Shown: in pieces, positions 1 through 64,000 of the stretch
Layout: each line of letters begins with the position of its first letter
Position numbering within the stretch: position 1 is the stretch's first letter
Source of the DNA: Rhizobiales bacterium 62-47
GTDB lineage: Bacteria > Pseudomonadota > Alphaproteobacteria > Rhizobiales > Xanthobacteraceae
Reading direction: 5' to 3'
DNA: 64,000 nt
Assembly: GCA_001899255.1 (NCBI GenBank)
Contig: MKVX01000018.1
Location: 1-64,000 of the forward strand
Made by a program: the position numbers and the translations under genes
The notes under the pieces: model-generated
Told to the model about the DNA's origin: nothing
Databases searched by the model: none
What the model saw: the letters and a program-made list of their open reading frames with translations, nothing else

Positions 1-3000
1 CAGCAGCACTGGAACCTGGACGTTCACCACCTCCAGCCTCGCCAATGGCGACCATGTCTTCACCGCCAGAGCCACCGACGCATATACCAACAGTAGTGCG
101 TCGTCGGCCGCGGTTAGCGTCACGGTGACCGCGTCGGGTCAGACCACGACGCCGGCGCCCGCGGTGCCGACCATCGCATCGTTCTCTGACGACAGCGGTG
201 TGGCAGGCGATCACATCACGAACGACAACACCCTGACTTTGTCCGGCGCGGCTGCAGCCAATAGCACCGTTAAGATCTATGATGGTGCAAAGCAGGTCGG
301 CACGGCGACGGCCAACAGCAGCGGCGCTTGGTCGTTTACGACTGCGGCCCTGGCCGACGGCGCGCACAGCTTTACCACGACGGCAACGGCCGGTTCGACG
401 ACGAGTGCGGCTTCGGCTGCGTTGGCCGTGACGATCGATACTGCTGCGCCAACAGCCCCGGTGATCGCATCTTCGGCGCCGACCGGCACCAACGCCTTTT
501 TGTTGAAAGGCACGGCTGAGGCCAACAGTGTCGTTAAGGTTTTCGACGGCACCACCCAGATCGGCACAGCTACGGCTGACAGCAAGGGTGCGTGGACCTA
601 CACAACCAGTTCGCTGTCCAGCGGGAGCCATAGCTTCACGGCCAAGGCCATGGACGTCGCTGGCAATACTGGCGTGGCGTCGACTGCCGTAGCTGCTACG
701 GTGTCGGCCCCGGCTGCACCTAGTGCGCCTACGATCGTTTCCTTCTCGAACGATAGCGGTGTCGCCGGCGACGGCATCACCAACGACAACACGGTCACGC
801 TGACCGGCAAGGCGGCGGCGAACAGCACCATCAAGGTCTTCGACGGTGCTAAGCAGATCGGTACGGCGACTGCCGACGCCAATGGAGCTTGGTCCTTTAC
901 CAGTGCTGCGTTGACGGATGGCAATCACAGTCTGACCGCGACTGCCACCAGTGGCAGCCTCACCAGCTCGGCTTCGACGGCACTTTCTCTCGTCATCGAC
1001 ACCGTCGCGCCGGTCGCGCCAACGGTAACAATGTCGACCTCGGCCTCGACTCTCGCGAGCACGAAGGTCGCGCAGCTGACTGGAACGGCGGAAGCCAACA
1101 GCACTGTCACGGTCTTCGACGGAACGACAAAGATCGGTACGGTGACGGCCAATAGCAGCGGTGCGTGGACATTCACCACTGCGACACTCGCTACCGGCAG
1201 CCATAGCTTCACCGCGAAGGCGATGGACGCGGCAGGCAATACCGGCGTGGCGTCGGCTGCGCTCGGCGTTACAGTATCGGCTTCGACCCCGAGTGCTCCC
1301 AGTGCGCCGGCGATCGTGTCCTTCTCCAACGATAGCGGTGTCGTCGGCGATGGCATTACCAACGATAATACGCTCACTCTGACCGGCACGGCCGCCGCAA
1401 ACAGCACTGTCAAGGTTTACGACGGTGCAACGCAGATCGGCACGACCACGGCCAATGCCAGCGGTTCGTGGAGCTACATCACATCCGTTCTCACGGATGC
1501 GAAGCATGTGTTGACGGCGACGGCGACGAACAGCACCGGCCAGACCAGCAGTTCATCGGCGACCGTTGCGGTCACGATTGATACCAAGGCGCCGGATGCT
1601 CCGACCATTGATGGATCGACTGCTGGCGCAGTCCAAGCTCTCGCCGCGAGATCGACGTCGTCCACTAGCACCACCGCTAGATCGAACGTTGTCAATCTGA
1701 CGGGCACGGCTGAGGCCAAGAGCACGATCGACATCTTCGACGGGGGCAAGAAAATCGGCTCGGTGACCGCTGCTGCAGATGGGAGTTGGAATTTCACTAC
1801 TGATGCGCTCACGGTCGGGCATCATACCTTTACGGCGAAGGCAACGGACGTCGCCGGGAACGCCGGTAAAACCTCGACGGTTCTGGATATCGATATCACT
1901 GCGCCGACCCCAACTCCGTCAAAGGCTCCAAGCATTGTGTCGTTCTCGAATGACACGGGTAAGGCTGGTGACAATATCACCAGCGACAGCACACTGACCT
2001 TGAAGGGCACTGGCGACGCCAACAGCACCATCAAGGTGTTCGATGGCAGCAAGAGCCTCGGCACGGTCAAAACCGATGCGAATGGGGCCTGGACCTACAC
2101 CACCGCAGTTCTAGCCGACGGCGCGCATAACCTGACGGCAAAGGCTGTCGATGCTTCCGGGAAGTTGGGTACGTCTTCTGCGGCTCTCGCCGTGACGATC
2201 GATACCCATGCGCCAAACGCACCCACGCTCGGGATCTACTCATCTGACGGCAAAGCTCTCGGCGGTAGCACGACGGTTGACGACTTCCTGTTGAAGGGTA
2301 CGGCTGAAGCCAACAGCATCGTCAAGGTTTTCGATGCTGGCAAGCAGATCGGTTCCGTCACGACAAAGAGCGATGGCACCTGGAGCTACGACACCGGGCA
2401 CGTCGCCGACGGCAGTCACAACTTCACTGCAACGGCGACCGACATTGCCGGAAACGCCAGTGCGACTTCTTCAGGAAAGGGCATTTCGGTTATCGATGCC
2501 CCGACCACGACGTCGTCGGCTGGTCTTACGGACGTCTTCAGTGGCTGGTTCAACTCGGTGGTTATCAAGGGGACCTCCGACGCCTATAGCCAAGTGAAGA
2601 TCTACGATAGTGGCAAGTCGATAGGCACGGTGACTGCGGATAGCGATGGCGCCTGGACATTTGCGAGTTCGTCGGGGCTATCCAATGCGCTTCATACCTT
2701 TACCGCGAAGCAGGTCGACCAGGCCGGGCACGAAAGTGCGCTTTCCGGAAGCGCGATCGTCGGGACGCTCGGCAAGAATACCCTTGTCGGGACTTCCGGA
2801 GACGATATCTTTATCGGTCGGGGGCATCCGGATACGTTCGTATTCGCCCCGAATTTCGGTAACGATGTCATCAACGATTTCCGTGCGAGCGGTTGGGGCC
2901 ACGACGTCGTGCAGTTCAGCAAGAGCATTTTTGACAACTTTGCTGATGTTCTCGCGCACGCGACACAAAGCGGTCAGGATGTGGTGATTTCTGCTGGACA

Positions 3001-3070
3001 TCACGACTCGCTGACACTCAAGAACACGAAGCTCGCTGCACTCGATAAATCTGACTTCCACTTTGTGTGA
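1..3070 (+). CDS. Giant Ig-repeat adhesin/RTX-like protein, type I secreted (5' partial)
   Basis: The frame is open from base 2, where the residues already match the repeat pattern (GTWTFTT, NGDHVFTARATD). The true start is therefore outside the window and the GTG at 125 is not it. Nine complete Ig-like repeats of about 95 residues follow, each with the core NS.VKVFDG...IGTVTA..G.W.FTT. Two types alternate: one led by SFSNDSGVAGDGITNDN, the other by D..AP.AP...LKGTAEANS. The last 100 residues carry GTSGDDIFIGRGHPDTFVF and a DxxVxS-type end closing in DFHFV. This resembles RTX/hemolysin-type C-termini read by type I exporters. There is no cysteine in the visible part. The ABC transporter and fusion protein directly downstream are the likely exporter. 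The inferred role is cell-surface adhesion or biofilm; the ligand is unknown. Confidence 0.9.
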   Translation, partial: SSTGTWTFTTSSLANGDHVFTARATDAYTNSSASSAAVSVTVTASGQTTTPAPAVPTIASFSDDSGVAGDHITNDNTLTLSGAAAANSTVKIYDGAKQVGTATANSSGAWSFTTAALADGAHSFTTTATAGSTTSAASAALAVTIDTAAPTAPVIASSAPTGTNAFLLKGTAEANSVVKVFDGTTQIGTATADSKGAWTYTTSSLSSGSHSFTAKAMDVAGNTGVASTAVAATVSAPAAPSAPTIVSFSNDSGVAGDGITNDNTVTLTGKAAANSTIKVFDGAKQIGTATADANGAWSFTSAALTDGNHSLTATATSGSLTSSASTALSLVIDTVAPVAPTVTMSTSASTLASTKVAQLTGTAEANSTVTVFDGTTKIGTVTANSSGAWTFTTATLATGSHSFTAKAMDAAGNTGVASAALGVTVSASTPSAPSAPAIVSFSNDSGVVGDGITNDNTLTLTGTAAANSTVKVYDGATQIGTTTANASGSWSYITSVLTDAKHVLTATATNSTGQTSSSSATVAVTIDTKAPDAPTIDGSTAGAVQALAARSTSSTSTTARSNVVNLTGTAEAKSTIDIFDGGKKIGSVTAAADGSWNFTTDALTVGHHTFTAKATDVAGNAGKTSTVLDIDITAPTPTPSKAPSIVSFSNDTGKAGDNITSDSTLTLKGTGDANSTIKVFDGSKSLGTVKTDANGAWTYTTAVLADGAHNLTAKAVDASGKLGTSSAALAVTIDTHAPNAPTLGIYSSDGKALGGSTTVDDFLLKGTAEANSIVKVFDAGKQIGSVTTKSDGTWSYDTGHVADGSHNFTATATDIAGNASATSSGKGISVIDAPTTTSSAGLTDVFSGWFNSVVIKGTSDAYSQVKIYDSGKSIGTVTADSDGAWTFASSSGLSNALHTFTAKQVDQAGHESALSGSAIVGTLGKNTLVGTSGDDIFIGRGHPDTFVFAPNFGNDVINDFRASGWGHDVVQFSKSIFDNFADVLAHATQSGQDVVISAGHHDSLTLKNTKLAALDKSDFHFV

Positions 3071-3099
3071 TCGTTACATCAATGTGATGGGCAAGATGG

Positions 3100-3132
3100 C
3101 GTATCCATCGAGAAATAGCCTCGATGGATACG
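3100..3132 (+). promoter_or_regulatory. Perfect 13-bp hairpin upstream of the secretion ABC gene
   Basis: Arms at 3100-3112 and 3120-3132 are exact reverse complements (CGTATCCATCGAG / CTCGATGGATACG) around a 7-nt AAATAGC loop. No T-run follows, so it is not a classical terminator. The hairpin buries the ATG at 3124, which makes the ATG at 3151 the better start for the transporter. It may separate adhesin and exporter mRNA or act as a partial attenuator (inference). Confidence 0.6.
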
Positions 3133-3150
3133 ATACGGGGGACGGCTATC

Positions 3151-5070
3151 ATGGTTAGCTTTGGCCGGCGGGGGGCAACGCCCCCGCCAGTAAATATCGA
3201 GGTCAATCGCACGGCTGCTTTCAAAGCAGCCGTGCGAGCTTTTATTGAGCGATCGAAGTCGCAGTCGGAGGCGCAGCCGCAGGATAGCGCGCTCAAGCGC
3301 ATGCTCGACGCGGCGAGGAGCAGGCTGTTTTCCAACAAGCCGCGTGAGAAGGCGGAATATGCGGCTCCGAAATCGGAGATCGCAACCTTCCTGTCTTCCT
3401 GCCGCGATATCTTCTGGGGCTTGGCCATCTTCAGCGGCGTCAGCAACATCCTGATGCTGACCGGCTCGTTTTTCATGCTGCAGGTCTACGATCGGGTACT
3501 GCCCAGCCGCAGCATTCCGACACTGCTGGCCCTATTGGGCCTGGCCATCGTCCTGTACGCGTTTCAAGGCATTCTGGATCTCATTCGTGGCCGCATCAGC
3601 GTTCGCATCGGCCGTTACCTCGACGAAACACTGGGTCTCCGCGTTTATGATGCCGTCGTTCGTCTCCCCTTGAAGACGAAGGGGGATGGCGACGGACTTC
3701 AGCCGTTGCGCGATCTCGACCAGGTCCGCAGTTTCCTCTCCAGCGGTGGACCTTCGGCGCTGTTCGATCTCCCATGGATGCCGATCTATCTTGGTATCTG
3801 TTTCCTGTTTCACTTCTGGATCGGTGTCACCGCGTTGGTTGGTGCGATGCTGCTCGTCGCGATCACCATCCTGACCGAAGTTCGGACTCAGGCGCCGACC
3901 AAGGCATATGCTCGCTTCGCAGTTTCGCGAAATGCATTGGCCGCAGAAGGCCGGCGGAATGCCGAGGTGCTGCATGCCATGGGCATGCGCCGTCAGACCG
4001 CAATGCGCTGGCGCGAAACCAATCAGAAGTATCTCGCGGCTCAGGAAGCTGCGAGCGATGTGGCGAGTGGTCTTGGCGGTACGTCCAAGGTGCTTCGCGC
4101 AATTCTGCAGTCGCTCGTCCTGGCGGTGGGCGCCTATCTGGTGATTTATCAGGAATCCACGGCAGGTATCATCATCGCCGGATCGATCCTGACCTCGCGT
4201 GCGCTGGCGCCCGTTGAAATGGCCATCGCCAACTGGAAAGGCTTCGTTAGTGCCCGGCAATCCGGCCGGAGGCTCGATCAGTTGCTCACGCTGTTGCCGC
4301 CCGAAGAGCAGCAATTGTCGCTGCCGGCACCGGAAGAAGGCATTTCGGTTGACCACGTTTACGTCAATGCACCCGGCACCGAACGGCAGATCCTGAGCGA
4401 TATCTCGTTCAAGCTGAAGAAAGGCGAGGGGCTCGGGATTATCGGTCCGAGCGGATCGGGCAAGTCGTCACTCGCGCGTGCAATGGTGGGAGTCTGGCCG
4501 CAACTGCGGGGCAAGATCTCGCTCGATAATGCGTCGATCGTGCAGTGGTCATCGGACGCTCTTGGAAAGCATATCGGGTATATGCCGCAAGACGTGGAAT
4601 TGTTCGATGGCAGCATCGCGATGAACATCGCGCGTTTCGATCCGAAGGCCAGTCCTGCGTCCGTTCTGGACGCTGCGCGCGCTGCGGGAGCTCACGACCT
4701 GATCCTGTCGTTCCCCGACGGCTACGGCACCAAGATCGGTGAAGGCGGCATGGCGTTGTCGGCCGGCCAGCGTCAGCGCATCGCATTGGCGCGGGCGTTC
4801 TATGGCAACCCGTTCCTGGTCGTGCTGGACGAGCCGACGTCGAACCTCGATTCCGAGGGCGAAGAGGCGCTGACGGAAGCCATTCTGAATGTCCGACGCC
4901 GCGGCGGCATCGTGGTTGTGATTGCCCACCGCCCGAAGGCTCTCGATGGCGTCGACCATGTTCTGGTCATCGCCGACGGCAAGGTGCAGTCGTTCGGCAA
5001 CAAGGAGGACGTGCTTCGCAAGGTGCTTCGCACGGCGCCGCCGCTCAAGGTTGTTGGAGATAACCGATGA
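3151..5070 (+). CDS. Type I secretion ABC transporter, permease/ATPase (PrtD/HlyB class)
   Basis: An inner-membrane half transporter, 639 aa from ATG 3151. This start has GGGGGA at 3137-3142, 8 nt upstream; the in-frame ATG at 3124 lies inside a strong hairpin. The first 70 or so residues are a variable soluble stretch. A six-helix membrane domain follows at about residues 75-340, opening with the PrtD-type FFMLQVYDRVLPSRS. The ATPase domain shows Walker A GPSGSGKSS (about 432), signature LSAGQ (about 536), Walker B LVVLDEPT (about 556) and the H-loop IAHRP (about 591). There is no C39 peptidase domain, so the substrate is probably exported uncleaved. It overlaps the fusion-protein gene by 4 nt (ATGA). 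Its probable substrate is the repeat protein upstream. An outer-membrane TolC partner is not encoded here. Confidence 0.93.
   Translation: MVSFGRRGATPPPVNIEVNRTAAFKAAVRAFIERSKSQSEAQPQDSALKRMLDAARSRLFSNKPREKAEYAAPKSEIATFLSSCRDIFWGLAIFSGVSNILMLTGSFFMLQVYDRVLPSRSIPTLLALLGLAIVLYAFQGILDLIRGRISVRIGRYLDETLGLRVYDAVVRLPLKTKGDGDGLQPLRDLDQVRSFLSSGGPSALFDLPWMPIYLGICFLFHFWIGVTALVGAMLLVAITILTEVRTQAPTKAYARFAVSRNALAAEGRRNAEVLHAMGMRRQTAMRWRETNQKYLAAQEAASDVASGLGGTSKVLRAILQSLVLAVGAYLVIYQESTAGIIIAGSILTSRALAPVEMAIANWKGFVSARQSGRRLDQLLTLLPPEEQQLSLPAPEEGISVDHVYVNAPGTERQILSDISFKLKKGEGLGIIGPSGSGKSSLARAMVGVWPQLRGKISLDNASIVQWSSDALGKHIGYMPQDVELFDGSIAMNIARFDPKASPASVLDAARAAGAHDLILSFPDGYGTKIGEGGMALSAGQRQRIALARAFYGNPFLVVLDEPTSNLDSEGEEALTEAILNVRRRGGIVVVIAHRPKALDGVDHVLVIADGKVQSFGNKEDVLRKVLRTAPPLKVVGDNR
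3208..3236 (+). repeat. Perfect 29-nt palindrome inside the 5' end of the ABC transporter gene
   Basis: CGCACGGCTGCTTT (3208-3221) and AAAGCAGCCGTGCG (3223-3236) are exact reverse complements around a single C. It codes RTAAFKAAVRA in the variable N-terminal stretch, upstream of the first membrane helix. In mRNA it would form a very stable hairpin about 60 nt after the start codon. It matches no repeat seen elsewhere in the window. Confidence 0.7.
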
Positions 5071-6383
5071 GCGCGCCCGCAACCCCCGCACTACACTCGA
5101 TCCAGCGATACATGGTTGCTGGCATGATCGCTGCTGCATTGGTCACTTTCGGCATCGGGGGATGGGCCTCGACGACGGAGTTGTCGGGTGCGGTGATCGG
5201 TCAAGGCACGGTCATCGTCGATTCAAGCGTCAAGAAGGTGCAGCACCCCACGGGTGGCGTCGTGAGTGAGCTGCGAGTGAAGGATGGCGACCGGGTCAAG
5301 GCCGGCGACATTCTCGTGCGATTGGACGAAACGCAAACGCTGGCGAATGCGACCATCATCACAAAGAGCTATGACGAACTGCTGGCGCGGCAGGCGCGCC
5401 TTGAGGCGGAACGCGATGGCGCAGATCAGGTTGTTTTCCCATCGGCATTGGTCGATCGCGCTCGGGATGCGAGCTCGGAGGCTGCCCGTGCCATTGCGGC
5501 AGAGCGCAGCTTGTTCGACCTGCGCCGGCTGGCGCGTGGCGGACAGAAGGCGCAGCTCAAGGAGCGCAGCGCGCAGCTGAGGGATGAGATCAAGGGTTAT
5601 TCCGGACAGGTCGAGGCCAAGCAGAAGGAAGTCGAATTCATCCACCAGGAGCTGGAGGGTGTTCGTCAACTCTGGCAGAAAAATCTCGTCCCGATTACCC
5701 GCCTGACCGCACTCGAGCGTGATACTGCGCGTCTCGAAGGCGAGCGAAGCCAGTTGTCCGGGATGATTGCCCAGGCCAAGGGCAAGATTTCCGAGATCGA
5801 ACTTCAGGCGATTCAGATCGATCAGGATCTGCGCACTGAGGTCGGCAAGGATTTGATCGAGGCGCGTTCCAAGATCTCCGAATTGTCCGAACGCAAGATT
5901 GCTGCCGTCGATCAGCTCAATCGTATCGATATTCGCGCACCGCAAAACGGCCGCGTGCATCAATTGTCGGTTCATACGGTCGGAGGCGTGATTGCTCCGG
6001 GCGAGCCGATCATGCTGATTGTGCCTGACAACGATACGCTTGCCGTCGAGGTCAAAATTGCCCCGCGCGATATCGAACAGGTCTATGTCGGGCAGTCGGC
6101 TGTGATGCGCTTTGCCGCGCTCAATCAGCACACCACGCCCGAGATTGAAGGCGACGTCAGCGTGGTTTCGGCTGATCTGACGCAAGAGCAGCGGACCGGT
6201 ACGAGCTATTACACGGCCCGCGTTGCGCTGAAGGCGGATCAACTGGCACGTCTCGGCAGCGGCACAAAGTTGGTGCCGGGTATGCCTGTCGACGTCTTCA
6301 TCCAGACGCCCGGCCGCACCGCTCTCGCGTATCTCATCAAGCCGCTGCGGGATCAGGCGGAGCGAGCTTTCAAGGAGCGCTAG
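5067..6383 (+). CDS. Type I secretion membrane fusion protein, HlyD/PrtE family
   Basis: A periplasmic adaptor of 438 aa linking the ABC exporter to an outer-membrane channel. A short cytosolic N-terminus is followed by one membrane anchor (about residues 12-31, MVAGMIAAALVTFGIGGW). Next comes a first half lipoyl-like segment (VKKVQHPTGGVVSELRVKDG, about 50-70), a long helical coiled coil (about 95-275, rich in QLKERSAQLRDEI-type heptads), then the second lipoyl half and a beta-barrel C-terminus (IDIRAPQNGRVHQLSVHTVG, later PGMPVDVFI). Length and layout are normal for the family. Its start overlaps the transporter stop by 4 nt, so translation is probably coupled. It is the last gene of the operon and is followed by a strong terminator. 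Confidence 0.93.
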   Translation: MSAPATPALHSIQRYMVAGMIAAALVTFGIGGWASTTELSGAVIGQGTVIVDSSVKKVQHPTGGVVSELRVKDGDRVKAGDILVRLDETQTLANATIITKSYDELLARQARLEAERDGADQVVFPSALVDRARDASSEAARAIAAERSLFDLRRLARGGQKAQLKERSAQLRDEIKGYSGQVEAKQKEVEFIHQELEGVRQLWQKNLVPITRLTALERDTARLEGERSQLSGMIAQAKGKISEIELQAIQIDQDLRTEVGKDLIEARSKISELSERKIAAVDQLNRIDIRAPQNGRVHQLSVHTVGGVIAPGEPIMLIVPDNDTLAVEVKIAPRDIEQVYVGQSAVMRFAALNQHTTPEIEGDVSVVSADLTQEQRTGTSYYTARVALKADQLARLGSGTKLVPGMPVDVFIQTPGRTALAYLIKPLRDQAERAFKER

Positions 6384-6412
6384 TCGAGCTAGCGATTGTT
6401 GCTACGTAAAAG

Positions 6413-6442
6413 GAGCTGACGCTCAAGTGTCAGCTCTTTTTT
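6413..6442 (+). terminator. Rho-independent terminator, probably bidirectional
   Basis: GAGCTGAC (6413-6420) pairs with GTCAGCTC (6429-6436) around an 8-nt loop, followed by T6 on the plus strand. On the minus strand the same stem is followed by CTTTT. It ends the secretion operon and can also serve the convergent ACP-end operon. Confidence 0.85.
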
Positions 6443-6447
6443 GATGC

Positions 6448-6708
6448 TTATTGGCTTTTGTGCTGGGCGACGAAGTCCGCCAAGCTGCCGAAGGTCTCAA
6501 ATACGTCGCCTGTCATATCTTCATCTTGGATGGCGAAATCGAAACGCTGTTCGATAGCCAGCACGACTTCAAGGACAGCCATTGAATCCAGCTCGGGGAT
6601 GCTGCCCAGAAGCGGGGTCGATGGCTCAAGCCCGGACGCGCGATCCTGGATGCCGAGAGTTGTAACGACGACGTCCTTTACCTCGTCGAAAAGTGGCGTA
6701 ACTGTCAT
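6448..6708 (-). CDS. Acyl carrier protein
   Basis: A small acidic helical carrier of 86 aa. The phosphopantetheine attachment motif LDSMAVLEVV is visible with Ser42 as the modified residue, and the spacing of the four helices is normal (VVVTTLGI, then EQRFDFAIQDEDM, then FGSLADFVAQH). It is the last gene of a six-gene minus-strand operon. The AMP ligase and PLP decarboxylase just upstream suggest it carries an activated acyl or aminoacyl group for a dedicated pathway and not for general fatty acid synthesis; this is inferred from context. It sits 48 nt after the decarboxylase gene. Confidence 0.88.
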   Translation of the reverse strand: MTVTPLFDEVKDVVVTTLGIQDRASGLEPSTPLLGSIPELDSMAVLEVVLAIEQRFDFAIQDEDMTGDVFETFGSLADFVAQHKSQ

Positions 6709-6756
6709 TGACGTTCCTTGTCAGTCAGCAATTCAACCGGGCTCGATCTCGTCACC

Positions 6757-7983
6757 CTAGACCAGAATTTCGACAGCTGGCGGGTGGCCAAGAAACGCGC
6801 TTGGGCTCGCGGTCATGCCATAAGCGCCTGCCTGGAACAATACGACCAGGTCATCGATCTCAACTTTTGGCACAGCAACGCTGTCGCCAAGCAGATCCAG
6901 CGGCGTGCACAGGCATCCAACAACGTTGGCCGCTCCGGTCGCAGCTTCGTTCATCCGATTGCCGATCGCCAGCGGGTAGTTGCGACGAATGACCTGGCCG
7001 AAATTGCCGGATGCCGCAAGTTGGTGATGTAAGCCGCCATCGACCATCACGAACTGCTTGCCGCGCGATTGTTTGCAGTCGACGACCCGGGTGACGTAAA
7101 CACCGCATTCGCCGACAATGTAACGGCCAAGTTCGATGACCAGGCGCGCCTCGGGAAAGTTATTGCGGATAGGGCCGTCGACAAGCTCATGAAGATTGGC
7201 GCCAACCATGTCCAGGTCAAGCGATTCGTCCTTGTCGAAATAGGGGATGCCAAATCCGCCACCGAGATTGAGGTAACGTATCGGCGTCGGCATCGCAGCT
7301 GCTAACGTCGTCACCAATTCGACCGTTTTGCGCTGTGCCTCGCAAAGGATCTCGGCACGAAGATTCTGCGAGCCGCCGAAGACATGAAACCCAAGGACGT
7401 CAAGATCGGCCTTGGCAAGCGCGGCAAGCAGTTGAGGCACGATCTCGGAATCGACGCCGAATTGCTGCGGTCCGCCTCCCATCCGCATGCCCGAACCCTT
7501 GATGGCAAAGTCGGGGTTCACCCGGATCGCCACACGGGGGCGTACGCCGAGTTGCTCGCCGATCGCAATAACGCGGCGTGCTTCCGTTTCCGATTCGAGT
7601 TCAACCGTTATGCCCGCCGCGACAGCTTGCGTAAGTTCGGCAATCGTCTTGGCTGGACCAGCAAAGCTGACGTGATCGGCAGCAATTGGCGTATCCAGCG
7701 CAATCCGCATTTCGCCGGTTGATGCCACATCGAAGGAATCGACCAGTGAGCTCAAATGCTGCACGACAGCAGGCATCGGATTTGCCTTGATGGCGTAGCT
7801 AAGGTTGATTTTCGGCGGCAGCTTCTGGCGGAGCAACGCGATGCGTTGAGTCAGCAGGCGGCGATCATAGGCAAAGAACGGCGTGCTGCCGACCCGTGCA
7901 GCCAGACGATCAACCGGGATACCGCCGACAGCCAGTTTGCCGTCGATGACATCGAATGCTGCGATAGTGTCTTTGGCGGTCAC
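6757..7983 (-). CDS. PLP-dependent decarboxylase, alanine-racemase fold (DAP/ornithine decarboxylase type)
   Basis: 408 aa with an N-terminal TIM barrel carrying the PLP lysine in LSYAIKANP (Lys66), the phosphate-binding GGGFGIPY loop, and a C-terminal beta domain with the ELGRYIVGECG segment. The active-site cysteine region CLCTPLD lies near residues 357-359 and the closing FQAGAYGMTASPSAFLG is present. These features place it with fold-type III decarboxylases. It resembles the subgroup that travels with exosortase A loci beside an AMP ligase and an ACP. The substrate cannot be read from sequence; diaminopimelate is unlikely to be the main one given the context. Its start overlaps the stop of the ligase gene by 4 nt. 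Confidence 0.85.
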   Translation of the reverse strand: MTAKDTIAAFDVIDGKLAVGGIPVDRLAARVGSTPFFAYDRRLLTQRIALLRQKLPPKINLSYAIKANPMPAVVQHLSSLVDSFDVASTGEMRIALDTPIAADHVSFAGPAKTIAELTQAVAAGITVELESETEARRVIAIGEQLGVRPRVAIRVNPDFAIKGSGMRMGGGPQQFGVDSEIVPQLLAALAKADLDVLGFHVFGGSQNLRAEILCEAQRKTVELVTTLAAAMPTPIRYLNLGGGFGIPYFDKDESLDLDMVGANLHELVDGPIRNNFPEARLVIELGRYIVGECGVYVTRVVDCKQSRGKQFVMVDGGLHHQLAASGNFGQVIRRNYPLAIGNRMNEAATGAANVVGCLCTPLDLLGDSVAVPKVEIDDLVVLFQAGAYGMTASPSAFLGHPPAVEILV

Positions 7984-16300: not shown

Positions 16301-18947
16301 CATTCACGCCTACCGGCGGCTGATTGACGGTGTTCGCAGAACTGAAGATGACGTCAACCCAATAGTTCGCGCCGCTGGATGCGGTCGACGGGAACGCGTT
16401 GTCGGTGCCGTATGTATAGTAGCCATTGCCCGCCGCAGCCGTCAGTGGGCCGTTGGTATGGGCAGTCGTGAAATAATCAGGGCTGTCGGCATAGTGGCCG
16501 TTGCTGTGATAGCTCGCCACATAGGTCGTTCCGGCAGTGATCGAAATGGGGTTGGCGAACGTAACGGTTTGCCAGCCGCTGTCAGTCTCTTGTGTGAATG
16601 TTGCCGTCGCCAGCAGTGTGCCGGTGCTGCTCCATAGTGAGCCGACGTGGGTGCCACCATCGCCGATGCTCTTGTAATATTTAAGTCCAACGATAGTGCC
16701 GGATTGAGTAGAGCTAAACTTCACGCCCAAGTTGACACCGTTGATATCGGTGTCCGTTAGAATCGAGGGCGTATCGGACGGTGTAAACAAAGTTGCGGTC
16801 GGAGCCGATGCGACTGTAATGAGCGTACCAGCGCTTGGCGTCTCGAGATTGACGCTGTCGTCAACCGCGCGAGATTTGATGTTGTAAGTCCCGCCCGCCA
16901 GCGGCGTGAACGTATAAGACCAGTTCTCGTATCCAGTTGCGCGGTGCCAACTCGTTCCGCCGTCGGTCGATACTTCGACGACCGCGACGATACCGCCGCC
17001 GGTATCGGCAGCTGTGCCGGTAACGGTGATCGGGTGAGCTGCGGTGTACGATCCCGATGTCGTTGGCGATGTGATAGTCGAAACCGGAGCCGTATGATCC
17101 GTCGACTGTGTTGCCGCCGCCAGACTTTGCATGAGAGTCTGCGGCTGAATGCCCATATCCGCGAACAGGTTCACCATTGCCTGCTGCACGTTGGGATCGG
17201 TCGGCGTCGCTTCGTTATCGTGATGCGAATCCAGTCCCCAGGTCCAATAGACGGAGCCTGCGCCGAAAACCAATGCGCCGCTCGGTGCACGGTAGAGCGT
17301 CAGGCTATGCGTCGCGGTGCCGGGACCTGTGGTGCTGCCATTGTCGAGCAACAGCGTGTTGACGTCGACTGTCGTCGACGACAGCGCGATCAACCCATCG
17401 GGACGTGAACCGTTATCGAGATCGGAGTCCCACTCGTAGCCGAGCAAATTCGGCGTCAGGGAGTAGACTTGGCCCGGTTGAATGTTGGCAACCGCGGTAT
17501 TGGTCCAGAAGCGGAAGTTGGAGAGATCGTAGGGAATCGTGATGGTATCGAGGCGGTAGGAGTCGACCGTGAAGATCGTGCCGGTCAGCGCGTTCTCCGG
17601 CTTGCCTGCGCCGAATTGCGGATCGCGCCACGTGCCGGTGGTGTTGCCCGGATCGCTATCGGCGTTGTCCCACGTCTCCTTGTAGGAGATCATTGTCTTG
17701 TATGGCGTACCAGTGCCGTCGATGCTCGTCGCCCAGCGTGTCTCCCAATAGACTTCGTTGCCGCTCAGGAATGCCAGGTTGACGCCGGCATCGCGCGCCG
17801 CTTCGACATTGGCGCGCTGATCCGCCGACCAGTATTCGTCATGACCGACCGACAGGAACACCTTGCTGTTGAGCAACTGTGCGCCATCGCGTGCCGTATC
17901 GATGCCGGAAATGTAGTTGACGTCGTATCCGTTCTGCTCAAGCCAACGGATCGTCGGATACTCGGCGCCAAAGATGAAATCCTGCGGACCGGCCGAAAAT
18001 CCACCGTCACGCGTGATGATGGGACGATTGTAGCTGACTGCATCCGCGCGACCGACCCGGCCGCTAGCATCGATGCCGCCGTAGAGATTGTAGCCGCCCC
18101 ACCAGTTATAGGCCTGCCACGTCGTGTCCGATGTCTGGAAAGTAATGTCGCTCGGAGCCTCGTCATCGCGCACGATGAATGGAATCATATTCTGCCCGCC
18201 GGTATCGAGGCGCGTCAGTTCGGCGATATAGACGCCGGACACGGCGTCCATCGGGATGTTCCAGGATGCAGATATGGACCAGTTGCCGGCATCGACAAGT
18301 TTCGTCGTCGGATCGAACAGTGGATTAGGTTGGATTTGAGCCGTCGCAAGATTCTGGTTGATCGTCGCAACCTTGCGTGCGCCATCCCCGTTGTAGTAGC
18401 CGAGCCGATAGATATCGATGCGATAGTTTTTGGCATCGGTATTGATCTTGAAGTCGACCTTCTGGCCGTGGTCGATCGTGAATTGCGCGGCGTATCCCTC
18501 GATGCTCGAGTCGGCCTGGTCAAACAGCCACTCGCTCTCCGGAGTGCCCTGTTTCATATTCTCCAACACAATGGCGTTTTGCGCGGGGGCGGCCAAAGTC
18601 GAAACGCTCGCCATCATGAGAGTGGGGGCCGCTGTGTTGGTCGACGTGTCTTGCGACGTGTCTGACCGCATCAACGCTGTCACGGAATTGTCTGCGGTCA
18701 TCAACGGGCTGGGGGAGACACCGCTGGCATCCGTCGAGCCGCTCGCGTTGTAGTATTCGAGAACCTTCGGCGCGTAGCCCGATGGCTGCCCGTTAGCGCT
18801 GGACGAACCGCCAGTGCGGATCGAGCAAACTGTGCATGCTCGTCCGGTGCATGAGCCGCACGGCGTTGTCAGTGCTTGCTGCTGCCATTGACTGCTCCAG
18901 GAATCCATCGAGGAATTCACGCTACCCGACGCTTCAGTCGCGCTCAT
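13377..18947 (-). CDS. Large mosaic protein: dimethylformamidase-like domain plus DUF4082 and cadherin/VCBS-like repeats
   Basis: 1856 aa. No classical signal peptide is visible. The N-terminus has a compact four-cysteine cluster (CGSCTGRACTVC, about residues 30-41). Residues about 118-610 resemble the N,N-dimethylformamidase large-subunit fold (WLFDQADSS, VSGVYIAELTR, SVGHDEYWSADQR, FLSGNEVYWETRW). An Ig-like domain follows (SPTTSGSYTAAHPITVTGTA). Then come four DUF4082-like domains (LGVKF..S..G.I.GIKYYKG...TGSLWSSTGTLLATATF) interleaved with five cadherin/VCBS-like domains (LLANDTDPDGDTLTITG), three of them in tandem. This domain mix is typical of big secreted proteins of rhizobia. Export through the nearby type I system is possible, but no RTX end is seen. 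A GAGGG ribosome site precedes the ATG, and a strong terminator follows. Confidence 0.85.
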   Translation of the reverse strand: MSATEASGSVNSSMDSWSSQWQQQALTTPCGSCTGRACTVCSIRTGGSSSANGQPSGYAPKVLEYYNASGSTDASGVSPSPLMTADNSVTALMRSDTSQDTSTNTAAPTLMMASVSTLAAPAQNAIVLENMKQGTPESEWLFDQADSSIEGYAAQFTIDHGQKVDFKINTDAKNYRIDIYRLGYYNGDGARKVATINQNLATAQIQPNPLFDPTTKLVDAGNWSISASWNIPMDAVSGVYIAELTRLDTGGQNMIPFIVRDDEAPSDITFQTSDTTWQAYNWWGGYNLYGGIDASGRVGRADAVSYNRPIITRDGGFSAGPQDFIFGAEYPTIRWLEQNGYDVNYISGIDTARDGAQLLNSKVFLSVGHDEYWSADQRANVEAARDAGVNLAFLSGNEVYWETRWATSIDGTGTPYKTMISYKETWDNADSDPGNTTGTWRDPQFGAGKPENALTGTIFTVDSYRLDTITIPYDLSNFRFWTNTAVANIQPGQVYSLTPNLLGYEWDSDLDNGSRPDGLIALSSTTVDVNTLLLDNGSTTGPGTATHSLTLYRAPSGALVFGAGSVYWTWGLDSHHDNEATPTDPNVQQAMVNLFADMGIQPQTLMQSLAAATQSTDHTAPVSTITSPTTSGSYTAAHPITVTGTAADTGGGIVAVVEVSTDGGTSWHRATGYENWSYTFTPLAGGTYNIKSRAVDDSVNLETPSAGTLITVASAPTATLFTPSDTPSILTDTDINGVNLGVKFSSTQSGTIVGLKYYKSIGDGGTHVGSLWSSTGTLLATATFTQETDSGWQTVTFANPISITAGTTYVASYHSNGHYADSPDYFTTAHTNGPLTAAAGNGYYTYGTDNAFPSTASSGANYWVDVIFSSANTVNQPPVGVNDDGFAVTSNTPITFAASTLLANDTDPNGDILSISGVGAASGGTVSFNSQTNVITFTPSPNYVGPASFGYSISDGRGGTGSAIVNMAVLNPQSEVTLFSSSDTPAVASDPDNVQVNLGVRFTSSSNGVIEGIKFYKGSGDLGTHTGSLWSSTGALLATATFVNETASGWQTVVFSNPVSITAGTTYVASFHSNGHYTSTSNYFSTNHVSGVLTAPAGSNGVYAYGNSNLFPTSTYGATNYWVDVVFSSNTGTINHVPVANNDSGFTTPQDNTLTIAASALLANDTDPDGDTLTITGAGVGVNGTAGYVMNTNSVTFTPTPGYTGPASFTYAISDGHGGTANATVNLTVVASGNHPPVAVADSGFTTTTNTAVTIAASALLANDTDQDGNTLVITGANGGINGTAVFNAQTNTVTFTPTTGYTGPASFNYSISDGAGGTASAVVSLNVNAPPNRPPVANNDSGFTVTQDATLSLPASSLLANDTDPDGDTVTITGIVSGSAVNGTATFNAQTNAITFVPTAGYTGPASFGYAVSDGHGGTASATVTLNVSTPTVSLFSSSSTPSSTSDPDSVQVNLGVKFVASSNGTITGIKYYKGANDTGTHTGTLWSSTGTALATTTFTNETASGWQYATFSSPIAITAGTTYVASFHSNGHYTSTSGYFSTSYTNGPLTAPASGNGVYAYGNANLFPSSTYGATNYWVDVTFSPASAAPNQSPIANNDSGYSTTQNTILSISASSLLANDSDPDGDPLSITGVSGGTHGTVAFNASTNTVTFTPDTGYTGAAAFNYTISDGRGGTASASAALTVNPPSTTTYSLFSASSTPALVSVNDPNPVELGVKFQASSNGDITGIRFYKGAANIGTHTADLWTATGTLLATATFTNETASGWQQVTFSNPVSITAGTTYIASYHTSGNYAADPNFFANSLTNGPLSAPSSSSSGGNGVYAYGSTSLFPSNTYNSTSYGVDVLFRPQLAA

Positions 18948-19349
18948 GAGGCCAGCCCTCGCATAATCATCAAAGTGAAAATTTCATTAAATGGTACTTG
19001 TGCAATTAAATATATAAACTGTTTCTAAATAATAAGTCATCCGATAAATTAAATGAAAGGTGCTTTTTCGCTCGGCAGAAAGCAGGGGTCTTATGGTTAA
19101 CGGCGGCGTGGGATTTCGCGCTTCAATCCGAAGATATTCCTCAGCCGCGAAAGGAGCCGGCAAGCTACGTTGAACGAGGGCACGATCATCTGTCTGCGCC
19201 ATATGAAGTTTTCGCCGCCGGTAGATCGGGCGCTGTTCGTTAACAAATCGTTGCTGGCTTCCAGGTGGGTTAAGGCTGATGGGTTGTTATCTATTTAATT
19301 ACTTTGTTATTTGAGCTAATAATCCCGACATGATGTTGCAGTCGGAAGT
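18948..19349. other. AT-rich intergenic region without a supported gene
   Basis: 402 bases. Two AT-rich blocks (about 18964-19062 and 19280-19322) flank a more GC-rich core. The core has one protein-like open frame on the plus strand (about 19043-19243, residues such as DIPQPRKEPASYVERGHDHL), but with no usable start codon, so it may be a decayed gene. The block next to 18947 is the likely promoter region of the large mosaic gene. Confidence 0.4.
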
Positions 19350-19898
19350 GTGAGTACCAGTTCGATGGCTCTCGAAATTGCGAAGGTGAGTCGGCCGCGC
19401 GAGCGTCGAAATGATGAGGCCAGGGGTAAAGCGTTCGCGGGGCGGCCGTTGCCTGTTGCTAGCCCGCGGTCCACGCTTGCAATGAGTATTTCGGAAGTCG
19501 CGCTGATGTGGATCTTGCATCAGCACGCGTTATCGGTCGGAAGGCGAAGGGGGGTGCTTTACCAACAGATATCTGACTTCAGCATCACCGTTTTCAAAAC
19601 AATTCTTCGGGATTCGCCTGGGACCAAGCACGAACACCTTTGGATGATCTATTTCAAGGGACTGATCGTTTCCAACACGCATCCGCGGGACGTTATGGTG
19701 GAGGCGATTCATCGTGTGCAGGCGCAGAATTTCGCGATGTGGAGAGCGTCTTTTCGCAATCATGCACCGCTCGCGGGAGATGTTCATGAGCCGCCTCAAA
19801 CGGCAACAATGCCTCAATCGGCCGAACATGCCGATTCAGATGTTCTGCGACAGATCAACACCGCGCTCGGCAACGCGCCAATTGATGCTTCGACCTGA
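19350..19898 (+). CDS. Hypothetical protein
   Basis: 182 aa from a GTG start; an internal ATG at 19482 would give a 139-aa product beginning MSISEVALMWILHQ. The central part (VLYQQISDFSITVFKTILRD, then HEHLWMIYFKGLIVSN and VMVEAIHRVQAQN) reads like a compact helical domain with normal codon use. The ends look unstructured. No family was recognised, no signal peptide or membrane helix. Neighbours give no clue. A minus-strand frame over 19530-19829 is the shadow. Confidence 0.5.
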   Translation: MSTSSMALEIAKVSRPRERRNDEARGKAFAGRPLPVASPRSTLAMSISEVALMWILHQHALSVGRRRGVLYQQISDFSITVFKTILRDSPGTKHEHLWMIYFKGLIVSNTHPRDVMVEAIHRVQAQNFAMWRASFRNHAPLAGDVHEPPQTATMPQSAEHADSDVLRQINTALGNAPIDAST

Positions 19899-20042
19899 TA
19901 CTTGCGAACGCCAAGCTCGCAGGATTGAAGCGGCGATCGACAGGGTGTGAAGACGCGTCGGGCAGTGCGGTTGGGCTGAGGCTTTCTTGATCGGATGTTA
20001 GGTTATCGCGAGTAGTCGTAAGACATAGAGCGCGATGATTGA

Positions 20043-20615
20043 TTGTCGGCGAATGGATTCGGACCTGTGACGATACTCAACAATGAGAAACTTCCGCCCG
20101 TCGGCAACACCGACGCCTGGTTGGCGATTATCAGAGAATTTCTGGCGGCTTTGGCGCGGCGGAAAAAGGAGCAATTCAATCGCCGTGTGTCCATTGGAGA
20201 CCTTTTGACCGAACGCGGCGACAATGCAGCTGCGTATGGTTTCGGTGAAGGCACCACCATGTACGACAACGTCCTCGTGCTTGGTGACGTTAAGGTTGGC
20301 CGGCATACCTGGATCGGGCCGGGATGCATTCTGGACGGATCCGGTGGCGGTTTGGAAATCGGCGACTTTTGTTCGATATCCGCAGGGGTGCAGATTTACA
20401 CGCATCATACTGTCAGGCGGTCCGTCTCGTTAGGTGTCGAACCCGTCGACTACGCGCCGACTAAGATCGGTAATGGCGTCTATATTGGTCCGAATTCAAT
20501 TGTGCAGATGGGCGTGACGATTGGAGACCAGTCGGTGATTGGTTCGAATTCGTTGGTGAACAGAAATATTCCGGCTGGTGTGCGGGCCTATGGTTCGCCG
20601 GCGCGGATACGTTAA
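20043..20615 (+). CDS. Hexapeptide-repeat (left-handed beta-helix) acyltransferase
   Basis: About 190 aa. An N-terminal helical segment is followed by hexapeptide repeats (VKVGRHTWIGPGCILDG, LEIGDFCSISAGVQIYTH, TKIGNGVYIGPNSIVQMGV, TIGDQSVIGSNSLV) and the usual closing loop YGSPARIR. The catalytic His is probably one of the pair in IYTHHTV. The fold is that of the serine/maltose/xenobiotic O-acetyltransferases; the acceptor may be a surface sugar (inference). A stop codon directly precedes the TTG at 20043, so the start is this TTG or the in-frame GTG at 20067; neither has a clear ribosome site. Confidence 0.85.
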   Translation: MSANGFGPVTILNNEKLPPVGNTDAWLAIIREFLAALARRKKEQFNRRVSIGDLLTERGDNAAAYGFGEGTTMYDNVLVLGDVKVGRHTWIGPGCILDGSGGGLEIGDFCSISAGVQIYTHHTVRRSVSLGVEPVDYAPTKIGNGVYIGPNSIVQMGVTIGDQSVIGSNSLVNRNIPAGVRAYGSPARIR

Positions 20616-20782
20616 CGCTCCGGCTATTGCGTTAAGCTACTCGATTAATCTCATTTAATGTTGGAACGTGACGGATTTCGGGGCCCGGAATAAATTGGCG
20701 TCACGAATGTAAGTATCGCGTATTTGCAATCTCTATTTGTATTTCCGAAGTGCGTGACCTTTTTGAATCAGGATTGTGCGTA

Positions 20783-21445
20783 ATGTTTAAGGGCATTTCT
20801 CACGTGCGCGTTGAGGGTGGGAGATTGCTGTTGTCCAAGGACGGGCAACAGGTCGACGATGAATTGGAAGGAGGCGTCTTCCAGTTGCGGGCCACGAGTC
20901 TCGATATGATTGCAAGGACCAGCACAGAGTTCGAGAACAGCTGGCAGGTCGGGAACGAAAAGGTCAACGGCGACCTGTACGTCAGGAACGCCAACTATAT
21001 CGAGATTCCCACATTTCGTCCTGTCAGCGTTGCCGAGCGCGGAGAGGCCAAATTCAATATCCACGCCACGATGGCGTTGACCGATAGCCGGATCTACGGC
21101 TTTCACGGCGAACATTTTGTCGGGCAAGCCGAGCAGATTTTCCTGCACGTTTCGTCTGCCGATCATACCAAAGCGGCTGTGGCCTTTCAGGACGGCGAGC
21201 GTAATCAATCGTGCTCGCTCAATATCTCCGTGCAGCTGAAGCATGATCTGTTTCAATCGACGTTCCGGCCGTTATGGCTCGGTAACCAGCGGGCGACGGT
21301 CGATATCCTCATTGGAATTTGTGGCTTTCAGCACAGCCATGAATCGTTGTCCGATTTCGGAGAAACCCAAAACGTTGTCATGGCAAGCGGCGTGTGGTCG
21401 GCCGAACTAAGGTCGATCATGCTTTCGACGGCGTGCTCAGCCTGA
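20783..21445 (+). CDS. Hypothetical protein
   Basis: 220 aa from ATG 20783, chosen because AGGA (20770-20773) lies 9 nt upstream; a GTG at 20750 would add 11 residues. Predicted as largely beta-strand (HVRVEGGRLLLSKDG, DLYVRNANYIEIPTFRP, SRIYGFHGEHFVGQ, TVDILIGICGF). No signal peptide, membrane segment or known motif. Good codon use and a single uninterrupted frame support a real gene. Function unknown; it stands alone between AT-rich gaps. Confidence 0.7.
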   Translation: MFKGISHVRVEGGRLLLSKDGQQVDDELEGGVFQLRATSLDMIARTSTEFENSWQVGNEKVNGDLYVRNANYIEIPTFRPVSVAERGEAKFNIHATMALTDSRIYGFHGEHFVGQAEQIFLHVSSADHTKAAVAFQDGERNQSCSLNISVQLKHDLFQSTFRPLWLGNQRATVDILIGICGFQHSHESLSDFGETQNVVMASGVWSAELRSIMLSTACSA

Positions 21446-21608
21446 TGCGTGGCACTTGCGTTGCGCATCGACTGCGTTATCGGCGATTTCAGGATGATGC
21501 GGAGTTTAGCCAGCAGGCCGGATTAATGATGTTCGCAGGTTGACGCCGCACATGGTTGAAAGTCGCGACCATCTATCTGATTTTTAATCTTCGGATTTGA
21601 GTGACGAA

Positions 21609-21731
21609 ATGAATATTGAGTTTGTTTTTGCGCTTGTTGCGTTGTCGTGTGCTTTGGGCCTCATTGTGTTTTTCATCGAACGTAGGCGCGATGTGCTGCA
21701 CGGCCGCTACATTCATCGAGGCCAGTTGTGA
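21609..21731 (+). CDS. Small single-pass membrane protein (40 aa)
   Basis: A 40-codon gene. The N-terminus is almost all one hydrophobic helix (VFALVALSCALGLIVFFI, residues 6-23), followed by a basic tail (ERRRDVLHGRYIHRGQL). A purine-rich GAGTGACGAA precedes the ATG. Its TGA overlaps the GTG of the next gene by 3 of 4 nt (GTGA), a layout that speaks for translational coupling and for both genes being real. Function unknown. Confidence 0.6.
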   Translation: MNIEFVFALVALSCALGLIVFFIERRRDVLHGRYIHRGQL

Positions 21732-21931
21732 GTTCTCCAGCCGTCGATATCGATCAAACGGATTTCATGATCGTGTGCGCGAGCTGTGGCAGCGTATCGA
21801 TCAAGTTCGCTTGCACTCGCGAAGCTCCATCGTCGATTGTCGAGTGTGGACGTTGTGGAGCGCCGAGGGGAAGCGCTGCCGCGTTCCGTAATTTGGTTCG
21901 CGACGGCAAAACGCGATTTCTCGAATGCTAG
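21728..21931 (+). CDS. Small zinc-ribbon-like protein (67 aa)
   Basis: 67 aa from a GTG that overlaps the stop of the preceding 40-aa gene. Two CxxC pairs (CASC near residue 17 and CGRC near residue 40) spaced by about 20 residues form a zinc-ribbon-like module; the flanks are TDFMIVCASCGSVSIKF and VECGRCGAPRG. From memory, very similar short proteins (DFIIVC.SCGSLSIK...VECGRCGA.RG) are widespread and uncharacterised in Bradyrhizobium and relatives. Role unknown; a nucleic-acid or metal-binding role is only a guess. Confidence 0.7.
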   Translation: MSSPAVDIDQTDFMIVCASCGSVSIKFACTREAPSSIVECGRCGAPRGSAAAFRNLVRDGKTRFLEC

Positions 21932-22048
21932 CGGGGATCGTTGTCCGGCGACGAGTGGAACGATCGATCACGCAACGTTTCTGGGGCGAGATGATATTGC
22001 GTGGCGCCACGCGGAGGCCGCTTTATCCCAGCCGCGTTGTTTGAGCGC

Positions 22049-22156
22049 TCAGAATCCCAGCAGTGCCAGGCTGACCCAACTGACGGCGAAGATCGAGCCG
22101 GCTGAGGTTATCACGGCGACGAGCGAGATCGAGAGGCGAAGGATTCGACGGGCCAT
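22049..22156 (-). CDS. Very small membrane protein (35 aa)
   Basis: 35 codons, ATG at 22156. A basic start (MARRILRL) is followed by one long hydrophobic stretch to the end (SISLVAVITSAGSIFAVSW, then VSLALLGF), consistent with a single- or hairpin-helix inner-membrane peptide. GGAG lies 4 nt before the ATG. It follows two other short minus-strand genes and may share their transcript. No function known. Confidence 0.5.
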   Translation of the reverse strand: MARRILRLSISLVAVITSAGSIFAVSWVSLALLGF

Positions 22157-22302
22157 GACGCTCCACCGAAGGTTGTGTTTCTAATGTATCGCGACGCTGG
22201 GTGGGGTCGATGCCCCGCCATTCAATCCGTATGGGTCGCGTGACGGCTCGGGAGGTTCAATCAAATCGAGACCGATCCGCCAGATGGCCCGGTCAGCCGA
22301 CG

Positions 22303-22491
22303 TCAGTCGTTGACTGCTTTCTTGTAGATCCAGCGACGCCCGTCGTGGCGGCGCCAGACCCGTCCGTACAGCAGTCGGCCAGTGATCGACCGCCTTGGCA
22401 CGATCACCGTCCAAAGATGCCAGACCTCCGCCCACGCCGGCTTCGGCTGAGGGCTAAGAATTTGAAGCGTTCGCTGACGATCTGCGATCAT
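22303..22491 (-). CDS. Small conserved hypothetical protein (62 aa)
   Basis: 62 aa, with GGAG 8 nt before the ATG. The core VIVPRRSITGRLLYGRVWRR followed by DGRRWIYKK is basic and aromatic and, from memory, recurs in short uncharacterised proteins of Bradyrhizobiaceae. Soluble, possibly nucleic-acid binding by composition (inference). It lies 11 nt after the 60-aa gene on the same strand. Confidence 0.6.
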   Translation of the reverse strand: MIADRQRTLQILSPQPKPAWAEVWHLWTVIVPRRSITGRLLYGRVWRRHDGRRWIYKKAVND

Positions 22492-22502
22492 TTCAACCGC
22501 TC

Positions 22503-22685
22503 CTAGGATCTCGTATCGCTCCGTCGGCCAGTCTGCTGGTGTTTGTGGGCAAGAGCTTCCTCAGCGGCCTTAACCTGGGCGCGAAGCTTGATTAACTCAC
22601 GAAGGCTTTCTTCAAGCGACCGGGCGAGTTTCAAGGATCTCGCTTGCTGATCGTTCGAGCCGAAATTGGCATTGGAGAAATTCAT
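22503..22685 (-). CDS. Small coiled-coil protein (60 aa)
   Basis: 60 aa with a helical heptad-rich middle (ARSLEESLRELIKLRAQVKA, about residues 21-40, continuing AEEALAHKHQQ) and a polar tail. It fits a short coiled coil. No strong ribosome site. It probably starts a small minus-strand operon with the 62-aa gene 11 nt downstream. Function unknown. Confidence 0.5.
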   Translation of the reverse strand: MNFSNANFGSNDQQARSLKLARSLEESLRELIKLRAQVKAAEEALAHKHQQTGRRSDTRS

Positions 22686-23074
22686 TTGCTTGAACCAACG
22701 ATGTCGCGTGACACAAATGCCGCCAGAAATACTGCGTACCTGATGGCTTAACTGGTGAACTCCGAGCGTAAAAAATGCTCGGTGGCGTCACACTAGCCGA
22801 GCACTGCGAGGGGGCAACGAAACTCGCTTGTTAAGCTGAATAGGCGCGTTCGAGGTTAAATCTGGAACCAGCCTGTTTCCGCACACGACGTTCGTGCGTC
22901 GACTCTTCGAACGCTGGCGAAAGACAGCAACCGTCAGTGACGGACTCTTCGTCCGGCTGTCAGACCGCGAGATCGAGATGGAATGGATTGCGAAGCAGTT
23001 GGTCTACGTCGACGCTTTCGCCACGACATAGGCGCGATGGCGAAGGTTCATTGCTGGAGAAGGCACCTGAAACG
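22686..23074. other. Intergenic stretch with one doubtful 45-codon frame
   Basis: No well-supported gene. A plus-strand frame 22894-23031 (GTG start, residues including LFVRLSDREIEMEWIAKQLV) reads like protein but has no ribosome site; it could be a tiny gene or a remnant. The rest holds nothing recognised. Confidence 0.3.
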
Positions 23075-23100
23075 AAAAAGGCCGCCAACTTGTGCGGCCT
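23075..23100 (-). terminator. Rho-independent terminator after the 51-aa gene
   Basis: On the minus strand AGGCCGC (23100-23094) pairs with GCGGCCT (23085-23079) around an 8-nt loop and leads into T5 (23079-23075). It lies about 70 nt after the stop at 23170. Confidence 0.65.
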
Positions 23101-23169
23101 CGGAGGCTGGGTGGGCGAAACATTCAGTTATCGAACTGATGATCTCATCCACTTGAACCACACAGCGTG

Positions 23170-23325
23170 TCAGGCGCGCATCCGCTTGCGACGCGCCGGC
23201 CGCCGACGCCGGGCAGAAAGTTGCGCCTTCCGGAACTTATCGCGAAGCTGATTCAGCTGATACAGCTCATTGGCCAGATTGGTGGTGTGCAGAGTGATTG
23301 TGGCGAGGCGCTGCTCTGGAGACAT
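23170..23325 (-). CDS. Small basic hypothetical protein (51 aa)
   Basis: 51 codons, ATG at 23325, with AAGGA 9 nt upstream. The N-terminal two thirds form a helix (LATITLHTTNLANELYQLNQ, then LRDKFRKAQLSA) and the end is a run of arginines and lysines (RRRRPARRKRMRA). A terminator follows. Its size, clear ribosome site and terminator support a real gene. Function unknown; the basic tail suggests RNA or DNA contact (inference). Confidence 0.6.
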   Translation of the reverse strand: MSPEQRLATITLHTTNLANELYQLNQLRDKFRKAQLSARRRRPARRKRMRA

Positions 23326-23898
23326 TTGCGTCTATCCTTAAATGGCCGGGCGAAACAATCGCCCAAGTGGTATGTCGTCGAAGCGAATTGAAGGTTCAAA
23401 TCTGATTTCATTTAATTGCTGCTGGCGGTGCGGGCTTAACCCCTGAATGCCGAAAAGGCCTCCTTTAGGTTTTGTTAACCATAACGTACGCAAATAAACG
23501 CATTGAGACAGCGCGCCTAGCTAAAAAAAGTGTTCCACAGCATGAATCACAAATATGTGGCGCGAGGAGTACAGCTACGTCGTTTTTTCCAATCCGTTTC
23601 ATGTAAAGTTGACTTTTAAGTCGCCAAAAGCTCTCGCGAAAACTTCAAATTTTGTCCGATTTCGCGTGGTGATGACATATATGTCGACACCTCGTTTGAG
23701 AGGTCTGCGAATCTGTATCCGACGTGAGCAGGAGAGGTCTTTTACCGTTCCGAAACGCGTCGAGGGTGGATGGCCGGGCTATCAGGTGTTGCTGCCGGTT
23801 GCCGATCCCTGCCTCACCGGTCGCCTGCAGGACGGTTTTCGACGTCAGGATGCGGCTTTTATGCGAGAATGACGTGAAGGGGTGGGGAGGCTTGCTTC
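23326..23898. other. Long intergenic region, no supported gene
   Basis: 573 bases. AT-rich around 23400-23680. A plus-strand frame of 105 codons (23555-23872) has no ribosome site and an uneven composition and is not called. The promoter of the MFS gene (plus) and that of the 51-aa gene (minus) must lie here. GGGGAGG at about 23882-23888 is the ribosome site of the MFS gene. Confidence 0.4.
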
Positions 23899-25086
23899 AT
23901 GAATGCGGAACGCTGGGTCATTCTGGCAGCCCTGTTCGCAGCCCGAACTGCAATCGCATTTCAGTTTCAAACCATCGGCGGCTTGGCACCCGTTCTCGTC
24001 AGTGAACTAGCGCTCGACTATTCGAGCATCGGCACTCTCATCGGACTTTACCTGTTGCCCGGCGTTCCGTTGGCCATTCCTGGCGGGCTAATGGGCCAGC
24101 GTTACGGCGCCAAGACAGTTCTGCTTGCCGGTCTTGTCATGATGGGATTTGGCGGCTGGGCCACCGGTGCCACGCCGTCGTTCTATTTGATTGCGATCGG
24201 GCGAATTGTCAGCGGGGCAGGTGCGGTCCTCATCAATGTCATGGCGACAAAAATGGTCGCCGATTGGTTCACCGATCAAAAGCTGCCCACGGCGATGGCC
24301 ATTCTGGTAGCGAGCTGGCCGTTGGGAATCGGTTTGGGCGTTGTTGTCGATCATAGCATTGCCGCGGAATCGGGATGGCCAGCGGTGATGTATCTCGCCG
24401 CGGCCATGAGCATTGCAAGTTTCCTGTTGGTGTTTGTCGTCTATCGCGATCCCCCGAAAAAGCCGGCTCTTGCAGCGCCAAATCTCAAGCCGCATCTGTC
24501 ACGATACGAATTGATCAACGTCTCGTTGGCTGGTGGAGTCTGGGCGACCTATAACGTCGGCTACATCGTGCTGATCAGTTTTGCGCCAGAGTTTTTCACC
24601 AGCCGTGGCTACTCGCTTGCTTACAGCAGTTGGATTGTCAGCTCGTTAGGTTGGCTTCTCATGCCGATGATTGCCGTCGGCGGTCTTGTCAGCGAAAAAA
24701 CCGGGCGGCCCATGCTGTGCATCGCGCTGGGATTGACAGCAACGATATTTGCCGCCGCAGCGCTGCCGTTTGTCAGCTCTCCTGCGGCCCACTTCGTATT
24801 GATTGCGCTGGTCGCCGGACTGCCGGCCGGTCCCATCATGGCGCTTCCTGCAACTGTTCTCCGGGTCGAGAACCGTGCTGCGGGGATGGGAATTTTCTTT
24901 GCCTGCTATTACGTCGCCATGGCGGTGCTGCCTGCGATGGCCGGCAAGCTGCGCGATCTGACTGGCAGCCCGGTCACGCCGATCTCCTTCGCGGTTGCGG
25001 CGATCATCTGTGCGGTACTGTTTCTCATCGCTTTTCAAATACTCAAGCGACCGCAGCACGTCATCGCTGAACGCCGCTTTGTCTAG
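23899..25086 (+). CDS. MFS transporter (CynX/NimT-like 12-helix permease)
   Basis: 395 aa inner-membrane permease with about 12 hydrophobic segments. The MFS loop 2-3 motif appears as GGLMGQRYGAK (about residues 59-69), and a glycine-rich helix 4-5 region follows (IGRIVSGAGAVLINVMATKM). The middle loop is basic (YRDPPKKPALAAPNLKPH). Strong ribosome site GGGGAGG. Substrate not predictable; small anions or drugs are typical for this branch. It is followed at 40 nt by a small exported protein gene on the same strand. Confidence 0.85.
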   Translation: MNAERWVILAALFAARTAIAFQFQTIGGLAPVLVSELALDYSSIGTLIGLYLLPGVPLAIPGGLMGQRYGAKTVLLAGLVMMGFGGWATGATPSFYLIAIGRIVSGAGAVLINVMATKMVADWFTDQKLPTAMAILVASWPLGIGLGVVVDHSIAAESGWPAVMYLAAAMSIASFLLVFVVYRDPPKKPALAAPNLKPHLSRYELINVSLAGGVWATYNVGYIVLISFAPEFFTSRGYSLAYSSWIVSSLGWLLMPMIAVGGLVSEKTGRPMLCIALGLTATIFAAAALPFVSSPAAHFVLIALVAGLPAGPIMALPATVLRVENRAAGMGIFFACYYVAMAVLPAMAGKLRDLTGSPVTPISFAVAAIICAVLFLIAFQILKRPQHVIAERRFV

Positions 25087-25125
25087 AAATGCGGGCATCC
25101 CTTCGGAACTGCGGAGCGTGATCCA

Positions 25126-25578
25126 ATGATTCAATTTTGGATGCTGTTGGCAACGACCCTGATTTTGAGCGTTGCCGGCAACCTCAACACTGCTGCCGCC
25201 TCGGATTATCCCATAACTGGCGCATGGGCTTACGTTCAGTCGAATGCTCCGCAGCTGCAGGACAAGGCATGCCAGGCGTTTCGACGGCTTGGGTTGGCGA
25301 AAGTATCCGGCGAGGCGATTGGCGGCGGCGAACTGATTGTGTTCGATGGCGCGAAACGTCACAACTTCGGCGGTTACGCCGACGATGTGACTCCAAACAT
25401 ATCGATCCGGAAATTATCCGATAACAGTTTCGATGTGATCGATCGTTGGATAAGCGATGGAGAAGGCGGCATTCGTCCGGGGCCGCGCAAGAAGCAATAC
25501 AATCTGAAGATCGTCGATCCCAACACGATCGAAATCAGGGAAAAGCGATACCCTGCTGCGCGGTATGTGAGATGCTAG
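25126..25578 (+). CDS. Small exported hypothetical protein
   Basis: 150 aa. A signal peptide is visible (FWMLLATTLILSVAGNL, probable cut after AAA near residue 25). The mature part (ITGAWAYVQSNAPQLQDKAC, then a strand-rich GGELIVFDGAKRHNFGG and NLKIVDPNTIEIREKRY) resembles small periplasmic beta-proteins. Two cysteines (about residues 47 and 150) could form a disulfide. No domain name recognised. It may share a transcript with the MFS gene. Confidence 0.7.
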   Translation: MIQFWMLLATTLILSVAGNLNTAAASDYPITGAWAYVQSNAPQLQDKACQAFRRLGLAKVSGEAIGGGELIVFDGAKRHNFGGYADDVTPNISIRKLSDNSFDVIDRWISDGEGGIRPGPRKKQYNLKIVDPNTIEIREKRYPAARYVRC

Positions 25579-25676
25579 GCTCGTGCCCGTTAGACCCAGC
25601 GACTTAACGCAAGTTGAAGGCTGCGAATATCGGCATCCTTGCTGTATTCGCGTCGCGGCAACTTGCGGGTGGGAGC

Positions 25677-26816
25677 TTGGCCAAAAGTCCTTTTTATACT
25701 GCAGAGCACATCGCCTTTCGCGATGTCGTCCGCCGCTTTGTCGAAAATGAGATCGAGCCTTTTGCCCATGCATGGGATGAGGCCGAGACATTCCCACGTG
25801 AGCTCTACGAGAAGGCGGCCGCTATCGGGTTGCTTGGTCTTGGCTTCCCGGAAGAATACGGCGGCACGCAGGTCGATAACTTCATGTGGATCGTCGCGGT
25901 GCAAGAACTAGCGCGAGCCGGGGCAGGGGGCGTCAGCGCCAGTCTCAAGAGCAACTCGATCGGCGCGCCCCCGATCGCGCGTGCGGGCAGTCCCGAACTC
26001 AAGGCGCGGGTGCTGCCGCAAATTCTCTCCGGAAAGAAAATCTCGGCGCTCGCTATCACGGAGCCGAGCGGCGGCTCGGATGTCGCCAATCTGCGCACCA
26101 CAGCGCGACGCGAGGGCGACGTCTACGTTGTAAATGGAGAGAAGACCTTCATCACCTCGGGCATCCGAGCCGACTATATTACGACGGCGGTGCGGACAGG
26201 CGGGCCGGGCCCGTCCGGCGTCAGCCTGCTGCTGATTGAGGGCGATACGCCCGGGCTGTCACGCACGCCGCTCAAGAAGATGGGGTGGTGGGCATCCGAC
26301 ACCGCGACTTTGCATTTCGACAACTGCCGCGTACCCGCCGGCAATCTGCTCGGCGACGAAGGCGCGGGCTTCAAGATCATCATGCATAATTTCAACAGCG
26401 AGCGACTGACCATGGCAGCCGGCTGCACCGCGGCGGCGCGGGTCTGTCTCGATGAGGCGATTGCGTATGCTAAGCAACGTCACACCTTCGGCAAGCCGCT
26501 CACCGGGCATCAGGTGATCCGGCACAAGCTGGTAGATATGGCGCAGCGTGTTGCGGCCTCGCAGGCGATGCTGGAGATGTTGGCATGGCGGCTCGATCAG
26601 GGTGAAAATCCGGTAGCCGAAATCTGCATGCTGAAAAATCAGGCGACGCAAACGATGGCATTCTGTGCCTCTGAAGCTGTGCAAATCTTTGGCGGCGCGG
26701 GCTTCATGCGCGGCGTCAAGGTCGAGCGGATCTATCGCGAGGTGAAGGTCAACGCCATCGGCGGCGGCACCGAGGAGATCATGAAGGATCTCGCCAGCCG
26801 ACAGATGGGATTGTGA
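25677..26816 (+). CDS. Acyl-CoA dehydrogenase (FAD)
   Basis: 379 aa from TTG 25677 (MAKSPFYTAEH), which fits the family N-terminus; an upstream TTG at 25614 would add 21 atypical residues. Helical N-domain, FAD/substrate motif ALAITEPSGGSDVANLRTT, and C-terminal FGGAGFMRGVKVERIYREVK, AIGGGTEEIM. The Glu normally in YEGT of medium-chain enzymes is Gly here. Glu242 in NSERL is the likely catalytic base, as in isovaleryl- and long-chain enzymes. It probably makes an enoyl-CoA and passes electrons to ETF. First gene of a plus-strand catabolic cluster, with a second homologue 107 nt on. Confidence 0.9.
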   Translation: MAKSPFYTAEHIAFRDVVRRFVENEIEPFAHAWDEAETFPRELYEKAAAIGLLGLGFPEEYGGTQVDNFMWIVAVQELARAGAGGVSASLKSNSIGAPPIARAGSPELKARVLPQILSGKKISALAITEPSGGSDVANLRTTARREGDVYVVNGEKTFITSGIRADYITTAVRTGGPGPSGVSLLLIEGDTPGLSRTPLKKMGWWASDTATLHFDNCRVPAGNLLGDEGAGFKIIMHNFNSERLTMAAGCTAAARVCLDEAIAYAKQRHTFGKPLTGHQVIRHKLVDMAQRVAASQAMLEMLAWRLDQGENPVAEICMLKNQATQTMAFCASEAVQIFGGAGFMRGVKVERIYREVKVNAIGGGTEEIMKDLASRQMGL

Positions 26817-26825
26817 ACTGGGCCT

Positions 26826-26907
26826 CATTCCGGAGCGCCTGCGAAATCAAGGCAAAGACAGGGAGACCTGTTCCGGCGCTCGCCAGAGGGCGGTATGTTC
26901 CGGAATG
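26826..26907. repeat. Possible degenerate palindromic repeat between two acyl-CoA dehydrogenase genes
   Basis: CATTCCGGA (26826-26834) and TCCGGAATG (26899-26907) are exact complements 64 nt apart with GC-rich partial pairing between. The arms resemble the better palindrome at 32432-32474. It may be a decayed copy of the same family. Confidence 0.35.
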
Positions 26908-26923
26908 ATGAGGAAGGACGACA

Positions 26924-28084
26924 ATGCTCTTCACGGCCGACCACGAAGAACCCCGCCGCATCCTGCAGAAGTTCATCGCCAACGAGATCAATCCGTTCGT
27001 CGACGAGTGGGAGAAGGCGGATATTTTCCCGGCGCATCAGGTCTTCAAGAAACTCGGCGATCTGGGCTTCCTTGGCCTCAACAAGCCAGTGGAATATGGC
27101 GGTCAGGGGCTGGACTACAGCTACGCGTTGATGATGGCGGAAGAACTCGGCGCTATCCGCTGCGGCGGCATTCCTATGGCGATCGGCGTGCAAACCGATA
27201 TGGCGACACCGGCGCTGGCGCGGTTCGGTTCCGACGAGGTGCGGAAAGAATTTCTGGTGCCGGCCATTGCCGGTGACGCGGTGACATCTATCGGCGTGTC
27301 GGAGCCAGGCGCGGGTTCGGATGTGGCCTCGATCAAGACCTATGCGCGTTCCGATGGCGATGACTACGTCATCAACGGCGGCAAGATGTGGATCACCAAT
27401 GGCACGCAGGCCGACTGGATTTGTCTGCTCGCCAATACCAGCGACGGCCCCGTCCATCGCAATAAATCTCTGATCTGCGTGCCGATGAAAACCAAGGGCG
27501 TCAACGTCGCGCGCAAGCTTGACAAGCTTGGTATGCGCTCATCCGATACCGCGCAGATTTTCTTCGAGGACGTGCGGGTGCCCAAGCGCAACCGCATCGG
27601 TGAGGAGGGGCAGGGCTTCACCTATCAGATGGTGCAATTTCAGGAGGAGCGCCTGTGGGGTGCTGCGGCATGTCTGAAGGCGCATGAACTCACCATCGAT
27701 GAGACGATCGAATACACTCGCAACCGCAAGGCATTCGGCCAAAGCATCCTCGACAATCAGGTGGTGCACTTCAAGCTTGCGGAAATGCAGACCGAGGTGG
27801 AATTGTTGCGCTCGCTGATCTATCGCGCGGCGGAAGCCTTGATAGCCGGCCAGGATGTGACCAAACTGGCGACGATGGCCAAGCTGCGGGCCGGGCGCCT
27901 CGGCCGTGAGTTGACCGATGCCTGCCTGCAATATTGGGGCGGTATGGGATTCATGAATGAGACACCGGTGAGCCGCGCCTATCGCGACAGCCGCCTGACG
28001 TCAATCGGTGGCGGCGCCGACGAGGTGATGCTCTCGATCCTTTGCAAGATGATGGGCACGCTGCCGGGCCGAGGTCAGAAATAG
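26924..28084 (+). CDS. Acyl-CoA dehydrogenase (FAD), second copy
   Basis: 386 aa. Ribosome site GAGGAAGGACGACA before ATG. Motifs: SIGVSEPGAGSDVASIKTYA for FAD/substrate, MWITNGTQADWICLLAN, LDKLGMRSSDTAQIFFEDV, and C-terminal YWGGMGFMNETPVSRAYRD, SIGGGADEVM. As in the preceding gene the YEGT glutamate is missing and Glu242 (QEERLW) is the likely base. The two enzymes are clearly diverged from one another and probably act on different acyl-CoAs of one pathway. The GST-like gene starts 12 nt downstream. Confidence 0.9.
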   Translation: MLFTADHEEPRRILQKFIANEINPFVDEWEKADIFPAHQVFKKLGDLGFLGLNKPVEYGGQGLDYSYALMMAEELGAIRCGGIPMAIGVQTDMATPALARFGSDEVRKEFLVPAIAGDAVTSIGVSEPGAGSDVASIKTYARSDGDDYVINGGKMWITNGTQADWICLLANTSDGPVHRNKSLICVPMKTKGVNVARKLDKLGMRSSDTAQIFFEDVRVPKRNRIGEEGQGFTYQMVQFQEERLWGAAACLKAHELTIDETIEYTRNRKAFGQSILDNQVVHFKLAEMQTEVELLRSLIYRAAEALIAGQDVTKLATMAKLRAGRLGRELTDACLQYWGGMGFMNETPVSRAYRDSRLTSIGGGADEVMLSILCKMMGTLPGRGQK

Positions 28085-28096
28085 GGACATGCGCTG

Positions 28097-28747
28097 ATGA
28101 TGACGCTCTACCACTGCTTCGCGGCGCGTTCGTTTCGCCCGCTCTGGATGCTGGAAGAAATGGGGTTGCCCTATGACCTCAAGATGCTGCCGTTTCCGCC
28201 GCGCGTCTTCGCCAAGGAATATCTCGGCATCAATCCGCTCGGCACCATCCCGTTTCTGATCGACGGTGAGACGCGGATGACGGAGTCATCCGGAATTTGT
28301 CACTATCTCGGTACCCGTCACGGTCCGACGCCGCTGACCGTCGGCGTCGAGGAGGCCGCCTATGGCGCATTCCTTAATTGGATGTATTTCAGCGATGCGA
28401 CGCTGACCTTCCCTCAGACGCTGGTGCTGCGTTACGGCCAGCTAGAGCCGGAAGAACGGCGCAATCCGCAGGTGGTAGGCGACTACGCCAAATGGTTCCT
28501 CGGCCGGCTCCGCGCCGTCGAGGCCGCGACAGGGCAGTCCGAAACGCTATGCGCCGGGCGGTTCACCGCCGCCGACATCGTCGTCGGCTATGCCTTGCGG
28601 CTCGCTGAGAACATCGGCCTCGCCAAGGATTTTGGGCCTAACGTCGCTGCTTACTGGGAGCGGTTGCAGCAGCGTGAAGGCTACCAGCGTGCGGTTGCCG
28701 CGGAAACGCTGGCGAGCGAGCAGCAGAACGTGCCGCGGCGTGCCTGA
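28097..28747 (+). CDS. Glutathione S-transferase family protein
   Basis: 216 aa. The N-terminal thioredoxin-like domain (about 1-78) shows MTLYHCFAARSFRPLWMLEE, the cis-Pro region GTIPFLIDG and the glutathione-contact motif MTESSGICHYLG. The helical C-domain is about 88-205 (AGRFTAADIVVGYALRLAE). Soluble. AGGGA precedes the ATG. It lies in the acyl-CoA dehydrogenase operon, so it may act as an isomerase or detoxifier of a pathway intermediate (inference) and not as a general detoxifying enzyme. Confidence 0.85.
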   Translation: MMTLYHCFAARSFRPLWMLEEMGLPYDLKMLPFPPRVFAKEYLGINPLGTIPFLIDGETRMTESSGICHYLGTRHGPTPLTVGVEEAAYGAFLNWMYFSDATLTFPQTLVLRYGQLEPEERRNPQVVGDYAKWFLGRLRAVEAATGQSETLCAGRFTAADIVVGYALRLAENIGLAKDFGPNVAAYWERLQQREGYQRAVAAETLASEQQNVPRRA

Positions 28748-28896
28748 CGCGGTGCTTCGTCGCACGGGCTGAATTGCGGGTCTTTTCTGGCACTTATCGG
28801 CGGTGACATCCGGTCCGAAGTCTGTATGCTTGGGGCGCTCCAGAGAGAGCGACGCGACGACGCGCACAAGCAACAGCGTTCCCGGGAGGGACGGAT

Positions 28897-29718
28897 ATGG
28901 ACGACGGCATTCGCCGGGATTCCAAGCATTTGATGCTGATCAGCCCGGAGCGGGTGTTTTACGCCGGGCTGCTGGGGCGGCCGCGGCAACGCACCAGCGG
29001 CGGGTTCGCCATCTACGTCGCGCTGCAGGGCGATATTTGTGTCACGCAAGGCGGTCGCGCTCGCGCAGGCGAGATGGCGGTGGTGATGCCCTATGTCGCC
29101 CACAGCGTTGAAAGCGAACATCCCTCGGTGATATGTTTGGTGATCGAACCGGAGACTGTGACGGTCAGGGCGCTGCAGGCGTTGGCCGCGCGCCTGTCTG
29201 GAACGGCCGGCAGCGCGATCGCCTCGCGCATTCGCGGCGCTTACGAAGCGCTGCGCATTACCGGACGGCGCAATGGCTTCACCACCAGCGAGTTCGATAC
29301 CATCTTCTTCGGTGAACAACTGGATACGCGGCCGATCGATGCGCGCATCGCGCGCGCCATCGTTCGCTTGGGCGATTTCTCGGGTACCGCCGTAACGGCG
29401 GCCGATTGCGCGGCGTCGGTGCATCTGTCGCAATCGCGCTTCCTGCACCTGTTCAAGGACCAGACCGGCATCTCGTTTCGCGCGTTCCGGGCCTGGAAGC
29501 GGGCGCGACATCTGTTGCATTTCGTCAACGAGGATATCAATCTCGCGCATCTGGCGCAGGATATCGGTTATCCGGATTCGACGCACTTCAGTCACTCGAT
29601 CCGCCGCTTCTATGGATTGCAGCCGCGCGCGATCTTCTCCGGCTCGCGCGATCTCGCGATCTATCGCAGCGATTCATCGCGCGCGACGCTTGCCGATCTC
29701 CGGCCGGGCCGTTCCTGA
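28897..29718 (+). CDS. AraC-family transcriptional regulator
   Basis: 273 aa. The N-terminal half is a cupin-like sensor domain (GGFAIYVALQGDICVTQGG, then AGEMAVVMPYVAHSVES). The C-terminal about 100 residues hold two helix-turn-helix units: DCAASVHLSQSRFLHLFKDQ and INLAHLAQDIGYPDSTHFSH with the closing FYGLQPRAIF. Strong ribosome site GGGAGGGACGGAT. It sits between the dehydrogenase/GST genes and the BKACE gene, all on the plus strand, and probably controls the surrounding catabolic genes in response to a pathway compound (inference). Confidence 0.9.
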   Translation: MDDGIRRDSKHLMLISPERVFYAGLLGRPRQRTSGGFAIYVALQGDICVTQGGRARAGEMAVVMPYVAHSVESEHPSVICLVIEPETVTVRALQALAARLSGTAGSAIASRIRGAYEALRITGRRNGFTTSEFDTIFFGEQLDTRPIDARIARAIVRLGDFSGTAVTAADCAASVHLSQSRFLHLFKDQTGISFRAFRAWKRARHLLHFVNEDINLAHLAQDIGYPDSTHFSHSIRRFYGLQPRAIFSGSRDLAIYRSDSSRATLADLRPGRS

Positions 29719-29825
29719 TACGCCGCTGACGCAGCTTTCGAAGATAGCGGCTTGACGCAAGATGGACGGTGGACCGCCCCGCATCATGCCTGCTGTTTCC
29801 GGCCGGCAGCAGAGGCATTTCCCGC

Positions 29826-30695
29826 ATGAGCGACAAAGCCGTCATCACCTGTGCGCTGAATGGCGTGCTCACCGATCCCAAGCAGCACAACGTGCCGGTG
29901 ACGCCCGAGGAAATGGCGCGCGAGGCCAGGGCGGCCTTCGATGCGGGCGCCAGCGTCATGCATATTCACTTGCGTCAGCAGGCGCCGAACAAGGGGCATC
30001 TGCCGTCATGGGACATCAATGTCTCGCGTGAAATCCAGCAGGCGATCCGTGAGGCCTGTCCCGGCGTCATCATGAATCACACCACGGGTACGTCGGGTCC
30101 CAACTACGGCGGCGCGCTCGATTGCGTGCGCGAGACCAAGCCGGAAATGGCAGCCTGCAATGCCGGCTCGTTGAACTATCTCAAGGTGAAGGCCGACAAT
30201 ACCTGGGCGTGGCCGCCGATGCTGTTCGATAACGCTGTCGAGAAGGTGCAGGATTATCTCGACGTGATGAAGGCAGCGAATACGCTTCCGGAGTTCGAAT
30301 GCTTCGATGTCGGCATCGTGCGTTGTGTCGGCATGTATAGGCAGACCGGCATGTATTCCGGGCCGCTGGAATACAATTTCGTTATGGGCGTCGCCTCCGG
30401 CATGCCGGCCGATCCGGAGTTGCTGCCGATCCTGCTCAAGTTGAAATTGCCGGAAGCCAATTGGCAAGTCACTGCAATCGGCCGCGCTGAGATCTGGCCG
30501 CTGCATCAGCGCTGTGCCGAATTGGGCGGTCACCTGCGTACCGGCCTTGAGGACACCTTCTATCGGCCGGACGGCAGCAAGGTGACGTCGAACGGGCAGC
30601 TGATCGAGACCATGGCGAAATATGCGCGGCAGGCCGGGCGCGAGATCGCCAGCCCGGCCGAAGCCAGACAGATTTTCGGCATTCGCAGTCATTGA
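29826..30695 (+). CDS. BKACE family beta-keto acid cleavage enzyme (3-keto-5-aminohexanoate cleavage like)
   Basis: 289 aa TIM-barrel enzyme. ATG 29826 has GAGG 10 nt upstream and fits the family start (MSDKAVITCALNGVLTDP); an earlier GTG at 29769 is unlikely. The metal-binding HxH is visible (His46, His48 in SVMHIHLRQQ), as are IMNHTTGTSGP and the C-terminal HLRTGLEDTFY. Known members take a beta-keto acid plus acetyl-CoA to acetoacetate plus a new acyl-CoA. The substrate differs among members and cannot be read here. Its placement between acyl-CoA dehydrogenases and ligase/carboxylase genes suggests it performs the C-C cleavage of this pathway. Confidence 0.9.
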   Translation: MSDKAVITCALNGVLTDPKQHNVPVTPEEMAREARAAFDAGASVMHIHLRQQAPNKGHLPSWDINVSREIQQAIREACPGVIMNHTTGTSGPNYGGALDCVRETKPEMAACNAGSLNYLKVKADNTWAWPPMLFDNAVEKVQDYLDVMKAANTLPEFECFDVGIVRCVGMYRQTGMYSGPLEYNFVMGVASGMPADPELLPILLKLKLPEANWQVTAIGRAEIWPLHQRCAELGGHLRTGLEDTFYRPDGSKVTSNGQLIETMAKYARQAGREIASPAEARQIFGIRSH

Positions 30696-30710
30696 ATGAA
30701 TGCCACGCAT

Positions 30711-30788
30711 CATTGCGAGCGCAGCGAAGCATTCCAGAAAGCAACAAAAACGAGCTGGATTGCTTCATAGCTGCGGCTTCTCGCAATG
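30711..30788. repeat. REP-like palindromic element, CATTGCGAG family
   Basis: Outer arms CATTGCGAG (30711-30719) and CTCGCAATG (30780-30788) with inner complementary parts (GAAGC...CCAG against CTGG...GCTTC) form an imperfect 78-nt palindrome between the BKACE and ligase genes. From memory this sequence type is abundant between genes of Bradyrhizobium and Rhodopseudomonas. Confidence 0.75.
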
Positions 30789-30823
30789 ACACTTGAGGGC
30801 ACTTGATTGAGGGAGGAGTGAAG

Positions 30824-32419
30824 ATGAGCAATCTGGCCGCAACCGGTGGGGTACCGGGTCCGGGCCGTATTGGCCGCGTAGCGATCGGCGATATCCTCAA
30901 GCGCGCCGCGCGCCGATTTCCACAACGCATTGCGCTGACGGATGGGGCGCGTCGTGTGACCTATACCGAGCTGGAGCGTGACGCCAATCGCTTCGCCAAC
31001 TATCTGGTGTCGCGTGGGCTTAAGCCCGGCGAGAAGATTTCCACGGTATGCAACAACTCGGTGGAATTCGTCAAAGCGCTGTTCGGCATTCACCGCGCCG
31101 GCCTGGTGTGGGTCCCGATCAACACCATGCTCGGCCCCGATGACATGGGGTTCATCCTCGATCATGCCGAAGTGCGCTTCGCATTGATTGACGATAATCT
31201 GCATGCGCAACCGGATCGTCGGGCGGCGCTGGAGAAGCGCGGCATTGATCTGATCGCCGTCGATTTGGCCGGCAACGCTGCCAAACAGGGCCTGCAAGAA
31301 TTCAATGCGCTGCTCGAAGGTCAATCCGACGTCGAACCCGAAATCGCCTTCGACGACCGCGATCTGGCGATGATCATTTACACCAGCGGTACGACGTCGC
31401 GTCCGAAGGGCGCGATGCATTGCCATCTTGCGGTGGTGATGGCGGCGATGAGCAATGCCATCGAAATGCATCTCGACCGCAACTCCGGCATCACCGGCCA
31501 ATTTCCGCTGTTCCATTGCGCGGCGCACGTCGTGCTGCTGAGTTTCCTTTCGGTCGGCGGCAAGATGGCGCTGATGCGCGGCTTCGATCCGGTAGCTTGC
31601 CTCGACGCCATCGACCGCGACAAGCTAAGTTTCTTCATCGGACTGCCGCTGATGTATCAGGTTATCCTCGATCATCCGCGTCGAAAGGAAGTGGACCTGT
31701 CGAGCCTCGAGACTTGCATCTACACCATGGCGCCGATGTCGAAGCCGCTGATCGAGCGTTGCATCGCCGAACTGTGCCCGAATTTCGTGCTGCCGAGCGG
31801 GCAGACCGAGATGTATCCGGCGACTACCATGTCGCAACCGGATCGGCAGTTGCAACGCTTCGGCAATTACTGGGGCGAGTCGATGATCGTCAACGAAACG
31901 GCGATCATGGATGACGATGGCCGCCTGCTGCCGCCGGGACAAGTCGGCGAGCTGGTGCATCGCGGACCCAACGTGATGCTGGGCTATTACAAGGATCCCA
32001 AGGCGACGGAGGACTCGCGCCGCTTTGGCTGGCATCATACCGGCGATCTCGCGATGATCGACGAACATGGTGAAGTACTGTTCGTCGATCGCAAGAAGGA
32101 CATGATCAAGTCGGGTGGCGAGAACGTCGCGTCGATCAAGATCGAGGAGACGCTGCTGGCGCATCCCGCCGTTCTGAATGCGGCGGTAGTGGGATTGCCG
32201 CATCCGCAATGGGGCGAGGCTGTGACGGCGTTCGTCAAACTCAAGCCCGGCGCGCAGGCGGACGAGGCAGGTATTGCCGAGCATTGCCGCAAGTATCTCG
32301 GCGGCTTCCAGGTGCCGAAGTTGGTCAAGATTCTCGACGAGATGCCGATGACGGCCACCGGCAAGCTGCGTAAGGTCGAACTGCGCCAGCAGTTCAGCGA
32401 ACACTTCGCTCAGGGTTGA
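30824..32419 (+). CDS. Acyl-CoA synthetase, AMP-forming
   Basis: 531 aa, ATG chosen because GGGAGGAG lies 6 nt upstream (an in-frame TTG at 30803 is ignored). ANL motifs: P-loop IIYTSGTTSRPKGAMHCH, GQTEMYPATTM, then HHTGDLAMIDEHGEVLFVDR, KKDMIKSGGENVAS and the catalytic-lysine MPMTATGKLRKVE. Cytosolic. It probably activates a free acid entering this pathway; chain type unknown. The carboxylase genes follow after a palindromic repeat. Confidence 0.9.
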   Translation: MSNLAATGGVPGPGRIGRVAIGDILKRAARRFPQRIALTDGARRVTYTELERDANRFANYLVSRGLKPGEKISTVCNNSVEFVKALFGIHRAGLVWVPINTMLGPDDMGFILDHAEVRFALIDDNLHAQPDRRAALEKRGIDLIAVDLAGNAAKQGLQEFNALLEGQSDVEPEIAFDDRDLAMIIYTSGTTSRPKGAMHCHLAVVMAAMSNAIEMHLDRNSGITGQFPLFHCAAHVVLLSFLSVGGKMALMRGFDPVACLDAIDRDKLSFFIGLPLMYQVILDHPRRKEVDLSSLETCIYTMAPMSKPLIERCIAELCPNFVLPSGQTEMYPATTMSQPDRQLQRFGNYWGESMIVNETAIMDDDGRLLPPGQVGELVHRGPNVMLGYYKDPKATEDSRRFGWHHTGDLAMIDEHGEVLFVDRKKDMIKSGGENVASIKIEETLLAHPAVLNAAVVGLPHPQWGEAVTAFVKLKPGAQADEAGIAEHCRKYLGGFQVPKLVKILDEMPMTATGKLRKVELRQQFSEHFAQG

Positions 32420-32431
32420 TCATGACGTGTC

Positions 32432-32474
32432 GTCATTCCGGGGCGCGATCACTTTGCGGCCAGCCCGGAATGAC
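32432..32474. repeat. REP-like palindromic element, GTCATTCCGGG family
   Basis: GTCATTCCGGG (32432-32442) and CCCGGAATGAC (32464-32474) are perfect 11-bp complements around a 21-nt centre, between the ligase and carboxyltransferase genes. It is a common intergenic repeat type in Bradyrhizobium-like genomes (from memory). Confidence 0.75.
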
Positions 32475-32513
32475 AAAGGATAGTTCTCTTGGTTTAGAAA
32501 GCTCAGTTCCAAC

Positions 32514-34136
32514 ATGGCAGTGATTGAATCGACGATTGCGCAAGGTAGCGACGCCTACAAGGCCAATCGAGCTGGGATGTTGGCGCTGATCGAGCGGATG
32601 CGCATCCTGGAAGCACGCAGCCGCGCTGCGTCGGCGGCAGCCAAGGAGCGCTTTCACAAGCGCGGCCAGTTGCTGCCACGCGAGCGTGTCGCGCTGGTGC
32701 TGGACCCCGGCACGCCGTTCATCGAACTGTCGACGCTGGCCGGCTACATGTTCGATGTTCCGGATGCGGACAAGAGCGTGCCCGGCGGCGGCGTCGTCGC
32801 CGGCATTGGATTTGTCTCCGGGATTCGCTGCATGGTCAGCGCCAACGACTCGGGCATCGATGCCGGCGCGTTGCAGCCTTACGGTCTCGACAAGACGCTG
32901 CGCGTGCAGGAATTGGCGCTGGAAAACAAGCTGCCTTACGTGCAACTCGTGGAAAGTGCCGGCGCCAATCTGCTGCGCTATCGTGTCGAAGATTTCGTGC
33001 GCGGCGGCAACATCTTCCGCAATCTGGCACGGATGTCGGCGGCCGGATTACCGGTCGTGACGGTGACGCACGGCTCGTCCACTGCCGGCGGCGCGTATCA
33101 GACCGGACTGTCGGATTACATCGTCATGGTCCGCGGCCGCACCCGTGCCTTTCTTGCTGGGCCGCCGCTGCTCAAGGCTGCGACCGGTGAGATCGCGACC
33201 GAGGAGGAGCTTGGCGGCGCCGAGATGCACACCAGTATTTCCGGGCTCGGCGATTACCTCGCCGAGGACGATCGCGATGCATTGCGCATTGCCCGCGACA
33301 TCATGGCGGGTCTCGACTGGGACCGACCATCGCAGCTCGCGGATCGACTCGGCGTTCGGCCGCCGCGTTACGACGCCGAAGAACTGCTTGGCATCATGCC
33401 GATGGATCACAAGCGGCCGGTGGATATGCGGCAGGCTATCGCGAGGTTTGTCGATGACTCGGACTTCACCGAGTTCGGCGCAAACTATGGCCCGGCGACG
33501 GTCTGCGGGCAGGCGCGCATCGAAGGCTTTGCCATTGGCATCATCACTAACAATGGCCCGCTCGATCCGGCGGGCGCCAACAAGGCAACGCACTTCATTC
33601 AGGCCTGCTGCCAGTCGCGCACGCCGCTGCTCTATCTCAACAATACCACGGGTTACATGGTCGGCAAGGCCTATGAGGAGGCCGGCATGATCAAGCACGG
33701 CTCCAAGATGATTCAGGCGGTGACCAGCGCGACAGTGCCGCAGATCACCATCTATTGCGGCGCCTCGTTCGGCGCGGGCAATTACGGCATGTGCGGTCGT
33801 GGTTTCCACCCGCGCTTCTGCTTTTCGTGGCCGAATGCCAAGACCGCGGTGATGGGCGGTGAGCAGGCGGCCGAGACCATGGCGATCGTTACCGAGGCCG
33901 CCGCCGCCCGCAAGGGCAAACCGATCGAGCGCGACAAGCTCGACGCGATGAAGGCCAAGATTACCTCGGTGTTTGATGGCCAGATGGATGTGTTCTCGAC
34001 TAGTGCCCGCGTGCTCGACGACGGTGTGATCGATCCGCGCGACACGCGGGACGTACTGGCAGAAGTGCTGGCGATCTGCCGCGAAGCCGATGCACGCACC
34101 CCGCAGCGGATGCAGTTCTCGGTGGCGCGGCCATGA
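32514..34136 (+). CDS. Acyl-CoA carboxylase carboxyltransferase (beta) subunit
   Basis: 540 aa with two crotonase-fold halves: N-half GGGVVAGIGFVSGIRCMVSA and THGSSTAGGAYQTGL; C-half NNGPLDPAGANKATHFIQ, LYLNNTTGYMVGKAYEEAG and the glycine-rich YCGASFGAGNYGMCGRG. These are the CoA- and biotin-site loops of the propionyl-/methylcrotonyl-CoA carboxylase family; GNYGMCGR and FFSWPNAK-like residues (CFSWPNAKTAVMGGEQAAE) favour the methylcrotonyl/geranyl-CoA side, though this needs a tree. It partners with the alpha subunit, whose start overlaps its stop by 4 nt. Confidence 0.92.
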   Translation: MAVIESTIAQGSDAYKANRAGMLALIERMRILEARSRAASAAAKERFHKRGQLLPRERVALVLDPGTPFIELSTLAGYMFDVPDADKSVPGGGVVAGIGFVSGIRCMVSANDSGIDAGALQPYGLDKTLRVQELALENKLPYVQLVESAGANLLRYRVEDFVRGGNIFRNLARMSAAGLPVVTVTHGSSTAGGAYQTGLSDYIVMVRGRTRAFLAGPPLLKAATGEIATEEELGGAEMHTSISGLGDYLAEDDRDALRIARDIMAGLDWDRPSQLADRLGVRPPRYDAEELLGIMPMDHKRPVDMRQAIARFVDDSDFTEFGANYGPATVCGQARIEGFAIGIITNNGPLDPAGANKATHFIQACCQSRTPLLYLNNTTGYMVGKAYEEAGMIKHGSKMIQAVTSATVPQITIYCGASFGAGNYGMCGRGFHPRFCFSWPNAKTAVMGGEQAAETMAIVTEAAAARKGKPIERDKLDAMKAKITSVFDGQMDVFSTSARVLDDGVIDPRDTRDVLAEVLAICREADARTPQRMQFSVARP

Positions 34137-36130
34137 GTTCTGCCCAGACTTTGAAGCGAACGCCATTCCGCAAGATTCTCATTGCCAATCGCGGCGAGAT
34201 CGCGCTGCGAGTGATGCGCACGGCACGTCGCCTCGGCTTCGCGACGGTCGCGGTTTATTCCGATGCCGATGCCAATGCGCTGCACGTGCTTGCCGCGGAT
34301 CAGGCGGTGCGCATAGGCGAGCCGCTACCGTCGCAATCCTATCTGCACATCGATGCCATCGTTGCCGCGGCGAAAGCGACCGGTGCCGACGCCGTGCATC
34401 CCGGTTATGGCTTCCTCGCCGAGAACGAGGATTTCGCCGCGGCCTGCCGCGATGCCGGACTGGTGTTCATCGGGCCTTCACCGGACGCCATCGCGGCGAT
34501 GGGGAACAAGGCAGGCGCCAAGGCGATCATGCAGAATGCCGGCGTGCCTTGCGTGCCAGGCTATCAGGGCGAGGATCAATCCGACGCCACCATGCTCGCC
34601 GAAGCTGAACGCATCGGCTTTCCGGTGATGATCAAGGCGGTGGCGGGCGGCGGCGGCCGCGGCATGCGGTTGGTGTCGGATGCTGCTGTTTTCGCGTCGA
34701 GCCTGCGCAGCGCGCGTTCCGAAGCGCAAAGCGCCTTCGGCGATCCCACCGTTATCCTCGAACGTGCCATCGTCGACCCGCGCCATATCGAGATACAGGT
34801 GTTCGGCGATCGGTACGGCAACGCCATCCACCTCGGCGAGCGCGATTGCTCGGTGCAGCGGCGGCATCAGAAGCTGATCGAAGAGGCGCCGTCTCCGGCA
34901 GTGTCGCCCGAGTTGCGGGCGCGGATGGGCGAGATTGCCGTCAAGGCGGTCAAGGCCATTGGCTACGAAGGTGCCGGAACGCTGGAGTTCCTGCTCGATC
35001 CCTCCGGCGCGTTCTATTTCATGGAGATGAATACCCGGCTGCAGGTCGAGCATCCGGTTACTGAGGCTATCACCGGTCTCGATCTGGTCGAACTGCAGCT
35101 GCGCATCGCCGGTGGTGAGCCGCTGGGCATCGTGCAGGATGATGTGAAATTTTCCGGTCATGCCATCGAGGTGCGGCTTTGTTCGGAAGACGCGCGGCAT
35201 GATTTCATGCCGCAGTCCGGCCGCATGCTGGATTGGCAACCGGCCGATGATCTTCGTGTCGAGCACGCCTTGCAATCCGGCATCGAGATCCCGCCGTTCT
35301 ACGATTCGATGATCGCCAAGGTGATCGCGCATGGCGCGACGCGTGACGAAGCGCGGCGCAAGCTGATCCACGGCATGGAACAGACGGTCGCGTTTGGTGT
35401 CATCACCAATCAGGCGTTTCTGGCGTCATGCCTGCGTCATGATGTGTTCGCCAAGGGGGGCGCGACGACCGCGTTCATCGGCGAAAACACCGCTGCGCTG
35501 CTTATGCCGCGCGATCATGGTCAGCCGCCGGTTGCGGCGCTCGCGGCGCTGTTATTCTACGTCACCGATCGCCACGCGCCGCCGTGGCGGCCCGGGCGGT
35601 CGCTGGCGGCGACGTTTCCCATTGCGATGCGCTTGCATCTCGACGGCAAGGCGCATGACGTGGAGATCGTGCGCGAACGTGACGGTCACTACGTCGCCAA
35701 TCTGGATGAGCATGCCCATCGTCTGACCGTCGAACAACTGGACGAGCGCAACATCCGCTTCAGCATTGATGGGCTGTCCGAGTCCGTGCGCTTTCGGCGC
35801 GACGGAGAACATCTTTACATGCTGCGGCAAGGTGAAACAATCACGATCCGTGATCTGACGCGCGCGGCGCCGGAGCGAGCCGCCAAGAATGGCGGCGACG
35901 GCAAGGTGCGGGCGGCGATGAATGGCCGTGTCGTCGCCGTGCTGGTGAAGCCGGGCGAGCGGGTCGAAGCCGGGCAGCCCATCGTCACGCTCGAAGCCAT
36001 GAAAATGGAGCACGTGCATGTCGCGTCGGTTTCAGGCATCATCGCCGAGCTCGCCGTCGAAGAGGGCGAGCAGGTGACGACCGGCAGGATTGTCGCCGCA
36101 ATTGAAACGGGTGCTCAAGCGGCATCATAA
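34133..36130 (+). CDS. Acyl-CoA carboxylase biotin carboxylase/BCCP (alpha) subunit
   Basis: 665 aa. Biotin carboxylase domain at about 11-460: FRKILIANRGEIALRVMRTA, the ATP-grasp glycine loop KAVAGGGGRGMRLV, EAPSPAVSPELRARM and the active-site EMNTRLQVEHPVTEAITGLD. A linker/BT region follows and then the C-terminal biotinyl domain, with EAMKMEH carrying the biotinylated Lys624. ATP-dependent carboxylation of biotin, then transfer to acyl-CoA by the beta subunit. The 4-nt overlap (ATGA) with beta implies coupled translation. It is full length and intact. Substrate as for beta. Confidence 0.93.
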   Translation: MSSAQTLKRTPFRKILIANRGEIALRVMRTARRLGFATVAVYSDADANALHVLAADQAVRIGEPLPSQSYLHIDAIVAAAKATGADAVHPGYGFLAENEDFAAACRDAGLVFIGPSPDAIAAMGNKAGAKAIMQNAGVPCVPGYQGEDQSDATMLAEAERIGFPVMIKAVAGGGGRGMRLVSDAAVFASSLRSARSEAQSAFGDPTVILERAIVDPRHIEIQVFGDRYGNAIHLGERDCSVQRRHQKLIEEAPSPAVSPELRARMGEIAVKAVKAIGYEGAGTLEFLLDPSGAFYFMEMNTRLQVEHPVTEAITGLDLVELQLRIAGGEPLGIVQDDVKFSGHAIEVRLCSEDARHDFMPQSGRMLDWQPADDLRVEHALQSGIEIPPFYDSMIAKVIAHGATRDEARRKLIHGMEQTVAFGVITNQAFLASCLRHDVFAKGGATTAFIGENTAALLMPRDHGQPPVAALAALLFYVTDRHAPPWRPGRSLAATFPIAMRLHLDGKAHDVEIVRERDGHYVANLDEHAHRLTVEQLDERNIRFSIDGLSESVRFRRDGEHLYMLRQGETITIRDLTRAAPERAAKNGGDGKVRAAMNGRVVAVLVKPGERVEAGQPIVTLEAMKMEHVHVASVSGIIAELAVEEGEQVTTGRIVAAIETGAQAAS

Positions 36131-36142
36131 GCGGATCGAGTT

Positions 36143-36925
36143 ATGACTGAAAATAAGAGTGTTTTGCTGGAGAAGCGCGGGCAGGCGCTGTGGATCACGA
36201 TCAATCGGCCGGAAAAGCGCAATGCACTGAATGCCGAGGTGATCGCGGGTATCGTTCGAGGCTATCGCGAGGCCCATGACGATCCGAAGGTACGCGTGAT
36301 CGTCCTGACCGGCGCCGGCGACAAGGCCTTCTGTGCCGGCGCGGATCTGCAGAACACCGGCGGCGCCTTCGCGATGGATTTCTCGCGTCCCAATGTCGAT
36401 TATGCCGACCTGCTGAGGTTGTCGCAGAACGCCACCAAGCCGGCGATCGCGCGCGTCAACGGCGTTTGCATGGCCGGCGGCATGGGCCTGCTGTGCATGA
36501 CCGATATGGCGGTGGCGGCGGATCACGTACTGTTCGGTTTGCCGGAGGTCAAGGTCGGCGTGTTCCCGATGCAGGTGATGAGTCTGCTGCAATCGATCGC
36601 GCCGCGCCGCCTGATCAACGAATGGTCGCTGACCGGTGAGCCGTTCGACGCGCGGGCCGCGATGTCCGCAGGCTTGCTCAATCATATCGCGCCTGCCGCC
36701 GAACTCGACGCCAAGCTCGATTGGCTGATCGGTCGTATCACGGACAAGTCGCCGACCGCGATTCGTCGCGGCAAATATGCCATGCGCGCTATCGCGGCGA
36801 TGTCGTTCGATGAGGCGATTGCCTACACCGAAAGCCAGATCGCACTGCTGGCCATGACCGAAGATGCCAAGGAAGGCCTCAAGGCGTTCGGCGAGAAACG
36901 CAAGCCATCCTGGCCGGGGCGCTGA
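36143..36925 (+). CDS. Enoyl-CoA hydratase/isomerase family protein
   Basis: 260 aa crotonase fold: WITINRPEKRNALNAEV, the oxyanion loop segments LTGAGDKAFCAGADLQ and GVCMAGGMGLLCMTDMAVA, then FGLPEVKVGVFPMQ and the C-terminal trimerisation helices. It lies 12 nt after the carboxylase alpha gene. In Liu/Atu-type clusters the same position holds the methylglutaconyl-CoA or isohexenylglutaconyl-CoA hydratase, which would fit here (inference). Residues usual for hydratase catalysis (two Glu) are not both obvious, so isomerase or lyase activity is possible. Confidence 0.88.
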   Translation: MTENKSVLLEKRGQALWITINRPEKRNALNAEVIAGIVRGYREAHDDPKVRVIVLTGAGDKAFCAGADLQNTGGAFAMDFSRPNVDYADLLRLSQNATKPAIARVNGVCMAGGMGLLCMTDMAVAADHVLFGLPEVKVGVFPMQVMSLLQSIAPRRLINEWSLTGEPFDARAAMSAGLLNHIAPAAELDAKLDWLIGRITDKSPTAIRRGKYAMRAIAAMSFDEAIAYTESQIALLAMTEDAKEGLKAFGEKRKPSWPGR

Positions 36926-36963
36926 TCGGCGTCCTGGCGTTCAACACTGCGGGGGAGGTTGCC

Positions 36964-38508
36964 ATGCTGATGACGGAACTGGTTCGGCGGGGCGCGGTCT
37001 TCTACGGGCCGAAAACTGCCATCATGTATGGCAACGACAAGCTCACCTTCACGCAGGTCGATCAACTCTCCAACCAGATCGCTAACGCATTTATCGCGAT
37101 CATGGGACTCGCGGTCGGGCGTCGCGTCGGGCTGTTGCTGAACAATTCGGTCTTCACCATCCCGGTGGATTTCGCTTTTGCCAAGGCGAGGTTGTCGCGG
37201 GTGCCGCTGAACGCGCGGCTGTCGGCGGTTGAGCAGAAGCAGATGCTCGAGGGGGCCGGCGCCGATATCCTGCTCCATGGCATGGATCTCAAGCCCCGCG
37301 CGCAAGAGCTGGCGCAATCGATGCCGGGACTGAAGACGATCTGCATCGGCGATCCAACCGACCCGAACGATCTGCTCTACGTGGCGAAAAGCCAGCCGCA
37401 AACGGCGCCGGAGCGCAGACCGGAGCCGGACGATATCGTCATCACCATCTTCACATCCGGTACCACGGGTCGGCTGAAGGCGGTCGAGCATACGCAGGCC
37501 AGCTGGGCCGCGATGACGATGAACATCTGCGCCAACCTTGAGATCAAGGAAGGCGATATCATGTTGCATGCCGCCTCGATGATCCATGCCAGCGGCTGCT
37601 TTGTCGTGCCGTATTGGATCAATGGCGGCACCGCCGCCGTATTGCCCGGATTCACGCCGGCGTCCTATCTCGATGCCATCGAGCGATGGAAACCGACGGC
37701 GCTCAATCTGGTGCCGACGATGATCGGCATGCTGCTGGACCATCCTGGTATCGAACAGGTTGACATGCGCTCGGTGAGGTCGATCGTCTACGGCGCTTCG
37801 CCGATGCCGCGGCCGACCATCGAACGTGCGTTGAAATTATGGGGGCCGCGGTTCCTGCAATATTACGGGCAATCCGAGGCGCCGGTCTTCATCACGCATT
37901 TGCGGATGGAAGATCATGTGGGCCCGCACGCCGACAAGCGGTTGGCGGCATGCGGTCGCCCCAGCATCGACTGCGAGATTCGGTTGGTCGACGAGGAAGG
38001 CAACGATGTCGCGCCGGGTGAGGCAGGCGAGATCGCGCTGCGCGCGCCGTTCGCCATGCGTGGCTACTACAACGCCGACGATCTCAATGCACAAACGTTT
38101 CTGCCCGGGGGCTGGATCCGCACTCGCGACGTCGGCCGCTTCGATGACGATGGTTATCTCTACCTCGTCGATCGCACATCGGACATGATCGTCACCGGCG
38201 GCTACAATGTGTATCCGCGTGAGGTTGAGGATGTGCTGGCGGCGCATCCGGCGGTACGTGAAGTCGTCGTTGTCGGTATTCCCGATGACAAATGGGGCGA
38301 AGCAGTTGCTGCATTCGTGGCGTTGCGTGCCGGCCAGCGGGCCGACGATGCGGCCCTGATAGGCTTCGCCAAGGATCGTCTCGCCGGGTACAAGGTGCCG
38401 AAGTCGGTGCACTTCATCGACGAGGTGCCAAAGAGTCCGGTCGGCAAGTTATTGCGCCGCGCGGTGCGCGATCCGTTCTGGAAGGGTCGCGAGCGCCGCA
38501 TCGGGTAA
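36964..38508 (+). CDS. AMP-dependent acyl-CoA ligase with an unusual P-loop
   Basis: 514 aa ANL enzyme; GGGGGAGG lies before ATG. The P-loop reads TIFTSGTTGRLKAVEHTQ: the usual Pro-Lys-Gly is Leu-Lys-Ala, with the lysine kept. Other motifs are normal: YYGQSEAPVFITH, RTRDVGRFDDDGYLYLVDR, TSDMIVTGGYNVYPREVED and the closing catalytic Lys in SPVGKLLRRA. The substitution could change adenylate handling, but related fatty-acid ligases also vary here. It is the second ligase of the cluster and probably activates a different acid or re-activates an intermediate. Confidence 0.88.
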   Translation: MLMTELVRRGAVFYGPKTAIMYGNDKLTFTQVDQLSNQIANAFIAIMGLAVGRRVGLLLNNSVFTIPVDFAFAKARLSRVPLNARLSAVEQKQMLEGAGADILLHGMDLKPRAQELAQSMPGLKTICIGDPTDPNDLLYVAKSQPQTAPERRPEPDDIVITIFTSGTTGRLKAVEHTQASWAAMTMNICANLEIKEGDIMLHAASMIHASGCFVVPYWINGGTAAVLPGFTPASYLDAIERWKPTALNLVPTMIGMLLDHPGIEQVDMRSVRSIVYGASPMPRPTIERALKLWGPRFLQYYGQSEAPVFITHLRMEDHVGPHADKRLAACGRPSIDCEIRLVDEEGNDVAPGEAGEIALRAPFAMRGYYNADDLNAQTFLPGGWIRTRDVGRFDDDGYLYLVDRTSDMIVTGGYNVYPREVEDVLAAHPAVREVVVVGIPDDKWGEAVAAFVALRAGQRADDAALIGFAKDRLAGYKVPKSVHFIDEVPKSPVGKLLRRAVRDPFWKGRERRIG

Positions 38509-38538
38509 GATGCGACATGCCGGAGCCGGAAGCTGGCA

Positions 38539-38559
38539 TGGCCGGGACGAGCCCGGCCA
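38539..38559. repeat. Short perfect palindrome between convergent genes
   Basis: TGGCCGGG (38539-38546) and CCCGGCCA (38552-38559) around ACGAG. No T-run. It sits between convergent genes and may act as a weak two-way terminator or be a small copy of a GC-rich REP family. Confidence 0.55.
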
Positions 38560-38591
38560 CGGTGCGGTTGTCGTTGCTGTCTTGCGCGATG

Positions 38592-39023
38592 CTAGCCGGC
38601 GTCGGCCTTGAGTCCCGCGGCGGTGATGCCGGCGACGGCGCAGATTTCGTCGTTGTCAGAGGTGTCGCCGCTGATGCCGACGGCACCGAGCAGCTTGCCG
38701 CTGGCGTCCTTGATGAGAACGCCGCCCGGCACCGGCACCAGTGCGCCTTGCGCGAGTTCGTTCACGGCACTGACGAAATAGGCCTGCTCCTGGGCGCGCT
38801 TGAAGATCGCGCGCGATCCGATCCCCAGCGCCAGCGCACCGTAGGCCTTGCCATGCGCGATTTCGCCGCGCTTCAGGCTGGTGCCATCCTGGTTCACCAG
38901 CACTTTGACGCAGCCTCGCGTGTCGAGCACGGTGATCACCAGCGGCTTCAATTTCATCTCGGCGGCCTTGGCGAGCGCGGCGTCGAGAATTTTCTGGGCT
39001 GTTGCAAGTGTTAGATCGGTCAT
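38592..39023 (-). CDS. GlcG/HbpS family (heme-binding-like) protein
   Basis: 143 aa, cytosolic, no signal peptide. Pattern typical of the family: LTLATAQKILDAALAKAAEM, LVITVLDTRGCVKVLVNQDG, the AHGKAYGALALG helix, and PVPGGVLIKDASGKLLGAVG followed by ISGDTSDNDEICAVAGI. The biochemical role in most bacteria is unresolved; members often sit beside glycolate or 2-hydroxy-acid oxidase genes, as here (28 nt upstream on the minus strand). Confidence 0.85.
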   Translation of the reverse strand: MTDLTLATAQKILDAALAKAAEMKLKPLVITVLDTRGCVKVLVNQDGTSLKRGEIAHGKAYGALALGIGSRAIFKRAQEQAYFVSAVNELAQGALVPVPGGVLIKDASGKLLGAVGISGDTSDNDEICAVAGITAAGLKADAG

Positions 39024-39051
39024 CGAAAGTTCCTTTGGTTGATACCTGTGC

Positions 39052-42021
39052 TTAAGGATTGGCTTGCGTGTTGTCGAGGCTCAGTGCGAGCACGCGCGCG
39101 ACATGCAACGCCGAACGATTGGCGCCATCTTTGATCTGGTGGCGGCACGAAGTGCCGTCGGCGACAATGAGGGTGCCGGCTTCCGCGCCGCGGACGGCCG
39201 GCAGCAGCGAAAGTTCGGCCATCTGCATCGAGGCGTCGTAAGTATCGGCGCCGTAGCCGAACGCACCGGCCATGCCGCAGCAACTGGATTCGATAACGCT
39301 GACGTCCAGATCGGGGATGAGACGCAGCACTTTCATCACCGGCGTGAAGGCGTCGAAAGCCTTTTGGTGGCAATGGCCGTGCACCTTGGCTTTGGCGACA
39401 AGGGGCCGCAGCGGCAGGCGCAGGCGGCCGCTCGCAGCCTCGCGCGCGAGAAACTCCTCAAACAGCAGCGCATGGGCGCTGATGGTTTTGGCGGTGTCGT
39501 CTGAGCGCAGCGACAGCAGTTCATCGCGCAGGGTCAAAAGGCAACTCGGCTCCAGCCCGAGGATCGGCACGCCGCGGGACGCGAACGGTGCATAGGTCGC
39601 CACCAGCCGATCCAGTTCAACGCGTGCTTCGGATACCAGTCCGGCGGAGAGGAAGGTGCGGCCGCAGCACATCGGCTTGCGATCGGCGGCGCGCGGAAGA
39701 TGCACGCGATAGCCGCCGGCGATCAACACCTGCAATGCGGCGTCGAGGTTCTCGCGCTCGAAGTGACAGTTGAACGTGTCGGCGAACAACACCACTTCCG
39801 CGCCATCGGCCGGGCCAAACACCTCGGCGTCCGGCGCAAAGACGTCGCGACGCCATTCCGGCAAATCGCGCCGCGCGCTGATGCCGGCGATCTTTTCCAG
39901 CGCGATGCGCAGCAGGCGGCTTTTGTTCCGGATGTTCGCCAGCGGGGCAAACCGCGAGGCGAGTGCCGCATAGTGTGGCAGGTAGCCGACCATCCGGTCG
40001 CGCAGCGACAGGCCGTGTTTGGCGACGCGCGCCGCTAGCACCTCGATCTTCATCTTGGCCATGTCGACGCCGGTCGGGCATTCGCGGCGGCAGGCTTTGC
40101 AGGAAACGCAAAGCTTCAGCGTTTCTGCCATCTCGTCGGAGGCGAGAGCGTCGGGACCGAGTTGCCCGGAAATCGCCAGCCGCAGGGTATTGGCGCGGCC
40201 GCGCGTGACATCCGTCTCATTGCGGGTCGCGCGATAGGACGGGCACATCACGCCGCCTTCGAGTTTGCGGCAGGCGCCATTGTTGTTACACATCTCGACG
40301 GCGCCCTGGAAACCGCCGCCCGCGCCGGGATAGGCCGACCAGTCGAGCACTGTCTTGAACTCGGTAACCTGATAATCCGGCGGATAGCGAAACAGCGAGC
40401 GATCGTCCATTCGTGGCGGATCGACGATCTTGCCCGGGTTGAGCACGTTATCCGGATCGAAGCGCTGCTTGATCTCCTTGAAGTCCTGCACGATGCGCGC
40501 GCCGAACATCGACTCGTGAAATTCCGAACGAACGAGTCCGTCGCCGTGCTCTCCGGAATGCGAGCCCTTGTACTCGCGCACCATGGCAAAGGTTTCTTCG
40601 GCGATGGCCCGCATCGCCTTGACGTCTTTGTCGAGCTTGAGATTGAGCACCGGCCGGACGTGCAGGCAGCCTTCGGAGGCGTGGGCGTACATGGTGCCGC
40701 GCGTGCCGTGCTTGGCGAAGATGCGATTCAGCCGCTCGGTATAGTCGGCAAGATGCGGCAGCGGCACCGCGCAATCCTCGACGAAGGAGACTGGCTTGCC
40801 GGCTTCCTTCATCGACATCATGACGTTGAGGCCGGCGGCGCGGAATTCGGCAATGCCGGTTTGCAGTGCCGGCTCGGTGACGTCGACGACGCCGCCCCAT
40901 TTGCGCGGCGGGTTGTTCCAGCCGAAGCCGAGATCGGCCATCGTCTCGCCAAGCTGGCGCAGACGGCGCAGGTTCTCGGCCTGATCGTCTTCGGCGAATT
41001 CGACGACGAGGATCGCATCGGGATCGCCGCGCACGGTGGCATCGATGATCGGCTGGAACATCGCGATGTCGCGGCCGAGCGCGATCATGGTGCGATCGAC
41101 CAGTTCGACGGCGATGGGCTTCAGCTTGACCAGATGTTGTGCGGCATCCATCGCCTCATAGAAGCTGCCGAAATGGCAGACGCCGACCGCCTTGGTGCGG
41201 ATCACCGGCCATAACTTCAATTCGACCTGGGTGGTGAAAGCCAGGGTGCCTTCGGAGCCGACCAGCAGGTGCGCCAGATTGTTCGGCAGGTTGCGCGGCG
41301 TCAGCGCATCGAGGTTGTAGCCGCCGACGCGGCGCTGCACCTTGGGAAAGCGTTCGGCGATTTCGGCGGCTTCGCGTTCGCCGAGCGCCAGCATGTCGCG
41401 AAACAGATCGGCTCCGGCATAGCTGGCGTCACGCTGCGCGGTTTCGCGATCGACCGGCCCGAAATGCAATAGCGTGCCATCGGCCAGCGCCGCCTGCATC
41501 GACAGCGTATTGTCACGCATGGTGCCATAGCGCAGCGAGCGGCCGCCGCAGGAATTGTTTCCGGCCATGCCGCCGATGGTGGCGCGCGACGCGGTCGAGA
41601 CATCGACCGGAAACCACAGGCCGTGCTTCTTCAGTTGCCGGTTGAGATCGTCGAGCACGATTCCCGGCTCGACGACGCAGGTGCGGCTCGCGACATCGAG
41701 CGAGATGATCTTGTTCAGATGTTTCGAAACATCGATGACGATGCCTTCATTGATAGTCTGGCCGCATTGTGAGGTGCCGCCGCCGCGGGGCGTCACCATC
41801 CGTCCGGCGTCGCGTGCAATCGCCAGTGCACGCAAGGCATCGTCGACGGTGCGCGGCACCACGACGCCAAACGGCATGATCTGGTAGAACGAGGCATCGG
41901 TAGCGTAACGGCCGCGGCTGAAGCGGTCGAACAGCACATCGCCGCTGATTTCGCGCCTGAGTCGCGCGGCGAGGGCCCCGCCATCGTCGGCCTTGGGCCG
42001 GTTGTCTGCGGTCGATGCCAA
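39052..42021 (-). CDS. FAD-linked oxidase with Fe-S domains (2-hydroxy-acid dehydrogenase, YdiJ/GlcD-GlcF fusion type)
   Basis: About 989 aa if it starts at TTG 42021, 2 nt after the GntR stop; a longer frame runs into the GntR gene and is unlikely. The N-half is a PCMH FAD domain (MVTPRGGGTSQCGQTINEG, GGMAGNNSCGGRSLRYGTM, HLLVGSEGTLAFTTQVEL), with the oxidase C-lobe containing GEHGDGLVRSEF. Next, two Fe-S segments: CNNNGACRKLEGGVMCPS and CVSCKACRRECPTGVDMAKM. Last, CCG-type domains (MCCGRTFLSAG, ESSCCGMAGAFGYG). Known relatives oxidise D-2-hydroxy acids such as D-lactate, glycolate or 2-hydroxyglutarate and feed electrons to the membrane. Substrate here unknown. Confidence 0.88.
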   Translation of the reverse strand: MASTADNRPKADDGGALAARLRREISGDVLFDRFSRGRYATDASFYQIMPFGVVVPRTVDDALRALAIARDAGRMVTPRGGGTSQCGQTINEGIVIDVSKHLNKIISLDVASRTCVVEPGIVLDDLNRQLKKHGLWFPVDVSTASRATIGGMAGNNSCGGRSLRYGTMRDNTLSMQAALADGTLLHFGPVDRETAQRDASYAGADLFRDMLALGEREAAEIAERFPKVQRRVGGYNLDALTPRNLPNNLAHLLVGSEGTLAFTTQVELKLWPVIRTKAVGVCHFGSFYEAMDAAQHLVKLKPIAVELVDRTMIALGRDIAMFQPIIDATVRGDPDAILVVEFAEDDQAENLRRLRQLGETMADLGFGWNNPPRKWGGVVDVTEPALQTGIAEFRAAGLNVMMSMKEAGKPVSFVEDCAVPLPHLADYTERLNRIFAKHGTRGTMYAHASEGCLHVRPVLNLKLDKDVKAMRAIAEETFAMVREYKGSHSGEHGDGLVRSEFHESMFGARIVQDFKEIKQRFDPDNVLNPGKIVDPPRMDDRSLFRYPPDYQVTEFKTVLDWSAYPGAGGGFQGAVEMCNNNGACRKLEGGVMCPSYRATRNETDVTRGRANTLRLAISGQLGPDALASDEMAETLKLCVSCKACRRECPTGVDMAKMKIEVLAARVAKHGLSLRDRMVGYLPHYAALASRFAPLANIRNKSRLLRIALEKIAGISARRDLPEWRRDVFAPDAEVFGPADGAEVVLFADTFNCHFERENLDAALQVLIAGGYRVHLPRAADRKPMCCGRTFLSAGLVSEARVELDRLVATYAPFASRGVPILGLEPSCLLTLRDELLSLRSDDTAKTISAHALLFEEFLAREAASGRLRLPLRPLVAKAKVHGHCHQKAFDAFTPVMKVLRLIPDLDVSVIESSCCGMAGAFGYGADTYDASMQMAELSLLPAVRGAEAGTLIVADGTSCRHQIKDGANRSALHVARVLALSLDNTQANP

Positions 42022-42023
42022 CG

Positions 42024-42761
42024 TCAGGTCTCGCTCGATTGCAGGCGCGGTGTTTCCGCGGGCTGCTCGGTCGCCTGCTGCTCGCGCAGATAGTCGCAGA
42101 CCGCTTCGCATTTCTCGCGCATGTGCTCGAACATCAGCAGACCGAGCTCTTCACCGGCCCGCCGGCGCAACGCATCGATGATGGCCTCGTGTTCGCGCAT
42201 CGCATCGCTTAAGCGTTCGGACTTGAGATTGGCAGAGTAGCGCAATCGCCGGATCACTGCGTTGGCGCTGGCGTAGTTGGCGCTCAGTATCGGATTGTCC
42301 GCAGCATCGACGATCGACTGATGAATCATCTGGTTGAGGCGGAAATAGTCGGTCAGTTCGCGCCGCAAATAGCTGGTGTACATATCGAGGTGCAGCCGCT
42401 CGATGGCGGCGATGCCGTCATCCGAGATGCGCGCGCAGGCGAGGCGGCCGGCGACAAAATCGAGCCCGGCGATGACTTCGAACAGATGGCGGATACCGGC
42501 CTCGGTAAAGGCCCGGACGCGCGCGCCACGGTTCGGCAGCAGTTCAACCAGGCCCTCTGCGGCCAATACCTTCAGTGCCTCACGGAGCGGCGTGCGTGAC
42601 ACGTTGAAACGCGCGCACAGCTCGCGCTCGGGGATGCGGGCGCCCGACGGCAGGTGGCCCTCGACGATGAAGTCCCGCAGCCTGACGAGGATATCGTCGT
42701 GCAGGGAGGCGGGTTGATCCTCGTCCGGCTCATAGCTTCCGATGCGCATCAGATTATTCAA
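42024..42761 (-). CDS. GntR-family (FadR/FCD) transcriptional regulator
   Basis: 245 aa. N-terminal winged helix: PERELCARFNVSRTPLREAL then VLAAEGLVELLPNRGARV. C-terminal FCD effector domain of about 130 residues (HLFEVIAGLDFVAGRLAC, LNQMIHQSIVDAADNPIL, MREHEAIIDALRRR), with conserved His/Asp positions that usually bind a metal and a small organic acid. The oxidase gene begins 2 nt after its stop, so both are one operon. It faces the aminotransferase gene across 191 nt and likely controls both sides. Confidence 0.9.
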   Translation of the reverse strand: MNNLMRIGSYEPDEDQPASLHDDILVRLRDFIVEGHLPSGARIPERELCARFNVSRTPLREALKVLAAEGLVELLPNRGARVRAFTEAGIRHLFEVIAGLDFVAGRLACARISDDGIAAIERLHLDMYTSYLRRELTDYFRLNQMIHQSIVDAADNPILSANYASANAVIRRLRYSANLKSERLSDAMREHEAIIDALRRRAGEELGLLMFEHMREKCEAVCDYLREQQATEQPAETPRLQSSET

Positions 42762-42952
42762 AATCGATCACCTCGATGGTTGTCTCGAGGACATAAAGAA
42801 CGCAAAAATGTCAATAATGCCCTCGAAATTGCGCCTCGCCGGTATGTTTAGCCGGTTTTTCAGTTGTTTCGAAGCGAAATCTGAATACACTCCTGACGGC
42901 ATTCGATCATTTCAGTGAAGTTTTGAATGCAAAATGGACAGGAGAGACTGAG
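42762..42952. promoter_or_regulatory. Divergent control region between GntR and aminotransferase genes
   Basis: 191 bases between divergent genes. Contains AT-rich patches (about 42800-42830) suited to promoters. AGGAGAG at 42940-42946 is the ribosome site of the aminotransferase gene. A GntR-type operator is expected but no clear TGGTnnnACCA-like palindrome was found by eye. Confidence 0.5.
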
Positions 42953-44158
42953 ATGGCGTTGCATACCGGGAGGCATTTTCTCCAGATTCCGGGACCGACC
43001 AATGTGCCGGACCGCGTGCTGCGGGCCATGGACATGCCGACCATCGACCATCGCGGCCCGGAGTTCGCCGAACTCGGTTTCGAGGTCCTGAAGGCCTCCC
43101 AGAGCGTTTTCCGCACCACCCAGCCGGTGATCATCTTTCCGTCGTCGGGCACGGGAGCGTGGGAAGCCGCCATCGTCAATGCGCTGTCGCCCGGCGACAA
43201 GGTGCTGATGACCGAAACCGGGCAGTTCGCCATGCTGTGGCGGCGACTGGCAGATCGCTGCAAGCTGGACGTCGACATGGTGCCGGGCGACTGGCGCCGG
43301 GGCACCAACGTTAAGGAGATCGAGGCGCGGCTGGTCGCGGACAAGGCGCACCGGATCAAGGCGGTCATGGTGGTTCATAACGAGACCTCGACCTCCTGTA
43401 TCAGCCATATTCCGGAAGTCCGGGCCGCAATGGATCGGGCCAAGCATCCGGCGCTGCTGATGGTCGATACCGTCTCTGGCCTCGGTTCGCTGGAATACGA
43501 ACACGACGCCTGGGGCGTCGATGTCAGCGTCAGCGGCTCGCAGAAGGGCCTGATGCTGCCGCCGGGGCTCGGCTTCAATGCCGTCTCGGAAAAGGCGCTG
43601 GCGGCTGCCAAGGCCAACAGCTCGGTCCGCTCCTATTGGGACTGGCACGACATCGTTGCCGCCAACAAGGCCGGGTCCTGGCCCTATACGCCGGCGACCA
43701 ACCTGCTTTACGGCCTCAAGGAAGCCATCGCCATGCTGCACGAGGAGGGGCTGGCCAATGTCTTCGCCCGCCACAAGCGGCACGGCGCGGCCACCCGGGC
43801 GGCGGTACGGGTCTGGGGCCTCGAGTTGGTCTGTCAGGAGCCGGCGGACTATTCACCGGCGCTGACCGCCGTGATGGTGCCGCAAGGGCACGATGCCGAC
43901 GAGTTTCGCAAGATCGTGCTGGAGAAGTTCGATATGTCGCTCGGGACGGGGCTTGCCAAGTTGAAGGGCAAGGCGTTCCGCATCGGCCATATCGGCCACT
44001 TTAACGACCTGATGCTGATGGGCACCTTGGCCGGTGTCGAAATGGGATTGGATCTCGCGGGCATTCCGCACCAGAAGGGCGGCGTGCTGGCGGCGATGGA
44101 TATTCTCAAGCGACAGGATACCATGCCGATGGTGCAACCGCAGAGCGCGGTCGCGTAG
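42953..44158 (+). CDS. Class V aminotransferase (serine-glyoxylate/alanine-glyoxylate type)
   Basis: 401 aa from ATG 42953, which has AGGAGAG upstream. Fold-type I PLP enzyme: QIPGPTNVPDRVLRAMDMP, DHRGPEFAELGFEVL, FPSSGTGAWEAAIVNALSPG, VVHNETSTS, VDTVSGLGSLEYEHD, and the PLP lysine in SGSQKGLMLPPGLGF (Lys198). These are strong marks of serine-glyoxylate transaminases. It would convert glyoxylate plus serine (or alanine) to glycine plus hydroxypyruvate (or pyruvate). With the neighbouring 2-hydroxy-acid oxidase it suggests glycolate/glyoxylate metabolism (inference). Confidence 0.9.
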   Translation: MALHTGRHFLQIPGPTNVPDRVLRAMDMPTIDHRGPEFAELGFEVLKASQSVFRTTQPVIIFPSSGTGAWEAAIVNALSPGDKVLMTETGQFAMLWRRLADRCKLDVDMVPGDWRRGTNVKEIEARLVADKAHRIKAVMVVHNETSTSCISHIPEVRAAMDRAKHPALLMVDTVSGLGSLEYEHDAWGVDVSVSGSQKGLMLPPGLGFNAVSEKALAAAKANSSVRSYWDWHDIVAANKAGSWPYTPATNLLYGLKEAIAMLHEEGLANVFARHKRHGAATRAAVRVWGLELVCQEPADYSPALTAVMVPQGHDADEFRKIVLEKFDMSLGTGLAKLKGKAFRIGHIGHFNDLMLMGTLAGVEMGLDLAGIPHQKGGVLAAMDILKRQDTMPMVQPQSAVA

Positions 44159-44243
44159 CATCGCCGTTGCGGCCGCTACCGGGGGACGTCTCTCGGGAAC
44201 TTATTCCACGCGCGGAGCGTCCAACAGGAAAGAACACAGGCTG

Positions 44244-45041
44244 ATGAACGTGGTGGTGCCGGCGACTGACGATCTGCTCTATTCCGTGACCGATGGCATC
44301 GCGCGGGTCACCTTCAATCGGCCGCAGGCGCGCAACGCCATGACGTTCGCGATGTACGAGCGGCTTGCGGCGATCTGCGAGCAGGCCAATGCCGATCGTT
44401 CGATCAAGGTCATCATCCTGACTGGCGCGGGCGACAAGGCATTCGCCTCCGGCACCGATATTTCGCAATTTCGTGCCTTCAAGACAGCGCAGGACGCGCT
44501 TGACTATGAGGCGCGGATCGACCGCGTGTTCGGCACGCTGGAGTCCTGCCGCGTACCGACCATCGCTGCCATTGCCGGGGCTTGCACTGGCGGCGGCGCA
44601 GGCATCGCAGCCTGTTGCGACCTGCGGATCGGCACGGCGACGACGCGGATCGGCTTTCCCATCGCGCGCACGCTCGGCAACTGCCTGTCGATGTCCAACA
44701 TCAGCCGTTTGACGGCGTTGCTTGGACCGGCGCGCACCAAGGACATCATCTTCACCGCGCGACTGGTGGAAGCGCCCGAGGCGTTGACGCTCGGCCTCCT
44801 CAACGAGGTGGTGGCGGATATCGAGACGCTGCAACGGCGCGCCGATGAGACGGCGCAACTGCTCGCCGGTCACGCGCCGTTGACGCTCGAGGTGACCAAG
44901 GAGGCGGTCCGCCGCATCCGCAAGACGCTGTCGCGCGATGAGGGCGAGGATCTCATCCTTAAAGCGTATATGAGCGCGGACTTCCGCGAAGGTATGGATG
45001 CTTTCCTGACCAAACGGAAACCGGTCTGGAAAGGGGAATGA
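44244..45041 (+). CDS. Enoyl-CoA hydratase/isomerase family protein, second copy
   Basis: 265 aa from ATG 44244 (AGGAAAG upstream); a longer frame from 44034 runs back into the aminotransferase gene and is spurious. Crotonase motifs: VTFNRPQARNAMTFAMYER, LTGAGDKAFASGTDISQF, AAIAGACTGGGAGIAACCDL, IGFPIARTLGNCLSMSN, and SRDEGEDLILKAYMSADFRE at the C-terminus. Substrate unknown. It is transcribed between the aminotransferase and the transporter genes. Confidence 0.88.
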   Translation: MNVVVPATDDLLYSVTDGIARVTFNRPQARNAMTFAMYERLAAICEQANADRSIKVIILTGAGDKAFASGTDISQFRAFKTAQDALDYEARIDRVFGTLESCRVPTIAAIAGACTGGGAGIAACCDLRIGTATTRIGFPIARTLGNCLSMSNISRLTALLGPARTKDIIFTARLVEAPEALTLGLLNEVVADIETLQRRADETAQLLAGHAPLTLEVTKEAVRRIRKTLSRDEGEDLILKAYMSADFREGMDAFLTKRKPVWKGE

Positions 45042-45134
45042 TCTTTTGAACGGCGACGCATCGTAGTCGATCAATCGGCGCGATGAACAAATCCGGACAT
45101 AACCGGGCAAACACAATCGACAGGGAGGAAACGG

Positions 45135-46121
45135 ATGCGACGACTTGCGAAAATTGCGGCTGCCGGTGCAGCCATTCTGCTCAGCACTCCGGCGCTGGCG
45201 TGGGAGCCGACCAAGCCGGTGGAAATCGTCGTTGCCGCGGGAGCGGGCGGTGCGTCCGACCAGATGGCGCGCATGATTCAGGCGGCGGTGCAGAAGAACA
45301 ATCTGATGAAGCAGCCGATGGTGGTCTCGCTCAAGGGCGCGGCTTCCGGTGCCGAAGCCCTGATCTATATGAAGTCGAGCGACGGCGATTCCAACAAGGT
45401 GCTGATCGCATATTCGCTGATTTACATGCTGCCGCTCTCGGCCAAGATTCCCTTCAACTGGCGCGAGCTGACACCGGTCGCGGTGATCGCGATGGACCAG
45501 TTCGTGTTGTGGGACAATGCCGGCAAGCCCTACAAGAACGTCAAGGAGTTCATCGACGCGGCGAAGGCGTCGAGTTCGCCGTTCAAGATGGGCGGGACCG
45601 GTTCGAAGCGCGAAGACCAGGTTCTGACCGTCTTCATGGAAAAGCGCACCGGCGCCAAGTTCGTTTACCTGCCCTACAAGTCGGGCGGCGAGGCGGCGAC
45701 GCAGTTGGTCGGCAATCACATCGATGCCAACGTCAACAATCCGTCGGAAAATCTCGAGGTCTGGCGCGCCGGACAGGTCCGTCCGCTGTGCGTGTTCGAC
45801 AAGGAGCGCATCTCCTACAAATCCAAAGTCACCGAGACGCAGTCGTGGAATGACATCCCGACCTGCAAGGAGGAAGGGCTCGACGTGCAGTATCTGATGC
45901 TGCGCGCGATGTTCCTGCCGGGCAAGGTAACGCCGGAGCAGGTCGCGTTCTACGTCGATCTGTTCAAGAAAGTGTCGGAGACGCCGGAATACAAGGATTA
46001 CATGGAGAAGCAGGCGCTGAAGCCGATCTTCCTCACCGGCAAGGATATGACCAAGTTTCTCGAAGAAGACGATGCGCAGAACAAGTCGCTGATGACCGAG
46101 GCCGGCTTCGTCGCCAAGTGA
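45135..46121 (+). CDS. tctC: Tripartite tricarboxylate transporter, periplasmic binding protein (Bug/TctC)
   Basis: 328 aa. Sec signal peptide MRRLAKIAAAGAAILLSTP, probable cut after ALA near residue 22. The mature protein has the Bug-type opening WEPTKPVEIVVAAGAGGASD, a two-lobed binding fold and the usual YLPYKSGGEAATQLVG and ID-lid segments. GGGAGGAAAC precedes ATG. It catches a carboxylate in the periplasm for the TctA/TctB membrane complex encoded next. The ligand is not predictable, as Bug proteins bind very diverse acids. It is separated from tctB by two hairpins. Confidence 0.9.
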   Translation: MRRLAKIAAAGAAILLSTPALAWEPTKPVEIVVAAGAGGASDQMARMIQAAVQKNNLMKQPMVVSLKGAASGAEALIYMKSSDGDSNKVLIAYSLIYMLPLSAKIPFNWRELTPVAVIAMDQFVLWDNAGKPYKNVKEFIDAAKASSSPFKMGGTGSKREDQVLTVFMEKRTGAKFVYLPYKSGGEAATQLVGNHIDANVNNPSENLEVWRAGQVRPLCVFDKERISYKSKVTETQSWNDIPTCKEEGLDVQYLMLRAMFLPGKVTPEQVAFYVDLFKKVSETPEYKDYMEKQALKPIFLTGKDMTKFLEEDDAQNKSLMTEAGFVAK

Positions 46122-46129
46122 CAAGGTAC

Positions 46130-46216
46130 CCTCGCTCCGTCTGCGGGGCGAGGTCTACATTCGCCAATTGCATGGATCGCTGAACGATTCCACCTCACCC
46201 CGTAAGCGGGGTGAGG
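46130..46216. repeat. Pair of REP-like hairpins between tctC and tctB
   Basis: Two similar hairpins: CCTCGCTCCG/CGGGGCGAGG (46130-46139 with 46144-46153, one G-T pair) and CCTCACCCCG/CGGGGTGAGG (46193-46202 with 46207-46216, perfect), each with a 4-nt loop. They share the CCTC.CCCG design of a repeat family common in rhizobia. They lie right after the tctC stop and may stabilise tctC mRNA or reduce read-through into tctB-tctA. Confidence 0.75.
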
Positions 46217-46245
46217 CTCAATGCTTCCAACGATCGAAACAAGCC

Positions 46246-46785
46246 ATGTCCTCAGATATCGAAATCGTCGTCGAAGACCCGACTGCGCCCGAAACCGACT
46301 CGCCGGCGGTTGCCAGTACCGGGACCGTCGATGTCGTCGTGTCGCTGCTGCTGCTCGCACTGGCCGGCGTGCTGGGATACGACAACTGGCGCACCGGCAT
46401 GTCGTGGGATGAATCAGGGCCGCAGGCGGGTTATTTTCCGTTCTATCTCTGTGTCATCCTCGGTGCGGCGAGTCTCTATGGCATCTTCGCGGCGCGGCGC
46501 AATCGCGCAGCGGCGGCGGAAACGTTTGTCACCCGCGCGCAGCTTCGCCGTGTGCTGCAGGTGTTCGTGCCGACGCTGCTGTTCTGCGTCATGATGCAGT
46601 TCCTCGGCCTCTATGTCGCAAGCTTCCTGCTGACCGCCGGTTTCATGTGGCTGGTCGGGCGCATCGCACTGTGGAAGTCGCTGCTGACGGCTTTCATTTT
46701 CACTGCGGCGATGTTCGTGACCTTCGACATCGCTTTCGACGTCATCATGCCGAAGGGACCGCTGGAAGCGGCCTTCGGTTACTAA
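46246..46785 (+). CDS. tctB: Tripartite tricarboxylate transporter, small membrane subunit (TctB)
   Basis: 179 aa from ATG 46246; a frame from 46168 would translate through a hairpin repeat and is unlikely. Four to five hydrophobic helices: VVVSLLLLALAGVLGYDNW, FPFYLCVILGAASLYGIFA, VFVPTLLFCVMMQFLGLYVA, ASFLLTAGFMWLVGRIAL and a last one around FIFTAAMFVTFDIAFDV. The pattern SGPQAGYFPFYL after helix 1 is typical for TctB. It works with TctA in the inner membrane; tctA starts 22 nt on. Confidence 0.88.
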   Translation: MSSDIEIVVEDPTAPETDSPAVASTGTVDVVVSLLLLALAGVLGYDNWRTGMSWDESGPQAGYFPFYLCVILGAASLYGIFAARRNRAAAAETFVTRAQLRRVLQVFVPTLLFCVMMQFLGLYVASFLLTAGFMWLVGRIALWKSLLTAFIFTAAMFVTFDIAFDVIMPKGPLEAAFGY

Positions 46786-46807
46786 CGAGAGTTCGGACGG
46801 ACGAACG

Positions 46808-48319
46808 ATGGAAGCATTCGGGTTATTGTTGCACGGCTTCACCGTGCTGCTGACGGGCAAGACGCTGCTCTTGATGATGGTCGGGCTGGTGCTCGGCATC
46901 TTCGTTGGCGTGTTGCCGGGGCTAGGCGGCCCAAACGGCGTCGCGATCCTGCTGCCGCTGACATTCACGATGGACCCGACATCGGCCATCGTCATGCTGT
47001 CCTGCATCTATTGGGGCGCGTTGTTCGGCGGCGCCATCACCTCGATCCTGTTCAACATTCCGGGCGAGGCGTGGTCCGTCGCCACCACCTTCGATGGCTA
47101 TCCGATGGCGCAGCAGGGACGCGCCGCTGAAGCGCTGACGGCGGCATTCACTTCGTCGTTCATCGGCTCGCTGTGTGCCGTGCTGCTCATTACGTTCCTC
47201 GCACCGATGATCTCCTCGTTCGCTTTGCGATTTGGCCCGCCGGAATTCTTCGCGGTCTATCTGCTGACGTTCTGTTCGTTCGTCGGCCTTGGCCGCGAGG
47301 CCAAGCATAAGACCATCATTTCGATGGCGCTCGGCCTGCTGCTGACCGGCATCGGCATGGACACCATTTCCGGGCAACTGCGCATGACGTTCGGCTCGAC
47401 CGATCTGCTGCGCGGCATCAACTTTCTCGTCGCGGTGATCGGACTGTTCGGCATCAGCGAAATCCTGCTGACGATGGAGGAGCGGCTTGCGCTGCGTGGT
47501 CACGCCGCCGGCATCAGCCTGCGTGTCATCCTCAAAGTCTGGATGGATCTGCCGAAATACTGGGTCACACTGTTGCGCTCCTCGTTCATCGGCTGCTGGC
47601 TCGGCATTACGCCGGGTGGCGCCATCGCCGCCTCGTTCATGGGTTACAATCTCGCCAAGCGCTTCGCCAAGGATCAGGACAGTTTCGGCAAGGGCCGCAT
47701 CGAGGGCGTGTTCGCGCCGGAAACCGCGGCGCATGCCTCGGGTACGGCAGCGTTGCTTCCGATGCTGGCACTGGGCATTCCCGGCTCGGGGACGGCCGCG
47801 ATCCTGCTCGGCGGGTTGATGGTGTGGGGCCTCAATCCCGGCCCGCTGCTGTTCGTCGAGCACAAGGATTTCGTCTGGGGCCTGATCGCCTCGATGTATC
47901 TCGGCAACGTCGTCGGCCTCGTGCTGGTGTTGACGACGGTGCCGATCTTTGCGTCCGTTCTGCGCGTGCCGTTCGCGGCGATCGCACCGATGATCGTGGT
48001 GTCGTGCGCCATCGGCGCCTATGCGATCCAAAACGCGATGTTCGATATTTGGCTGATGCTGCTGTTCGGTGTGGTCGGTTATGTCTTCAAGAAGATCGGC
48101 ATTCCGCTGGCGCCGTTCACGCTGGCGCTGGTGCTGGGCAACCGCGCGGAGGATGCGTTCCGACAGGCCATGATCGGCTCCGGTGGCGATCTCGGCGTGT
48201 TCTGGTCGAATGGGCTGGTCGGCTTCATCACCACGCTGGCGCTGGCGCTGCTGTTCTGGCCGTTGATCGATAAGGCGTTTGGCCGCATAGGGCAGATGTT
48301 GCGCCCGGCCAAGGCGTGA
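46808..48319 (+). CDS. tctA: Tripartite tricarboxylate transporter, large permease (TctA)
   Basis: 503 aa with 11-12 membrane helices. Diagnostic TctA motifs: GVLPGLGGPNGVAILLPLT, IYWGALFGGAITSILFNIPG, GIGMDTISGQLRMTFG, GVFAPETAAHASGTAALLPM and LGIPGSGTAAILLGGLMVWG. It forms the solute channel of the carboxylate:cation symporter with TctB. Downstream, a CoA-transferase gene ends only 3 nt away on the opposite strand, so the two transcripts must overlap or terminate inside one another. Confidence 0.92.
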   Translation: MEAFGLLLHGFTVLLTGKTLLLMMVGLVLGIFVGVLPGLGGPNGVAILLPLTFTMDPTSAIVMLSCIYWGALFGGAITSILFNIPGEAWSVATTFDGYPMAQQGRAAEALTAAFTSSFIGSLCAVLLITFLAPMISSFALRFGPPEFFAVYLLTFCSFVGLGREAKHKTIISMALGLLLTGIGMDTISGQLRMTFGSTDLLRGINFLVAVIGLFGISEILLTMEERLALRGHAAGISLRVILKVWMDLPKYWVTLLRSSFIGCWLGITPGGAIAASFMGYNLAKRFAKDQDSFGKGRIEGVFAPETAAHASGTAALLPMLALGIPGSGTAAILLGGLMVWGLNPGPLLFVEHKDFVWGLIASMYLGNVVGLVLVLTTVPIFASVLRVPFAAIAPMIVVSCAIGAYAIQNAMFDIWLMLLFGVVGYVFKKIGIPLAPFTLALVLGNRAEDAFRQAMIGSGGDLGVFWSNGLVGFITTLALALLFWPLIDKAFGRIGQMLRPAKA

Positions 48320-48322
48320 GGC

Positions 48323-49513
48323 TCACACCACCTTGGCTTGCCGCAGCGCCGCGATCTCGTCGGCGCTGAAGCCGAACTCGCTGAGCACTTCGTCGGTCTG
48401 CTCGCCGAATTCCGGTGGTCGCGCGGCCATTCTGCTCGGTGTGCGCGACAGTTTGAACGGCTGCCCGACCAGCGTGATCTGGCGGTCGTCATCGGTCGGG
48501 ACGGCCTGAGCCATGCCGAGGTGCTTGACCTGCGCGTCCTCGAACATCTGGTCGATGGTGTAGATCGGCCCGCAGGGCACACCGGCATCGTTGAGTGTCT
48601 GGACCCACTCGGCGGTGCTGCGCTGTTGGGTTCGCGCGTTGATCTCGGCGTTGAGCGCGTCACGGTTCTTCGAGCGCGCGGGCGCGGTAGCGTAATCGGG
48701 ATCGTCGATCAGTTCCGGCGCGCCGATGGTCTGGGCACACCGCTCCCAGATTTTGCCGCCGGTGGTCGCGATATTGATGAAGCCGTCCGACGTCTTGAAA
48801 ACTCCGGTCGGGATACTGGTCGGGTGATTGTTGCCGGCCTGGCCGGCGACGTCTCGCTCCAGCAACCAGCGCGCCGCCTGGAAATCCAGCATGAAGATCT
48901 GCGCCTGCAGCAGCGAGGTCTGTACCCACTGACCTTCGCCGGAAACGTCGCGCTCCAACAGCGCGGTAAGGATGCCCATCGCGCAAAACAGCCCGGCGGT
49001 AAGGTCGGCCACCGGAATGCCGACACGCATCGGTCCGCCACCGGGTGCGCCGGTGATCGACATCAGCCCGCCCATGCCCTGCGCGATCTGATCGAAGCCG
49101 GGCCGCTTGTGGTAGGGACCATCCTGGCCGAAGCCGGAGATGCTGCCGTAGACGATGCGCGGATTGACCTTGCGGAGGCTCTCGTAATCGATGCCGAGCC
49201 GCGCCTTGACGTCGGGCCGGAAATTCTCGACGACGACATCGGCCTGCTGCACCAGCCGCAGGAATGTCGCTAGTCCGCGCGGGTCTTTCAGATTGAGCGA
49301 CATCGCGCGCTTGTTGCGATGCAAGTTCTGGAAGTCCGATCCATGGCGTGGGCCACCGGGCTGCTCGCCATCGGCGTCGGTCAGCGCATCGATCTTGATG
49401 ACGTTGGCGCCCCAGTCCGCAAGCTGCCGCACGCAGGTCGGCCCCGAGCGGACCCGCGTCAGATCGAGCACGGTGAAACGGGACAGGGCCTGTGAAGCGG
49501 CAGGAGCGGGCAT
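48323..49513 (-). CDS. CaiB/BaiF (class III) CoA-transferase
   Basis: 396 aa from ATG 49513 with GGAG 9 nt upstream; a longer frame to 49609 adds atypical residues. Motifs: FTVLDLTRVRSGPTCVRQLA, ADWGANVIKIDA, HRNKRAMSLNLKDPRG, VVENFRPDVKARLGIDY, YGSISGFGQDGPYHKRPGFD and MRVGIPVADLTAGLFCAMG, whose Asp is the usual catalytic residue. It transfers CoA between carboxylic acids by a ping-pong-free class III mechanism. It probably activates the acid brought in by the Tct transporter (inference). Confidence 0.9.
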   Translation of the reverse strand: MPAPAASQALSRFTVLDLTRVRSGPTCVRQLADWGANVIKIDALTDADGEQPGGPRHGSDFQNLHRNKRAMSLNLKDPRGLATFLRLVQQADVVVENFRPDVKARLGIDYESLRKVNPRIVYGSISGFGQDGPYHKRPGFDQIAQGMGGLMSITGAPGGGPMRVGIPVADLTAGLFCAMGILTALLERDVSGEGQWVQTSLLQAQIFMLDFQAARWLLERDVAGQAGNNHPTSIPTGVFKTSDGFINIATTGGKIWERCAQTIGAPELIDDPDYATAPARSKNRDALNAEINARTQQRSTAEWVQTLNDAGVPCGPIYTIDQMFEDAQVKHLGMAQAVPTDDDRQITLVGQPFKLSRTPSRMAARPPEFGEQTDEVLSEFGFSADEIAALRQAKVV

Positions 49514-49743
49514 TCCGAGAATCTCCGGCAGAGGTGACTTAGGGATGCGACCGCGTGAAGGGCGTGGCCGTTGCCTCCCTGTTTGCCACAACAGCCGGGG
49601 CGAGGACAATCAATCGCAGGCGGAGGCCATGCAATCGCGCCTGACGGAAGATGACAACCGTGCGCAAGCCGTCATTTCCGGAGTATAGAGAGATTTCGCC
49701 ATACGGGTCATGACCGGTGGCGGAGATGCAAGAAGGGGTTCGG

Positions 49744-50775
49744 ATGCGCGTTTTGGTGACCGGAAATGCCGGCTTTATTGGGTTTCACACGGCGAGACGT
49801 TTGCTGGAACGCGGCGATTCCGTGGTCGGGATCGACGTTATCAACGATTACTACGACCCGGCGCTGAAGCGAGCGCGTCTAGCCGTCCTTGATCGGGTGG
49901 CTGCGGGCTCCGGCGGCCGCTACCGTTTCCATCATTGCAATCTGGCCGATCGTAAGACGCTGGATGCCTGCTTCGCGGATGGGCCGTTCGATCGTGTCAT
50001 TCATCTCGCGGCGCAGGCCGGTGTTCGCTACAGCCTCGAAAATCCGCACGCCTATGTCGAGAGCAACCTGATCGGCTTCGCCAATATGCTCGAAGCGTGC
50101 CGGCACGCAAGTACGCCGCATCTGGTCTACGCCAGCACCAGCAGCGTCTATGGCGCAAACACGCGAATGCCGTTCAGCGAGCATCACGGTGCGGACCATC
50201 CGTTGCAATTCTACGCCGCGACCAAGCGTGCCAATGAACTGATGGCGCACAGCTATAGTCACCTGTTTCAGATGCCGACCACCGGATTGCGCTTCTTCAC
50301 GGTTTATGGCCCGTGGGGCCGCCCGGACATGGCGCTGTATCAGTTCACCAGGAACATCATCGAAGGCAAGCCCATCCAGTTGTTCAACAACGGACAACAC
50401 GTTCGCGATTTCACCTACATCGACGATCTGGTGGAGGGCGTCATTCGCGTCAGCGACGACATTGCGCAACCGAATCCGGCATGGGATGCGGCAAGCCCGG
50501 ATCCGGCGACGAGCAACGCGCCGTTCCGTATTTTCAACATCGGCAACAACAATCCGGTGCAATTGCTCGACTACGTCGAAGCCATCGAAGACGCCGTCGG
50601 CAGGAAAGCGATACGCGAGCTGCTGCCGATGCAGCCCGGCGATCTACCCGACACTTACGCCGACGTGACGTCGCTGGTTCAGGCCGTTAATTATCAGCCG
50701 CGCACGACGGTTCGCGACGGCGTGGCGCGCTTTGTGGCCTGGTATCGTGAGTACACCGGCTCCGCCCCAGCCTGA
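49744..50775 (+). CDS. NAD-dependent sugar epimerase, UDP-glucuronate 4-epimerase type
   Basis: 343 aa from ATG 49744 (AAGGGG upstream). Extended [22 protein letters not shown] (NAD loop), [20 protein letters not shown], the catalytic S-S-Y-K set in YASTSSVYG and [10 protein letters not shown] (Tyr is in LQFYAATK), and [19 protein letters not shown], which is typical for UDP-glucuronate 4-epimerases. UDP-GlcA to UDP-GalA for surface polysaccharide. The convergent UDP-glucose dehydrogenase gene 27 nt away would supply its substrate. Confidence 0.88.
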
Positions 50776-50802
50776 GAGGGGCGGAGGCCGTTGGACGCAA
50801 AG

Positions 50803-52119
50803 CTAGCTCTGCGCGGCGGCGCGTCCGACGCTGGCATAGACAAAACCCAGCGCTTCCATGTCTTCGCGGCGATAGATATTGCGCAGATCGACGATCACCG
50901 GCTGCTTCATTTCCTGTTTGAGCCGCTGGAGATCGAGCGCGCGGAACTGCACCCACTCGGTGACGATGACCAGCGCATCGGCGCCGTGCGCGCAAGCATA
51001 GGCATCCTCGCAATAGTCGAGATCCGGCAGCTCCTGCCGTGCCTGTTCCATGCCGGCCGGGTCGAATGCCCGCACCTTGGCCCCCATATCGCACAGGCCG
51101 GTGATCAACGGAATCGATGGCGCCTCGCGCATGTCGTCGGTGTCGGGCTTGAAGGTCAGCCCCAGCACCGCAACCGTCTTGCCACGGAGCTGACCGCCCA
51201 GCGCCGCCGACACCTTGCGGGCCATCGCACGTTTGCGATTTTCGTTGACGGCCAACACGGCGTCGACGATGCGCAATGGAACGTCGTGATCCTGTGCGAT
51301 CTTCAACAGTGCGCGGGTATCCTTCGGGAAACACGAGCCGCCGAATCCGGGACCGGCGTGCAGGAATTTCGATCCGATCCGATTGTCGAGGCCGATGCCG
51401 CGCGCAACTTCCTGCACGTCGACGCCAACCCGTTCGGAGAGGTCGGCGATCTCGTTGATGAAGGTGATCTTGGTCGCCAGAAAAGCGTTGGCGGCATACT
51501 TGATGAGTTCCGCGGTGCGCCTGCCGGTGTACATCAGCGGCGCCTGGTTCAGCGAGAGTGGCCGGTAAATGTCTCCGAGCACCTTGCGGGCGCGCTGATC
51601 GTCGGTACCGACCACGATGCGATCCGGGAATTTGAAGTCGCGGATTGCCGCGCCTTCACGGAGAAACTCAGGATTGGAGGCGACGACCACATCGGCGTTC
51701 GGATTGGTCTCGCGGATCAGCCGCTCCACCTCGTCGCCGGTTCCAACGGGAACGGTCGACTTGGTTACCACCACGGTAAAGCCCTTCAGCGCGGCGGCGA
51801 TTTCGCGCGCTGCAGCGTAGACGTAGCTCAGGTCGGCATGACCATCGCCGCGGCGTGACGGCGTGCCGACGGCAATAAACACCGCCTCGGCATCGCCGAC
51901 GGGGCCGGAGAGGTCGGTTGTAAACGCCAGCCGTCCGGCCTTGACATTGGTCGCAACCAGTTCATCGAGACCGGGCTCGTAGATCGGGATCTGACCCGCC
52001 TGCAGGGCGGCGATTTTGTCGACGGCCTTGTCGACACATGTGACGTGATGGCCAAAATCGGCAAAGCAGGCGCCCGACACCAGGCCAACGTACCCAGTGC
52101 CGATCATTGCAATACGCAT
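50803..52119 (-). CDS. ugd: UDP-glucose 6-dehydrogenase
   Basis: 438 aa from ATG 52119, with GGAG 7 nt upstream; the frame extends to 52206 but the family start is MRIAMIGTGYVGLVSG. Rossmann NAD domain, then the central AANAFLATKITFINEIADL helix and the catalytic-cysteine motif GFGGSCFPKDTRAL, then the C-terminal UDP-binding domain with LGLTFKPDTDDMREAPSI. Oxidises UDP-glucose to UDP-glucuronate in two NAD steps. Convergent with the epimerase gene that uses the product. Confidence 0.93.
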   Translation of the reverse strand: MRIAMIGTGYVGLVSGACFADFGHHVTCVDKAVDKIAALQAGQIPIYEPGLDELVATNVKAGRLAFTTDLSGPVGDAEAVFIAVGTPSRRGDGHADLSYVYAAAREIAAALKGFTVVVTKSTVPVGTGDEVERLIRETNPNADVVVASNPEFLREGAAIRDFKFPDRIVVGTDDQRARKVLGDIYRPLSLNQAPLMYTGRRTAELIKYAANAFLATKITFINEIADLSERVGVDVQEVARGIGLDNRIGSKFLHAGPGFGGSCFPKDTRALLKIAQDHDVPLRIVDAVLAVNENRKRAMARKVSAALGGQLRGKTVAVLGLTFKPDTDDMREAPSIPLITGLCDMGAKVRAFDPAGMEQARQELPDLDYCEDAYACAHGADALVIVTEWVQFRALDLQRLKQEMKQPVIVDLRNIYRREDMEALGFVYASVGRAAAQS

Positions 52120-52500
52120 CAAAAATCTCCGACAAAATTCGTGAAGCTTCGCGTGGTCTGCTTGAAACGTCGTGCCCGGAGCGAATTCCGAGCTGAAGTT
52201 TACCATCCAGCACGAAGGTTGAAGGCGATGGGTCCAGGGATGTTATTATACGTCAGTTCGCTGCTGGCAATCCTGACCGGATCATAATTGAACTTCGAGC
52301 CAGGGTGTTGATACGTATTACGCGAAGTATTGTTTAGGTTAAATCGTGACAAGGCGCCGAACCTTGCGCTGTGTTTCTAGAGACGATGGGTTGGCATGCG
52401 GCTGCCGGATTCATCGTGTTATCGTCGGCGGGTAGCGATTGGTCGCATGTTTTGTGACATTTGCAGGCATGTGCACGGCGAGTGATTTTGGGACTTGAGA
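52120..52500. promoter_or_regulatory. Divergent intergenic region between ugd and rfbC
   Basis: 381 bases with no supported gene. It must hold promoters for ugd (minus) and the rfb operon (plus). A moderately AT-rich stretch lies at about 52300-52350 (GATACGTATTACGCGAAGTA). No operator or terminator was recognised by eye. Confidence 0.45.
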
Positions 52501-53064
52501 ATGAATATCGAACGTTTCGAGATTAAGGATATTCTGCTTTTTACCCCGACCAAGCACGGCGATGAACGCGGGTTCTTCTCCGAGACGTTTCGTGCCGACG
52601 TCGCAGCGGAACATGGCATCACAATGCCGTTCGTGCAGGACAACCACGTCTTCTCCGGCCAGAAGGGGGTTCTTCGCGGCCTGCACTTTCAAACGCCGCC
52701 GCATGCCCAAGGCAAACTCGTCCGTTGTACGCGGGGTGCGATCCTCGATGTCGGTGTCGATATCCGCAAGGGCTCGCCGACATTTGGCCGGCATGTCGCG
52801 GTCGAATTGTCGGCTGCGAACTGGCGCCAGTTATGGGTCCCACCGGGGTTTGCCCATGGCTACATTACGCTGCAGGACGACTGCGAGGTCATCTACAAGG
52901 TGACCGACTATTATGCGCCGGAATGCGACCGCGGAGTTGCATGGGATGACCCTGACATTGGGGTAGACTGGCGGTTGCCGCGGTCTGCCATTACGCTGTC
53001 GGCAAAAGATCAAAAGCAACCGCGTCTTGCGGACGTTGCTAGCGTTTTCAGTTTCGATCGTTAG
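52501..53064 (+). CDS. rfbC: dTDP-4-dehydrorhamnose 3,5-epimerase
   Basis: 187 aa from ATG 52501 (GGGA 7 nt upstream). Cupin-fold epimerase: [37 protein letters not shown] with the catalytic His in [46 protein letters not shown] and Tyr in [17 protein letters not shown]. Third step of dTDP-L-rhamnose synthesis. First gene of the rfbC-rfbB-rfbD-rfbA operon; rfbB starts 11 nt on. Confidence 0.95.
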
Positions 53065-53075
53065 GGAATTTATCG

Positions 53076-54128
53076 ATGCGGGTGATTGTCACCGGCGGCG
53101 CGGGTTTCATCGGCTCCGCGGTCAGTCGGCACTTCATTTCGGAGTTGGGCTACGAGGTTATCGTGCTCGACAAGATGACCTATGCCGGCAATCTGGCGTC
53201 GCTGGCGCCGGTCGCGTCCGATCCGCGTTTCTTCTTCGAGAAGCATGACATTTGCGACGGCGACGCCGTCAATGCCATCTTCGCGAAATACCAGCCCGAT
53301 GCTATCGTGCATTTGGCCGCGGAAAGCCATGTCGATCGCTCGATTTCAGGATCGGATGTCTTTGTGCAGACCAATGTGATCGGGACGTTCACACTGCTCG
53401 AGGCTGCGCGGCGCTATCTCGCAGGACCGGGAAAGGCCAAGGCGTCGGACTTCCGGTTCGTGCATGTTTCCACCGACGAAGTTTACGGATCGCTTGGAGC
53501 GGACGGCCTGTTTACCGAGACGACTCCGTACGATCCGAGTTCTCCGTATTCCGCGACCAAGGCGGCATCGGACCATCTCGCCAAGTCGTGGCAGCGAACC
53601 TATGGTTTGCCGACGATCGTTTCCAATTGCTCGAACAATTACGGTCCCTATCATTTTCCCGAGAAGCTCATTCCGCTGATCATCCTCAATGCGCTCGATC
53701 GCAAGCCGCTGCCGGTCTACGGCGACGGATCGAACATTCGCGATTGGCTGTATGTCGAAGATCATGCGCGTGCACTTGGCGTCATCTTGGCCAAGGGGGT
53801 GCCGGGCGAGACGTACAATATCGGCGGTCGCAACGAGCGCCAGAACATCGACATCGTGCGGCAGATCTGCGGATGGATGGATCAACTCCGTCCTGCCAAT
53901 CATTCCTACCACGACTTGATCAAGTTCGTGGCCGACCGGCCGGGTCACGATCAACGCTATGCCATCGATGCGACCAAACTCGAAACGGAGTTGGGTTGGC
54001 GCGCTCGAGAGACAGTTGAGACAGGCTTGGAGAAAACCGTTCGTTGGTATCTCGATCGCGCCGATTGGTGGATGCCGCTGCGCCAGCGCGTCTATGGCGG
54101 TGAGCGCCTTGGTCTCGTGGAGAAGTGA
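53076..54128 (+). CDS. rfbB: dTDP-glucose 4,6-dehydratase
   Basis: 350 aa extended SDR. NAD loop [51 protein letters not shown] with the dehydratase Asp-Glu pair (TDE), [15 protein letters not shown] with the catalytic Tyr-Lys, and [15 protein letters not shown]. All hallmark residues are present and length is normal. Second step of dTDP-L-rhamnose synthesis. rfbD begins 7 nt downstream. Confidence 0.95.
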
Positions 54129-54135
54129 GGCGCCG

Positions 54136-55038
54136 ATGCGAATTTTCGTTCTGGGCGCAGAAGGTCAGGTGGCGCGATCGCTGCGGGAAGCTGCAACGGC
54201 AGAGAGCGATCTTGTCGTCGGCTGCGGTCGGCGGCCCGAGGTCGATCTGCTGAATGCGGCATCGGTCGAATCTGCGTTGGAAGCCTTTCGTCCCGATGTG
54301 GTGATCAACCCAGCCGCCTACACTGCCGTCGATCGCGCCGAGAGCGAGCCCGAGGCGGCGTTTGCCATAAATCGCGACGGTGCCCGAGCGGTGGCAACCG
54401 CTGCAGCCAACGCCGGTGCGCCGATCATTCATCTGTCGACCGATTATGTCTTCGACGGCAGGAAGGACAGCGCCTATGTCGAGACCGACGCTGTCGCGCC
54501 GCAAGGCATTTACGGGCGCTCCAAGCTGGAGGGCGAGTTGGCGGTCATGGCCGCCAATGCCGATCATATCATCGCGCGCACCTCCTGGATCTACGCACCT
54601 TTCGGCAACAATTTCGTCCGCACCATGCTGCGCCTCGCCGGCGAGCGGGATCGCGTGCGCGTGGTCAACGATCAATTGGGATGCCCGACATATGCTCCGG
54701 ATATAGCGGTCGCGTTGCTTGCGATGGCCCGGCGGATCGCCAATGCGGAAGATCGTGCGCGATATAGCGGCGTCGTGCATCTCGCCGGACCGGATGCCAT
54801 GACCTGGTGCGATTTCGCGCGTGCGATTTTTTCCGGTGCGGCCTCCCGCGGTGGCAAGGCGGTGCCGGTCGATCCGATTTCGACGGCCGAGTACCCGACG
54901 CCCGCGGCGCGGCCGGCCAATTCCCGGCTTTCGACGGCCAAGCTTGCAAGCGTTTTCGATATTCACTTGCCGCCGATGCAAAGGTCATTGGCCGATTGTC
55001 TGGATCGGCTGATGCAAAGCGAGAGGGGACCATCGTGA
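54136..55038 (+). CDS. rfbD: dTDP-4-dehydrorhamnose reductase
   Basis: 300 aa from ATG 54136; the longer open frame from 53959 overlaps rfbB and is not used. RmlD-type [62 protein letters not shown], and [13 protein letters not shown] with the catalytic Tyr-Lys. Last step to dTDP-L-rhamnose using NAD(P)H. Overlaps the rfbA start by 4 nt (GTGA). Confidence 0.94.
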
Positions 55039-55904
55039 AGGGCATTATTCTTGCGGGCGGCAGCGGCACGCGGCTTTATCCGATGACAATCGTGACATCG
55101 AAGCAGCTGCTGCCGGTTTACGACAAGCCGATGATCTACTATCCGCTGACGACGCTGATGATGGCGGGCATTCGCGAGATCCTGATCATCTCCACGCCGC
55201 ACGATCTGCCGCTGTTCCAAGCGCTGCTGGGGGACGGCAATCGCTGGGGGCTTTCGCTGTCCTATGCGGTGCAGCCGAAACCGGAAGGCCTGGCGCAGGC
55301 TTTCATTATCGGCGCGAAGTTCGTCGAAGGTGGACCCTCGGCTCTCATCCTCGGCGACAATATCTTCTTCGGTCATGGCATTGGCGATCTTTTGACCGCA
55401 GCGACATCGCGCACGGTCGGTGCCACCGTGTTTGCCTATCGTGTCGCCGATCCTGAACGTTACGGCGTCGTCGCCTTCGACGAGAATTTCAACGCGACCT
55501 CGATCGAGGAAAAGCCGAAACAGCCGAAATCGAATTTCGCGGTCACCGGCCTCTATTTCTATGACGAACGCGTCACCGAGTTTGCGGCCGGGATTCGGCC
55601 ATCCGCGCGGGGCGAACTGGAGATCACCGACCTCAACAAGATTTATCTGGATCTTGGGCAGTTGGCGGTGGAGCGCATGGGGCGCGGTTTCGCCTGGCTG
55701 GACACCGGGACGCCGGACAGCCTGCTGGACGCCGCCGATTTCGTCGCCACGCTGCAACGCCGACAGGGTTTCCGTATTGCCTGCCCGGAGGAAGTGGCAT
55801 TCCGGGCCGGATATATCGATCGCCAGCAACTCGAGCGACTCGGCGTCGCACTCGGCAAGAGCGACTACGCGCAGTACATTCGCGACGTGGCGACAAGCGA
55901 ATAG
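55035..55904 (+). CDS. rfbA: Glucose-1-phosphate thymidylyltransferase
   Basis: 289 aa from GTG 55035, overlapping the rfbD stop; this gives the standard family start [18 protein letters not shown]. Other motifs: [32 protein letters not shown] (metal-binding Asp), and [20 protein letters not shown]. Makes dTDP-glucose from glucose-1-phosphate and dTTP, the first step of the pathway. Last gene of the rfb operon. Confidence 0.95.
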
Positions 55905-56340
55905 GGCGCTAGCTCCCTGTAGCTAGCTATAGCTCAAGTACTTGCCAGTATCGGTCGGCTAATGTTGCTCATCGACGAGCTGGCTGCGCCTACTCGGTTG
56001 CAATTGACACAAAAAGGGCGTCCTGGCAGCGAACCGGAGGTTTTGCCTTTTTGTTGGGGGCGAGACTTCATTCACATTTCCTGGTTCGCGCTCAAACCGT
56101 TCTTTAACACGGATCGTTACTCGATCTTCAGGAGGTTGGTCAGCAAAAAATCTGACTGACGTGGCCGAACTGGATAGCGGGCCTCCCCAGCAGCTCTGGT
56201 CCACGCGCCGGACGCCCGACTTGTTCACGATCGTGCTTGGATTTGACTCGGCATAGGATGTATTTGTCTTCTGGTTATGGTGGAGCGAGAATGTCGCTTT
56301 TCACAAGCGTCATGAAGGCTAAACTGTACCAACACGTCTA
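55905..56340. other. Intergenic region after the rfb operon
   Basis: 436 bases. No gene is supported; a 65-codon frame (55962-56159) lacks a ribosome site and family features. Just after rfbA there is a short self-complementary AGCTAGCT stretch but no T-run terminator. From here on the base composition becomes visibly more AT-rich. A promoter for the membrane-protein gene should lie near 56230-56330. Confidence 0.4.
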
Positions 56341-58242
56341 GTGATATTTTCCAAGATGAAAGTTCGGCAGTTGAAATACAGAAATGCAGCGCTCTGTGTT
56401 GTCCTGAGTGTGATCATCGCAGTTGCTCTGATCAATCGAATGTACTTTCTGCTTTATCGGGGTGGTTTTGCGCTCGATCAACTGGCCTGGGCTATGGAGC
56501 ATTACTTTGGCGGGATCACTGAAGGCTATTTCAGAATGGCAGACACCATCGTTGGATGGACTGCTGAACCGCGCCTTTGGTCCTACCTGCCCGGGTATCC
56601 AGCGTTTTTAGCAATCCTGCACTTACTTGGGATTGAGGATCCTTCATTGATCCGGTTCGTCCAGATCGTCATCGACTCACTTGCTATTCTGCCTTTGTAC
56701 TACGTGCTTCTCCACGTCAATCGATCCTCATCTTTTTCTCTGATTGGATGTCTCATCTATGCAGCAGCTCCGTGGTGGAGCGTCGGCTCCACCTATCTGC
56801 TCGCGGAGTCACTGTTACCTGCACTCGTGATACTGCTTTTGGCGGCGATGGTGGCCGTGCGCGAACATTCATCGCGCAGTGCTGGCTGGCTTCTCCTCGG
56901 TGTGTTCTCAGCAGTACTGCCGTTTTTTCGTTCGGAGATGGTTTTGCTTGCGGTGCCGCTGATGGTGTGGGCGCTGTTGGTGAGTCCCGATCACATGCGT
57001 CTCCGTTCAGTTGTCTTTGTCGTCTCGGGTTTTCTACTTCCTTTACTTCTATGGGCTGTTCGAAATTACTATATTCACGGCCAATTTATGCTGACGCCAC
57101 CGGTGAAGTGGTATGCCGCGTGGTCTGGTCTGGGACAGATTACGAACGAGTTCGGCTATCAAGCAAACGACTGGCGCGCCATTGAACTTCTCAAGTCAAG
57201 GGGCATTGAATATCACTCGGCGGCTGCGGAACGGTATTGGTTCGGTCAATATTTGAATGCGTGGATGGAGCATCCCGGATATGTCATCCGGACTATCCTC
57301 CGTCGATTCGAGATGATCTTGGGAGGGCAGGAGACTCTTGGAACATTCACGCCTCGGATGGTTTTGTCATGTTACGGCGCTATGGCTTTCATAACGCCAG
57401 TGGTGTTGATCCGATTGCTACGTACACGTCGAACTGCCGATGCCTTTTTAATCGCATTGCCGATGCTTTACGCTCTTGGGAGCCTTGGGATCTTGTATGT
57501 TGAGCGGCGATATGTCCGTTATGCTGGTCTGACCTATCTTTTGGCGCTGCCGGTTCTTTTGAAGATAATCTCGGACACGCCGCTACCGAAGTGGTTGCAT
57601 CGTCAGCAATACTTTGAAACGCGTTTGTCGAAGGTAGTGGTAGGAAATTTCATCCTGACCATCCTGGTCGTCGGGATAGTGTTGCAGATATTGTCCATGA
57701 GAGATGTTGCGAAGGGGCAGGCCTTCGCAAATCGGCTCGCCGATAGTGTGTCAGTTCCAGCAACGTCAACTTTGGGCGATATTAAGTTCCGGCCCGCTCT
57801 TCCCGTCGTTGAATTTTCACATGGTGCTTCTGACCTGGAGCTTTATGCTCGTGCGCCGGCCGGAAGTTATCTGCTGATCGCGCCAATCGGCTCGTCAGTG
57901 AATGCAGCTGCCATTGTTCATTATCGCGTAAGATTCAAGAAAGTTGGGGCGATCGGGCTGGGGATTTTGTCCTCGAATGGTGCCCAGTGGCTATCTCATC
58001 GAACCGTAGAGGGTCGTGCGGACGAGATAGTGGAGGGAACTTTGGTAAGTGCTGTTGAAGTCGGCAGCAACCTAGTTGTGGATGCTCAAGATAGTTCGAG
58101 CGAAACGAGCGTTAGTTTTGAGGGGTTGGAATGGGCTATTGTCTGTCCCAAAGGTGTCAATCTTCTCCGTGTATTCTTTAGTAAAGCAAGTATTCAGCCC
58201 GGCGTATGCTCTTCTTCCAATTCTTCTCCGAGTACCGAATAG
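56341..58242 (+). CDS. Polytopic membrane protein, GT-C/ArnT-like putative glycosyltransferase
   Basis: 633 aa from GTG 56341 (ATG 56356 is possible). About 10-12 helices in the first 470 residues: NAALCVVLSVIIAVALINRM, IDSLAILPLYYVLLHVN, LLPALVILLLAAMVAV, VVFVVSGFLLPLLLWAVRNY, NFILTILVVGIVLQILSM. A soluble beta-rich C-terminal domain of about 160 residues follows. A first periplasmic loop with acidic residues (FALDQLAWAMEHYFGG), then LPGYPAFLAIL after helix 1, resemble the lipid-phosphate-sugar transferases. It probably moves a sugar from a polyprenyl carrier to a surface glycan (inference). It is AT-richer than genes upstream. Confidence 0.7.
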   Translation: MIFSKMKVRQLKYRNAALCVVLSVIIAVALINRMYFLLYRGGFALDQLAWAMEHYFGGITEGYFRMADTIVGWTAEPRLWSYLPGYPAFLAILHLLGIEDPSLIRFVQIVIDSLAILPLYYVLLHVNRSSSFSLIGCLIYAAAPWWSVGSTYLLAESLLPALVILLLAAMVAVREHSSRSAGWLLLGVFSAVLPFFRSEMVLLAVPLMVWALLVSPDHMRLRSVVFVVSGFLLPLLLWAVRNYYIHGQFMLTPPVKWYAAWSGLGQITNEFGYQANDWRAIELLKSRGIEYHSAAAERYWFGQYLNAWMEHPGYVIRTILRRFEMILGGQETLGTFTPRMVLSCYGAMAFITPVVLIRLLRTRRTADAFLIALPMLYALGSLGILYVERRYVRYAGLTYLLALPVLLKIISDTPLPKWLHRQQYFETRLSKVVVGNFILTILVVGIVLQILSMRDVAKGQAFANRLADSVSVPATSTLGDIKFRPALPVVEFSHGASDLELYARAPAGSYLLIAPIGSSVNAAAIVHYRVRFKKVGAIGLGILSSNGAQWLSHRTVEGRADEIVEGTLVSAVEVGSNLVVDAQDSSSETSVSFEGLEWAIVCPKGVNLLRVFFSKASIQPGVCSSSNSSPSTE

Positions 58243-58370
58243 TTGTTCCCTGCTTGAATTCACTGATGCACCTCTGATACTGCTACCCGCGCCTCTCGGA
58301 ACCGGGAGGAGCTAACTTTGGATCGTATGACTGCGGCAATCCCCGGATGCTGGCCGCTGGAAATTTCGGA

Positions 58371-59366
58371 ATGAATTCCTTGACAGAAGTCCGATTAACG
58401 CCGGGGATGAAACTCTGCGATCTCTCCGTTATTGTTCCCATTTACAATGAGGAGGAGAGCATTCCTCATTTGTGCGCGAGATTGTTCGGTAGCCTCGACG
58501 TACTTGGCAAAACTTTCGAGATTATCTGTGTCGACGATGGTAGTTCGGATGGGTCACTTCGTGAGTTGAAGAAGATATCCGATCTTCGGAAAGAGTTGAG
58601 AGTGGTCGCGTTCCGTCGAAATTGCGGCCAGACGGCAGCGATGATGGCCGGGATTGATTATTCTCATGGAGACATCATCGTTACAATCGATGCGGATCTG
58701 CAGAATGATCCAGATGACATTTCTGCTCTCTTGACGAAAATTGACGAAGGTTTTGACGTCGTCTCTGGCTGGCGCAAGGATCGTCAAGATGCTGTAATCC
58801 GCCGTAATCTCGTCAGCCGTATCGCCAACCGGATCATCTCAAGAATCTCTGGCGTTGCTCTACACGATTATGGTTGCACGCTTAAGGCCTATCGGCGTGA
58901 TGTGATTAAGGATGTGCGCCTCTACGGGGAAATGCACCGGTTTATTCCGATCTATGCCGCGTGGATGGGGGCTCGCGTCTACGAAATGCCGGTCCGTCAC
59001 CATCCGCGCAAATTCGGCAAGTCGAAATACGGTCTTGAGCGGATTGCCAAGGTGGTTCTCGACCTCATGGTCGTAAAATTTCTCGACCGTTATTTGGTGA
59101 AGCCAATCTATGTATTTGGTGGTTTCGGATTGCTATCGCTATTGATCTCAGGGTTCACCTGCCTGCTGATGATCTGGCTCAAGTTCGTCGAAGCGGTTTC
59201 GATGGTGCAAACGCCGCTGCCGATTCTCGCTGCGATGACATTTCTTGTTGGGGTGCTCAGCCTGCTTATGGGGATTCTCGCCGAGATGATGGTCCGGACC
59301 TATTTCGAATCCAGTGGGCGGCGCTCGTACAGCGTTCGCGAGACTATCAATATCAAGGACATTTGA
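58371..59366 (+). CDS. GtrB/DPM1-like family 2 glycosyltransferase with C-terminal membrane helices
   Basis: 331 aa from ATG 58371 (GGAA 8 nt upstream; ATG 58347 and ATG 58407 are alternatives). GT-A domain: LSVIVPIYNEEESIPHL, IICVDDGSSDGSLREL, AFRRNCGQTAAMMAGIDYSH, VTIDADLQNDPDDI (DxD), and YGCTLKAYRRDVIKD. Two membrane helices follow (FGLLSLLISGFTCLLMIW and AAMTFLVGVLSLLMGILA). Such enzymes put a sugar from a nucleotide donor onto undecaprenyl phosphate. A GtrA-like gene at 62976 and the GT-C-like gene upstream complete a plausible Gtr-type glycan decoration set. Confidence 0.88.
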   Translation: MNSLTEVRLTPGMKLCDLSVIVPIYNEEESIPHLCARLFGSLDVLGKTFEIICVDDGSSDGSLRELKKISDLRKELRVVAFRRNCGQTAAMMAGIDYSHGDIIVTIDADLQNDPDDISALLTKIDEGFDVVSGWRKDRQDAVIRRNLVSRIANRIISRISGVALHDYGCTLKAYRRDVIKDVRLYGEMHRFIPIYAAWMGARVYEMPVRHHPRKFGKSKYGLERIAKVVLDLMVVKFLDRYLVKPIYVFGGFGLLSLLISGFTCLLMIWLKFVEAVSMVQTPLPILAAMTFLVGVLSLLMGILAEMMVRTYFESSGRRSYSVRETINIKDI

Positions 59367-59370
59367 CGCC

Positions 59371-61242
59371 ATGTGCGGCATCGCGGGATTTGTCGGTCAG
59401 GGTGATCGGGCCGATCTGCTCGCAATGACGCTTGCGCTTGAACATCGCGGACCCGACGATGAAGGGTTTTATATCGATGAAGCGTCGCGCGTGTTCCTGG
59501 GGCATCGAAGGCTTGCCATCCGAGATATTCAGGGTGGAACTCAGCCGATGTGGAATGCAGCAAGAACGATCTGTGTTGTCTACAATGGCGAGATATACAA
59601 CCATGAAGCATTGCGTGCGCAGCTAGAAGCGAAAGGGCACGTTTTCGCAACCAGCCATTCAGATACTGAGGTTCTGGTCCATGGATATGCCGAATGGGGG
59701 ACAGGGCTTGCCGCGCGATTGAATGGCATGTTCGCATTTGCTGTCCTTGATGTCCGGCGCCGGCAGCTCTATCTCGCACGCGACCGCTTTGGTGAAAAGC
59801 CGCTCTATTATTCAAAAGGGAAAGGGCTGTTCGGCTTTGCAAGCGAGTTGTCGGCACTTGTCCGGCATCGCAATATCTCAGCGACGCCATCACCTCAGGC
59901 GCTGCGCAAGCTATTTGCATATGGGTACCTGCCTGCGCCGCACGCGCTCTACGAGAATACTGCGAAACTACCCGGCGGTCATTTTATGACAGTCGATCTC
60001 GATACTCTGGAACTGAAGATCGATGTCTATTGGCGGTTTGCGCTGGAGCCGGACGACGCGCTGATCGAGCATGGCGAAGATGCGCTAGCGGAGCAACTTC
60101 GTGAACTGCTTATTGCTGCGACGGACCGTCGCCTTGTGAGCGACGTTGCGATAGGTATCTTCCTGAGTGGAGGGCTTGATTCAAGTATGGTGCTCGCCGC
60201 TGCTGCCAAAAGACGCCTCGCGCAAGAGATCGAGACGTTCACCATTGGCTTTAGCGAGCCGTCGTACGATGAGTCGGAATTTGCGCGCGTCGTTGCCAAT
60301 CACGTTGGTTCGAGACATCACGAACAGATTCTCGATCTCGATGTCGCACGTGATTTGATTCCATCGGTCCTGTCTCGTCTCGACGAACCGCACTCGGATG
60401 CCTCCATTCTGCCGACCTATGTGCTTAGCGCCTTTACACGCGAGCGAGTAACGGTGGCGTTATCTGGTGATGGTGGTGACGAGCTTTTCGCTGGGTATGA
60501 TCCATTTGTTGCGCTGAAGCCGGCGGCGCTCTACGCCGCGCTAGTTCCTAGACCTATCCATGTGTTGCTTCGCTTTTTGGCCGAGCACATGCCGCGTTCA
60601 TCCCGAAACATGAGTTTGGATTTCAAGATCCGTCGTACCTTGATGGGCTTGTCTCAGCCGGAATCCGCTTGGGCACCAGCATGGATGGCCCCAATTGATC
60701 CGGATGTGGTAGGGGAGCTATTTGAGCAGCCGGTAAGGCCGGAAGATCTTTTTAGTGAAGCGATGGAATTGTGGGAAACTGGTCCGGCTCAGGGACGGGT
60801 CGATCGCTTGCTTCAGTTCTTCACGACGTTTTACCTTCAAGACGACATTTTGGCGAAAGTTGATCGCGCGTCGATGATGAGTTCACTGGAAACTCGTGCT
60901 GTCTTTCTTGATAACGATGTCGTTGATTTCGCGCGGAGATTGCCGTCCAATTTCAAGTATCGGAATGGTCAACGGAAATATCTTCTGAAGAAGGCATTGG
61001 CGCCGCTGCTGCCACCTAGAATTATCGAACGTAGAAAGAAGGGGTTTGGCATACCTCTTGCTGACTGGATGCGCAAAGTTCCCCAAACTCCACCATTCGA
61101 TCCCATTCCCGGCATCCGTCCAGCGTGGATGAAGCGAGCTTGGCAAGATCATCGCGTTGGTCGGGCCGATCATCGTCTGGCGCTTTGGACATGGTTGAGC
61201 CTACAACACACGCTCCGAGCGTCGGCGCGAACCGAGCATTGA
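59371..61242 (+). CDS. asnB: Asparagine synthase (glutamine-hydrolysing)
   Basis: 623 aa starting MCGIAGFVG with the nucleophile Cys2; the open frame from 59314 is ignored. The N-terminal glutaminase domain has the HRGPDDEGFYID and RLAIRD segments; the synthetase domain has the PP-loop GIFLSGGLDSSMVLAAA, VALSGDGGDELFAGYDPF and KVDRASMMSSLETRAVFLD. Ends with RRKKGFGIPLADWMR. In polysaccharide loci such AsnB enzymes may amidate a sugar acid, e.g. a uronate (inference). 4 nt after the glycosyltransferase stop. Confidence 0.92.
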   Translation: MCGIAGFVGQGDRADLLAMTLALEHRGPDDEGFYIDEASRVFLGHRRLAIRDIQGGTQPMWNAARTICVVYNGEIYNHEALRAQLEAKGHVFATSHSDTEVLVHGYAEWGTGLAARLNGMFAFAVLDVRRRQLYLARDRFGEKPLYYSKGKGLFGFASELSALVRHRNISATPSPQALRKLFAYGYLPAPHALYENTAKLPGGHFMTVDLDTLELKIDVYWRFALEPDDALIEHGEDALAEQLRELLIAATDRRLVSDVAIGIFLSGGLDSSMVLAAAAKRRLAQEIETFTIGFSEPSYDESEFARVVANHVGSRHHEQILDLDVARDLIPSVLSRLDEPHSDASILPTYVLSAFTRERVTVALSGDGGDELFAGYDPFVALKPAALYAALVPRPIHVLLRFLAEHMPRSSRNMSLDFKIRRTLMGLSQPESAWAPAWMAPIDPDVVGELFEQPVRPEDLFSEAMELWETGPAQGRVDRLLQFFTTFYLQDDILAKVDRASMMSSLETRAVFLDNDVVDFARRLPSNFKYRNGQRKYLLKKALAPLLPPRIIERRKKGFGIPLADWMRKVPQTPPFDPIPGIRPAWMKRAWQDHRVGRADHRLALWTWLSLQHTLRASARTEH

Positions 61243-61243
61243 T

Positions 61244-62002
61244 ATGGATCAATCAGTCTTTGCTACCGAGGCAAAAATCGAGGCCACACATTGGTGGTTT
61301 GTCGAGCGCCGTCGCCTGTTCGCCTCCCTGATTGGGAAAGCAGGAATCGCCACAACAGCTACAGTTGCGGATATTGGAACGGGGACCGGCGCCAACCTCC
61401 GTCTGCTCAAACAGATGGGTTTTGTCGACGTTTTGGGCATCGACCCAAGCGAACACGCTGCGCGCTGGTGCGCGGAAAAGAACTTGGGCAATATTCACAC
61501 CGGCGATATTCGTGCACTTCCACTTGCCGATTCATCCGTAGATCTTCTGCTGGCGACTGACGTCATTGAGCATGTCGATGAGGATCGTCAGGCGGTTGCA
61601 GAAATTCGGAGAGTGCTACGTCCGGGTGGAACGGCGTTGATCACTGTGCCTGCGTTCTCAAGTCTGTGGGGGCTGCAGGATATTAAGTCGCATCACTATC
61701 GGCGCTATCGTATGAGGCCGTTTTTGAGCCTGCTCGAGCAGTCCGGCCTTGCGGTTGAAAAGAGTTTCTATTTTAACTATCTGCTGTTCGCTCCGATCTT
61801 CGTCGCTCGCCAGATTATTAGGGGGGCAGGAGTCGATCTTGGCAGTGAAAATGAAGTCAACAACCCGGTGCTCAATCGCATCCTCGGCTTTGTTTTTCGG
61901 TTGGACGTTATGACGGCGCCATTTTTCAAGCCGCCTTTCGGCGTATCCATCTTGGCGCTTGTTCATCGTCCCAGCGAACGTCCGACAAAAGGTCAACTAT
62001 GA
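61244..62002 (+). CDS. SAM-dependent methyltransferase (class I)
   Basis: 252 aa, 1 nt after the asnB stop. Residues DQSVFATEAKIEATHWWFV at the start, SAM loop VADIGTGTGANLRLLKQMG, acidic loop VLGIDPSEHAA, motif DLLLATDVIEHVDEDRQAVA and post-motif LRPGGTALITVPAFSSLWG. The WWF start and LWGLQDIKSHHYRRY-like stretch are common in methyltransferases of glycan loci. The methyl acceptor is unknown. Its stop overlaps the start of a decayed methyltransferase fragment. Confidence 0.88.
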   Translation: MDQSVFATEAKIEATHWWFVERRRLFASLIGKAGIATTATVADIGTGTGANLRLLKQMGFVDVLGIDPSEHAARWCAEKNLGNIHTGDIRALPLADSSVDLLLATDVIEHVDEDRQAVAEIRRVLRPGGTALITVPAFSSLWGLQDIKSHHYRRYRMRPFLSLLEQSGLAVEKSFYFNYLLFAPIFVARQIIRGAGVDLGSENEVNNPVLNRILGFVFRLDVMTAPFFKPPFGVSILALVHRPSERPTKGQL

Positions 62003-62178
62003 CGCCACGTTCGACCAGCCCTACGATCGATGATTTTGGCGATCAATGGACGTGCCATACTCGAAGCAATGATTGCTATGCTTCTTGGAAATTGCAGGTC
62101 AATATATTGGCCTCAAGTAGTATGTTGCTAGTACGTCTGCCACGAGCGATCATCGTCGGCACAGCTGTTGCCAGATAG
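61999..62178 (+). pseudogene. Probable remnant of a second methyltransferase (N-terminal fragment)
   Basis: ATG overlaps the upstream stop by 4 nt and the frame runs 59 codons to TAG. Its first part (SPTIDDFGDQWTCHTRSND, then CYASWKLQVNILA) matches from memory the TVEDFGEQWTRYT..D.YYGS.EL...I N-terminus of a methyltransferase family of glycan loci. After about 35 residues the likeness ends and no SAM motif follows. A decayed or truncated gene is the simplest reading; a short real peptide is possible. Confidence 0.55.
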
Positions 62179-62215
62179 TTATGCGTCGGCGATCGAAAAC
62201 GGGATTGGTGTTGAT

Positions 62216-62995
62216 ATGACTCACGAGCGTGCCCCGAATCCGCAGGCTGCGCACTACAACGCCATCCATGATGCCTATGAGGCTCACTACTACGATGACG
62301 CGTCGATGGCTTATCGGCACCGATTTCTCTACCAGCCTTTGCTCGAAGGCCTACAGCTCGAGAATGCCTCTGTTGCCGATCTCGCTTGCGGCAGTGGGCA
62401 CAATTCTCTAGCCCTGCGCGGATATTTTCCAAAGATACGAACGACTGGCTACGATATTTCCGAGGCCGCATGTCGAGATTACCGAATAAATACGGGCGGC
62501 GGTGCACATCAGATCGATCTGACTCAACCCTATTCTCCGGAACAAATTCATGATGCTGCGTTGGTTATTGGTGGGCTACACCACTGTGTTATCGATCTTA
62601 AAATGACGTTGAAGAACGTGGCTCGCATCGTGCGGCCGGGCGGTCATTTCATGATGATGGAGCCGAGCGATCAGTTTATCCTCAGCAGCGTTCGCCGCAT
62701 TTGGTACAAGGCCGATCATTGGTTTGAATCCGATACTGAGCACGCGCTCAAGCACGATGAACTTGTCGCGATGGCCGCTCCCTATTTTGTTCCGGAGAAG
62801 GTGCTGTACTCTGGTGGGCCTGCCTTCTACCTGATCCTGAATAGTCTCATCATGCGTGTGCCGTTGGCTGCCAAACCGATTTTAGCGCCTGTGCTTTTCC
62901 CGATCGAAAGCCTTTACAATAGGCTGCCCGGTCGCGGCCCCTTTGCGGTATTCTTGGCGCGTTGGCGGCGAACCGATGTTCCGGTCCATGCTTAA
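62216..62995 (+). CDS. SAM-dependent methyltransferase (class I)
   Basis: 259 aa from ATG 62216; an in-frame TTG at 62168 would give 275 aa, and neither has a clear ribosome site. N-terminal AHYNAIHDAYEAHYYDDASM, SAM loop VADLACGSGHNSLALRG, acidic loop TTGYDISEAACRDY, motif DAALVIGGLHHCVIDLKMTL and IVRPGGHFMMMEPSDQF. The C-terminal part has hydrophobic segments (FYLILNSLIMRVPLAA) that may touch the membrane. Acceptor unknown. The GtrA-like gene starts inside its end. Confidence 0.85.
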   Translation: MTHERAPNPQAAHYNAIHDAYEAHYYDDASMAYRHRFLYQPLLEGLQLENASVADLACGSGHNSLALRGYFPKIRTTGYDISEAACRDYRINTGGGAHQIDLTQPYSPEQIHDAALVIGGLHHCVIDLKMTLKNVARIVRPGGHFMMMEPSDQFILSSVRRIWYKADHWFESDTEHALKHDELVAMAAPYFVPEKVLYSGGPAFYLILNSLIMRVPLAAKPILAPVLFPIESLYNRLPGRGPFAVFLARWRRTDVPVHA

Positions 62996-63425
62996 AAAGT
63001 TGCAGACAGTTCAGTTCGGGGCATTATTCCGGTTTGCGACTGTTGGGCTTCTCACGGCCGCGCTATACGCATTTATTTTGATCGTTTCTGTTGAAGCGGT
63101 GGGCTGCCCGTCATTTGTCGGAGCCGCGGCCGCGTATATTCTTGCTGTCGTCTTCAACTACTATGCTCATTATACGTGGACATACCGAGCGGACGAATCG
63201 CATCGGTTCGTCGTGCCGCGTTATCTGGTCACAATCGTCGTGTTGTTTTTCATCAATGTTATCGCGACAGCTGTTTTGCCCGAATTCCTGGGCGTGAGCT
63301 ATGGTAGAGTTCAGGGGTTTTTGATGTTCTTAGCTGGTATTGCAAGCTTCGTAACGTTGAGCAAATGGGTATTTTCAACACAAAGAAGCTCTACTTGTTT
63401 ATCTGAGGATGCTAATTTACCCTGA
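62976..63425 (+). CDS. GtrA-like membrane protein (lipid-linked sugar flippase family)
   Basis: 149 aa from ATG 62976, overlapping the methyltransferase end by 20 nt (ATG 62988 is an alternative, overlap 8 nt). Four helices: FATVGLLTAALYAFILIV, FVGAAAAYILAVVFNYY, YLVTIVVLFFINVIATAVL and FLMFLAGIASFVTLSKWVF, with the typical NYYAHYTWTYR after helix 2. GtrA proteins are thought to flip undecaprenyl-phosphate-linked sugar made by GtrB enzymes; a GtrB-like gene is at 58371. AT-rich. Confidence 0.88.
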   Translation: MFRSMLKKLQTVQFGALFRFATVGLLTAALYAFILIVSVEAVGCPSFVGAAAAYILAVVFNYYAHYTWTYRADESHRFVVPRYLVTIVVLFFINVIATAVLPEFLGVSYGRVQGFLMFLAGIASFVTLSKWVFSTQRSSTCLSEDANLP

Positions 63426-63446
63426 AAATGACAGTTCTATATCCTG

Positions 63447-63521
63447 CTACAGGTGGTCGGTTAGAACACCACGTTCTTGCCAGTACCATTTGAACGCTGC
63501 AAGCGTTTTAGGCTCCTTACT
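63447..63521 (-). pseudogene. Possible C-terminal gene remnant
   Basis: On the minus strand a 25-codon open stretch ends in a TAG at 63447 and reads KTLAAFKWYWQERGVLTDHL, which looks like the end of a real protein. A stop lies directly before it (63522-63524), so no gene can be built. It may be debris of an earlier gene in this glycan island, or chance. Confidence 0.25.
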
Positions 63522-63633
63522 TCAAGTGCTCCGATCCTTGTAATCGAGCGCGGAGGTTGTCCTCAGCGGTCGAGGATAAAAAGATCTAATCCTTATAAGT
63601 ATGCGTTAGCTAGTGTGACTTGAGGATTGGAAA

Positions 63634-64000
63634 TTGATTGGCCGGCGACCTGACATTGACGGACTTCGCGCTATTGCGGTTCTGAGTGTCCTTCTGTTTC
63701 ACGCGGGTTTAAGTACTTTCTCTGGCGGTTTCGTTGGAGTCGATGTTTTCTTTGTGATCAGCGGATATCTGATCACGGGGATAATCGTTGAGGACTGCCG
63801 AAAGTCACGCTTTTCATTCGTAACTTTTTATACCAAACGCATCAGGCGTATATTTCCTGCGCTCATTCTTGTTCTGATCGCGACTCTTGTGGCTGGGTGG
63901 TTTTTTCTACTACCATCCGATTTTGCTGCAGTCGCAAAGCAAGCTCTAGCCGGGTCATTCTTTGTTCCGAATTTCCTCTTCTGGAATGAGGCAGGATACT
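63634..64000 (+). CDS. OafA/YrhL-type membrane acyltransferase (3' partial)
   Basis: Starts at TTG 63634 with GAGG 8 nt upstream and runs off the window (122 codons seen). The family opening is clear: [20 protein letters not shown] with the catalytic His in LLFHAG, then [38 protein letters not shown]. Such proteins transfer acetyl groups to surface sugars. Whether a C-terminal SGNH domain follows cannot be seen. Confidence 0.9.

What the first reader, a model, noticed from the sequence alone, without database searches (positions are those of the whole stretch)
25677..38508. Liu/Atu-like pathway with a BKACE enzyme in place of HMG-CoA lyase
Two LCAD/IVD-type acyl-CoA dehydrogenases, carboxylase beta and alpha, enoyl-CoA hydratase and two acyl-CoA ligases mirror leucine/acyclic isoprenoid degradation, but no HMG-CoA lyase is present. 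A BKACE enzyme, which cleaves beta-keto acids with acetyl-CoA to give acetoacetate, sits among them with an AraC regulator and a GST-like protein. This may be a new branched-acid or dicarboxylate degradation route.
Basis: partly seen in the sequence, partly recalled or inferred. Interest (0 to 1): 0.7.

Follow-up and report, generated by a model that had tools for sequence, protein, structure and literature searches.

The report
Geranyl-type carboxylase cluster with BKACE
A conserved set of bacterial genes appears to break down acids with an awkward methyl branch by carboxylating the branch and then splitting the chain with an unusual acetyl-CoA-using enzyme; what it feeds on, and whether that enzyme replaces the usual lyase, is not yet known.

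Summary
In detail: ten same-strand genes (25614-38508) encode two acyl-CoA dehydrogenases, a GST-like protein, an AraC regulator, a BKACE enzyme, two acyl-CoA ligases, a biotin carboxylase (beta, alpha) and an enoyl-CoA hydratase. The carboxylase is of the geranyl-CoA type, not methylcrotonyl or propionyl: selectivity glycine, no MCC insertion, 100/100 clade with P. aeruginosa GCC-beta. The BKACE-carboxylase pairing is conserved: 54 of 54 named loci of at least 19.5 kb and 17 of 20 unnamed ones; BKACE and beta-subunit distances correlate at r = 0.915. No HMG-CoA lyase was found in those 54 loci, but this genome has one in its leucine-type cluster, so 'in place of' is unproven. Of 64 distinct cluster genomes 55 have a lyase match and 9 none; five of the nine also lack AtuA. 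Best reading: a beta-methyl acyl-CoA is dehydrogenated, gamma-carboxylated, hydrated and cleaved by a lyase in trans to a free 3-oxo acid, which BKACE and acetyl-CoA turn into a shorter acyl-CoA plus acetoacetate. Bolder reading: BKACE does the lyase step too. Substrate unknown; no step assayed.

The parts
25614..26816 (+). ACD1, acyl-CoA dehydrogenase (start 25614 TTG or 25677 TTG)
   Evidence: PF00441/02770/02771; match at 42% identity or more in 45 of 54 long named BKACE loci
26924..28084 (+). ACD2, acyl-CoA dehydrogenase
   Evidence: PF00441/02770/02771; in 50 of 54 long named loci
28097..28747 (+). GST-like protein, role unknown
   Evidence: PF13409; in 46 of 54 long named loci; best PDB match a GST at E 5e-14
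28897..29718 (+). AraC-family regulator
   Evidence: PF12833; in 44 of 54 long named loci
29769..30695 (+). BKACE, beta-keto acid cleavage enzyme (probable start ATG 29826)
   Evidence: PF05853 286 bits; zinc and catalytic residues kept in 102 of 102 aligned rows; AlphaFold model closest to Kce 2y7f
30803..32419 (+). ACS1, acyl-CoA ligase
   Evidence: PF00501/PF13193; in 15 of 54 long named loci at 42% identity or more
32514..34136 (+). acyl-CoA carboxylase beta subunit, geranyl-CoA carboxylase type
   Evidence: best PDB match 5ikl_B GCC beta 616 bits, MCC 3u9r 495; Gly without the MCC insertion; tree; in 54 of 54 long named loci
34133..36130 (+). acyl-CoA carboxylase alpha subunit (biotin carboxylase and biotinyl domains)
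   Evidence: PF00289/02786/02785/00364; AMKM motif; in 54 of 54 long named loci
36143..36925 (+). enoyl-CoA hydratase-family protein, candidate 3-alkylglutaconyl-CoA hydratase
   Evidence: PF00378; in 10 of 54 long named loci at 42% identity or more, more distant copies in some others
36964..38508 (+). ACS2, acyl-CoA ligase
   Evidence: PF00501/PF13193; at 80% identity or more in 2 of 54 long named loci (L155, L170) and in the shorter loci L115, L127, L150

Best explanation
The cluster degrades a carboxylic acid with a methyl branch on the beta carbon, larger than isovalerate. A ligase makes the CoA ester, a dehydrogenase makes the 3-methyl-2-enoyl-CoA, the geranyl-type carboxylase carboxylates the methyl group to a 3-alkylglutaconyl-CoA, and the hydratase gives a 3-hydroxy-3-alkylglutaryl-CoA. 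An HMG-CoA-lyase-type enzyme encoded elsewhere (here in the leucine-type cluster) splits this into acetyl-CoA and a free 3-oxo acid. BKACE joins these same two products: 3-oxo acid + acetyl-CoA gives the shortened acyl-CoA + acetoacetate. The net result is a carbon skeleton cut without spending ATP to activate the 3-oxo acid. Shown here: gene content, carboxylase subtype, kept BKACE catalytic residues, conserved linkage. Inferred: every reaction, the order of steps and the substrate.
For: Carboxylase beta: GCC-type glycine and no three-residue insertion, the published rule (PMC4673880, passages seen). Of 95 full-length carboxyltransferase rows taken from 92 BKACE loci, 92 (one a locus) show it; the other 3 are extra, distant paralogs in L236 and L110 (rows under 470 residues or with stops were dropped, some genomes appear twice). 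The window protein is in a 100/100 clade with PaGCC. BKACE with both carboxylase subunits in 54 of 54 long named loci of alpha- and betaproteobacteria, in several gene orders, in a shorter gammaproteobacterial bin (L130) and in 17 of 20 unnamed loci. BKACE and beta-subunit distance matrices correlate at r = 0.915 over 28 chosen loci, against at most 0.376 in 2000 permutations (shared species history contributes). Zn-site His/His/Glu, the base Glu and Arg/Asp kept in 102 of 102 rows, and the position of Kce Glu14 is Leu in all, arguing against a cationic tail (the Kce numbering and roles are recalled). BKACEs elsewhere accept free 3-oxo acids with alkyl tails, among them beta-ketoisocaproate (PMC6365646, passages). 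A lyase match is present in 55 of 64 cluster genomes, including this one. The chemistry of the two families is established knowledge.
Against: No enzyme has been assayed and the substrate is unknown. The hydratase is in the locus in only 10 of 54 long named loci at 42% identity or more, and no lyase was found in the 54. Nine of 64 cluster genomes have no detected HMG-CoA lyase. Three of 20 unnamed loci have BKACE without the beta subunit nearby (L065, L068, L069). BKACE could act at another step. The two papers seen on the Atu route write acetate plus a 3-oxoacyl-CoA rather than acetyl-CoA plus a free 3-oxo acid (passages of PMC4847356 and PMC4097962).
Confidence: 0.55

Rival explanations
1. 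BKACE itself replaces HMG-CoA lyase: it binds the 3-hydroxy-3-alkylglutaryl-CoA, performs the cleavage, and recombines the two nascent products into shortened acyl-CoA and acetoacetate.
For: The two lyase products are exactly BKACE's two substrates (chemical inference). No lyase found in the 54 long named loci (own HMGL as query, tblastn E 1e-8, half coverage). Nine of 64 cluster genomes lack a detected HMGL, and five of these nine also lack AtuA. G042 and G147, rated 100% complete, have only LeuA and CimA as PF00682 proteins; the other seven were not tested with PF00682. The AlphaFold model matches ObcA structures (E 2e-13 to 2e-12), one of them solved with a C4-CoA adduct, so the superfamily handles CoA adducts.
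Against: 55 of 64 cluster genomes do have an HMGL match, an enrichment over the order sample. Seven of the nine without one are titled MAG; G147 and G472 are unnamed. G042 and G147 also carry a true methylcrotonyl-CoA carboxylase without a lyase, so their gap is wider than this cluster. G472, G506, G508 and G509 have AtuA. No BKACE is known to me to cleave a 3-hydroxyglutaryl-CoA (recall).
Confidence: 0.17
2. BKACE acts first: the substrate is a free 3-oxo acid (for instance a ring-cleavage product); BKACE turns it into acyl-CoA and acetoacetate, and the acyl-CoA then runs through dehydrogenase, carboxylase, hydratase and a lyase in trans.
For: BKACEs can act on free acids early in a pathway, e.g. 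2-deoxy-3-keto-ribonate (PMC6365646, passages); ligase 1 is not universal in the cluster (15 of 54 at 42% identity).
Against: Leaves the 3-oxo acid produced by the lyase unexplained; window and several relatives carry ligases that suggest a free acid entering by activation.
Confidence: 0.15
3. A second leucine/isovalerate (methylcrotonyl-CoA) or a propionyl-CoA pathway, with BKACE a bystander.
For: General resemblance to the Liu gene set.
Against: Gly instead of Phe, no insertion, GCC clade; the genome already has two MCC-type copies and a PCC; BKACE linkage conserved.
Confidence: 0.05

Closest known systems
Atu (acyclic terpene utilization) pathway of Pseudomonas, AtuA-H
   Same: Geranyl-type carboxylase alpha/beta, acyl-CoA dehydrogenase, enoyl-CoA hydratase, acyl-CoA ligase; beta-methyl carboxylation logic (gene list from PMC4847356 passages)
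   Different: No AtuA in the cluster; a BKACE, a GST-like protein and an AraC regulator instead; carboxylase has Arg (His or Asn in some relatives) where PaGCC has Glu, before the selectivity Gly
Liu (leucine/isovalerate) pathway
   Same: Dehydrogenase, biotin carboxylase, hydratase order of chemistry; acetoacetate as an end product
   Different: Carboxylase is not MCC; no HMG-CoA lyase in the cluster; an MCC cluster with lyase is elsewhere in this genome
BKACE family (PF05853; Kce, 3-oxoadipate, deoxyribonate and 3,5-dioxohexanoate enzymes)
   Same: TIM-barrel fold, Zn ligands and catalytic Glu kept; clear family membership
   Different: Below the cut-off of the four NCBIfam BKACE models it matches (best 194.5 bits against 382); linked to a gamma-carboxylating acyl-CoA carboxylase, a pairing found in no paper listed
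ObcA (oxalate biosynthesis)
   Same: Related fold and acetyl-CoA-dependent cleavage releasing acetoacetate (recalled)
   Different: Longer protein, 19-20% identity, different substrate

Membership tests
Geranyl-CoA carboxylase (GCC) beta | Gly at the Phe191(MCC)/Gly162(GCC) position and no three-residue insertion (PMC4673880) | tested here: met
Geranyl-CoA carboxylase (GCC) beta | Phylogenetic placement with PaGCC apart from MCC and PCC | tested here: met
   100/100; the program warned of long branches elsewhere in the tree, none of them the window row or PaGCC
Geranyl-CoA carboxylase (GCC) beta | Carboxylates geranyl-CoA | not testable with these tools
   no assay; residue before Gly differs from PaGCC
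Atu pathway | AtuA, AtuB and AtuG genes in the cluster | tested here: not met
   no AtuA or short-chain-dehydrogenase domain among the ten cluster proteins; AtuA-family protein only at C18:417316, with no carboxylase seen within its 19 kb stretch
Liu pathway | MCC-type carboxylase and HMG-CoA lyase in the cluster | tested here: not met
Propionyl-CoA carboxylase | Beta subunit groups with PCC | tested here: not met
BKACE | PF05853 over the curated cut-off, Zn ligands and base Glu | tested here: met
BKACE | Converts a 3-oxo acid and acetyl-CoA to acyl-CoA and acetoacetate | not testable with these tools
   no assay
Known BKACE subfamilies in NCBIfam | Score above a curated subfamily cut-off | tested here: not met
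   194.5/382, 161.3/350, 157.8/430 and 132.6/725 bits
HMG-CoA lyase | Member of PF00682/NF004283 in the cluster | tested here: not met
   no such match among the ten proteins; genome-wide, none in the window

The most novel reading that the evidence does not exclude
This BKACE clade is a bifunctional replacement for HMG-CoA lyase: it takes 3-hydroxy-3-alkylglutaryl-CoA directly to shortened acyl-CoA plus acetoacetate, making a lyase-free version of the Atu/Liu route that runs in genomes such as g47 in which neither HMG-CoA lyase nor AtuA was detected.
Probability: 0.15. Interest if true: 0.75.

Novelty: new variant of a known kind. Interest (0 to 1): 0.5.

Why it matters
The fate of the product of the lyase step in the gamma-carboxylation route is unsettled: the two papers seen here assign the step to AtuA or to LiuE and write acetate plus a 3-oxoacyl-CoA (passages). 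A conserved BKACE partner points instead to acetyl-CoA plus a free 3-oxo acid, and offers an ATP-free way to use it. It also gives a gene marker for breakdown of beta-methyl acids, perhaps of plant or isoprenoid origin (inference), in Bradyrhizobium, Rhodopseudomonas, Phaeobacter and Thalassovita, betaproteobacteria and a gammaproteobacterial bin, and a testable function for a BKACE clade that passes none of the NCBIfam subfamily cut-offs it matches.

Tried and rejected
Rejected: MCC or PCC identity of the carboxylase; chance neighbourhood; genome-wide absence of HMG-CoA lyase; the AtuA-family protein of this genome as part of the system (by my reading it sits beside a branched-chain-type ABC transporter and other enzymes, with no carboxylase in the 19 kb stretch). 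Led nowhere: PDB nearest neighbours of the two dehydrogenases, the hydratase and the GST-like protein do not tell the substrate. In NCBIfam (long lists were cut to the best 25) the only listed match over its cut-off is the alpha subunit to a general biotin-carboxylase subfamily. The two primary BKACE papers asked for by DOI (recalled as Bellinzoni 2011 and Bastard 2014) are not held, so I could not check whether the latter already lists this clade or its gene context. The idea that the GST-like protein isomerises the double bond (the carboxylase paper finds the trans isomer unlikely to fit) is untested. Terpene-derived acids as substrate are chemical analogy only.

L117 was not held and not searched. 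AtuA was looked for in 21 genomes and found in 9. In one search the 26 loci under 19.5 kb were left out of the counts. In one search at most 5 candidates a genome were scored. Completeness figures exist only for genomes reached by kinship, not for those reached through named loci. In one search the class 'Gly and no insertion' was a selection rule; the 3 rows of BKACE loci that fail it are told above. In the tree, 8 of the 9 rows labelled MCC form the MCC group and one (L215) falls outside it; two rows labelled other-paralog lie inside the GCC clade. The BKACE rows include repeated genomes.
Full report
Observation. Gaps run from -4 to 149 bases and the alpha subunit carries the biotin motif AMKM. 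Flanks are an MFS transporter and a small protein without a Pfam match upstream, and downstream a short opposing ORF and an opposing FAD-linked oxidase.

Which carboxylase. The beta subunit matches geranyl-CoA carboxylase 5ikl_B at 616 bits, MCC 3u9r at 495, and most chains named PCC beta at 232 bits or less (one chain deposited as PCC beta, 9tps, scores 482). The published rule (PMC4673880; passages seen) is Gly in GCC against Phe191 in MCC, with a three-residue insertion before the Phe. The window has Gly and no insertion. Of 95 full-length carboxyltransferase rows from 92 BKACE loci, 92 (one a locus; 84 of type 1, 8 of type 2) have the same; the other 3 are extra distant paralogs in L236 and L110. 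Twenty rows, repeats included, have Phe; they are MCC or MCC-like. In an IQ-TREE tree of 47 rows the window protein lies with PaGCC in a 100/100 clade of 26, apart from MCC (97/98, 8 of the 9 rows labelled so) and PCC (100/100) (the program warned of long branches among other rows). BKACE-linked enzymes form two groups, with PaGCC nearer to type 1. The residue before the Gly is Arg, His or Asn in type 1 (78, 5, 1), which includes the window, and Glu or Asp in type 2 (5, 3); PaGCC has Glu. So the window enzyme is GCC-type but its acyl group may be more anionic than geranyl (inference).

Which BKACE. The protein is a full PF05853 member but far below the cut-offs of the four NCBIfam models it matches. 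The His, His and Glu of the zinc site, the Glu aligned with the Kce base, and the Arg and Asp are kept in 102 of 102 rows; the position aligned with Kce Glu14 is Leu in all (residue roles in Kce are recalled, while Zn and a Glu base are described for BKACE15 in passages of PMC11961710). An AlphaFold model (mean pLDDT 87.9) matches Kce best, then other PF05853-type chains, cis-epoxysuccinate hydrolase and ObcA, of which one entry is solved with a C4-CoA adduct.

Conservation. In a sample of 397 genomes of the order, 32 have a BKACE match at E 1e-60; in the family of G147, 5 of 119, two of them already in the first sample. Of 20 such loci read out, 17 have carboxylase beta and alpha near BKACE; L065, L068 and L069 do not have the beta subunit. 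A scan of named genomes kept the best 80 loci (more matched), including Bradyrhizobium, Rhodopseudomonas, Phreatobacter, Mesorhizobium, Phaeobacter, Thalassovita, Azohydromonas and Leptothrix. Of the 54 with at least 19.5 kb, all alpha- or betaproteobacterial by title or kinship, 54 have beta, 54 alpha, 50 ACD2, 46 GST, 45 ACD1, 44 AraC, 15 ligase 1, 10 hydratase and 2 ligase 2 (42% identity or more), and none an HMG-CoA lyase match (own lyase as query, E 1e-8, half coverage). A 13 kb gammaproteobacterial contig, L130, has the carboxylase, dehydrogenases and BKACE too. Gene order differs between lineages. BKACE and beta-subunit distances correlate at r = 0.915 over 28 chosen loci, against at most 0.376 in 2000 permutations; shared species history is part of this. 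Some relatives add organic-acid transporters (branched-chain-type ABC and DctP by Pfam; a DctM-like gene by my reading), further ligases, and by my reading an SDR or a thiolase.

The lyase question. This genome has an HMG-CoA lyase at C18:892419-893306 inside a methylcrotonyl-CoA carboxylase cluster. Of 64 distinct genomes with the BKACE ortholog, 55 have an HMG-CoA lyase match (54 over the curated cut-off, one a fragment) and 9 do not. In the order sample the lyase is in 30 of 32 BKACE carriers and in 117 of the other 365 genomes (Fisher 3e-12, but with genera as units 6 of 7 against 56 of 135, p = 0.04; one search scored at most 5 candidates a genome). This supports a lyase in trans. Against it, G042 and G147 (rated 100% complete) have only LeuA and CimA among PF00682 proteins and no AtuA; G505, G516 and G518 also lack HMGL and AtuA, while G472, G506, G508 and G509 have AtuA. 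G042 and G147 carry a true MCC without a lyase too, so either BKACE covers both routes there, or an unrecognised lyase exists, or the assemblies miss it. Seven of the nine are titled MAG; G147 and G472 are unnamed.

Mechanism. [quoted passage not shown] These two are exactly BKACE's substrates, and the BKACE products are a shortened acyl-CoA and acetoacetate, without ATP. The two Atu papers seen instead write acetate plus 3-oxoacyl-CoA and assign the step to AtuA or LiuE (passages of PMC4847356 and PMC4097962). That LiuE of P. aeruginosa also has HIHG-CoA lyase activity is in the title of a reference seen. A BKACE is reported active on beta-ketoisocaproate and similar acids (PMC6365646, passage). 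All reaction steps here are inferred.

Novelty. Paper searches for BKACE or its older names together with geranyl- or methylcrotonyl-CoA carboxylase or HMG-CoA lyase listed no paper joining them (listings only, open-licence library). The primary BKACE papers are not held, so prior notice of this clade cannot be excluded. I rate it a new variant of a known kind.

Noticed in passing
G000 C2, locus L016 about 7600-11400: Second MCC-type carboxylase copy (beta and alpha) followed by a 38-residue HMG-CoA lyase fragment at 11250-11363 (79% identical to the intact copy); by my reading conjugation-type genes lie downstream.
   Followed up: partly
G000 C2:8481-9368, loci L001/L017: The other BKACE of this genome scores above the curated cut-off for 3,5-dioxohexanoate:acetyl-CoA acetone transferase (523 against 430 bits); by my reading a hydroxyacyl-CoA-dehydrogenase-like gene and a branched-chain-type ABC transporter lie near.
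   Followed up: partly
L230, L231 (G147, G042): A genus with true MCC alpha/beta and an acyl-CoA dehydrogenase but no HMG-CoA lyase detected in the genome.
   Followed up: partly
L219-L221, L239: Carboxylases of G472, G509 and G506 have Gly or Ala at the selectivity position yet keep the insertion and form a clade of their own; those of G506 and G509 lie within about 4 kb of an AtuA-family gene, while for G472 the label AtuA-linked used was not shown.
   Followed up: partly
window 13377-18947 (-): 1856-residue protein with DMFA2_C, DUF4082 and cadherin/Ig-like repeats, a probable surface protein.
   Followed up: no
window 45135-49609: Tripartite tricarboxylate transporter TctC, TctB, TctA followed by an opposing CoA-transferase family III gene.
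   Followed up: no
window 39052-42111 (-): 1019-residue fusion of an FAD-linked oxidase and 4Fe-4S domains downstream of the cluster; an 88% identical neighbour is kept in L150.
   Followed up: no
G000 C18:417316-418629, locus L238: AtuA-family protein; by my reading beside a branched-chain-type ABC transporter and other enzymes, with no carboxylase among the genes seen.
   Followed up: partly
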